Positions 1-34,653 of a stretch of 34,653 bases of DNA are shown piece after piece (positions within the stretch are counted from its first letter, which is position 1; every line of letters starts with the position of its first letter). The notes below the pieces were generated by a model. That model was not told the DNA's origin and did not search any database. It saw nothing but the letters and a program-made list of their open reading frames with translations. Made by a program: the position numbers and the translations under genes. The stretch comes from an uncultured Gammaproteobacteria bacterium. GTDB lineage: Bacteria; Pseudomonadota; Gammaproteobacteria; CAMYKB01. The stretch is taken from positions 1-34,653 of the forward strand of contig CAMYKB010000025.1 of the NCBI GenBank assembly GCA_947258875.1, in the 5' to 3' direction.

Positions 1-1037
1 CGCCTTAGACCCAGGATCTTGGCGGCCTTGGCGACAACCCCGCCGGCCTCGTCTAGGGCTTGTCTAATAAGATGTGTCTCTATACTAGCAATGACCTGTT
101 TCAAGTTGACACCTTCAGAAGGCATTTCCAGCCTGGCTATCAGGTCTTCAGGTGTCAATAAGGTGTCAATATCATTGGTAACATTTTTATTGATTTCGGT
201 TACCGGCGAATCCCTGAACTGAGATGGTAAATCCTTAGCACGCACGAGATCACCGGTATTAAGGATACGTAAGCGTTCTACCAGGTTGGATAACTCACGT
301 ACATTACCAGGCCAATGATAGTTATGTAACGCAGCCAGAGCGTTATCACTCAGTGTAAAGACACCGCGCTCATTCTCCAGGCGCCTGACCATATTTGCTA
401 CCAACGCCTCAATATCTTCAACCCGTTCTCGCAAGGCTGGCATTTCAATAGGAAAGACATTCAGCCGATAGTAAAGATCCTCCCTGAAAAGTTCTTTTCG
501 AATGCGTTCCTGGAGATTACGGTGAGTAGCCGCAACGATCCTGACATCGGCATGCTGGGTCTTGCCCCCTCCAACGCGCTCATAGGTGCGTTCCTGTAAT
601 ACCCGTAAGAGCTTAACCTGCATATCCGGGCTCATGTCGCCAATTTCGTCAAGGAATAATGTCCCCCCCTCCGCCATTTCAAAACGGCCGGCGCGCGAGG
701 TTATTGCGCCTGTGAAAGCACCCTTTTCATGACCGAATAATTCGCTTTCCAGCAAATCACGTGGTATCGCGCCACAATTGATTGGTACAAAGGGTTTATC
801 AGCGCGCAGAGACTTTCTATGGATAATTCTGGCGATGATTTCCTTGCCGGTGCCCGATTCACCCAGGATGAGTACATTGGCTTCCGTCGTAGCAACCTGA
901 TCGACCAGTTGCCGGACCCTCTCTATTTCGGGGCTGGCGCCCTCAAAGGAACAGACTGACTGTCTGCGGCGGCGGCGTGGTGTTGAAGATTCAATCTGCG
1001 AGGTATCCCTATCATCAAGCTTTTCGTATGCTGGCAT
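1..1037 (-). CDS. flrA: Sigma54-dependent flagellar master activator, FleQ/FlrA type, without a receiver domain (partial)
   Basis: This is a AAA+ enhancer-binding protein that would activate sigma54 at flagellar promoters. About 345 residues are visible and the C-terminus is cut by the window edge. Walker A GESGTGKE lies near residues 59-66, the sigma54-contact loop GAFTGA at 106-111 and Walker B FLDE at 128-131. The last visible residues, [11 protein letters not shown], begin a Fis-type helix-turn-helix like that of FleQ. FleQ proteins normally carry about 130 residues before the AAA+ domain. Here the ATG at 1037 leaves only about 32, including a run of five arginines, and an in-frame stop lies three codons upstream. 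An AGGAAG ribosome site precedes the ATG. Where FleQ has its LFRS c-di-GMP motif I read SVCS. Position after fliT matches fleQ in pseudomonads. The family call is firm; the role as flagellar master regulator is inferred from synteny. Confidence 0.88.
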
Positions 1038-1160
1038 AACTATCTATACTTCCTTAGCGAAAATAATAAGCATGTGATATTCGCACATGAACAAAACAAC
1101 CTAGTACAACCTATTCACGCCAACCAGATGTATAGAAGCAAAAGCTTCATTTATTATTAG

Positions 1161-1180
1161 TTAATTATTATTAATTATTA
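1161..1180. repeat. Tandem 10-bp AT repeat upstream of flrA
   Basis: TTAATTATTA occurs twice in direct succession inside a longer run of almost pure A/T. Such tracts bend DNA and can act as UP elements or as sites for nucleoid proteins. It lies about 125-145 bases upstream of the flrA start codon. No function is demonstrated. Confidence 0.6.
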
Positions 1181-1550
1181 ATTTATTGTTTTTTTATATA
1201 CCTAATCTAAATAGAAGTTACTTATCTTCATGGACTTCATTATACAAGATAGTGATGTATAACTTAATTCCATGTATCGGCTCTGAATAGCACTTGATCT
1301 GCTATCCATTAACTCGCATCTCAGCGCGGCGGAGAACCAGTTACTGATAACATGGTTAGGTGTATTTATGCACGACCGGGGGCGTCAAACAAGGTGAATA
1401 ATGAGCATATATTTTGTGAAATATATCACTGACTTTAGGCTGTTCTTGCTATAGCAAAAGCCTTAATCCTATCCTCAGAAGAAGCATGTCTTGCCTGGAA
1501 GCGCTCTGTATGGCCATCTCCAGGCAGGTCTTCCAAGTCTGACGCCTAGT

Positions 1551-1574
1551 TGTATGAATGACACAAGTCATACA
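1551..1574. repeat. Palindrome between fliT and flrA
   Basis: The arms TGTATGA and TCATACA match perfectly, and a nested pairing ATGAC-ACAA-GTCAT shares the right arm. It could be an operator or the foot of a transcript hairpin. There is no adjoining T-tract, so it is not a standard intrinsic terminator. Confidence 0.45.
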
Positions 1575-1651
1575 GGATATTTATGGCGGATTAGCAGAGC
1601 TAATATTATCTGTAGTTCTCAACCTCTAGCTACTGCTGAGGTCATTAATGT

Positions 1652-1981
1652 TTAGCGGCTGTTCTGTTCATAAAGCGCGTGGTTCTGTTTCAACGCCCTG
1701 ACGTCTTTCAGCGCATGTCCCATAGCCTTTTGTGCATCACGCGCGAGATCCAATATTTCCGAATCCAATACAACCAGCTGCCTCATCGTCGCCTCGTAAT
1801 CAATCGCACGCGCTGCAAATTCTGGACAAAACAACGCGTCAAGCTTGCGTCGTCTGATTACATCCAGCATAGTCATGGCGCTCCAGTCACCCTCCTTGCC
1901 CCGTTCTAGGATAAAGCGACTAATTTCATTCAAGTCATTAATCTGTTTTTCAAACCCATCCACAACTACCGTCTTTGCCAT
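1652..1981 (-). CDS. fliT: FliT-like flagellar export chaperone / regulator
   Basis: A 109-residue, soluble, mostly helical protein with no signal peptide or membrane segment. FliT-type proteins act in the cytoplasm as chaperones for the cap protein FliD and, in enterics, also inhibit FlhDC. Sequence similarity in this family is weak, so the call rests on size, composition and position directly after fliS and before flrA, the place of fliT/fleP in pseudomonads. An upstream ATG at 1996 would add five residues. I prefer the ATG at 1981 because GGAG stands nine bases before it, while nothing suitable precedes the upstream codon. It lies in the fliD-fliS-fliT unit, probably read from the sigma54 promoter at 3898-3913. 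Confidence 0.65.
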   Translation of the reverse strand: MAKTVVVDGFEKQINDLNEISRFILERGKEGDWSAMTMLDVIRRRKLDALFCPEFAARAIDYEATMRQLVVLDSEILDLARDAQKAMGHALKDVRALKQNHALYEQNSR

Positions 1982-2017
1982 TTGTATGTACTCCATTACC
2001 AGTAGGAAAACATGTGC

Positions 2018-2437
2018 TCACGCATTAACTAGTGAACCATGGCGTATCTCGGGAGTGATACTGTTCCACGCCCCTTTGAGCGTTAGCGTGAGCGAGGTTA
2101 CTTCATCCATAATGTCAACACTATTATGCAAATTCGCGTCAAGCAAACGACGTTGCATGTAATCGTACAGGTCATCCAGATTTTGTGCCATATCACCGCC
2201 GATTGCCTTATCGAGACTACCCCGAAGGCCATCCAGAATAGCGATAATCTTGCTTATTGCCTGCCCCTTTTCAGGGATTTCACCACGCATCATGTGCCCT
2301 TTCGCCGTTGCCGCATTCTCAAGAACGCCATTCAGCAACATTTCGATCAATTTGTGAGGATCAGCACTTTCAATACCGCCTACTTTTTCAACCCTCTTAT
2401 AGGAGCACATCGCATTCATGCTATAACTTGCATTCAT
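2018..2437 (-). CDS. fliS: Flagellin export chaperone FliS
   Basis: FliS binds newly made flagellin in the cytoplasm, stops early polymerisation and delivers it to the export gate. This 139-residue protein shows the family signature: an N-terminal YKRV segment, the helix following DPHKLIEMLLNGVLENAATA (about residues 27-46), the central ISKIIAILDGLRGSLD segment and a YDYMQRRLLDANLHN helix, the last being the most conserved part of FliS. Length is normal for the family (about 125-140). A GAGGG ribosome site stands five bases before the ATG. It sits between fliD and fliT, 36 bases from fliT, so the three should be one transcript. Confidence 0.93.
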   Translation of the reverse strand: MNASYSMNAMCSYKRVEKVGGIESADPHKLIEMLLNGVLENAATAKGHMMRGEIPEKGQAISKIIAILDGLRGSLDKAIGGDMAQNLDDLYDYMQRRLLDANLHNSVDIMDEVTSLTLTLKGAWNSITPEIRHGSLVNA

Positions 2438-2490
2438 ACTATCCCTCGCTTGTCTACTTGTAGCTGATTAAACATATCGGACAGGCCTGA

Positions 2491-3807
2491 TTAATTATTA
2501 CCCAGGTTATTAAATGGCAGATTGAGCAACTGCTGTGACAGGTAGCTACTGGTTGTTGTCAACTGCGCCATCAAGGTATCCAGCGCGGTAAACTGATTGA
2601 GATAGCGCTGCTCTGTCTGCGTCAGCCGATATTCAACGCTATCTTTCTGCTTTTCCAGACTGCGATCCTGATCATTGAGACCTTTGGTACGGTCGTCGAG
2701 CACACCGCCTGACTGAACATAATCATCCAGCAAATTATCCAGGCGTACAGAAAAACCATCTGTAGCTGCAGAAAATATGTTAACAACCTCCTCGACACCC
2801 GTGCCCAGGGCGGTTTCTAACTTGGCACTATCAACACTCAACACACCAAATTCGTCGAATGACAAGCCGATCTCAAAAGGATATGCCGGGTTTCCGTCGA
2901 GTCCGGTCGACGGAGTCAAAAAGTGTTCGCGAATATTCGATTCGATAATACGCAGCAGGCTTTCACCGCGAAGCGAACCTTCGCCGAGATCTTTCATTGT
3001 ATCTATCAATGCATTATATTTGCTTGCAAGCTCATCGATGGCTTCAGTAATGCTGGACGTATCACGCTCGACTACAAGCTCCGTGGTTCCCACTTGTTTA
3101 AGGTTAAGTGTGATACCTTCAATGACGCCTGATACTGCGTTTGAAGCACTTGTTACTGCAAAACCATCCACTTCCAATTGAGCATCAATTGCAGCATCGA
3201 CCTGTTTCACTCCAAGTTGTTTAGTCAGTTTTTTGGTTCCTGATACCTGGATCTCACTAGCGGTACCGGTTTCGTCCGCAGTAAGGACCAGGCGGCTGCC
3301 ACCATCAACATTGAGAATGCTCGCGCTAACACCGGCATTGTCGAGCGCGTCATTAATGGAGTCACGCAGCCCCGATAAAGTGTTGTTAGCTGAATCTACA
3401 GTGATATCAAAGGAATCAGCACCAACGGTTAATGTCAGTGTACCCGTCTCAAGTGCTGTACTGGGATCTACAAACGCATCAGATGCGAGCCTGTGTTTTT
3501 GTGCCAGACTAATCACATTGATGTCGTGGTTACCCGTGAATGCGCTGCTACTGGCGGTGGCAGTAAACACATCTTCATCAGATGAATTTGCTACGAATTT
3601 AATCGCACCGGAAGGGTTGTTCAGGGATTTCACCACCGACTGAAACTCCGAGAGCGCACCTTTCAACTTACCGATATCACTTAGCTGAACTTCGATCTGT
3701 TGCTGCTGAGATTCCAGTTTCCGTAAGGGCTGACTCTCAAGCTGCATCAGTTGTGCAACGATGCTATTTACATCAAGACCTGAGCCGATACCTGGTGCGC
3801 TGATCAT
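2491..3807 (-). CDS. fliD: Flagellar filament cap protein FliD (HAP2)
   Basis: FliD forms the pentameric cap at the growing filament tip and guides flagellin insertion. The 438-residue protein has the typical start MISAPGIGSGLDVNSIVAQL and a coiled-coil N-terminal stretch (about residues 20-65). The middle domain (about 80-240) carries Flagellin_IN-like ITVDSANNTLSGLRDSIN. The C-terminal part (about 250-430) ends in a helical segment rich in Q, L and T that re-enters the filament core fold. Length is in the usual range (about 430-480). A sigma54 promoter at 3898-3913 lies about 90 bases upstream, so fliD-fliS-fliT can be made before flagellin. Confidence 0.96.
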   Translation of the reverse strand: MISAPGIGSGLDVNSIVAQLMQLESQPLRKLESQQQQIEVQLSDIGKLKGALSEFQSVVKSLNNPSGAIKFVANSSDEDVFTATASSSAFTGNHDINVISLAQKHRLASDAFVDPSTALETGTLTLTVGADSFDITVDSANNTLSGLRDSINDALDNAGVSASILNVDGGSRLVLTADETGTASEIQVSGTKKLTKQLGVKQVDAAIDAQLEVDGFAVTSASNAVSGVIEGITLNLKQVGTTELVVERDTSSITEAIDELASKYNALIDTMKDLGEGSLRGESLLRIIESNIREHFLTPSTGLDGNPAYPFEIGLSFDEFGVLSVDSAKLETALGTGVEEVVNIFSAATDGFSVRLDNLLDDYVQSGGVLDDRTKGLNDQDRSLEKQKDSVEYRLTQTEQRYLNQFTALDTLMAQLTTTSSYLSQQLLNLPFNNLGNN

Positions 3808-3897
3808 GCTGTTACTCCGCTACTCGTCCGCTATAAAATGGGTAAAGTTGATGGTTTTAAGGTTTTATAGATTGATATATTGATACTTAAATAAAGT

Positions 3898-3913
3898 AGC
3901 AAGAGTCGTGCCG
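3898..3913 (-). promoter_or_regulatory. Sigma54 promoter for fliD-fliS-fliT
   Basis: On the minus strand the site reads CGGCACG-ACTC-TTGCT. It matches the -24/-12 consensus TGGCACG-N4-TTGCW at every position except the first. The start of transcription would fall near 3886, about 80 bases before fliD. It lies just past the flaG stop codon (3923), so it separates fliD control from the fliC-flaG transcript. Activation by the FlrA-like protein or an FlrC-type partner is inferred. Confidence 0.85.
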
Positions 3914-3922
3914 CTATATTCT

Positions 3923-4318
3923 TCATGCCTGGGTATCGAGGATCAGGCTATCGGTTGCTTGAAACTCATCAAGCGCCGATTCAATGGCTTTTGCGATCGA
4001 GAGCGCCTGTTGGTTAGGCACCTGCCTTATAACCTCATCTGTATTGGTATCGACGACTTTTATGATATGACGGCCGCTACCCTCATCGACCGAAAAGCGT
4101 ACACTGTATTGATGCGATTCAACGAATTCGTTGAGTTTCTTGGCCACATTTTCCAGCTGTGCTACCGAGGGGTTTGCCTCACTGTTATTCTGCGGTGGCT
4201 GTTTTCCGGTATCCGGCAATATCTTGCCATCCTTCGCATTGCCCGCCGCACCAGTCCCGGAAACCTTTACCTGGCTCTGGGAGGCTACTAAAGCCGAAAG
4301 CGTCATATCGAAGGACAT
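3923..4318 (-). CDS. flaG: FlaG family flagellar protein
   Basis: FlaG proteins are small accessory proteins found between flagellin and cap genes; in pseudomonads and vibrios they influence filament length. This one has 131 residues. The N-terminal half is low complexity (rich in A, S, G and Q). The conserved C-terminal domain starts near residue 60 with NVAKKLNEFVESHQYSVRFSVDE, then GRHIIKVVDTNTDEVIRQVP, the family core. The longer reading from a GTG at 4327 is unlikely because that GTG lies inside the GAGGTG ribosome site of the ATG at 4318. The gene follows fliC across a hairpin at 4353-4385, so it is probably expressed by partial readthrough. Confidence 0.9.
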   Translation of the reverse strand: MSFDMTLSALVASQSQVKVSGTGAAGNAKDGKILPDTGKQPPQNNSEANPSVAQLENVAKKLNEFVESHQYSVRFSVDEGSGRHIIKVVDTNTDEVIRQVPNQQALSIAKAIESALDEFQATDSLILDTQA

Positions 4319-4352
4319 AATAATCACCTCAATTTCTGTTTACCTGGAAAGG

Positions 4353-4385
4353 CCCTGAGTATTCAGGGGCTAGCCCTGAATACTC
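4353..4385 (-). terminator. Hairpin stack between fliC and flaG (probable attenuator)
   Basis: Two alternative stems overlap. CCCTGA-GTAT-TCAGGG (4353-4368) is a short hairpin. GAGTATTCAGGG (4357-4368) also pairs with CCCTGAATACTC (4374-4385) to make a longer stem with a GCTAG loop. The structure lies 16 bases past the fliC stop codon. No long T-run follows on the minus strand, so I read it as an mRNA-stabilising or partial-termination element rather than a full stop. This would fit much higher flagellin than FlaG output. Confidence 0.65.
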
Positions 4386-4400
4386 CTGCCTCGACCCGAC

Positions 4401-5231
4401 TTACTGGAGGAGTGACAACACTGTTTGTGGAGCGGCATTGGCCTGTGACACCATGGCAACACCGGCCTGCTGCAGGATTTGTGTGCGTGTCAGCTCAGCC
4501 GTTTCCGCAGCGAAGTCGGTATCGCGGATACGACTACGAGCAGCGGACAGATTCTCGGCAGTGGTGCTGAGATTACGAATGGTGGACTCAAAGCGACTCT
4601 GAGTAGCACCAAGCGTTGCACGTCCATCATTGACTGTGGTCAAAGCAGCATCTACTGCAGCAATCGCGGCATCGGTATCACTTGCGATACCACCACTGAT
4701 ATCGATGGCATCAACACCCAGGGTAACGGCAGTTGCATCGACGCCGGTCACTGTGATTTCTTCAGTCGCACCGGTGTTGGCACCGACATGGAAGGTCACT
4801 GTCGCAGCCGAACCATCAAGCACCTTGGTGCCATTGAACTCTGTGCTGTTGGCAATGCGGTCAAGTTCTGACAACAGTTCCTGCGCTTCCAGGTCCAGGG
4901 CATCTTTATCACTGGCGCTGTTGGTACCGTTAGCGGACTGCACCGCCAATTCACGTACACGTTGTAGGATATTGGTGGTTTCCTTCAATGCGCCCTCAGC
5001 AGTTTGCGAGAAAGAGATACCGTCATTGGCATTTCGTACCGCCTGATTCAAGCCACGGATCTGTGACGTCATGCGTTCGGAGATGGCAAGACCAGCTGCA
5101 TCATCTTTGGCACTGTTGATACGTAAACCCGAGGACAATCTCTGCATGGCAGTCTGCATGCTACTCTGGGTTCTGTTCAAATTACGCTGAGCATTCAGCG
5201 ACATTACATTGGTATTAATCATCTGAGGCAT
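4401..5231 (-). CDS. fliC: Flagellin
   Basis: This is the filament subunit, secreted through the flagellar export channel. It has 276 residues, at the short end for flagellins. The conserved D0/D1 N-terminal part (about 1-140) and C-terminal part (about 190-276) are complete, while the variable surface domain is reduced to about 40-50 residues rich in A, T, V and D. Visible landmarks are [20 protein letters not shown] near residues 31-50, [16 protein letters not shown] near 89-104 and the C-terminal end [13 protein letters not shown]. It has its own sigma28 promoter (5330-5356), with a leader of about 90 bases, and is followed by a hairpin before flaG. Only one flagellin gene is seen in this window. 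Confidence 0.97.
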
Positions 5232-5329
5232 TTTTCCAGCTCCTCTATCTTGGTTAGTGGGTTCAGTATTACCCGTTCAACTCACTTAGGTTGTGGGCTT
5301 GTGCCCCACCGTTCGTGCCTTCAGATAGT

Positions 5330-5356
5330 TTATCGGCAGGATTGCGCTTGACTTTA
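5330..5356 (-). promoter_or_regulatory. Sigma28 (FliA) promoter for fliC
   Basis: On the minus strand: TAAA, 15 bases, GCCGATAA, an exact match to the flagellar sigma28 consensus. Transcription should begin near 5320, giving a leader of about 90 bases before the fliC ATG at 5231. The leader contains a small imperfect stem at 5293-5309 (GTGGG pairing with CCCAC). Confidence 0.93.
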
Positions 5357-5445
5357 GGATTAAATTGGGATTTCCGTGCTAGCGGGAACCAAAGGCGATG
5401 GCTGTACTGGTTCTGCAACCATGAGATATGTTTAAGCCGGGATTA

Positions 5446-6648
5446 CTATCGCAGATAATTAAACAGCGACAATTCTTCTACACGCGTAAAGGTTTGTTGT
5501 AGCGCCTGCAGGGTCGTCATCTGAAATTGCAAACGGCTAATCGCTTCAGGATAATCGAGATCCTGAACCTCAGAGAGTGTTTCCTGCAATTGCAGTTGGA
5601 CGGATTCATTCTCGGCCCTGGTGGTGTCTACAGAATTCAATCGTGCGCCAACTGCAACCCGCACCTCGAGAAGATGGCCCAAGGCCTGGTCTATATCACC
5701 CACCACTGTATTCATCGATTGATTCAGCTGCGCCTGCTCTGACGCATTGGCAGGGTCTATATCCATAGCAGCAATAAATTGCTTCAGGCTGGTAAATACA
5801 TCCTGGTTACGGCTGGGTTTGACAGTAAATTCATCGCCGCTGACCGGAACTCCATTAATACTCGTTTCTATACCATTAAAGGCAATAACACCATTCTCCA
5901 CATAAGGCTGTGCAGCCAGCACGGTAGTCGCAGTCGTATCATTGACAACATCATAGCTTGTAGCGGATGTGAAACGGATTGTGAAATTATCGAACTGATA
6001 AACAGACGCATCTACAACAGAACCCGCCGCAATATTACCTGTACCGGTATTTGTGCCACTACCCCCGGCCGTGAATGTACCATTGCCGTTACGGATCCGC
6101 TGAAAAACGTCTGCACCTGAGTCCCCTGATGCAACCTGCCGTGTTGCACCTATCTGCAGGAGTTGCTGACCATGATCACCGTTATAGGCAACACCCGCGG
6201 CGGTCTCTGTAAAAGGCAGCGTATCGCCCTTGAATCCTGCAAAGATGTAATCGCCATTTGCATCCCTGGTATTCGCATAGGCTAATAACTCCTGCATGCG
6301 CTGCTCAACCTCTATTCGGTAAGCGGCCCTTGTTTCCACCGTTTGAACACCTGATTTGGATGCCAGGGCCAGTTCCTTAACACGCTGCAGCAGGTTGGTT
6401 GCTGATTCCAGCGTGGTTTCCTCCAGACTGAGGCGCTGTTCAGCGAATATCGCATTCTTATGGTACTGCTTCAATTGTTGAATACTTTCAGATATACCCA
6501 AACTGCGACTGGTACCAACAGGATCATCCGAAGGCTTGAGGATACGTTTACCACTGGATATCTGTTGCTGGGTACGTGCCAGCTCAGACTGTTGCCGCTG
6601 CAGTTCATTAGTGGCATTTTTATATAAATATGAAGTGGCTATACGCAT
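5446..6648 (-). CDS. flgL: Hook-filament junction protein FlgL (HAP3)
   Basis: FlgL forms the second ring of the junction between hook and filament. The 400-residue protein begins MRIATSYLYKNATNELQRQQ, the typical D0/D1 start, with ISSGKRILKPSDDPVG near residues 30-45. It ends in the matching C-terminal helix (MTTLQALQQTFTRVEELSLFNYLR, about 377-400). An inserted domain near 210-280 strongly resembles one in FlgK. Length is above the enteric FlgL (about 317) because of this insert. It starts 2 bases after the flgK stop, so both are read from the sigma28 promoter at 8607-8633. Confidence 0.94.
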   Translation of the reverse strand: MRIATSYLYKNATNELQRQQSELARTQQQISSGKRILKPSDDPVGTSRSLGISESIQQLKQYHKNAIFAEQRLSLEETTLESATNLLQRVKELALASKSGVQTVETRAAYRIEVEQRMQELLAYANTRDANGDYIFAGFKGDTLPFTETAAGVAYNGDHGQQLLQIGATRQVASGDSGADVFQRIRNGNGTFTAGGSGTNTGTGNIAAGSVVDASVYQFDNFTIRFTSATSYDVVNDTTATTVLAAQPYVENGVIAFNGIETSINGVPVSGDEFTVKPSRNQDVFTSLKQFIAAMDIDPANASEQAQLNQSMNTVVGDIDQALGHLLEVRVAVGARLNSVDTTRAENESVQLQLQETLSEVQDLDYPEAISRLQFQMTTLQALQQTFTRVEELSLFNYLR

Positions 6649-6650
6649 GT

Positions 6651-8546
6651 TTACCTGCTCACTGCATTCAGCAATGTCTGGAATAAAGAATCGGCCGTAG
6701 TAATGACCTGTGCAGCGGCCTGGTAGGCCTGTTGATAGCGAGTCAGGTTAATCGCTTCTTCATCCAGATTAACCCCAGAGACACTATCCCGTGCTTCGAC
6801 TGCATGTTGAAGCAGGCCGGTTTGTGCATGACTATTAATTTCGGCCTGGCGCGTCACACTCCCTACACGTCCGACCAGTGCGCCGTAACCTTCCTGATAA
6901 CTGGCGCTACCGCCAATCAAGGATTCTGACTGCAGGCCAGCCAGCGTCAGGGCATTGCGGTTATCCGAGCCCCCCCCAGTATTTTGTTCGATACGGAAAG
7001 TATCACCCGCGACCGGATCACCGCTAATAGTGGCTTGCCAGCCATTGTATTGGATGAGTCCGCCGCTGGTATACGCGACACCTGCAGCCAGCGTCGTACC
7101 AGTGACTGTGTCCACCACGTCAAAGTTTGTGGCAGGATTATTAAACTGGATTTCAACTGAATTCAGTAATGCGGAATCACTCGCATCGATAACATTGGCT
7201 TGACTCATACCGGCATTACCCAGATTGCTCACCAGCGCTTCAGAACGTACCGGGGAGGCAGCCGCAATTCTGTTCGTGTCTGTAATAGCCAATACAATAT
7301 CTCGCGCTGCACTACCGACCGGCCGTATGAGATAGGAATCACCACTCACTGCTGCGCCCGAGACAGACACTTCGAAACCATCCATAAGCAACGGTCCGGG
7401 ACCGCTCACCTGAGTATTGTCGGAAAGCCGTGTCAGGTTGTAGTTTGAACCATCATAAGATAGCCGGTAATCCGATGTAGTAAGACTGGAGGCGTCGTTA
7501 ATAGCTGCGCTGACCGTGGCACCACCTGCATTGGTTTTATTACTTATGACCTGGGGCACTGGCATCGTAAAAAAATCTGCGCCCATGTCGCCATTGAGAT
7601 CCATGCCAGCACTGTGTTGGTTATTAAAGGAATCAGCGAGTACTGCAGCGATGCGGCCCAGCGCGTTGCTGGCATCGCCCAGAACTTCCCTGCGAAAGTC
7701 CAGCAAACCACCGACAGTACCGCCACTTAACTGATTACTTATAATCACTTGCCCCGCGCCACCATCATGTGCAATCTGTGATTTACTGGCATCAGCAGGG
7801 TCTGTTACAAGGCTAAGTGGTCGTGCGTCCATCGCCATGACAAGGGCTTGCCCATTTCCGATAAAGACATTAACTGCGCCATCATCTTGTGGCACCACAT
7901 TCACTGACACCAGTCCGGATAATTCAGTAATGAGCTGGTCTCGCTGATCCAGCAAATCATTAGGTGGAGCACCACCGGCCTGCCCCGTCGCCTGCACAAT
8001 CGTCTTATTCAGCTTGGCAATGTTATCTGCTAAAACATTGATTTCATTAACAGAATCACCCAGCCTGGTATTAATTTCATGGTTCAATGAATTCAGCTGT
8101 CCATCAATGAAATGAAAACGGTCAGTCAGCGTTCCCGCGTTACCCAGTAACACCTGGCGGGCAGCCGCAGAAGTGGGATCATTGGCAACTTCCTGAACGG
8201 ATGCGAAAAAATCCTGTAATACATTGGGAAGGCCGGTCTCAGTATCTGCCAACAAACCATCTATTTTGCTCGATAAAGCGTAGAAGCTATCTAGGCGGCT
8301 GCTTTCGGAACCTGCTGTCCGCACCTGCAGATTCAGAAACTCATCCTGGATTCGCTCAATGCTCGCAACCCGCACGCCGCTACCGATAAAACTGCCACCA
8401 AAATATTGCGGTGGCGCCGCTGTGAGATCGGCGCGTTGACGGCTATAGCCCTCGGTATTGGCGTTTGCGATGTTATGCCCGGTGGTAGAAAGCGCACGCT
8501 GGAAAGCCAACAAGCCGGTAACACTGGTGCTGAGTAAATCTGACAT
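6651..8546 (-). CDS. flgK: Hook-filament junction protein FlgK (HAP1)
   Basis: FlgK forms the first ring of the hook-filament junction. The 631-residue protein starts MSDLLSTSVTGLLAFQRALS, followed by the ANANTEGYSRQR motif shared by rod, hook and junction proteins. It ends with the matching VNLDEEAINLTRYQQAYQAA and a final coiled-coil helix. The variable middle contains two copies, the first more diverged, of a roughly 70-residue beta domain also present once in FlgL (about residues 341-411 and 451-522). An ATG at 8558 is possible, but GGAG stands six bases before the ATG at 8546, so I choose the latter. It is expressed from a sigma28 promoter inside flgJ. Confidence 0.95.
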   Translation of the reverse strand: MSDLLSTSVTGLLAFQRALSTTGHNIANANTEGYSRQRADLTAAPPQYFGGSFIGSGVRVASIERIQDEFLNLQVRTAGSESSRLDSFYALSSKIDGLLADTETGLPNVLQDFFASVQEVANDPTSAAARQVLLGNAGTLTDRFHFIDGQLNSLNHEINTRLGDSVNEINVLADNIAKLNKTIVQATGQAGGAPPNDLLDQRDQLITELSGLVSVNVVPQDDGAVNVFIGNGQALVMAMDARPLSLVTDPADASKSQIAHDGGAGQVIISNQLSGGTVGGLLDFRREVLGDASNALGRIAAVLADSFNNQHSAGMDLNGDMGADFFTMPVPQVISNKTNAGGATVSAAINDASSLTTSDYRLSYDGSNYNLTRLSDNTQVSGPGPLLMDGFEVSVSGAAVSGDSYLIRPVGSAARDIVLAITDTNRIAAASPVRSEALVSNLGNAGMSQANVIDASDSALLNSVEIQFNNPATNFDVVDTVTGTTLAAGVAYTSGGLIQYNGWQATISGDPVAGDTFRIEQNTGGGSDNRNALTLAGLQSESLIGGSASYQEGYGALVGRVGSVTRQAEINSHAQTGLLQHAVEARDSVSGVNLDEEAINLTRYQQAYQAAAQVITTADSLFQTLLNAVSR

Positions 8547-8570
8547 TCGTTTCTCCATTAACCGATGTGA

Positions 8571-8584
8571 CAGGCCAGGGCCTG
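8571..8584. repeat. Palindrome in the flgK leader
   Basis: CAGGCC-AG-GGCCTG lies between flgJ and flgK, within the predicted 5' leader made by the sigma28 promoter at 8607-8633. It could form a short hairpin at the mRNA 5' end. No function can be assigned. Confidence 0.4.
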
Positions 8585-8601
8585 CACAACAGTTGGTGAT
8601 A

Positions 8602-9645
8602 TCAACTTATCGGCAATTTCTCGCCATTCTTTAGTTGTGAGCTTATCTCCCGCAAGGCACGCCCATTCATGACTGATAAGATTTTCTTGGCATATTCAGG
8701 ATCAGTCGCATAGCCTGCCTCCTGAAGACCCTGGATAAATGCTGCAGGATCACCCGCCTTGCTTAACGCATTTTGATAACGTGGGTTACCTTTAATAAAA
8801 GCGACAAAGTCCGAAAATGAATCGGCTACAGAAGCATAGGCACGAAACGGTTCATGACGCTTGACCATCGCACCATGCTCAAACTCAAGAGTGGGGGCGA
8901 CGACACGTTCGGATCTCCAGTCACGGGTTGCCTTGATACCAAACAAATTATTGCTGCTTTGGCCCGTTTCAAGGCGCATAACATGCTTGCCCCAACCCGT
9001 TTCCAAAGCGGCAATTGATAGCAGCACCTCAGGCCGTGTCCCCAGCTGCCTAGAGCTCTGTTCGGCTACCGGCCAAAGCGTCGCAACAAATTCCTGGGGG
9101 CTATTCCAATCAGCAGCCTTGACGGGAATCTTTCCAGACTGGGCTGTATCCACAGCTGGCGCAGCCCATAATCTGTCTACGAAATTTCTATCTGTCTGGA
9201 ATTTTACCCGAACATCAGTGGCGACCGCATCGGCATGCGGCATGCTAGAGGTCCCTGACCAAAGCCGGCTTACAAAAGGAAGATGCGCTTGACCATCATG
9301 CTTCACGACTTTCTGCACACCAGTTTCATGACCGGTGTCACTGGATACGCCCCCCATCTGCCGCAGCATGACATCAGCAATGCCGATGCTACTGTTATTT
9401 GAGAGATGCAAGGCCAGCTGTTGGTCATGCATATTTCGGTAGAATTCACCCTGTGGTCCATCCATGATGCCTTCACCACCACCTGCTTCACGCATACTCT
9501 TCAGCATCATCTGCAGAAACAGGGCCTCGAATTGTCTGGCGACTTCTTGTTTTGCCTCCGACGATTGTTTACCGGCCTCGTTGCGCAACTTCGCCAGACC
9601 CTGGAAATCAGTGTAAACACCAGCAATTGAAGCATGGTTCGCCAT
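8602..9645 (-). CDS. flgJ: Flagellar rod-assembly muramidase FlgJ
   Basis: FlgJ caps the growing rod in the periplasm and cuts peptidoglycan to let it pass. The 347-residue protein is bifunctional. The rod-cap domain is at about residues 33-97 (VARQFEALFLQMMLKSMREA, then the MLRQMGG end). The glucosaminidase domain is at about 185-335, with the catalytic glutamate in AALETGWGKH (E215) and the NNLFGIKA motif. The linker (about 100-185) is longer than usual and contains FVSRLW (124-129) and FVDRLW (155-160), echoing FVATLW (186-191) at the enzyme domain's edge. It has no signal peptide, as expected for export through the rod. The last codons (LPIS) double as the -10 element of the flgK promoter. 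Confidence 0.95.
   Translation of the reverse strand: MANHASIAGVYTDFQGLAKLRNEAGKQSSEAKQEVARQFEALFLQMMLKSMREAGGGEGIMDGPQGEFYRNMHDQQLALHLSNNSSIGIADVMLRQMGGVSSDTGHETGVQKVVKHDGQAHLPFVSRLWSGTSSMPHADAVATDVRVKFQTDRNFVDRLWAAPAVDTAQSGKIPVKAADWNSPQEFVATLWPVAEQSSRQLGTRPEVLLSIAALETGWGKHVMRLETGQSSNNLFGIKATRDWRSERVVAPTLEFEHGAMVKRHEPFRAYASVADSFSDFVAFIKGNPRYQNALSKAGDPAAFIQGLQEAGYATDPEYAKKILSVMNGRALREISSQLKNGEKLPIS
8607..8633 (-). promoter_or_regulatory. Sigma28 (FliA) promoter for flgK-flgL, inside the flgJ coding end
   Basis: On the minus strand: TAAA (8630-8633), 15 bases, GCCGATAA (8607-8614), an exact consensus match. The -10 element lies within the last codons of flgJ and ends three bases before its stop codon. 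Transcription should begin near 8597, about 50 bases before the flgK ATG. Confidence 0.92.
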
Positions 9646-9648
9646 ACC

Positions 9649-10776
9649 CTAGATAACTATCAATTCCGCGCGCAACGCACCGGCCTGCTTAAGTGCTTCC
9701 AGAATGGCTACCAGGTCCCCAGGGGCCGCGCCCACTTGATTGACAGCGCGTACGATTTCATCGAGCGTCACTCCTGGAGAAAACAAAAACATGCGACTGT
9801 CTTCGCTGCTGACTTCAATATTGCTACGGGGTACGACGGCAGTATTGCCACCTCTGGAGAAAGGTGCGGGTTGACTCACCAAAGGATCGGAGGTGATGGT
9901 CACGGTCATACTGCCGTGAGAGACAGCTGCCGGCATAACCGTCACATGGGAGCCAATCACCACAGTACCTGTACGCGAGTTTACGATTACCTTGGCAGGC
10001 GCCTCGCCTGGAGTTAACTCCAGGTTCTCTAGATAGGAGAGAAAACTCACGCGTTGCGCCGTATCACCTGGTGCAGAAACCTTAACGGAAACCGCATCCT
10101 GCGCCATTGCCGTACCCACTCCTATTTTTTTATTAATGGCCTCTTCGAGACGCCTGGCGGTTGTAAAATCGGGTGTATGCAAATTAAGCATGATGGCGTC
10201 GCTGTTTGCAAAATTAGTCGGCACGCTGCGCTCAACGCTAGCCCCATTCGGGATGCGGCCGACACTCGGGACATTTATCGATACCTTAGAGCCATCCTGG
10301 CCTTCCACACCAAGCCCACCTACAACTAGATTACCCTGTGCGATTGCATAAACTTGTCCATCGATGCCTCGCAACGGCGTCATCAGAAGGCTGCCACCAC
10401 GCAAGCTTTTGGAATTACCTAATGAAGAAACGGTGATATCAATTGTTTGCCCCGGTTTTGCAAAAGGTGTAAGTGTCGCGTGAATTGAAACAGCAGCGAC
10501 GTTTTTCAGCTGTGGATTTACGTTACTGGGTATTAATATACCGTATTGCGCCAGCATGCTCTTAAGGCTTTGAACTGTGAACGGTGTCTGACTGGTCTGG
10601 TCGCCGGTCCCGTCAAGGCCAACCACAAGACCATAACCTAGCAGCTGGTTGTTACGCACGCCTGACACCGAAGCAAGATCCTTGATACGCTCAGCATAGG
10701 TAATTGATGGCGTCAGCAATGAAAACAAAAGCAGCAACCATCCAATTTGGGGAGATTTTTTATTGCTATCAAGCAT
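9649..10776 (-). CDS. flgI: Flagellar P-ring protein FlgI
   Basis: FlgI builds the periplasmic P-ring, the bushing of the rod in the peptidoglycan layer. The 375-residue protein has a signal peptide (charged start, hydrophobic core near residues 12-22, likely cut after TYA near residue 28). The mature part opens with [21 protein letters not shown], the hallmark of FlgI, followed by the [16 protein letters not shown] segment. Length matches the family (about 365-370). The longer reading starts with a GTG at 10806 inside flgH. I choose the ATG at 10776, preceded by AGAAGGAAG at good spacing. It sits between flgH and flgJ in the same transcript. Confidence 0.96.
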
Positions 10777-10793
10777 CACACTTCCTTCTAATA

Positions 10794-11498
10794 CTAAAGC
10801 GGCCACCAGGCACTATTGAAGAATCGGGTTAACCACCCGGCCTTGTTGCTATCAGCCACCATACCCTTACCGCTGTAGGTAATTTCAGCATTGCCAATCG
10901 ATGTCGATAGCACGGTATTCTGTGGCGAAACATCTATTGGCCTCACAATTCCAGTAATACGAATGACTTCACTACCCTGGTTCAGGGTCAGCCATTTTTC
11001 GCCTTCCACCACCAGGTTGCCGTTAGGCAGAATATTGACCACGGTTACCGTGATATTGCCGCTCAAGCTATTGCTCTGACTACTATCTCCTTCACCGGAA
11101 AAATCCAGAGATGAGTTGACTTCGGTATTCAGGATCGGCACACCCTTATCGGTTACGCCCCTGCCGAAAAGAACGGGGTTAGGGATTGCCACATCGGTAT
11201 TTTTCTTTGCAGAAGTACTCGCCTTCTTACTGGCATTGGTTTTTTCTTCCAGCAATATCGTAATCAGGTCGCCGATTCGGCGCGCCTTAACATCTTCAAA
11301 CAGATGGAGACTGGTATTAGCGTGATAGATAGACCCATTCGCCTCTGCTGCGGCAGGCGGCATGACGTGCTGAGTCGCCATATGAGACTGGCGCTGAATT
11401 TCACTACTCGATGCACATGCAACTAGCATCGGTAGCAGCAGAAACACCAGCAGGTACTTGTCTTTGATGTTGTCAATTTTCAATTCAAATCTCCTCAT
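10794..11498 (-). CDS. flgH: Flagellar L-ring lipoprotein FlgH
   Basis: FlgH forms the outer-membrane L-ring. The 234-residue protein has a lipoprotein signal ending in the lipobox LVAC (cysteine near residue 28), so it should be lipidated. The mature domain shows [20 protein letters not shown] (about residues 76-95), a typical FlgH segment, and ends with the [17 protein letters not shown] motif. Length equals the family norm (about 230). The ATG at 11498 has a weak ribosome site. A TTG five codons in (11483) is preceded by AGGAG and could be the true start; either leaves the lipobox intact. It is 17 bases from flgI and 21 from flgG. Confidence 0.94.
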
Positions 11499-11519
11499 CA
11501 GGTCATCCCAATTGTATTA

Positions 11520-12305
11520 TCAGAGATTATTATTGAGGTATTGCAGCATACCGTCAGTTGTAGAAATAGCCTTGGAATTAATCTCATAGGCACGTTGCGT
11601 CTCGATCATATTGACCAACTCTTCCACAACATTGACATTGGAAGTTTCGATCGAACCTTGTATGAGTGTGCCCAACCCATTCAATCCGGGAGTGCCCGGT
11701 TGTGGGGAACCGCTCGCAGCAGTTTCAATAAACAGATTTCCTCCCTTGGCCTGCAACCCGGTTGGGTTAATAAAATCAACTAACTGCACACTGCCAACCT
11801 GGCTTGGGGCTGCACTGCCGGCAATTGAGACAGACACTATTCCATCGACACCAATCGTTACACTTTGAGCATTAGGTGGGATGGTGATACCGGGTTGCAA
11901 AACATAGCCGGAAGAATTCACGATTTGCCCTTGAGCATCGAGCTGGAATGAGCCATCACGTGTGTAGGCTGGAGTGCCATCAGGTTGCAGAATTTCGAAA
12001 AAACCCCTTCCCTGCACGGCCATATCCAATGGATTGCTGGTTTCAGTGAGGTTCCCCTGTGTAAACAACTTTTCAGTGGCGACCACACGCACACCGGTAC
12101 CTACTAACAATCCAGATGGCAACTGGGTATCTTCTGACGACTGGGCGCCGGCCTGCCGGTAATTTTGATACAACAGGTCTTCGAAAACAGCGCGATCACG
12201 CTTGAATCCTGAGGTATTCACATTTGCCAGGTTATTAGATGTGACAGACATGCGCGTCTGCTGAGCATCCAGACCTGTTTTTGCAATCCATAAAGCTGGG
12301 TTCAT
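11520..12305 (-). CDS. flgG: Distal rod protein FlgG
   Basis: FlgG makes the distal rod crossing the P- and L-rings. The 261-residue protein has the near-invariant start [20 protein letters not shown] and the [17 protein letters not shown] motif (about residues 23-43). It ends with [20 protein letters not shown] and the final [15 protein letters not shown] helix. The length of 261 is typical (260-262). AAAGGAG precedes the ATG. It lies between flgF and flgH in the rod-hook operon. Confidence 0.97.
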
Positions 12306-12324
12306 TACTATATCTCCTTTAACT

Positions 12325-13065
12325 TCACGACATGCGCATCAAACGCGCTGATGCAGCATCATTCTCTTCTGCTGTTTTCATCATCTTCACCTGCATTTCA
12401 TACTGCCGTGACAGGCTTATCATGTTGACCAGGGCATCAACTGAATTGACATTACTGGACTCAATCGATCCGGTTACCAGCGTCACGGCGGCATCAGCAG
12501 GCGCAACATCACCCGATTGCAGACGCAACAGGCCATCATCCGCTTTCTCCAATTCAGTGATCTTGGGCTTGACTAACTTAATGCGATCCAACACGGCTAA
12601 TGCTGTTGCCTGCTGGCCAACGGGTTGTATGGTAATTGTTCCATCAGAGCCTATTTCCATGCGCTCATACGGGGAGATGGCGATCGGACCGCCATTCCCC
12701 TTTACAGGGAGACCAGTACCGGTTTCCAGCAAACCCGCTGAAGTAATACGCAGATCACCCGCACGCGTATATGCCTCACTGCCATCTGGTGCCTGTACCG
12801 CGATAAAACCATCCCCGGAAATCGCAACATCCAGATTCCGCCCCGTATGCACAATCTGCCCAGGCGAAAAATCCACGCCTGCACGCTCATCCGAGACATA
12901 TACGCGACTCGGATGTCCGGGACCATGTACAGGCAGGCTGCGAAAGGCATCCAAATCAGCACGAAATCCGGTAGTACTGACGTTTGCCAGATTGTGATTA
13001 TTCGTTGCCTGTCGGTGCATGGTCTGCTTGGCACCTGACATTGCAAGATAGATCATATGATCCAT
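12325..13065 (-). CDS. flgF: Proximal rod protein FlgF
   Basis: FlgF is a minor subunit of the proximal rod. The 246-residue protein starts [20 protein letters not shown], with [16 protein letters not shown] near residues 23-38 and the C-terminal [26 protein letters not shown] helix shared by the axial family. Length fits (about 247-251). It is separated from flgE by 17 bases and from flgG by 19. Confidence 0.96.
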
Positions 13066-13082
13066 GACATCACCTTATGTGT

Positions 13083-14306
13083 TTAACGGATATTGATAAT
13101 CGTCTGCGTAATCGTGTCCGCAGCAGTTATTACCTGAGCATTGGCCTGAAAATTCCGTTGCGCGCGAATCATATCGACTAACTCTTCGGTGAGGTCCACA
13201 TTCGATTCCTCAAGTGCGCCAGATTGAATCAATCCCAAATTAGAAGTACCAGGTGCGCTTGTTAACGCTGCACCTGATGAAAAACTTTCTGCCCAACTGG
13301 TATTACCTAACTGTTGCAGTCCTTGTGCATTAGCAAAGTTTGATAATGCGATCTGCCCAATAATTTGGGATTGTCCGTTCGAATAGCGTGCGAACAGGTA
13401 GCCACCTTCATCAATGTCAACGTCATTGAGCCGCCCGGTTGGGTATCCATTTTGATTTAACGAATAGACACCAAACAAACCATCATATTGAGTGACATTG
13501 TTGTATCCCAACGTTATATTCATTGGGTCGGCGCCAGTGCCAGGGTTGAATGCAGGAATCGTAATACTGGTACCAGGACCACCATTAATCAGCGCCAAGC
13601 TGCCGTCAGGATTGAATTGCAGACTATCGCCACCCGGTGCACTCACTTCATTACCATCGACATAGACAAAAGATTGCCACTGATTAGCTGCCGTTTTCTG
13701 GTAATACATAGTTGCGACATGCGAGGTACCAAGCGAATCATAAACCGTGGCCGATGTCGAATGGTTATACGTTGCTGCGTCTGTCGCATCGAAGGGCAAG
13801 GTAATTATTGGGCTAGATGCCTGTAGGTTTGCACCCACATCCAGAGAAGATGTAGCCTGAGGATTAATATCTGATGTATCGATCGTCAGATCACCCAAGG
13901 CACCCGTAATATTGCCAGAGGTATCTGCAAGATAACCCGTCAGTCTCTGATTCGATGCATTTACGACGAAACCATTGCGATCGACTCCGAACGCCCCGGC
14001 ACGCGAGTATACAGTAGTACCTCCTTCGCTTAACCGGAAGAAACCTTTACCGGATATAGAGAGATCGAGGTTATTCTCAGTAAAGGTGATACCTCCCTGG
14101 ACGAACTGTTGCGACACAGCTGTGAGTCGTACACCTTTACCAACAGCATTTTTTGTAACACCCAAATTATTTGCTGCATAGATATCAGCAAATTCTCCGC
14201 GTGAACGTTTGAAGCCGTTAGTACTACTATTGGCAATATTGTTCGAGATAATTTCAAGATCGGACGATGCTGCACTAAGTCCTGTTAATGCGATTTCAAA
14301 TGGCAT
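13083..14306 (-). CDS. flgE: Flagellar hook protein FlgE
   Basis: FlgE is the subunit of the hook, the universal joint of the flagellum. The 407-residue protein begins MPFEIALTGLSAASSDLEII and has ISNNIANSSTNGFKRSRGEFAD near residues 20-41. It ends with ALEESNVDLTEELVDMIRAQ and a final helix DTITQTIINIR. The central domains include ATVYDSLGTSHVATMYYQK, a typical FlgE segment. Length equals that of enteric FlgE (about 403). It follows flgD and precedes flgF in the sigma54-driven operon. Confidence 0.97.
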   Translation of the reverse strand: MPFEIALTGLSAASSDLEIISNNIANSSTNGFKRSRGEFADIYAANNLGVTKNAVGKGVRLTAVSQQFVQGGITFTENNLDLSISGKGFFRLSEGGTTVYSRAGAFGVDRNGFVVNASNQRLTGYLADTSGNITGALGDLTIDTSDINPQATSSLDVGANLQASSPIITLPFDATDAATYNHSTSATVYDSLGTSHVATMYYQKTAANQWQSFVYVDGNEVSAPGGDSLQFNPDGSLALINGGPGTSITIPAFNPGTGADPMNITLGYNNVTQYDGLFGVYSLNQNGYPTGRLNDVDIDEGGYLFARYSNGQSQIIGQIALSNFANAQGLQQLGNTSWAESFSSGAALTSAPGTSNLGLIQSGALEESNVDLTEELVDMIRAQRNFQANAQVITAADTITQTIINIR

Positions 14307-14329
14307 TGCACATACTCCTGCTTAGGTGG

Positions 14330-14995
14330 TTACATTATTTGGTGTACGTTGACAAAATCCAGCGTACTACCATCCTCAAGGTTCAAAACCAGTCCTCCCT
14401 GGCTACCGCCAAGGCTGACACTGTTTACAACTGAGCCGATTAGCGTATCCACAGCCACTGTCTGGCCATTAAATGCTGCTTCAGCTTCGACTCTATATTT
14501 TCCGGCAGGCATTTTTGTTCCATCCTCTGCCGTTCCATCCCATTCAAAAGATAAATCTCCCGCCGGGATGGAACCAAGATCCACTCTCTGTACCAGATTG
14601 CCTGACAGATCATAGATATTGAGCGCTGCTGCGTTGGTACCCGCAGGTAGCCGCAACGTACCCTGTAGAGATCCATCCTGCGGTAGGACGCCAGTTTCAG
14701 CAGGCGCCAGTACTGTCCGCCCAACCAGACTGGATGCCTGTAAGGCCTGGTTTGAATAAAGTGAGTCGGCCAATTGGGAAATCGAAGTCTGCATCTCTTC
14801 GATACCTGAGACGGTTCCGAATTGAGCCATCTGCGTAAGAAACTCACCATTTTGCATCGGTTCAAAAGGGTCCTGATGGCGTAGTTGCGCAACCATCAAT
14901 TTGAGAAATTCATCCTGGCCTAGGCTCTCATTTTTCTGTGACTGCGGCGCAGATAGGCCAAGACTGTCAATGCTATTGGTATTAATTGTTGTCAT
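14330..14995 (-). CDS. flgD: Hook-capping protein FlgD
   Basis: FlgD is the scaffold that caps the growing hook and is discarded when it is complete. The 221-residue protein has the conserved ESLGQDEFLKLMVAQLRHQDP segment (about residues 20-40) followed by QNGEFLTQMAQFGTVSGIEEM. The C-terminal half carries a Tudor/Fn3-like beta domain with FEWDGTAEDGTKMPAGKYRVE. A longer reading would start with TTG at 15022, overlapping flgC. The ATG at 14995 is preferred because AAGGA lies a suitable distance upstream. Length matches the family (about 220-235). Confidence 0.95.
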   Translation of the reverse strand: MTTINTNSIDSLGLSAPQSQKNESLGQDEFLKLMVAQLRHQDPFEPMQNGEFLTQMAQFGTVSGIEEMQTSISQLADSLYSNQALQASSLVGRTVLAPAETGVLPQDGSLQGTLRLPAGTNAAALNIYDLSGNLVQRVDLGSIPAGDLSFEWDGTAEDGTKMPAGKYRVEAEAAFNGQTVAVDTLIGSVVNSVSLGGSQGGLVLNLEDGSTLDFVNVHQIM

Positions 14996-15018
14996 ATCTG
15001 TAATATCCTTCCGTTGCC

Positions 15019-15441
15019 TCAACTACCGAGTCGCAAGGTGCGCAACAGCAGGTCTTTTGAGGTGTTGAGCACTTCAACATTATTTTGATAGCTGCGCGAT
15101 GCTGAGATCATATTGGCCATCTCCTCGACCACATTCACGTTCGATTGATAGAGATAGCCTTCCTTGTTTGCCATGGGATGATCAGGTGAATACGTTGCAC
15201 TGTGCTCAACCTGACTTTCAACGATGCCCTGAACCTGTACCGGCGCAGATGATGTTTGCATCGACGACATTAACTGACCTTGCAACATGGCAGCAAAAAC
15301 AGGCTGCCTCGACTTATAGGCCTCTTCAGGCGTACTTGCTACGGATTCCGCATTAGCGAGATTGCTTGACGTCAGGTTAAGCCGCAGATTTTGCGCACTC
15401 ATCCCACTACCGGAAATATTGAATATATTAAATAGGGACAT
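15019..15441 (-). CDS. flgC: Proximal rod protein FlgC
   Basis: FlgC is a proximal rod subunit. The 140-residue protein begins MSLFNIFNISGSGMSAQNLR, with SSNLANAESVAST at about residues 26-38 and PVFAAML near 48-54. The conserved region around SPDHPMANKEGYLYQSNVNV is followed by the final MANMISASRSYQNNVEVLN helix. Length is close to the family norm (about 134-147). It starts 2 bases after the flgB stop. Confidence 0.97.
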   Translation of the reverse strand: MSLFNIFNISGSGMSAQNLRLNLTSSNLANAESVASTPEEAYKSRQPVFAAMLQGQLMSSMQTSSAPVQVQGIVESQVEHSATYSPDHPMANKEGYLYQSNVNVVEEMANMISASRSYQNNVEVLNTSKDLLLRTLRLGS

Positions 15442-15443
15442 GC

Positions 15444-15842
15444 TTATTCTCCTTTCAATGCACCGATGATGCCCGCAATCTTACGATTGAGAAATTCCAG
15501 GCTGGCTTGATAATGAACCGCATTCTCAGCAAATTTTCCTTGCTCTATTTGTGACTCGACCGTGTTGCCATCAAGAGAAGCTTGTAACGGGATTCGATAT
15601 TTAGCCTGCGTGCCTGTACTGGTTTCATTAATACCAGGCAAATGATTTGCCTGGGTTTGCGTCATTCTTGCGGCAAGATTATTCTTTGCCTGACCTAGAG
15701 CGCCTTTGAAATCAATATCCCTGGCCTTGTAATTCGGTGTGTCAGCGTTTGCCATATTCGAGGCCAGTATTTCTGCGCGTCTCGAACGCAGCACTACAGC
15801 CTGCTCATGCACACCGAATAACTTGTCTATATTGCCTGGCAT
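15444..15842 (-). CDS. flgB: Proximal rod protein FlgB
   Basis: FlgB is the most proximal rod subunit and first gene of the hook-basal-body operon. The 132-residue protein starts MPGNIDKLFGVHEQAVVLRS and has the motif ILASNMANADTPNYKARDIDF (about residues 26-46), then a GNTVESQIEQGKFAENAVHYQ segment and a C-terminal helix. Length matches the family (about 130-138). A consensus sigma54 promoter stands about 50 bases upstream. Confidence 0.97.
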   Translation of the reverse strand: MPGNIDKLFGVHEQAVVLRSRRAEILASNMANADTPNYKARDIDFKGALGQAKNNLAARMTQTQANHLPGINETSTGTQAKYRIPLQASLDGNTVESQIEQGKFAENAVHYQASLEFLNRKIAGIIGALKGE

Positions 15843-15889
15843 CGAATCGCTCCAAAAAATTTACATAATTTAACTTAACTAAATTTAAC

Positions 15890-15916
15890 TAAAGCAATCG
15901 TCGTGCCAGCCGATAA
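15890..15916 (+). promoter_or_regulatory. Sigma28 (FliA) promoter towards flgA
   Basis: On the plus strand: TAAA (15890-15893), 15 bases, GCCGATAA (15909-15916), a full consensus match. Transcription would start near 15926 and reach flgA (16182) through a leader of about 255 bases. The leader is long, so another gene start or an RNA element may lie within it. Confidence 0.85.
15893..15908 (-). promoter_or_regulatory. Sigma54 promoter for the flgB-flgJ operon
   Basis: On the minus strand the sequence reads TGGCACG-ACGA-TTGCT, an exact match to the consensus TGGCACG-N4-TTGCW. The transcript start should be near 15882, about 40 bases before flgB. It lies exactly inside the spacer of the opposing sigma28 promoter. 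Confidence 0.95.
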
Positions 15917-15975
15917 ATATGTGTTTTATGAGCGAGCTATATATAAGGTGAACGGCAAAAAGGTATATCAATGCG

Positions 15976-16007
15976 GCAATTCGATGCCGGATACCGGCAA
16001 CAATTGC
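15976..16007 (+). repeat. Strong hairpin in the flgA leader
   Basis: GCAATT (15976-15981) pairs with AATTGC (16002-16007), and TGCCGG (15985-15990) pairs with CCGGCA (15994-15999) around a three-base loop. Twelve base pairs are interrupted by a small internal loop. There is no T-tract, so it is not an intrinsic terminator. It may affect stability or translation of the flgA message, or serve as an operator. Confidence 0.55.
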
Positions 16008-16181
16008 AGCCATGTGAGTGGGAAATACTGATGTCTATTCAAGCTATTACTCAGTCTTTACAGCTGAAATAAGGATTACGGCATACATCTTGCTGGTACT
16101 ATAGAAAATAGGCTATTGGCAGCGGACACAACGTCAATAATCTGTCGCAAACAATGCACTATTGGATAAACAGCCATAAAA

Positions 16182-16913
16182 ATGGGTTTAATCGTCAAAA
16201 AAATAGCGTTAGTACAGCGGGGGCTTAGTCTCTGTCTTCAGGTAGTATTATGCCTAGGCATAGCATTGCCGCTATGGGCTGGCGAGATCCAATCGCTACA
16301 GTCGATACGGGATGTAGTGAGCAAGTTCGTGGATGCTGAACATGCACATTCGAAATCAATATCACTGTCGACCAGCCAATTAGACAATCGACTGCGCTTG
16401 CAACGTTGTTCACGTAAGCTTGAGGCCTTCTGGTCACCCGGAGCAAGGCCGATTGGCAATACCACAGTGGGTGTAAAATGTAACGGCGACAAACCATGGA
16501 AAATTTATGTGCCGGTTTATATCGAAGCCCGCGAAAAAGTCTGGGTCGCCAATCGACACCTGACCCGTGGAGAGACCCTTGTAGCCAGTGATGCGTCTTC
16601 GCAGAATCTCAATATTTCAGCGCATCACCGCGGCTATATTACTGATATTAATAAGTTTATTGGTTACGAGCTAAAACGGTCAATCAAGAAAGGCGGCATT
16701 CTGACACCACGGAGCCTGGAGGCACCCAAGCTGGTGAAACGTGGTGAAAAGGTTATTTTGCTGGCAGCGACAAACGGTGTGGAAATACGGATGAGCGGTA
16801 CGGCTCTCAGTGACGGCAGCGAAGGGATCAGCATAAAAGTCCGTAATCTGTCCTCCAGACGTATTATCGAAGGTATAGTGATAGCACCCGGAATCGTAAA
16901 GGTAAGAATATGA
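16182..16913 (+). CDS. flgA: P-ring assembly chaperone FlgA
   Basis: FlgA is a periplasmic chaperone for FlgI during P-ring assembly. The 243-residue protein has a signal peptide (KK start, hydrophobic core near residues 14-32, cut after LWA). It has an N-terminal domain and a C-terminal SAF-type domain, visible as VWVANRHLTRGETLVASDAS (about 120-139), followed by GGILTPRSLEAPKLVKRGEKV. Length is at the upper end of the family (about 219-245). It is transcribed away from flgB and shortly followed by flgM. Confidence 0.92.
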   Translation: MGLIVKKIALVQRGLSLCLQVVLCLGIALPLWAGEIQSLQSIRDVVSKFVDAEHAHSKSISLSTSQLDNRLRLQRCSRKLEAFWSPGARPIGNTTVGVKCNGDKPWKIYVPVYIEAREKVWVANRHLTRGETLVASDASSQNLNISAHHRGYITDINKFIGYELKRSIKKGGILTPRSLEAPKLVKRGEKVILLAATNGVEIRMSGTALSDGSEGISIKVRNLSSRRIIEGIVIAPGIVKVRI

Positions 16914-16923
16914 GGCTGTTCGC

Positions 16924-16950
16924 TAAAGTTTTCCGCGAATTTGCCGTTAA
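16924..16950 (+). promoter_or_regulatory. Sigma28 (FliA) promoter for flgM-flgN
   Basis: TAAA (16924-16927), 15 bases, GCCGTTAA (16943-16950): 11 of 12 consensus positions. It lies between flgA and flgM, about 40 bases before the flgM ATG. This gives the classic loop in which sigma28 drives its own anti-sigma factor. Confidence 0.87.
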
Positions 16951-16986
16951 GACATACTGTAAACAGGCAATCTGGAGCACTAAACA

Positions 16987-17310
16987 ATGAGCAATACAAT
17001 CAATGGCACTCCCAGACCTATCCAGGCGGTGGAAGGTCGGGGTCAAACTCAATCCGAGAAGGCGAAGACTGCAGAAGGCAGTGAAGACCATCGTAAGATG
17101 GCCTCCGCCGGCAGTGGTTCGACTGACCACGTAGACCTCACTTCAACTGCGCAAAAGCTCATTGAGCTTGAGAATGGCATGAAGGACGTGCCCGTAGTCG
17201 ACCAGCAGAAAGTTGATAGCATCAAGCATGCTATTGCTGATGGTAGTTACAATGTCAACGCCGAGAGCATCGCCAGCAAGTTAATCGAGATCGAGAAATC
17301 GGATAACTGA
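16987..17310 (+). CDS. flgM: Anti-sigma28 factor FlgM
   Basis: FlgM binds and holds sigma28 (FliA) until the hook is finished, then is exported through it, releasing late gene expression. The 107-residue protein has a disordered, polar N-terminal half and the conserved C-terminal part VDLTSTAQKLIELE, then VDSIKHAIADGSYNVNAESI and ASKLIEIE. That is the helix pair that grips sigma28. GGAG precedes the ATG. It is 11 bases from flgN. Confidence 0.95.
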   Translation: MSNTINGTPRPIQAVEGRGQTQSEKAKTAEGSEDHRKMASAGSGSTDHVDLTSTAQKLIELENGMKDVPVVDQQKVDSIKHAIADGSYNVNAESIASKLIEIEKSDN

Positions 17311-17321
17311 GTGGATAAGTA

Positions 17322-17810
17322 ATGAAACCACAAGAAAACAGTAAACCACTCGAACAACTCCTGGAAGCACTGACCACACACGGACAGCACTTCAAGCAGC
17401 TACTCATCACCGAACAAGATGCACTGGATGCAAGAGATACCTCGGAGATCAATCTGATTATCAGGAAGAAGCAGGATTGTATCGAGGCGCTCTCTCATGC
17501 TGACAGTATATTCAGGAATACGTTGAATGCGACTGGCTACAATGAACATGATCACCTTGCTGACTATCTTGCCAACAAATTTGGCCCTGATTGCCCACTT
17601 ATTTTACAGCTTGATTCTTTCACTGCGTTGTTTGATGAATGCCGTAAAATCAACCAGCAAAACAATTCACTCGTTTCAATTGGTTTACGCCAGACACAAC
17701 AGGCCCTTAACCTATTAAGGGGAATCCCAGGTATTGAAAACGATAGTGTCTATGGACCCGCAGGCCAGACGCTCAATAACAACAAAGGTAAGGAGCTGGC
17801 CAAGGCCTGA
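17322..17810 (+). CDS. flgN: Junction-protein export chaperone FlgN
   Basis: FlgN is the cytoplasmic chaperone for FlgK and FlgL. The 162-residue protein is helical throughout, with the typical LEQLLEALTTHGQHFKQLLI start and the long central helix around DTSEINLIIRKKQDCIEAL. The C-terminal region around NQQNNSLVSIGLRQTQQALN is the substrate-binding part of the family. Its place directly after flgM is the normal one. Similarity in this family is modest, but size, fold pattern and location agree. Confidence 0.88.
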   Translation: MKPQENSKPLEQLLEALTTHGQHFKQLLITEQDALDARDTSEINLIIRKKQDCIEALSHADSIFRNTLNATGYNEHDHLADYLANKFGPDCPLILQLDSFTALFDECRKINQQNNSLVSIGLRQTQQALNLLRGIPGIENDSVYGPAGQTLNNNKGKELAKA

Positions 17811-17913
17811 GCAACCCTGCAGCAAACAAACGAACACTGCCCGGATAATATAAAAATGAAATAAACATTTTATAGTAGAAAGCAATTATCGGCAGGACAG
17901 GGATACTTCAGTT

Positions 17914-20574
17914 ATGGGTATGGAGCAAAAAATCGAGGAAGCCACCACTCTTGATGGCAAACAAACTGAGCTACAAATACCAGAAAGTCCGCTATCCAAG
18001 GCGAGCCTCCGCCAGCATTACCTTCTAATAACAATATTGAGCGCCATATTCATCATTGCAGGCGCATTATGGTCAGAATTGTCATTAATCAAGGCCAATA
18101 CAGAAACCACCAACAATCTCAAATTACGAAATTACCTAAACCATAAGAACAACTCCATACAAGATTCGTTATGGTTGGCCTATTATCATCTCGAAAATTA
18201 TATGGCCACACAGAATCCTGACTCGCGCTCCAAAATCCACATATCACTTAATCAGGCAACCTCAGATGCTACAGAACTAACAACCAATGAATGGATCGTA
18301 AAGAATAAATTGCAAACCACCGCATCTGATATCGCCAGCAACTTATCGGTATTGAATGGGCATCTGACCCGGGTTATGAAATTAAGGGATAGCCCTTCAG
18401 AATTATATCCTGCAATGGATACAATGCGGCAAGTTATGATGCCATCAAACAATGAGTTTAAAGCACTAATCACATTGGCCTTAGAAGAAACAACCACTGC
18501 AACAAACACCGATACCAACTTCCATATCCATGTAACGTTAGATCATGTCCGTGACAACTGGTCTGCCATGATCAGTTCATTTCGCCTCCTGATAGCCGGC
18601 CGCTTCGGTACATTTGGCGACGCCTTAAGTAATATTAACAGACAACACAATAACATTGAGCTCATGCATAACCAAATCGTTGATGACCTGAATAAGCTCC
18701 GCGCTATGGACCATAAAGGGCTTATGGGTTTTCAGACCAGCAACTTACTGCATGAGATGGAATCTCTGCTTAATCGCTGGCACACAGCTTACAGGGTTGT
18801 CAAAAAGAAATATACGCAAGAAAACTGGCGTAAGGATATTCCTTATATGCAGGACACCATCAACCCTCTTTACCAAAAAATATGGCAACAACTTGAACAG
18901 ATAGAACATGCCGCTTATAAAAAGGAATACAGCGATATTCAGACAATTACGCAGGTTGCCAACCAAATAAGAATAACATTATGGTCTCTCGCCATCCTGA
19001 CTACATTATTAATAGTTATCAGTTATTCACTGCTTGAACACACTATCCTCAGACCCGTTTCCCGTATCGCAGATGCACTCTGGAGTGAAGCCAAGGGCGG
19101 AAAAGATGTACATATCCCCGGCTCGAGTACACGGGAAATGCAACAACTCACACAGGCTTTCGAACAAATGCGGTCGCGTGTCCACGAGCGCCAAAGAGAT
19201 CTGAAACATATGGCCACGCATGATGCACTCACATCCCTTCCTAACCGAGAATTCCTTCAAACCCAGCTCGAATATGAAATTGATGAGGCGCAGCGCAACA
19301 ACAGTACACTGGCACTGCTAATGATTGACCTGGACCACTTCAAGGAGATAAATGACACTCTGGGCCATCAAGTGGGTGATGGGCTATTACAAAAAATATC
19401 AGAGCGGTTTCGCGCCGCGCTTCGTTCTACCGATACTGTAGCGCGGCTCGGTGGTGACGAATTTGCGGTCTTGCTGCCTGGTAGCAATAACGCATCCGCC
19501 CAGGAAGCTGCTGCACGCTTCTTGAAAGTGCTTGACAGGGAATTCAAGGTAATTGGTAACAAATTATACATTGCTGCCAGCATTGGCATTGCCATGTTTC
19601 CAGATCATGGAACTAATACCAATACCCTGATAAAACACGCTGATGTGGCCATGTACAATGCAAAACGCTCAAACACAGGTTTTGAAATATACGACAAATC
19701 AACCGACGGCAATTCGCTAGAGCGATTGACCCTGGTGAAAGACCTACGCAATGCTATTATCAATGATACATTACAACTTTGCTATCAACCTAAGACAGAG
19801 ATAAAAACCGGATACATATTTGGCGCAGAAGCACTTTTGCGCTGGAATCATTCTGAGCGTGGCATGATTCCACCTGATGAAATTGTTCATTTGGCAGAAT
19901 CCAATGGACTGATAGGACCTCTTACAGCATGGGTGATTAATAACGCGCTCCGCCAATGCGCCTTATGGCGAAATAACGGCATAATTTTCAATATCGCAAT
20001 TAATCTTTCCGCGTTAAACCTGCAGGACTCTGATTTTCTTAATTATGTCAATAATCAACTCAACGCATGGGATATACCGCCGAGCCTACTGATTTTCGAA
20101 ATTACAGAAAGTGCGATGATGGCCGACCCCAATAAGGCTATTAGAATTCTTAGCAAGCTCAATAATATTGGCATCCGCATTTCAGTAGACGATTTTGGTA
20201 CCGGCTTTTCTTCTCTGAGCTATCTGAATAAACTACCTGTAAGCGAACTCAAGATAGACCGTTCTTTTATAATGAATATGCTCGATAATGCTAACGATCA
20301 GATCATCGTTAAATCCACAATCGATCTGGCACATAGCCTCGGATTGCAGGTTGTTGCTGAGGGTATAGAAAATCAACTGATTCTGGACAAGCTTAATGAA
20401 TTGGACTGCGATATTGCACAGGGGTACCATATCTGCCGACCCCAGTACGCACCCGAGTTAACTAACTGGCTAAGTACTACAGATCACAGAAGGATGACCA
20501 CACTTCACGACACCAGCGAAACACTAATAACAGAAGATATTGAGGATATTGGCGGCGTCATTACAGCCACATGA
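17914..20574 (+). CDS. Membrane GGDEF-EAL protein with periplasmic helical sensor
   Basis: A dual c-di-GMP enzyme of 886 residues. A cytoplasmic tail and first membrane segment (about 36-56) lead into a large, helix-rich periplasmic domain (about 57-352). A second membrane segment (about 353-373), a HAMP-like linker, the GGDEF domain and the EAL domain follow. The synthase site reads GGDEF at 513-517 with the inhibitory I-site RSTD five residues before it. The EAL domain keeps E639 in EALLRW, DDFGTG (759-764), the TES, KIDRS and AEGIE motifs and QGY, so both activities look intact. It lies 103 bases after flgN; in pseudomonads the c-di-GMP brake gene flgZ lies near here, so a role in motility control is likely. 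The ligand of the sensor domain is unknown. Confidence 0.9.
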   Translation: MGMEQKIEEATTLDGKQTELQIPESPLSKASLRQHYLLITILSAIFIIAGALWSELSLIKANTETTNNLKLRNYLNHKNNSIQDSLWLAYYHLENYMATQNPDSRSKIHISLNQATSDATELTTNEWIVKNKLQTTASDIASNLSVLNGHLTRVMKLRDSPSELYPAMDTMRQVMMPSNNEFKALITLALEETTTATNTDTNFHIHVTLDHVRDNWSAMISSFRLLIAGRFGTFGDALSNINRQHNNIELMHNQIVDDLNKLRAMDHKGLMGFQTSNLLHEMESLLNRWHTAYRVVKKKYTQENWRKDIPYMQDTINPLYQKIWQQLEQIEHAAYKKEYSDIQTITQVANQIRITLWSLAILTTLLIVISYSLLEHTILRPVSRIADALWSEAKGGKDVHIPGSSTREMQQLTQAFEQMRSRVHERQRDLKHMATHDALTSLPNREFLQTQLEYEIDEAQRNNSTLALLMIDLDHFKEINDTLGHQVGDGLLQKISERFRAALRSTDTVARLGGDEFAVLLPGSNNASAQEAAARFLKVLDREFKVIGNKLYIAASIGIAMFPDHGTNTNTLIKHADVAMYNAKRSNTGFEIYDKSTDGNSLERLTLVKDLRNAIINDTLQLCYQPKTEIKTGYIFGAEALLRWNHSERGMIPPDEIVHLAESNGLIGPLTAWVINNALRQCALWRNNGIIFNIAINLSALNLQDSDFLNYVNNQLNAWDIPPSLLIFEITESAMMADPNKAIRILSKLNNIGIRISVDDFGTGFSSLSYLNKLPVSELKIDRSFIMNMLDNANDQIIVKSTIDLAHSLGLQVVAEGIENQLILDKLNELDCDIAQGYHICRPQYAPELTNWLSTTDHRRMTTLHDTSETLITEDIEDIGGVITAT

Positions 20575-20660
20575 TCCTGGCACTTCCCTAGTAGCGCGCC
20601 TTCTACGCCCAGCTTCCCTGAATATTCATCTCCCAAGTTGATACAAAAGACACCAAGCCT

Positions 20661-20675
20661 CCCTTTCCGAAAGGG
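20661..20675 (+). terminator. Weak hairpin after the GGDEF-EAL gene
   Basis: CCCTTT-CCG-AAAGGG forms a compact stem 87 bases past the stop codon. It is followed by TTAAATCT rather than a clean T-run, so terminator function is uncertain. Confidence 0.4.
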
Positions 20676-21028
20676 TTAAATCTATTCACACGCATCTGTA
20701 CCGCTGACGCGAAGGGTTGATATTTTTACTATTTAATCAGCTCTTACAACGTTATCTGCCCATTACATCCTGCGTCGATCCCCACTACCCGAATAAATTC
20801 ATTCTGCATCGAGACTCTTTGTTTATTAGAAATACAAATAATGAAGCACGAATAGCGGCACTACCCGTTGCACTGAAACCGCCTACAATATCTGGGCACC
20901 GAGTTAAAACAATAAAGTGACATAACGATGTGATATATGGCAACTATAACGAGAAAGAGATGGAGCTACACGGAAAACTTTGTGTGAGCAGCAGTGACCT
21001 TGATTATTGAAAAAGGCCATAAGATATT

Positions 21029-21058
21029 AAAAAAAACACAGAGCATTGTTATCTGTGT
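21029..21058 (-). terminator. Rho-independent terminator reading leftward
   Basis: On the minus strand ACACAGA pairs with TCTGTGT around a nine-base loop and is followed by eight T residues. This is the clearest intrinsic terminator in the window. It lies about 540 bases past the stop codon of the PAS-GGDEF-EAL gene, so either that message has a long 3' end or another minus-strand RNA ends here. Confidence 0.8.
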
Positions 21059-21091
21059 CAATCTGATACATAACTAGGAGCAGCTATTCGA

Positions 21092-21572
21092 ATGAGAAAC
21101 CTCAAGTCATCGACTGCGCACGATGCGCATGAAACGCTGCACGGTGGTTCATTCATGACACTTGTTAGCCACGCAGCAAAAACTTTGATAAGTGGTACCG
21201 ACCAGGTAAAGCAATTGCGCCTGAAGATTTGGTAGTCAGGTGGCAGGTGTGGGCACTGTTTGTGGCCTCACGTAACGATCAGGGCAGTTACACAACGGTG
21301 GTGCAACAACGCAAGGAAGATTTTGTGATTGGACATAATCGGACTAGCGGCTTAATGACGGCGCTGAATCAATCGAGGAAGACCATGCGCAACGCCAATA
21401 TGAGGACGCACAGCAAACAGCATCCGCCAATAACCGAAAACGTGCGGCATCGATAATGCTTTTCTGGCGCACGCAATCAGGCATGGAGCACGGACAGTGC
21501 TTATCATCACATCCAGGCTGGCTTTGCCTGGCGGTAGTGATTGGATTGTATTGCCAACGGCTAATGCGCTGA
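21092..21572 (+). pseudogene. Possible frameshifted gene remnant
   Basis: A 47-codon frame starts at ATG 21092 with AGGAG upstream and ends at 21235. After its residues SHAAK, at a five-A run near 21178-21182, a +1 shift opens a frame beginning NFDKWYRPGKAIAPEDLVVR that runs to a stop at 21454. A third frame, from about 21348 to 21572, carries EEDHAQRQYEDAQQTASANN and a tryptophan-rich end. The three pieces read like one soluble protein with two shifts, but I recognise no family and the evidence is only the protein-like composition. It may instead be non-coding, or the first piece may be a real small gene. Confidence 0.25.
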
Positions 21573-21601
21573 CACGAATAAATGGGATAAGATGGATGGG
21601 G

Positions 21602-24127
21602 TCAAGCCAGAGCAATGTACCGATTAGTCTCTACGAGACTTGACATGGCGGCAGGCTTGGCAATGCCGTATCCCTGCGCATAATCGATTCCAAGTGCCGC
21701 AACAGCGCTCAGTATCTCATTATCTTCAACAAACTCTGCCACGGTTGTTTTACCCATGACGTGGCTGATGTCATTGATCGAGCGAACCAGAGCCATACTG
21801 GTTTCATCTGTCAACATATCACGGATAAATGATCCATCGATCTTGACAATATCGACCGGCAGATTTCTGAGATAACCATACGATGACATGCCACTACCAA
21901 AATCATCAAGTGCAAAACGGCAGCCCAGCACTTGCAAGCGATTCATAAACTCGCGTGCGTGTGCAAGATTTGCAACTGCGGCCGTTTCCGTTACTTCGAA
22001 ACAAATTCTATCGGCTGGCACGCCGGAGACCCGGATTTCATCAATAACATATTCGAGGAATGAATCGTCAGTAATAGAATAGCCGGAAAGATTAATCGTA
22101 CATAAATGCAGGTCGTCAACATGAGCAGGGTTAGATTGCAACCAGGCCAAAACTGAATTCACCATCCACTTGTCGATAGCCGGCATCATGCCATAGCGTT
22201 CCGCTGCAGGCAGGAATGCGCCAGGGGCTATAAGCCCTCCATCCCTGTCTACCATTCGAATCAGGGTTTCATAATAATATTTCGAAGAGCTCGCATTATT
22301 GTTGACTGCTTCAATACGCTGAAAATATGTAACAAACCTGTTCTCCTCGAGCGCAGCCTGGATCTGTGTAACCCATTGCATCTCACCATGTCTGCGCGCC
22401 AGCTCGGAATCATCTGTACTAAAAATATGTACACGATTACGACCCTGCTCTTTGGCAACATAACAACCCTGATCCGCTGCCGTTAGCAGCTCCTCTTCAT
22501 CGCCAGCATCTATCGTTATTGGCACCATGCCGATACTAACGCCTAATGTAAAACACTTGTCTTCCCAGACGAAACGGAAATCGCTTATGGTTTTCTGTAA
22601 TTTAGCGATCACGGATTTAGCATTTTCCAGCTGACAGTCTCGCAAAAGTACACCGAACTCGTCACCACCGATACGCGCAAGTACATCCCCTCTTCGTAAC
22701 TGCTTGAGCATTAAAGGCGCAAGTTGTTGTAGTAGGGCGTCACCGGCGACGTGTCCGCAAGTATCATTTACAACCTTAAACTGATCCAGGTCCAGATAAC
22801 ATAACACATGCACAGATTGAGTGTCTTGGGTATCTTGTATACATATCTTCAGTTGATGTAAAAATTCAGTCCGGTTTGCCAACTTCGTCAAGGCATCGTG
22901 GGTCGCCTGATATTCCATCTCCTTAGCCATTTTTCGGGCTTCAGTAACATCATGAAAGATCAATACTGCACCCAGAATAGAACCTTTCTGGGAGCGTATC
23001 GGCGACACCGATTCCTCTATTGAATAATAACCTCCACCTTTTCTGAGCAAGATTGAGTTATTAGAAATACTTAATGCGTGGCCTTGTTTTATGCATGTAG
23101 ATACATAATTATCAGCACGCTTCTTGCTCACCTCATCTATAATATGAAAAACATCTTCAACGGGAACACCCACTGATTCAGCGAGAGTCCAGCCCGTGAG
23201 CGTCTCAGCAATAGAATTCATAAATCTGACACGGCCATTGCAATCGGATGTGATGACACCATCACCTATCGATTGCAGAGTTACCTCGGCCAGTTCCTTA
23301 GCGTCAAATAATTCATTCTTGGTGCGGGTTATCTCTCTCTCGCGTTGCTCTCTAAGCTGGATTTCACCTGAGAGCGTATTAACTGCGCTGGCGAGTAAAG
23401 ACAGTTCGCGAGAGGAATGGATATCAAGCTCGTGATTGTGCTCGCCCCGGGAGAGCGCCAAGATACGCTCACTAATAATCCCTATTGGCCGTACAGCTAG
23501 CACACGGAACAGGGCGAGTGTAACCAGTGCAAATATAAGTAGAGATTCGACAACTATGAGCTGGACCCGGCGGACATGATCCTTGACTGTCTCGGTAAGT
23601 GTAGCGTTATCCCAATCAATATGGACCTTACCGAACAATTCGCCCTCAAAGAGGACATCCTGCGAGAAACTTACCGATTCAGTTTGATCCACCTGCCCTT
23701 CTCGTGCCCAGGAAATCAGGCTTTGAGCATCTTCATTATCAATCCGGAAAGCCATTATGTTGGGCTCGACCCGAATCAGCTCGGCCACCATGCTCTGTAG
23801 AGTGCCCACGTCCTCACTGATTACGGCTTCAAGTGTCGCACCAGAAAACACTGCAAATTTTTCTGCGCTATAGGCCTGCAGGTCTTGCGTGATTTTCTGG
23901 CTTTCGCTACGTCGTGTCACTTCACCTGCGACAACAGCAGCCAGCAATAATATTGCCAGCAGCGCAACCGTAACGTTCAGCCACAATGGCCATAGTCTCT
24001 GCTGGCGCTCCCTGGCGGTGTCTGCCTTACCATTCTCTGAAGATTGCAAGTGAGTTAAGCTATGCAAATCACTTGCACGATTAGTATTAACAACGCTCTT
24101 GTCTTCGATTGTGGGTATGGATGCCAT
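21602..24127 (-). CDS. Membrane PAS-GGDEF-EAL protein
   Basis: An 841-residue c-di-GMP enzyme. It has an N-terminal cytoplasmic tail, membrane segments near 47-68 and 188-208, and a periplasmic domain of about 120 residues between them. HAMP-like (about 208-262), PAS (about 285-395), GGDEF (487-491) and EAL domains follow. The I-site is RRGD at 478-481. The phosphodiesterase signature reads ETL (620-622) instead of EAL, but the glutamate, NLSG, EVTE, DDFGSG, KIDGSF and QGYG motifs remain. It starts 27 bases after a PhnD-like periplasmic binding protein gene, so that protein is the natural candidate for relaying a ligand signal to its periplasmic domain. This pairing is inferred from position. 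Confidence 0.9.
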   Translation of the reverse strand: MASIPTIEDKSVVNTNRASDLHSLTHLQSSENGKADTARERQQRLWPLWLNVTVALLAILLLAAVVAGEVTRRSESQKITQDLQAYSAEKFAVFSGATLEAVISEDVGTLQSMVAELIRVEPNIMAFRIDNEDAQSLISWAREGQVDQTESVSFSQDVLFEGELFGKVHIDWDNATLTETVKDHVRRVQLIVVESLLIFALVTLALFRVLAVRPIGIISERILALSRGEHNHELDIHSSRELSLLASAVNTLSGEIQLREQREREITRTKNELFDAKELAEVTLQSIGDGVITSDCNGRVRFMNSIAETLTGWTLAESVGVPVEDVFHIIDEVSKKRADNYVSTCIKQGHALSISNNSILLRKGGGYYSIEESVSPIRSQKGSILGAVLIFHDVTEARKMAKEMEYQATHDALTKLANRTEFLHQLKICIQDTQDTQSVHVLCYLDLDQFKVVNDTCGHVAGDALLQQLAPLMLKQLRRGDVLARIGGDEFGVLLRDCQLENAKSVIAKLQKTISDFRFVWEDKCFTLGVSIGMVPITIDAGDEEELLTAADQGCYVAKEQGRNRVHIFSTDDSELARRHGEMQWVTQIQAALEENRFVTYFQRIEAVNNNASSSKYYYETLIRMVDRDGGLIAPGAFLPAAERYGMMPAIDKWMVNSVLAWLQSNPAHVDDLHLCTINLSGYSITDDSFLEYVIDEIRVSGVPADRICFEVTETAAVANLAHAREFMNRLQVLGCRFALDDFGSGMSSYGYLRNLPVDIVKIDGSFIRDMLTDETSMALVRSINDISHVMGKTTVAEFVEDNEILSAVAALGIDYAQGYGIAKPAAMSSLVETNRYIALA

Positions 24128-24154
24128 TATCTAGTGCCAAGCAATGCTGATGGA

Positions 24155-25009
24155 TTACTCAAAAAAATCTACATTACTAACAATCGCGTCGCGAATACGC
24201 CCATAGTCTGTATCTGAGCCTTCGAGAAATCCGTCGACACCCAGAGAGCGTAATAATTCGGGTTTCTGAAGTGTAACCATGGAAGCACTCAGCATTGCGA
24301 CCAGCTCTGAATCTAGGCCGGCACGGGCTACCCAGGGCTTGGTGACATTTGGCAGCTCGGCAATAACACGCAGCGGCACGCCTTTTTTAACCAGGCGCTT
24401 GTAAGTACTCTCCTTGAGGGCGCCAGCATCGAATTTCCCAGCAGCAACCGCATATGCGACACGGTCATGCCGGCCCAGGTATTCATAATGCGCAAGGTTT
24501 TTTGCATTGATCCCGTATTGCTGTAAATAATTCTGAGAAAGATAGCGGCCGATGGTCGAACCCTCATCGCCAAAGGCAAAACGCTTGCCGCGTAAATCGT
24601 CGACGCGCTCAATGGGACTATCTCGATGCACACAGATTACACCATTGAACTGTTTTCGGCCTTTCTTGCTTTCGATGGCGAGGATCGTAATACCGGGCTC
24701 ACGCTCGGTTAATTCAACGTAAGAAGCGGGCCCAATACGGGAAATATCCACTGCACCTGTCGCGATCGCCTCGATCCCCTTAGCATATGAATTAGCAACC
24801 TGGATTCTGATCTTTACGGGCTCATTAAGACGTATACTTAAGTCGGACTCCAATTGGGTCAAAACCGGCTTGAACACCTTCACGACAACACTTGGCTGGT
24901 CAGTCGTGTAGACACCCATGTTAAGTACAATTTGAGCTAGAGTGGGAGTTGAAAACAGCACAAGAAACAGCAGAGTACTGATTTTTGTGCTTACAGCGAT
25001 CAATCTCAT
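24155..25009 (-). CDS. PhnD-like periplasmic solute-binding protein
   Basis: A 284-residue binding protein of the phosphate/phosphite/phosphonate type (PhnD family). It has a signal peptide with hydrophobic core near residues 12-20, cut after TLA. The mature part starts LNMGVYTTDQPSVVVKVFKP and has the family features GAVDISRIGPASYVE, the RGKRFAFGDEGSTIGRYL segment, and KFDAGALKESTY near residues 185-200. The reading can be extended to 25102, but the ATG at 25009 has GGAGGAG upstream and places the signal peptide at the very N-terminus. No phosphonate transport genes (phnC, phnE) are nearby. It is followed at 27 bases by a membrane c-di-GMP enzyme, which suggests a sensor rather than a transporter component. 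The true ligand is unknown. Confidence 0.85.
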   Translation of the reverse strand: MRLIAVSTKISTLLFLVLFSTPTLAQIVLNMGVYTTDQPSVVVKVFKPVLTQLESDLSIRLNEPVKIRIQVANSYAKGIEAIATGAVDISRIGPASYVELTEREPGITILAIESKKGRKQFNGVICVHRDSPIERVDDLRGKRFAFGDEGSTIGRYLSQNYLQQYGINAKNLAHYEYLGRHDRVAYAVAAGKFDAGALKESTYKRLVKKGVPLRVIAELPNVTKPWVARAGLDSELVAMLSASMVTLQKPELLRSLGVDGFLEGSDTDYGRIRDAIVSNVDFFE

Positions 25010-25239
25010 TGCTCCTCCCCTGGAGTTCCAGCTGTCCATCGAAATACGATGAGGTTCGAATATATCTATCGGCCGGCATGAAGGCAACTTTAGCAAGAAC
25101 AAACATTGCGGCCGTGGTATATGCTCTCTATTTCTGTGACAATATTTTACAATCTACCTATATATAATGTGTAACTCATATTTGTTGCCTGAATACCGCC
25201 GCTGCCAGATGGCATGCAAACCACCCCCCAGCAGCACAA
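25010..25239. other. Gap between the fusion gene and the PhnD-like gene
   Basis: 230 bases with no gene. AT-rich stretches around 25140-25180 could hold a minus-strand promoter, but I find no clear -35/-10 pair, sigma28, sigma54 or Pho site. A short TGCCA-GA-TGGCA stem at 25205-25216 lies just past the fusion gene stop and has no T-tract. Whether phnD shares a transcript with the fusion gene is open. Confidence 0.45.
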
Positions 25240-28200
25240 TCACGCCCTGACAGGCTCAGGCTGGCCCTCAGACCCCCCATTGTCGGTAACGGGAAGATCT
25301 ATGGTTCCGCTATGCCCTGAAACTGGCTTATCACTGCTCGTATCTGTATTGGCGCGGCGATCGGTTGTGCGGCGGTTGGTAGTATCAGAGTATTCTGAAG
25401 ATTGCGTCTGTCGGCGAGCGGCGATACGCCGATCGATAAAGCCATTTGTACCCAGCTTCACGACCTGGCCTTCCTCGAGTTTGAATGTGGCGCCGTTAAC
25501 ACCAACAATGCAGGGAATATTATATTCGCGGGCAACAATCGACATATGGCTCAGGAAACCACCAATCTCCGTGACCACACCCGAAACGCTGTCGAAAAGC
25601 GGGATCCAGCGTGGATCCGTGTATTTCACGACCAGGATATCGTCTTTGTGCAGTGATTCGGGCATCGAGTCTTCATCCACAATTCGTATGGTACCCTGGA
25701 CTTCGCTGTCACCGGCTACCCAGGTTCCCATCAAGGCACCAGCTGTATCAACCGCATTCATCAGGCCACCATTAACATCAAACCGCAGGCCCTCGAGCGC
25801 ATGCAGCGAAAGCTCAAGCGGTAAATTAACGGCCTTGAAAACCTCTCTTTCATGTTGGCGGGATCCAACCAGCTGCGCGATCTGTTGTGCGGAAAGACGA
25901 TGTAACTTCATGACCTCATCGATGGTGAGATAAAATATTTCATGCGCCATGCATTTTCGTCGGCTGATCTCCAGCAATAACGTCCGAATACTAGAGAACT
26001 CGCGCATGCAATAATGCTTTGCATCTTCCTTCAGACTCTGAAAACGGCGTGCACGCTCAATATTGATGCGTAACAAACGATTATCTGGTAGTTCAATGTT
26101 GGCTGCAGTGGGGCTTCGCATCGGTTTTGATGCATCCACCATTTGCTCGATCAGCACTTCGTTTTCCTGGTAACGTGGCTCTGCAAGCTCGTAGTCGTGC
26201 AATGCACGGTAGCCAAATGCTTTGAGAAAATCTTCCAGCGGACGCTCACCGGTTTTTATCGCTGGCAGCATATTCAATGCCTGGTGTTGTATGGTCTCTG
26301 GACCATGCCCCAGATACGAAGCAGCCTCAAGGCCGTATTTGGCAAGTGCCTGCTTCGCTGTCTTCATATAAAAATCGGCTGCGATATTAATGATCTCGGC
26401 GTGTATATAATCCTCATGCAGAAACCGATCAAGCCATTGATCAAGCAACCCTAGCAACTCATCGAAACTGAAATGCGTCAGGTCTAGCGCCTCACGTATA
26501 CGCATATCAGAGATCAATCGCGGTAAAAACTCACTGCGGAATTCCTCTTCGATGGCATCTGCTGCCCTTGAAAGTCTGAACGATGCCATCGCACCCGGTG
26601 CGCCAAAGCGCCGCCGCCCTTCTACTACATTCACATAGGTTTGCCCGAATGCTGTCACGACATAAGCTGCGGAATCATCCTCATCAACGTTATAGGGAAT
26701 ACCCAATCGCTGACAGGCGATATCCGTTGAACCATTCTCGTCCCAAAGCGCCTGCATGACGGACAAACTCAATGGCGATGGCTCTGGCAAGAGTTCAGAA
26801 AGTTCGTTTTGCTGCAAAACCGGAGTAGCCGCATCTGTGGTTCCACTAAATAATGACATCAAACGCAGGCGTTCTCTCTCAACCACAGATTTATTGCCTT
26901 CCGCCGCCGCGGCACTGATAGTGATATCACGTGCCTGCAGAATGTAATACCTGCCCTTCGCATAGGCCCATTCAATATCCTGGGGGCAAGCAAATAGCTC
27001 TTCTATCTGACGTGCAATAGTCATTAACGGCAGAAGATCAATGGGTGACTGTTGATCATCACTCATGGGAAGTCCACTCACTGCACCATAGCTGTAAACT
27101 GAGGGTGTCGCCTTACCGCTGACTAAGGACTCACCCAGCCCCTGCACCATTTCTATCAGCATACAGCCCGTGGAGGTCGGATGCTGGGTAAACAATACAC
27201 CTGCGTATTCAGCATCCACCATGGCCTGGACCAGCACACAACCCTGACCGTGCGATTCGTTGTTATACGCTTCAACGCGACCATTATTGTAGGAACCACG
27301 AACCTGTGCTACGGCATCGAGAAGATGCTCTTTTTTAACATTCAGAACGGAATCAAAGACACCCGCAAAACTCTGTTCACTGCCATCTTCAGCAACTGCT
27401 GTGCTTCGCACTGCAACCTTGCCGACATCCAGCCTGGAAAAAGCTGTGTTGATAAGCTTCTGATCCTTATCAATCATTGACAAGGTTCCGTCCACCTGTG
27501 TCCTTGCCCGGCTCAATAACTGATCGGTAATCACAAACCCATCAGGGACAGCAAAACCTGCAGACCGCATCTGCGCCAAACGACCAGCCTTGTTACCTAT
27601 ATAAGGCACATCCTGCGCATCGCGAAGCGAGACGGTACCCGCATATCCGGGCGGGGGTACGTGGCGTAAGCGGGTACCCGAAACCGATTTCTGTTTTGCC
27701 ATCAATTGCACAATATGTGTCTGCAATAAAATGAAACCCAGACTGAAGATCAGATAGAGGCTCACAGCGGCATTTAGTGGCATACATAACACTGCGACAA
27801 ATGCAGCAAGCCCCAGATATAACAACTTGAACTTCAAACTGCGGTTTATTGTGGAACTCATAATCTGAGCGAACATCAGCGCCCCGACTATGGATGGCAT
27901 TATACGTGTTGGATCGGCCTCGCCAAGATTGGTCACCCATAGAAACGGCTCGTTTACACCCTCGGATACCTTACTAACCGCTGAGAAAAACAGAATAAAT
28001 ACACCCAGTTGAACAAACGATCCAAGCACATTGCGGCCATGTGTAAGTCCATTTTTCTTGTAAAGCCGCAGGGTAGCTCGAGAAAGCCTGGCTTTATTGT
28101 CTCCATACTTTTTCTTAAGCGCATCAATGGATGGTTTTAGCTCCCTCTGCCTGACACCGTCTCGTTCCGCCTTGAGGCTGATCGGTAAAACGATAAGACG

Positions 28201-29430
28201 CAACAGAACAACCAGAAGAAAGATAGAGAGCGTCAGCGAACCGGATTTGGCCTTCATCCAGGCCAATACCTCTTGAAGTGGCGACGTCGCAAGGTCAAAC
28301 AGGGTTTGACTCTGCATATCGCGCCATTGTGCTACGTAACCCTTTACACTGGATGGCGTCGAATATTCATGTGGCACGGTGTAACGTCCACGGTAATCAT
28401 ATCCAAGGCGGCTCAGCTTGAGACCCAGAATTTGGCTATAGAAGCAACTGCGTTTGTCATAGCAGGGTGTAATCACCGGATGCTTTGGCAGCTCCTTCAA
28501 TGCTAGGTCCAGCTCTGCAGTCGTAAGCTTGCGAACAGGTATATTCACTGCACCGGGGAGATGCCCTCTTTCAAAATCTGCCGGATACCTCAAATCAACA
28601 AATAGCGCATTCTCGTTAGCAACCAGTTCCTCTACCACAGCGGTCTTAAGTAAAACATCGCTATTGGGAAACTCGGGCAACATACGCAAATTGTTGCGCT
28701 CACCCTGCTCAAAACCAACAAGCTCGCGTTCTTCAGCGACCCACTTTTCATAACCGCCGATCACGAATCTGCAAGGGAGGCCTTGTTCGGTAAACTCAGA
28801 ACAAAGCTCCGAGCTCCTGTTACCCGAATAGCAGAGCAGCACATTCTCTTTATCAGGAAGAATAAGTTTCTCGACAGACACTCGAGTATCCGGATAGCGG
28901 CTTTGCCTGGCGCCCTTGATATACCCTGTCTCGTACTCCTCACTCTCCCGCACATCAATAATATTGAGTCCGTGACCGTTATCCAGCCAACCCTGCAATG
29001 TATCCGTAGTAATACCCCGGGGATGATTTTGTTGATCACTAAACGCCAGCGTCTTGAGTGATATGTCTCCGACAGCTTTACCAGCTTCTGTTGACGAACG
29101 CCATAAATTTGTCTGTAGGCGTTTGGTCGTCTCGTCTTTGTTATACGAAAACTGCAGAAGATTGGCAGCCAGGGAAAGCGTCAGCATAACGCCGGCTGCT
29201 ACAAACAGGTATTTCCAACCTGCCGTGATTGTTGAATGGGATCCATTTATCCGCGATCTACTTGCGAATCCTGCACCTAGCAGGACAGTCGACAAACCGA
29301 GTAGTTGTGCGACACTACCAAATAGATTAACGACTATGTCGGGTGATGGTATCGCCCATGCGTGTGTCGGGAAGATCAGGCAAAAAAGAAAACTTGATAT
29401 ACAGCAATACGCTACTCTACGACTCATCAT
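25240..29430 (-). CDS. Rhodanese-rhodanese-YidC/Oxa1-PPDK/RPH fusion protein
   Basis: A 1396-residue membrane protein joining modules normally found apart. Order: signal peptide (1-26, cut after AWA); membrane segments near 30-55 and 72-92; rhodanese 1 (about 141-240, loop CYSGNRS, C200); rhodanese 2 (about 255-372, loop CYDKRS, C323). Next comes a YidC/Oxa1 core (about 383-580) with the groove arginine R411 in LLRLIVLP. Then come a PPDK/PEP-synthase-type ATP-binding domain (about 600-840; GNKAGRLAQM, RSTAVAEDGSEQSFAG, QDIEWA), a middle domain with RPH-like segments (ALHDYELAEPRYQEN, EIFYLTIDEV) and a phosphohistidine swivel domain (GGFLSHMSIVARE, H1295). The PEP-binding barrel is absent. The tail is polar and probably disordered. 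Predicted topology puts rhodaneses in the periplasm and the ATP module in the cytoplasm. Domain calls are firm; function is unknown. A Pho-box-like promoter lies upstream. Confidence 0.87.
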   Translation of the reverse strand: MMSRRVAYCCISSFLFCLIFPTHAWAIPSPDIVVNLFGSVAQLLGLSTVLLGAGFASRSRINGSHSTITAGWKYLFVAAGVMLTLSLAANLLQFSYNKDETTKRLQTNLWRSSTEAGKAVGDISLKTLAFSDQQNHPRGITTDTLQGWLDNGHGLNIIDVRESEEYETGYIKGARQSRYPDTRVSVEKLILPDKENVLLCYSGNRSSELCSEFTEQGLPCRFVIGGYEKWVAEERELVGFEQGERNNLRMLPEFPNSDVLLKTAVVEELVANENALFVDLRYPADFERGHLPGAVNIPVRKLTTAELDLALKELPKHPVITPCYDKRSCFYSQILGLKLSRLGYDYRGRYTVPHEYSTPSSVKGYVAQWRDMQSQTLFDLATSPLQEVLAWMKAKSGSLTLSIFLLVVLLRLIVLPISLKAERDGVRQRELKPSIDALKKKYGDNKARLSRATLRLYKKNGLTHGRNVLGSFVQLGVFILFFSAVSKVSEGVNEPFLWVTNLGEADPTRIMPSIVGALMFAQIMSSTINRSLKFKLLYLGLAAFVAVLCMPLNAAVSLYLIFSLGFILLQTHIVQLMAKQKSVSGTRLRHVPPPGYAGTVSLRDAQDVPYIGNKAGRLAQMRSAGFAVPDGFVITDQLLSRARTQVDGTLSMIDKDQKLINTAFSRLDVGKVAVRSTAVAEDGSEQSFAGVFDSVLNVKKEHLLDAVAQVRGSYNNGRVEAYNNESHGQGCVLVQAMVDAEYAGVLFTQHPTSTGCMLIEMVQGLGESLVSGKATPSVYSYGAVSGLPMSDDQQSPIDLLPLMTIARQIEELFACPQDIEWAYAKGRYYILQARDITISAAAAEGNKSVVERERLRLMSLFSGTTDAATPVLQQNELSELLPEPSPLSLSVMQALWDENGSTDIACQRLGIPYNVDEDDSAAYVVTAFGQTYVNVVEGRRRFGAPGAMASFRLSRAADAIEEEFRSEFLPRLISDMRIREALDLTHFSFDELLGLLDQWLDRFLHEDYIHAEIINIAADFYMKTAKQALAKYGLEAASYLGHGPETIQHQALNMLPAIKTGERPLEDFLKAFGYRALHDYELAEPRYQENEVLIEQMVDASKPMRSPTAANIELPDNRLLRINIERARRFQSLKEDAKHYCMREFSSIRTLLLEISRRKCMAHEIFYLTIDEVMKLHRLSAQQIAQLVGSRQHEREVFKAVNLPLELSLHALEGLRFDVNGGLMNAVDTAGALMGTWVAGDSEVQGTIRIVDEDSMPESLHKDDILVVKYTDPRWIPLFDSVSGVVTEIGGFLSHMSIVAREYNIPCIVGVNGATFKLEEGQVVKLGTNGFIDRRIAARRQTQSSEYSDTTNRRTTDRRANTDTSSDKPVSGHSGTIDLPVTDNGGSEGQPEPVRA

Positions 29431-29514
29431 TACACATCATTTAACTCAAAGTTAAATACAATCCTTACTTCCAAACAATATTCCGTTGTGATTCCGTTAT
29501 AGCTCCTTGATGGT

Positions 29515-29554
29515 CTTATAAAGTAATATTACTTTTATGAAACTTTTATGACAC
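29515..29554 (-). promoter_or_regulatory. Pho-box-like promoter of the fusion gene
   Basis: On the minus strand two adjoining 11-mers, GTGTCATAAAA (29544-29554) and GTTTCATAAAA (29533-29543), match the PhoB direct-repeat pattern CTGTCATAWAWCTGTCAY at 15 of 18 positions. Twelve bases further on is a -10-like TATAAG (29515-29520), the spacing expected where PhoB replaces a -35 element. Transcription would begin near 29508, about 80 bases before the fusion ATG. The adjoining perfect palindrome AAAGTAATATTACTTT (29520-29535) may be part of the same control site. Confidence 0.55.
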
Positions 29555-30092
29555 ACACGCTACCTTCAAATACAAGAGCTGTCAAACCAAAATAACTATT
29601 TATATTTACGTGTAACTTAAACAACATTGCACATTATCGACGCGTCATTTTATTGACTCTTTACACACGAATAGATATTGATGCTGAATCGTCAGACATC
29701 ATTAGTAATGTAAATAGCAACAGAACATTTTGGAGAGTGGCGATCCACTCATAGTTCATGATCAAAAGTGTGACGCAGTTAACACAATCCATACGTCTCA
29801 AACTTGTGTTCTAGTTCCGCCCCGGAACGTTCTTAACGAACCTTATAAAAATACCCCAAGCTGCATTCCTTCAGCTGTCCATCCAGTTTGATTGCACATA
29901 AGTGGACGCAACGTATTCCAAAATATATCCGGTTAAAGCAGCGAGCCCATAGACGATCGCGCGCAGCAATGACTGCACAGCCTCAACATTCCACTGCCAC
30001 AGCTCGCAACCTCTACTCCATACCCATAAATATAGCTTAATTATCAATTAGTTATATGATCTCTCCCGGCAACCTAGTCCCTTCTACAACCC

Positions 30093-30119
30093 TAAAGCTT
30101 TATCATCGCTTGCCGATAC
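30093..30119 (+). promoter_or_regulatory. Sigma28 (FliA) promoter for cheY-cheA-cheW
   Basis: TAAA (30093-30096), 15 bases, GCCGATAC (30112-30119): 11 of 12 consensus positions. It lies about 160 bases before cheY and places the chemotaxis genes in the late flagellar class. Confidence 0.85.
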
Positions 30120-30123
30120 TTAT

Positions 30124-30174
30124 AGCCAACACCCCTATGAGGTGGGCTGATATTGATATTGCTCGCTGGCAATA
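30124..30174 (+). repeat. Two hairpins at the 5' end of the che transcript
   Basis: AGCC-AA-CACC (30124-30133) pairs with GGTG-GGCT (30141-30148), with AA bulged. TATTGC (30157-30162) pairs with GCAATA (30169-30174) around a six-base loop. Both fall at or just after the predicted start of transcription. They may stabilise the message. Confidence 0.45.
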
Positions 30175-30281
30175 CCGGTAGCTATTTATCGCACACAGAA
30201 GTGACAGGGAATTAAAGCTCTGGAGCATGACAAATAACTACCCACGAGCTTGATAAAGATTGCTAATAAGGAGAGACCCAT

Positions 30282-30644
30282 ATGACGAGCGTGCTGGCGG
30301 TAGATGACTCACCATCCATTCGGCAGATGGTGTCCTACACCCTCGAGAGTGCCGGGTATAACGTTGTCGTGGCCTGCGATGGTGATGAGGCCTTGAAGAT
30401 CGCCAAAAATACAAACATGAACCTGGTCATCACTGACGTCAACATGCCCAACATGGATGGCATCACACTAGTAAAGAAACTTCGTTCATTATCTGATTAC
30501 AAATTCAAACCAATTTTAATTCTAACGACAGAATCCAGCATGGAGAAGAAAATGCAGGGCAAATCAGCTGGCGCTACGGGTTGGATCGTAAAACCTTTCA
30601 ATCCCGATTTATTACTTACGACCCTGAAGAAGGTACTCGATTAG
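30282..30644 (+). CDS. cheY: Chemotaxis response regulator CheY
   Basis: A 120-residue stand-alone receiver domain. Phosphorylated by CheA, it would bind the flagellar switch and change motor direction. The acidic pair D8-D9, the phosphorylation site D52 in VITDVNMPNMDG, the switch threonine in LILTTESS (near residue 83) and K104 in VKPF are all present. An AAGGAGA site precedes the ATG. It resembles the CheY copies found next to cheA in multi-operon chemotaxis systems (VLAVDDSPSIRQMV start), so a second CheY with the direct motor role may lie elsewhere in the genome. It is 35 bases from cheA. Confidence 0.94.
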   Translation: MTSVLAVDDSPSIRQMVSYTLESAGYNVVVACDGDEALKIAKNTNMNLVITDVNMPNMDGITLVKKLRSLSDYKFKPILILTTESSMEKKMQGKSAGATGWIVKPFNPDLLLTTLKKVLD

Positions 30645-30679
30645 GAATACAGGACGACTATTCAACGGAGCAGCAGACA

Positions 30680-32764
30680 GTGTCTATCGATTTATCAGAA
30701 TTTCATGACATATTTTTCGAAGAATGCTTTGAGGGTCTCGAGGTTTTGGAGTCCGGCTTGCTCAATCTGGACCAGAATACCGATGTAGAAGAAATAAACG
30801 CCATTTTCCGTGCGGCGCACTCTATCAAGGGTGGTGGCGCGTCATTCGGATTTACTGATATTTCTGATTTCACGCATGTCATGGAGACCTTACTCGATGA
30901 AATGCGGGATGGACGTCGCGCCATAACCCGGGAAGTAGTCGACCTCTTGCTCAAATCAGTTGATTGCCTGCGCGATATGACTAACGCAGCCAAAAATAGT
31001 GAAGACAGCGACCAACAACGTACAGCAGCCATCAAGCAACAACTTGAAGACATGTTGGCTACCGATGGAGATACGAAACCTGTAACTCATAACGATACAA
31101 CGCAGACCAAAGTCAGCGAAGATACTGCCTGCAGCCCAGTTGAATGGCTGATCCACTTCCGACCAGACAGCGAGATGCTACAAACGGGTAACGAACCCAC
31201 CCGATTGTTCCGTGAACTTGCCACCCTGGGTGAAATCAGCGTCCAGGCGGACATGAGCAATTTACCCGCATATGACGAACTCAATCCGGAATGTTGTTAC
31301 CTTGGGTGGGAACTGGTCTTGAAAGGTGATATCAACAAGGAACAAATAGACGAATTATTTGATTGGGTCAAAGACTGTAGCGACCTTGAAATCACACCGC
31401 TTGGCAATTACAACCAACCTTCAACCGAAGCAGTAACGCAGGCAGATAATACCGCGACCGCAGAAGCTGGAACTACCAACAATGACAGTAAGAACGCAAT
31501 ACAAAAAGCGAAGGTAACAGACAAACCCAAGGGCTCTGGGGCTGGTAAGGAATCCGGTTCCATCAGAGTAGCAATTGACAAAATAGATGAACTTATCAAT
31601 CTGGTCGGTGAACTGGTCATTTCCCAATCCATGCTAAGCCAGATAGGCAACCACTTGGAAGATACCGATCTCAGTAATACAGAAATTCTACGTGATGGAC
31701 TGTCCCAACTGGAACGCAACACGCGCGAACTTCAGGAAAGCGTACTGAAGATTCGCATGTTACCAATCAGTTTTTCTTTCAGTCGTTTTCCCAGACTTGT
31801 ACGCGACCTCAGCAGCAAGGTGGGCAAACAAGTTGAACTGAAACTCAGCGGTGAACAGACCGAGGTCGACAAGACCGTTTTGGAAAAAATCGGGGACCCT
31901 CTGGTCCACCTGGTCCGCAATTCCCTGGATCACGGGCTTGAGACCCCGGAAATACGCAAGGCAAACAACAAACCCGAAACAGGTAGTCTATGTCTCAACG
32001 CCTATCACGAAGGCAGCGAAATTGTAATTGAAGTCAGCGACGATGGCGCAGGACTGAACAAAGACAGGATTCTCAACAAAGCTATTGAAAAAGGCTTGGT
32101 CGCGGAGAATCAGGAACTCACAGATGAACAGATATATAACCTGATTTTCCAACCCGGGTTCTCAACAGCGGAACAGGTCAGCGACGTTTCAGGTCGCGGC
32201 GTAGGTATGGATGTCGTGAGACGCAACATCAGAGATCTTGGCGGTAATGTCAGTATCACATCACAACCAGACAAAGGCAGCACAGTTACTATCCGCCTAC
32301 CGCTCACTCTGGCTATCCTGGATGGACAACTTACAAGTGTCGGAGAACAAACCTATATTCTGTCATTGGTATCGATCATCGAATCATTACAGGTAATCCC
32401 CGAGCATGTAAGCAGCATTACGGGTCAGGCTGAATTTTATCAACTGCGCGACGAATATATCCCGATTATAAGACTCTCTGAAGAATTTGAGGTTGAACAA
32501 AGCTCCGACGATCTCAGCCAAGGGTTACTGGTAGTGGTAGAAGCCGAAGGGCAACGCTATGGATTGTTTGTTGACGACCTGATGGGGCAACAGCAGGTCG
32601 TAATCAAGAGCCTGGAAACCAATTTCAAGCAACTGCAAGGCATATCCGGCGCCACCATTCTCGGGGACGGTACCGTCGCCTTGATCCTGGATGTACCCGG
32701 TCTGATCCAGCGTCATTACGAAAAGCGCAACACAGCAATGAAACCCGTATCGGACGTTGCGTAA
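30680..32764 (+). CDS. cheA: Chemotaxis histidine kinase CheA
   Basis: CheA is the kinase of the receptor array. With the GTG start at 30680 it has 694 residues and a complete set of domains. P1 phosphotransfer carries H47 in AAHSIKGGGASFGF. A P2-like domain spans about 150-245. A flexible linker precedes the P3 dimerisation helices (about 295-360). The P4 ATPase (about 365-545) has the N-box around HLVRNSLDHGLE, DDGAGLN and GRGVGMDVV. A P5 CheW-like domain spans about 545-680. The reading frame extends upstream to a TTG inside cheY (30581). I reject that start because the P1 domain begins exactly at VSIDLSEFHDIF and GGAG stands nine bases before the GTG. Confidence 0.95.
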   Translation: MSIDLSEFHDIFFEECFEGLEVLESGLLNLDQNTDVEEINAIFRAAHSIKGGGASFGFTDISDFTHVMETLLDEMRDGRRAITREVVDLLLKSVDCLRDMTNAAKNSEDSDQQRTAAIKQQLEDMLATDGDTKPVTHNDTTQTKVSEDTACSPVEWLIHFRPDSEMLQTGNEPTRLFRELATLGEISVQADMSNLPAYDELNPECCYLGWELVLKGDINKEQIDELFDWVKDCSDLEITPLGNYNQPSTEAVTQADNTATAEAGTTNNDSKNAIQKAKVTDKPKGSGAGKESGSIRVAIDKIDELINLVGELVISQSMLSQIGNHLEDTDLSNTEILRDGLSQLERNTRELQESVLKIRMLPISFSFSRFPRLVRDLSSKVGKQVELKLSGEQTEVDKTVLEKIGDPLVHLVRNSLDHGLETPEIRKANNKPETGSLCLNAYHEGSEIVIEVSDDGAGLNKDRILNKAIEKGLVAENQELTDEQIYNLIFQPGFSTAEQVSDVSGRGVGMDVVRRNIRDLGGNVSITSQPDKGSTVTIRLPLTLAILDGQLTSVGEQTYILSLVSIIESLQVIPEHVSSITGQAEFYQLRDEYIPIIRLSEEFEVEQSSDDLSQGLLVVVEAEGQRYGLFVDDLMGQQQVVIKSLETNFKQLQGISGATILGDGTVALILDVPGLIQRHYEKRNTAMKPVSDVA

Positions 32765-32782
32765 CCAAGGAGATTATTAACC

Positions 32783-33298
32783 ATGAATACAGCACAGACT
32801 GCCGAAACCACACTGCAGGCAGAAGACGGGATGGATCAATACCTTACTTTCATGCTCGCCGGCGAGGAATACGGCGTTGACATCCTGCGTGTACAGGAGA
32901 TCAAAGGCTGGAGCACAGCCACACCCTTACCCAATACACCAGATTACATACTTGGCGTCATTAACCTGCGCGGTACCGTGGTACCGGTTATCGATTTGCG
33001 AAAACGCTTCAAACTGGAAAGCATTGCTTTCGGACAAACGACAGTCGTGATTGTGGTCAAAGTTGCTGACGATGGATTTGGCGAACGTATTGTAGGCATC
33101 GTGGTTGATGCCGTCTCCGAGGTGCATAACGTAGCAACAACGGACCTCAAACCGGCACCGGATTTTGGCGGCGCTATCAGTACCGATTCGATGAAGGGGC
33201 TAACGACCGTAGATGACAAGATGTTGATAATGCTCGACATAGATCATTTGATGAATAAAGACGTACTGAAGGATTTCGAACAAACGGAACAGGAATAG
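32783..33298 (+). CDS. cheW: Chemotaxis coupling protein CheW
   Basis: CheW links receptors to CheA in the array. The 171-residue protein has the full fold: YLTFMLAGEEYGVDILRVQE (about residues 20-39), PNTPDYILGVINLRGTVVPV (about 51-70), IDLRKRF, and the C-terminal VVDAVSEVHNV segment. AAGGAG precedes the ATG, 18 bases after cheA. Length is normal (about 160-175). Confidence 0.96.
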   Translation: MNTAQTAETTLQAEDGMDQYLTFMLAGEEYGVDILRVQEIKGWSTATPLPNTPDYILGVINLRGTVVPVIDLRKRFKLESIAFGQTTVVIVVKVADDGFGERIVGIVVDAVSEVHNVATTDLKPAPDFGGAISTDSMKGLTTVDDKMLIMLDIDHLMNKDVLKDFEQTEQE

Positions 33299-33392
33299 CA
33301 ACCATTGCATATGACCGTACCGTCGAGTCTCGATAAAACTTTTAGCGCATAGCAATAACTATTTCAAATTTATTTGCTTAGGGGCAAGCAAG

Positions 33393-34653
33393 ATGAAGAT
33401 AAACCAACCCGTAACAGACAATGAAATCCATATAAAAGAAGGACAATTTATTGTCTCCACCACTAATTTAAAAGGATGCATTAGCTATGTTAATCGCGAC
33501 TTTATCGAAATCAGCGGTTTCAATAAACAGGAACTGGTTGGCAACAATCATAATGTGATTCGACACCCTGATATGCCACCGGCGGCATTCGAAGATTTAT
33601 GGAATACCGTCAAGGCTGATAAACCCTGGACAGGAATCGTCAAAAACCGCTGCAAGAACGGCGACTTTTACTGGGTAGTGGCAAATGTAACACCCGTTCG
33701 TGAAGGCGGTCGTACTACGGGTTATATGTCAGTACGTACTCGGCCCACCCGAGAACAGATCCAGAATGCGGAGGCGTTGTATGCAAGCCTCCGCGAAGAC
33801 AAGACAACGCTGAAACCCTCTTTTGGTAACAGACTCATGAAGAGGTTTAGAGATTATAATGTTCAGGCATATCTGAAAATGTTACTGGTACTTAATGTTG
33901 TAGTGATAACAGGTATTAGCACTCTCGCATACCAGGACGTCAGTCCCACCATGCTTGCCTTCATAATCGCCGGAGCCACGGTTTTCATGGCGATTGCCGT
34001 GTCTCTGCTTAACCGTCATATCAAAACGCCGATAGATTATGCAATTGAGGCACTGCATCAAATCGCAGATGGGGATTATTTCAATTGGGTAGAAACGACT
34101 CGGGATGATGAGTTCGGCAGGTTATTACAGAACCTTAAATCAACACAAATCCGTCTCGCTTGCGACGTGAACGAAACTCGCCAGATAGCAACCGAGACCG
34201 GCCGCATCAAACAGGCACTGGATAACGTTAACGCCAATGTGATGATTGCAGACAGAGACTTCAATATTATCTACACAAATGATGCTGTCATTAACATGAT
34301 GCACAATGCACAGGAAGACCTGCGCAAGGATCTGCCGGACTTCGATACGGATAAGTTACTGGGTAGCAACATCGATATATTCCACAAGAATCCAACACAT
34401 CAGCGGCATTTTCTGACTGCGCTAGAGGAGTCTTACACGTCCAATATACAAGTCGGTGGACGCCATCTGCGCATTACTGCCAACCCGATCTTTGATCACG
34501 ATGGCGAACGCCTGGGTACGGTGGTGGAATGGGCTGACCGCAGCCAGGAAGTGAGCGTGGAAGAAGAGATCCAGACTATTGTCGATAGCGCTCTGGCCGG
34601 CGACCTCAGCCAGCGCATCGAGCTTGATGGCAAGGCAGGGTTCTTCGAGAAGC
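33393..34653 (+). CDS. aer: Aer-like PAS chemoreceptor (partial)
   Basis: The first 420 residues of a membrane receptor cut by the window edge. The N-terminal PAS domain (about 10-115) closely matches the FAD-binding domain of Aer, with R57-H58 in VIRHPDMP and W79 in PWTGIVKNRCKNGDFYW, residues tied to flavin binding in E. coli Aer. Two membrane segments follow (about 162-180 and 187-205) with only a short loop between them, as in Aer. Next come a HAMP-like region, a second PAS domain (about 275-385) absent from E. coli Aer, and the start of another HAMP-like unit (SALAGDLSQRIE). The signalling domain should follow outside the window. It would sense redox or energy state and signal through the CheA-CheW pair just upstream. 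It starts 94 bases after cheW. Confidence 0.9.
   Translation, partial: MKINQPVTDNEIHIKEGQFIVSTTNLKGCISYVNRDFIEISGFNKQELVGNNHNVIRHPDMPPAAFEDLWNTVKADKPWTGIVKNRCKNGDFYWVVANVTPVREGGRTTGYMSVRTRPTREQIQNAEALYASLREDKTTLKPSFGNRLMKRFRDYNVQAYLKMLLVLNVVVITGISTLAYQDVSPTMLAFIIAGATVFMAIAVSLLNRHIKTPIDYAIEALHQIADGDYFNWVETTRDDEFGRLLQNLKSTQIRLACDVNETRQIATETGRIKQALDNVNANVMIADRDFNIIYTNDAVINMMHNAQEDLRKDLPDFDTDKLLGSNIDIFHKNPTHQRHFLTALEESYTSNIQVGGRHLRITANPIFDHDGERLGTVVEWADRSQEVSVEEEIQTIVDSALAGDLSQRIELDGKAGFFEK

Follow-up and report, generated by a model that had tools for sequence, protein, structure and literature searches.

A sigma28-type promoter enclosing the opposed sigma54 promoter of the flagellar flgB operon recurs in one register in distant gammaproteobacterial genomes and may support a late hand-off

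The window analysed here, the whole stretch of 34,653 nucleotides from an uncultured gammaproteobacterium, holds two flagellar gene groups that run away from each other, with flgB, the first gene of the rod/hook operon (15444-15842, minus strand; Pfam Flg_bb_rod), on one side and flgA, the gene for the P-ring chaperone (16182-16913, plus strand; Pfam ChapFlgA), on the other, the latter followed on its strand by flgM, encoding the anti-sigma28 factor (16987-17310; Pfam FlgM), and flgN (17322-17810; Pfam FlgN). Between the two groups, plus-strand positions 15890-15916 read TAAAGCAATCGTCGTGCCAGCCGATAA, i.e., TAAAG, then CAATCGTCGTGCCA, then GCCGATAA, and form a sigma28-type promoter (TAAA-N15-GCCGATAA) that faces flgA-flgM-flgN and matches 12 of 12 core bases. 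Its 15-bp spacer is filled by the opposite-strand sigma54 promoter of flgB (TGGCACGACGATTGCT; 15893-15908, minus strand), an exact match to TGGCAC-N5-TTGCW, and a single base, position 15893, is common to the sigma54 site and the sigma28 -35 element. The nested layout is real, with 27 bases carrying two opposed flagellar promoter motifs; both the nesting within the spacer and the shared -35 base had been claimed in a preliminary description of this DNA and were confirmed at these coordinates. Its further claim, that both promoters match their consensus fully, holds for the sigma54 site and for the sigma28 core but not for the longer sigma28 form TAAAGTTT-N11-GCCGATAA, to which the nested site has three mismatches, since GCAA, dictated by the sigma54 -12 element, stands in place of the GTTT of the longer -35. 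Transcription is predicted to start near 15923-15926 on the plus strand from the sigma28 site and near 15882 on the minus strand from the flgB sigma54 site.

The sigma54 site at 15893-15908 is the sole match to TGGCACN5TTGCW without mismatch within the window, and that exact consensus occurs at five places in the 3.01-Mb genome, the flgB site included. Exact TAAA-N15-GCCGATAA likewise has five genomic occurrences, of which the window's contig contains three (before flagellin, before flgK, and the nested site). Elsewhere in this genome (G000:C12:52810-52836, i.e., 1501-1527 of locus L002), 45 bp separate an exact sigma28-type site from a downstream gene with a prepilin-type N-methylation motif, behind which further pseudopilin-like frames follow.

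Three other elements lie around the nested pair. A probable sigma54 promoter of flgA, recognised by sequence match (CGGCATACATCTTGCT), lies at 16079-16094 on the plus strand, a separate sigma28-type promoter matching 11 of 12 core bases precedes flgM at 16924-16950 on the same strand, and three CGGCAA boxes at 15953-16000, starting at 15953, 15974, and 15995 and thus in 21-bp steps, form a putative enhancer. At a stringent score, 23 of 34 regions have a sigma54-type site facing flgA, where shuffling gives a mean of 0.39, and the same 34 regions contain 84 CGGCAA/TTGCCG boxes between both sigma54 promoters, against 8.49 after shuffling. Such boxes are bound, we presume, by FlrC/FleR-type proteins, and the cluster looks like an enhancer common to the divergent flgB and flgA sigma54 promoters; a literature search on the FlrC box motif was uninformative. 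These patterns make it very likely that flgA has its own sigma54 promoter at 16079-16094. By the order of flagellar assembly the P-ring chaperone is needed before sigma28 is released, so expression of flgA alongside the rod and hook genes would be expected, in line with its own sigma54 site. We rejected the nested sigma28 site as the sole promoter of flgA on these two grounds, the sigma54 site facing flgA and, from general knowledge, the early need for the chaperone, and the nested site is best read as an additional, distal, probably late promoter of flgA-flgM-flgN with a predicted leader of ~260 nt. A 33-codon small reading frame (15971-16072, plus strand) lies in this predicted leader and overlaps two of the CGGCAA boxes, while a look at repeats within the flgB-flgA intergenic region was uninformative.

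To place the layout among relatives, we compared the same region across the class. Within the sample obtained, relatedness to the window's genome went no lower than class level, and FlgA was therefore used to reach the region class-wide, in samples of 94 and then 369 genomes with many genomes common to both, which gave 152 loci; in the larger sample, loci were drawn among the FlgA matches listed, from 201 positive genomes. With two scan matches added (L052, L058), flgB lay divergently upstream of flgA in 44 of 154 loci. Further loci were taken from the orders of three carriers of the nested site, and L052 was dropped as it comes from the same genome as L061, leaving a final set in which the pair is divergent in 48 loci and directly divergent in 35. 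The 13 of 48 loci with flgB at least 800 bp from flgA were excluded from the register statistics; the 13 such loci of the earlier set had reached at most 5/12 in the nested register. Among the 35 direct regions, 29 came from the class sample and six were reached via carriers or the pattern scan (L058, L183-L185, L215, L217). In 33 of the 35, flgB is faced by a sigma54 site scoring at least 13, and the two regions below this limit were left out of the register count.

A nested sigma28 site at 11-12 of 12 core bases, in an identical register, was found at six of these 33 flgB sigma54 promoters, in genomes G000 (the window), G044 (L019), G376 (L058/L186), G128 (L061), G086 (L038), and G393 (L217), i.e., in four of the 29 class-sample regions, window included, and in two of the six reached otherwise. 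At the ten bases that belong to the sigma28 site only, the six carriers match 9-10 and the other 27 sites 1-6. When the sigma28 consensus was shifted across offsets of up to 30 bp in each direction, on either strand, none of 3993 positions scored 10/12 or better, and a mirror control at flgA's own sigma54 sites gave at most six of ten free positions in 27 sites. The preliminary description had held chance to be very unlikely, and six of 33 in the exact register against none of 3993 positions in other registers bears this out. Averaged over pairs of carriers, identity is 0.90 at the positions specific to sigma28, 0.49 across the six bases of the sigma54 spacer, and 0.34 in flanks of 25 bp; conservation falls sharply beyond the 27 bp, so that in sequence terms it is the two promoters that are kept and no extended block of DNA. 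The nested site of each of the six carriers matches sigma28 at least as well as the site of the flgM promoter, and all six also keep a 10-11/12 sigma28 site just after flgA and before flgM, for which reason we rejected the idea that the nested site replaces flgM's own promoter.

Scanning the 369 genomes with the nested pattern at up to three mismatches returned matches in 42 genomes, and at no more than one mismatch only the four flgB-flgA sites of carriers in that sample. A degenerate pattern run over the genome contigs matched at 16 places, of which L052 and L058 are flgB-flgA sites. Several other places were considered as second nested pairs and not accepted: G044:C1:1757946 lies inside a long frame that by eye resembles an ammonium transporter, neither G160:C104 nor G055:C7 has its match at a recognisable flagellar start, and the match in G093:C185 lies before a chemoreceptor-like start (by eye) and has no sigma54 match. 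In L050 (3564-3590), what by eye is a GlnK-like start has upstream of it, possibly by chance, a sigma54-like site whose flanks resemble sigma28 elements in the nested register. In G164 (L125 1110-1136), a sigma28-type site of 11/12 faces flgA beside, not inside, the flgB sigma54 promoter.

Aligning the region in relatives, as the preliminary description had suggested, thus showed the layout recurring in the same register in six genomes, and these span at least four family-level groups. Most relatives do without the nested site, and flagella hence do not need it. It is absent, for instance, from all four FlgB-bearing genomes of genus g273 within carrier family f45 and from G392 of carrier family f87. 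On a FlgA+FlgB tree of 39 rows, which is short and partly unresolved with weak deep nodes, the carrier state changes five times, and three of the changes are forced by well-supported branches; a single carrier clade was rejected by an AU test (p = 0.000315) on this same short tree with its weak deep nodes. As the sequences stand, the shared register would require a common ancestor that had the site and several later losses, or else several separate gains under a positional constraint.

Both sigma factors were sought in eight genomes, among them all six carriers, the window's assembly included. RpoN (PF04552) scored over cut-off in all eight and FliA in seven, including the five carriers other than the window; the window's assembly gave no FliA match over cut-off, and FlhA was not found in it either. 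Its contig ends within the flagellar cluster, starting inside a sigma54-activator gene (3-1037, minus strand; Sigma54_activat, HTH_8) that is cut by the contig start and shows no frame coding for an N-terminal receiver-type domain ahead of its ATG. The missing FliA and FlhA are likely missing sequence rather than loss, because flgM and several consensus sigma28-type sites remain. The same window has an unusual 1396-residue frame (25240-29430, minus strand) that fuses rhodanese, YidC-like insertase (60KD_IMP), PPDK_N, and PEP-utilizer domains.

What the sequences show is the layout, its recurrence in a single register, a second sigma54 promoter motif, and the clustered boxes; from these we infer which sigma factors use the sites, that they exclude each other, and that this would affect timing. 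Mutual exclusion is near-certain on geometry, since the two sets of elements overlap and sigma28 and sigma54 holoenzymes cannot both occupy the same 27 bp, in agreement with what the preliminary description had stated. It had gone on to propose a built-in switch between sigma54 transcription of flgB and sigma28 transcription of flgA. The part of this that stands is a nested sigma28-type promoter facing flgA, kept in the same register in distant genomes; as a whole it is too simple, because flgA has its own probable sigma54 promoter (and is thus probably not purely late) and flgM a separate sigma28 promoter. More likely, judging from the sequences, the nested site would add a late promoter for flgA-flgM-flgN and let late sigma28 polymerase compete down flgB.

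We lean, somewhat more than evenly, towards reading the region as a three-promoter centre of divergent flagellar control, with a sigma28/sigma54 hand-off at the nested site. Early on, closed sigma54 complexes would hold the nested sigma28 promoter down, and at the middle (rod/hook) stage sigma54 with its activator would fire the flgB and flgA promoters that flank the common enhancer at 15953-16000. After hook completion and FlgM export, the flgB promoter would come under competition from sigma28 polymerase; when bound, this polymerase would transcribe flgA-flgM-flgN a second time and keep sigma54 polymerase off flgB, and on leaving the nested site it would run over the enhancer and flgA's sigma54 promoter.

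Parts of such an arrangement have precedents. In E. coli, flgAMN and flgBCDEFGHIJ are read from flgAP1 and flgBP1, which use sigma70 with FlhD4C2, and from flgAP2 and flgBP2, which use sigma28, and the early activator FlhD4C2 represses the sigma28 promoters, that of flgA included, in vitro (PMC12781870). That region thus resembles ours in its divergent control and in having a sigma28 promoter facing flgA near earlier promoters and repressed in vitro by the earlier activator, but its early promoters depend on sigma70 and FlhDC rather than sigma54, its two sigma28 promoters share a -35, and none is described, in the accessible text, as nested in a sigma54 promoter (PMC12781870). Sigma54 holoenzyme is reported to bind promoters in a transcriptionally inactive state (PMC4591121) and, in E. 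coli, to compete with sigma70 holoenzyme, lowering the output of overlapping sigma70 promoters in vitro (PMC4551910). At E. coli fliL, FliA polymerase has been proposed to outcompete an earlier promoter (PMC4183435). The sigma54/sigma70 case likewise has two holoenzymes on overlapping DNA with sigma54 lowering the output of the other; it differs in that the partner is sigma70 and, in the portion seen, there is no recurrent same-register opposed pair serving divergent flagellar operons (PMC4551910).

Polar flagellates offer a regulatory parallel. In the accessible account of V. cholerae (FlrBC) and P. aeruginosa (FleSR), flgB depends on sigma54 and on a two-component activator, as proposed here, and sigma28 acts after hook completion, while no nested sigma28 promoter is mentioned in that text; deletion of sigma28 left flgB reporters unchanged in both species (PMC7064773). 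Those unchanged reporters would count against the hand-off insofar as these species have a nested site. E. coli results also cut against it: without FlhD, overexpression of FliA did not rescue flgA or flgB (PMC4183435). In V. fischeri, flgA is reported to lie outside FlrA control (PMC3948606), so control of flgA varies among polar flagellates. In Campylobacter, the sigma28-dependent noncoding RNAs CjNC1 and CjNC4 are predicted to silence sigma54 genes, which, as far as the available text goes, would likewise let late sigma28 act back on sigma54 genes of the middle stage, but through antisense RNA in trans rather than promoter overlap in cis (PMC4626219). Our search for overlapping or divergent sigma28/sigma54 flagellar promoters, mostly in papers free of subscription and in the parts accessible, found no description of the nested form. 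In the literature searched, then, overlapping promoters with sigma competition at the flgA-flgB divide are known, and a sigma28 promoter nested in a sigma54 promoter is apparently new.

The best-surviving alternative is that the sigma28 promoter is real and boosts flgA-flgM-flgN late, with the overlap carrying no regulatory weight, its position being inherited or cheap and turnover fast. This would suit the G164 site beside the flgB promoter, the many relatives that do without the nested site, and the sigma28 promoter that E. coli flgA has in the same region with no sigma54 involved, by the accessible text (PMC12781870). A booster free to move should, however, turn up at other offsets more than once, whereas six carriers share one register, with none of 3993 positions elsewhere, and do so although they are not one clade; we regard this account as unlikely, if still a serious contender. 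Improbable, in our judgement, is a sigma28 site that serves mainly as a landing place occluding flgB while its own transcript matters little. The sigma54 site of flgA and the sigma28 site of flgM do make that transcript partly redundant, and the accessible text on E. coli fliL proposes something similar, with FliA polymerase competing down an earlier promoter (PMC4183435), but one would hardly expect a pure blocker to take the form of a near-perfect promoter aimed at flgA-flgM-flgN.

We give very little credence to the flanks being the site of another protein or an extended context of the sigma54 promoter. A similar flank does accompany the sigma54-like site before the GlnK-like start in L050, but conservation picks out precisely the sigma28 core positions and their 15-bp spacing, the arrangement also present before flagellin, flgK, and flgM in this genome, and the flanks are missing at 27 of 33 flgB sigma54 sites and at all 27 flgA sigma54 sites. 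A chance overlap of two short motifs is hardly credible and was rejected by the register and mirror controls and the pattern scan, for while 14 of the 16 degenerate-pattern matches are scattered at unrelated places, six genomes from at least four family-level groups have the pair at a homologous site in the same register, against none of 3993 positions elsewhere.

The hand-off itself admits a bolder form, which we put forward only tentatively and would sooner doubt than assert: late sigma28 polymerase would seize the sigma54 promoter of the rod/hook operon from the other strand, read on through the shared enhancer, and in this way directly switch the operon off, a one-step hand-off at a 27-bp site that would couple completion of the hook to the end of rod/hook expression and that has been kept, or repeatedly reached, in at least four family-level groups. 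To our knowledge, the turn-down of middle-stage flagellar genes after hook completion is little understood in sigma54-type polar flagellates. The locus offers a compact, cis-acting candidate answer, a late promoter inside a middle one, and a single family that both has the nested site (G044, G376) and lacks it (genus g273) provides a natural experiment on timing.

Follow-up and report, generated by a model that had tools for sequence, protein, structure and literature searches.

A rhodanese-YidC-dikinase-type fusion protein is encoded, together with a PhnD/PtxB-type binding protein and a membrane sensor, in a conserved set of three genes

We found that an uncultured gammaproteobacterium encodes a single protein that joins two rhodaneses, a YidC/Oxa1-type membrane core and an RPH-like phosphotransfer half, and that the gene of this fusion, a gene for a PhnD/PtxB-type periplasmic binding protein (SBP) and a gene for a membrane sensor form a conserved three-gene set. 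In the window (the whole stretch of 34,653 nucleotides that was analysed), the fusion gene occupies positions 25240 to 29430 of the minus strand as one unbroken frame of 1,396 codons. Behind it on that strand lie the SBP gene (24155 to 25009) and a gene (21602 to 24127) for a membrane protein with a periplasmic domain, HAMP, PAS, GGDEF and EAL domains. No Rfam families or tRNAs were found in the window. The parts are of known kinds; what is new is how they are combined, the association of the three genes, and the existence of reduced forms of the fusion. We tentatively favor the explanation that the fusion is a membrane-anchored dikinase of the RPH type and the third member of a module that senses a periplasmic ligand, with its swivel domain also contacting the sensor.

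The 1,396-residue protein starts with a signal peptide-like segment (residues 1-26, positions 29353 to 29430), followed by an invariant A26-I-P-S-P30 and by two predicted transmembrane helices, a (residues 32-50, 29281 to 29337) and b (residues 74-92, 29155 to 29211). Behind them lie rhodanese 1 (residues 142-232, 28735 to 29007, active loop C200-Y-S-G-N-R), rhodanese 2 (approximately residues 260-360, 28351 to 28653, loop C323-Y-D-K-R-S-C329) and the five-helix YidC/Oxa1 core (residues 399-575, 27706 to 28236) with the groove arginine R411. The remainder consists of an ATP-grasp domain (approximately residues 605-840, 26911 to 27618), an unclassified middle domain (residues 880-1225, 25756 to 26793) that is putatively acceptor-binding, and a C-terminal phosphohistidine swivel (approximately residues 1235-1335, 25426 to 25728) with H1295 in the motif T-x-x-G-G-x-x-x-H. 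Pfam models support these assignments for the two rhodaneses (Rhodanese, E = 1e-21), the membrane core (60KD_IMP/YidC at 400-575, E = 1.8e-24), the ATP-grasp domain (PPDK_N at 670-780, E = 1.5e-36) and the swivel (PEP-utilizers at 1261-1326, E = 2e-22). Among NCBIfam models, that of the YidC C-terminal domain scores above its threshold, and those of PEP synthase and RPH score below theirs (for RPH, 189 against a cut-off of 999).

The sequence-only reading had placed C200, C323, R411 and H1295 correctly, and none of these residues varies among 25 aligned homologues; the same holds for C329, K1134, E1135 and K1138. Also invariant are K614, R675, E820, Q832 and R834 of the ATP-grasp domain, H1139 of the middle domain, and the rhodanese loops in the forms C200-x-S/N-G-N-R and C323-Y-D-x-R-S-C. 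The alignment thus bears out the claim that every module keeps its catalytic residues. C210 and C220 are cysteines in 23 of the 25 sequences and threonines in the other two, a pattern that would be in line with a disulfide.

Ahead of the rhodaneses, the protein is hydrophobic at residues 9-27, 32-50 and 74-92. The a-b loop is strongly positive (+5.6 on average), as expected of a cytoplasmic loop, and within the core the C1 loop averages +4.5 and the loop between helices 2 and 3 averages -2.4. Because of this charge bias, together with the hydrophobicity profile, the rhodaneses are predicted to lie in the periplasm and the dikinase half in the cytosol. Retained residues and predicted topology make plausible the earlier suggestion that the protein phosphorylates a target at the inner membrane at the expense of ATP, the rhodaneses facing the periplasm. 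AlphaFold models computed from the window sequence alone, with no alignment, reached pLDDT values of 40 and 34; they are unusable and therefore add no structural support to our favored explanation.

Homologues with the same architecture, at 33-46% identity, were found in three gammaproteobacterial orders, in Rhodobacteraceae and on roseobacter plasmids. Full-length gammaproteobacterial relatives span 40-46% identity; relatives at 43-46% are encoded in genome G192 and in 12 of the 48 genomes of the order to which genome G353 belongs, a count that does not include three further copies cut by contig ends. About 81 plasmids of Phaeobacter, Leisingera, Tritonibacter, Parasedimentitalea and Ruegeria, among them one of Phaeobacter inhibens DSM 17395, carry a fusion with 34-36% identity, and it is present in 13 of 348 genomes, from 12 genera, of the Rhodobacteraceae (the family name being taken from the plasmid hosts). 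Wider sampling found the gene in 5 of 398 genomes of the phylum, one of these copies being a partial and weaker match, and in 1 of 288 of the Alphaproteobacteria. Phage records returned only RPH-like or partial matches, and a scan of the genome contigs with the single sequence gave only generic YidC fragments. The distribution is wide but sporadic, across scattered marine bacteria, and the architecture is constant among full-length members. That the frame is an assembly error or a chance read-through of separate genes has a negligible probability and was rejected, because the identical full-length architecture recurs in many independent assemblies and in complete plasmids; the sequence-only reading was right to regard the fusion as real and not as a product of chance. 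Current annotation calls the homologues only "PEP/pyruvate-binding domain-containing protein." None of those found is characterized, and our literature search for the domain combination found no description, in agreement with the initial impression of an undescribed system.

The C-terminal half has its best PDB matches in RPH structures (5hv2/5fbs, E = 6e-67), with which it shares the order of ATP-grasp, middle domain and C-terminal histidine swivel. In RPH-Lm (PDB 5fbs/5hv1/5hv2), R666, E667 and K670 form the network that holds the acceptor phosphate (PMC4844700). The fusion aligns K1134, E1135 and K1138 with these three positions; the E667- and K670-type residues are kept and R666 is replaced by lysine. 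An R117-type arginine is kept as well. In contrast to RPH, the fusion carries its dikinase half behind rhodaneses and a YidC core, and the first half of its middle domain is unrelated to RPH by sequence; the middle domain alone found no match in a sequence search of the PDB at E values up to 1. The swivel motif has no regulatory threonine, as in RPH and in the two-component dikinase HpeHI (T/S-x-x-G-G-x-x-x-H), although HpeHI is soluble, split over two proteins and acts on phenolic substrates (PMC12167813). Pfam finds in the fusion no C-terminal PEP/pyruvate TIM-barrel of the PpsA type, the swivel itself being C-terminal, and a PpsA-like protein of 797 amino acids is encoded separately in the same genome. 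By these sequence features the module is RPH-like rather than PPDK-like, which narrows the original "PPDK/RPH-like" assignment to its second half, and the retained residues make an enzymatic, dikinase function well supported.

The membrane core is related to Escherichia coli YidC (E = 7e-22), and its 60KD_IMP score of 87 bits is well above the cut-off of 35. With YidC/Oxa1 insertases (PDB 5mg3, 4utq) it shares the five helices, the groove arginine, invariant in the fusion, an FLW..DP loop and a charged C1 loop; rhodaneses take the place of the P1 domain, and the dikinase half that of the short C-terminal tail. This signature is what speaks for a dedicated insertase of a modified client protein or lipid, one of the roles proposed at the outset. 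We nevertheless consider that role highly improbable. With a mean identity of 43%, where the rhodaneses reach 56%, the YidC core belongs to the modules that vary most, and beyond the SBP and the sensor no client gene recurs at the fusion loci. The core is also a second copy, since a separate normal YidC (561 amino acids) is present in the genome, as the sequence-only reading had wished to see checked. Moreover, the P. inhibens DSM 17395 fusion lies on a 262-kb plasmid that is curable (PMC5421792), and the fusion is therefore dispensable in P. inhibens.

The SBP and a sensor adjoin the fusion in nearly every locus that we read. The SBP of the window most likely starts at the ATG at 25009, after GGGGAGGAG, and probably not at the TTG at 25102 that is listed as its start. 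Roseobacters and the order of G353 pair the fusion with a PhnD-type protein and a hybrid histidine kinase; in the window, a GGDEF-EAL protein stands in place of the kinase. Residues 46-260 of this protein, its periplasmic part, are homologous to the sensor regions of the kinases in related loci (E = 1e-34 to 1e-21), while the outputs differ: the output has been exchanged and the input retained. Among Rhodobacteraceae, an SBP orthologue is present in 13 of 13 carriers of the fusion versus 1 of 335 non-carriers. In the order of G353, carriers encode the SBP at E values of 1e-128 or better, except for G377, whose fusion is on a short contig, and several non-carriers have weaker SBP paralogues. 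Those that we read have either a kinase or a GGDEF-EAL protein as neighbor and no full fusion. The sensor pair can thus occur by itself, and the fusion is an additional partner. One locus (L036, of G192) is an exception, with the fusion next to an unrelated kinase and no SBP. Pairwise distances of the fusion domains, SBP and sensor correlate strongly (r = 0.91-0.98 over 31 loci), a correlation that may come from common ancestry or joint transfer alone. The sequence-only reading did not include the sensory module of three genes, the exchange of the sensor output or the wide, sporadic distribution.

The pairing resembles AioX-AioS and ThsS-type sensors, in which a PhnD-family binding protein or domain feeds a membrane histidine kinase (PMC5908839, PMC5408782). 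It differs from them in that the output is a GGDEF-EAL protein or a hybrid kinase without a DNA-binding regulator, and in the added dikinase-type fusion. It is possible, though not probable, that the fusion is a conventional dikinase such as RPH or HpeHI, detoxifying or catabolizing a small molecule, anchored in the membrane and merely regulated in its transcription by the sensor, with no signaling of its own. Its RPH-like domain order and acceptor residues would fit such an enzyme, as would the divergent layout of regulator and target genes in roseobacters and the existence of the sensor pair without the fusion. However, neither the hybrid kinases nor the GGDEF-EAL proteins have a DNA-binding output of their own, and a DNA-binding response regulator was absent from the loci read, save a LuxR-type regulator in L036, the locus without an SBP. 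Such an enzyme would also leave unexplained the rhodaneses and the catalytically dead modules that adjoin the kinase in some genomes.

These dead modules are reduced forms of the fusion. G257 has only the C-terminal module, adjoining the kinase, and this module has other residues at all of K614, E681, D682, Q832 and H1295. A solo swivel protein of 175-184 amino acids takes the place of the fusion in G384 and G386, beside the same kinase and between the genes that flank the fusion in G380; it is 52-57% identical to the fusion swivel and its histidine motif is replaced. The two solo swivels differ by dN = 0.22 with dS saturated, and their differences by codon position are 41/20/95. By this measure they are under purifying selection and have been retained although catalytically dead. 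The simplest reading would be that they contact the kinase, but they may instead have a different role. The dead swivels under selection at the same operon site, the dead module next to the kinase in G257 and the output swap would all suit a protein in which phosphorylated H1295 signals the state of sulfur or of the ligand in the periplasm to the hybrid kinase or the c-di-GMP enzyme, small-molecule chemistry being secondary or absent. We regard this as unlikely, since all full-length proteins keep acceptor-site residues that a pure signaling protein would not need.

The closest solved relative of the SBP is the phosphite-binding PtxB (PDB 5jvb). Of the ligand residues of Te_PtxB (Y55, Y100, S130, T131, S132, H160 and the capping Y208; PMC5700983), the SBP has equivalents of Y55, S130, T131 and H160, with isoleucine for S132, phenylalanine for Y100 and an invariant lysine for the capping Y208. 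With the capping tyrosine and the third serine replaced, phosphite is probably not the ligand, which is likely another oxyanion or anionic compound. Arsenite sensing as in AioX was rejected, as no conserved cysteine was seen in the SBP alignment. ThsS detects thiosulfate through PhnD-like domains (PMC5408782), and the rhodaneses are predicted to be periplasmic; the fusion could thus be an accessory protein of thiosulfate (Sox) oxidation. In the order of G353, SoxB was present in all nine tested carriers versus two of six non-carriers or remnant holders, and the window genome has SoxB too. Among Rhodobacteraceae, however, SoxB occurs in 7 of 13 carriers versus 10 of 14 non-carriers, which shows no association. 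Tested with SoxB, a general Sox or thiosulfate link was not found outside the order of G353, and we consider a Sox accessory role improbable.

Under the RPH-type dikinase explanation that we favor, the SBP would capture an oxyanion-type ligand in the periplasm and engage the membrane sensor, and the two rhodaneses would handle or read sulfur or thiol chemistry there. The YidC core would serve as a scaffold and possibly as a path for a hydrophobic substrate. In the cytosol, the ATP-grasp domain would phosphorylate H1295, and the swivel would bring the phosphate to a putative acceptor in the middle domain, at the K1134/E1135/K1138 site. The swivel or C-terminal part would probably touch the sensor too, the hybrid kinase in most loci or the GGDEF-EAL protein in the window; it is genomics that suggests this coupling. 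The architecture, the retained catalytic residues, the association with SBP and sensor and the swapped output are, by contrast, legible in the sequences themselves. We regard it as doubtful that the protein is a new kind of transmembrane signal transducer, in which a dikinase on a YidC scaffold, equipped with periplasmic rhodaneses, would use its phosphohistidine swivel to pass on the state of sulfur or anions in the periplasm to a histidine kinase or to a c-di-GMP enzyme.

The fusion is present in tractable marine bacteria (Phaeobacter, Ruegeria and Leisingera) and is therefore directly testable. The swapped sensor output and the solo swivels that lost their histidine offer a natural experiment on how parts are exchanged between such modules. 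As far as we found, the protein would be the first described dikinase of the PEP-synthase type that is built on an insertase fold with periplasmic sulfur-transfer domains.

In the window, the module (the 1396-aa fusion, a PhnD/PtxB-type periplasmic binding protein and a GGDEF-EAL membrane sensor) lies between genes for motility and chemotaxis. Flagellar genes and another GGDEF-EAL gene occupy one flank (16182-20574), and genes encoding CheY, CheA, CheW and a PAS-type receptor occupy the opposite flank (30282-34652). No convincing reading frame was found in the approximately 1 kb that separates the two GGDEF-EAL genes (20575-21601).

In many roseobacters, the module adjoins a zinc uptake cluster composed of ZnuABC and a Fur-type regulator (loci L050, L033, L032, L077, L081, L083 and L084). 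At these loci, TviB and a MurR/RpiR regulator often border the module as well. At L032 (Ruegeria sp. TM1040), a stop codon lies within the frame of the binding protein, which is unannotated (approximately 10841-11659, reverse strand).

The components of the module also occur in other combinations. Two loci, L096 and L098, carry a binding protein and GGDEF-EAL sensor pair, similar to that of the window, without any fusion. At L036, the fusion homologue has an extended C-terminal tail; the kinase next to it is an unrelated one, a LuxR-type regulator also adjoins it, and no binding protein is present.

The fusion itself is found in reduced forms. In L047, a catalytically dead C-terminal module that is missing the rhodaneses and the YidC core (8692-11325, reverse strand) adjoins the sensor kinase, and no binding-protein gene was found among the surrounding genes of the locus. 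In L100 (5966-6517, reverse strand) and L097 (12558-13082, forward strand), the slot held by the full fusion in relatives is occupied by solo swivel-domain proteins that lack the catalytic histidine and are under purifying selection.
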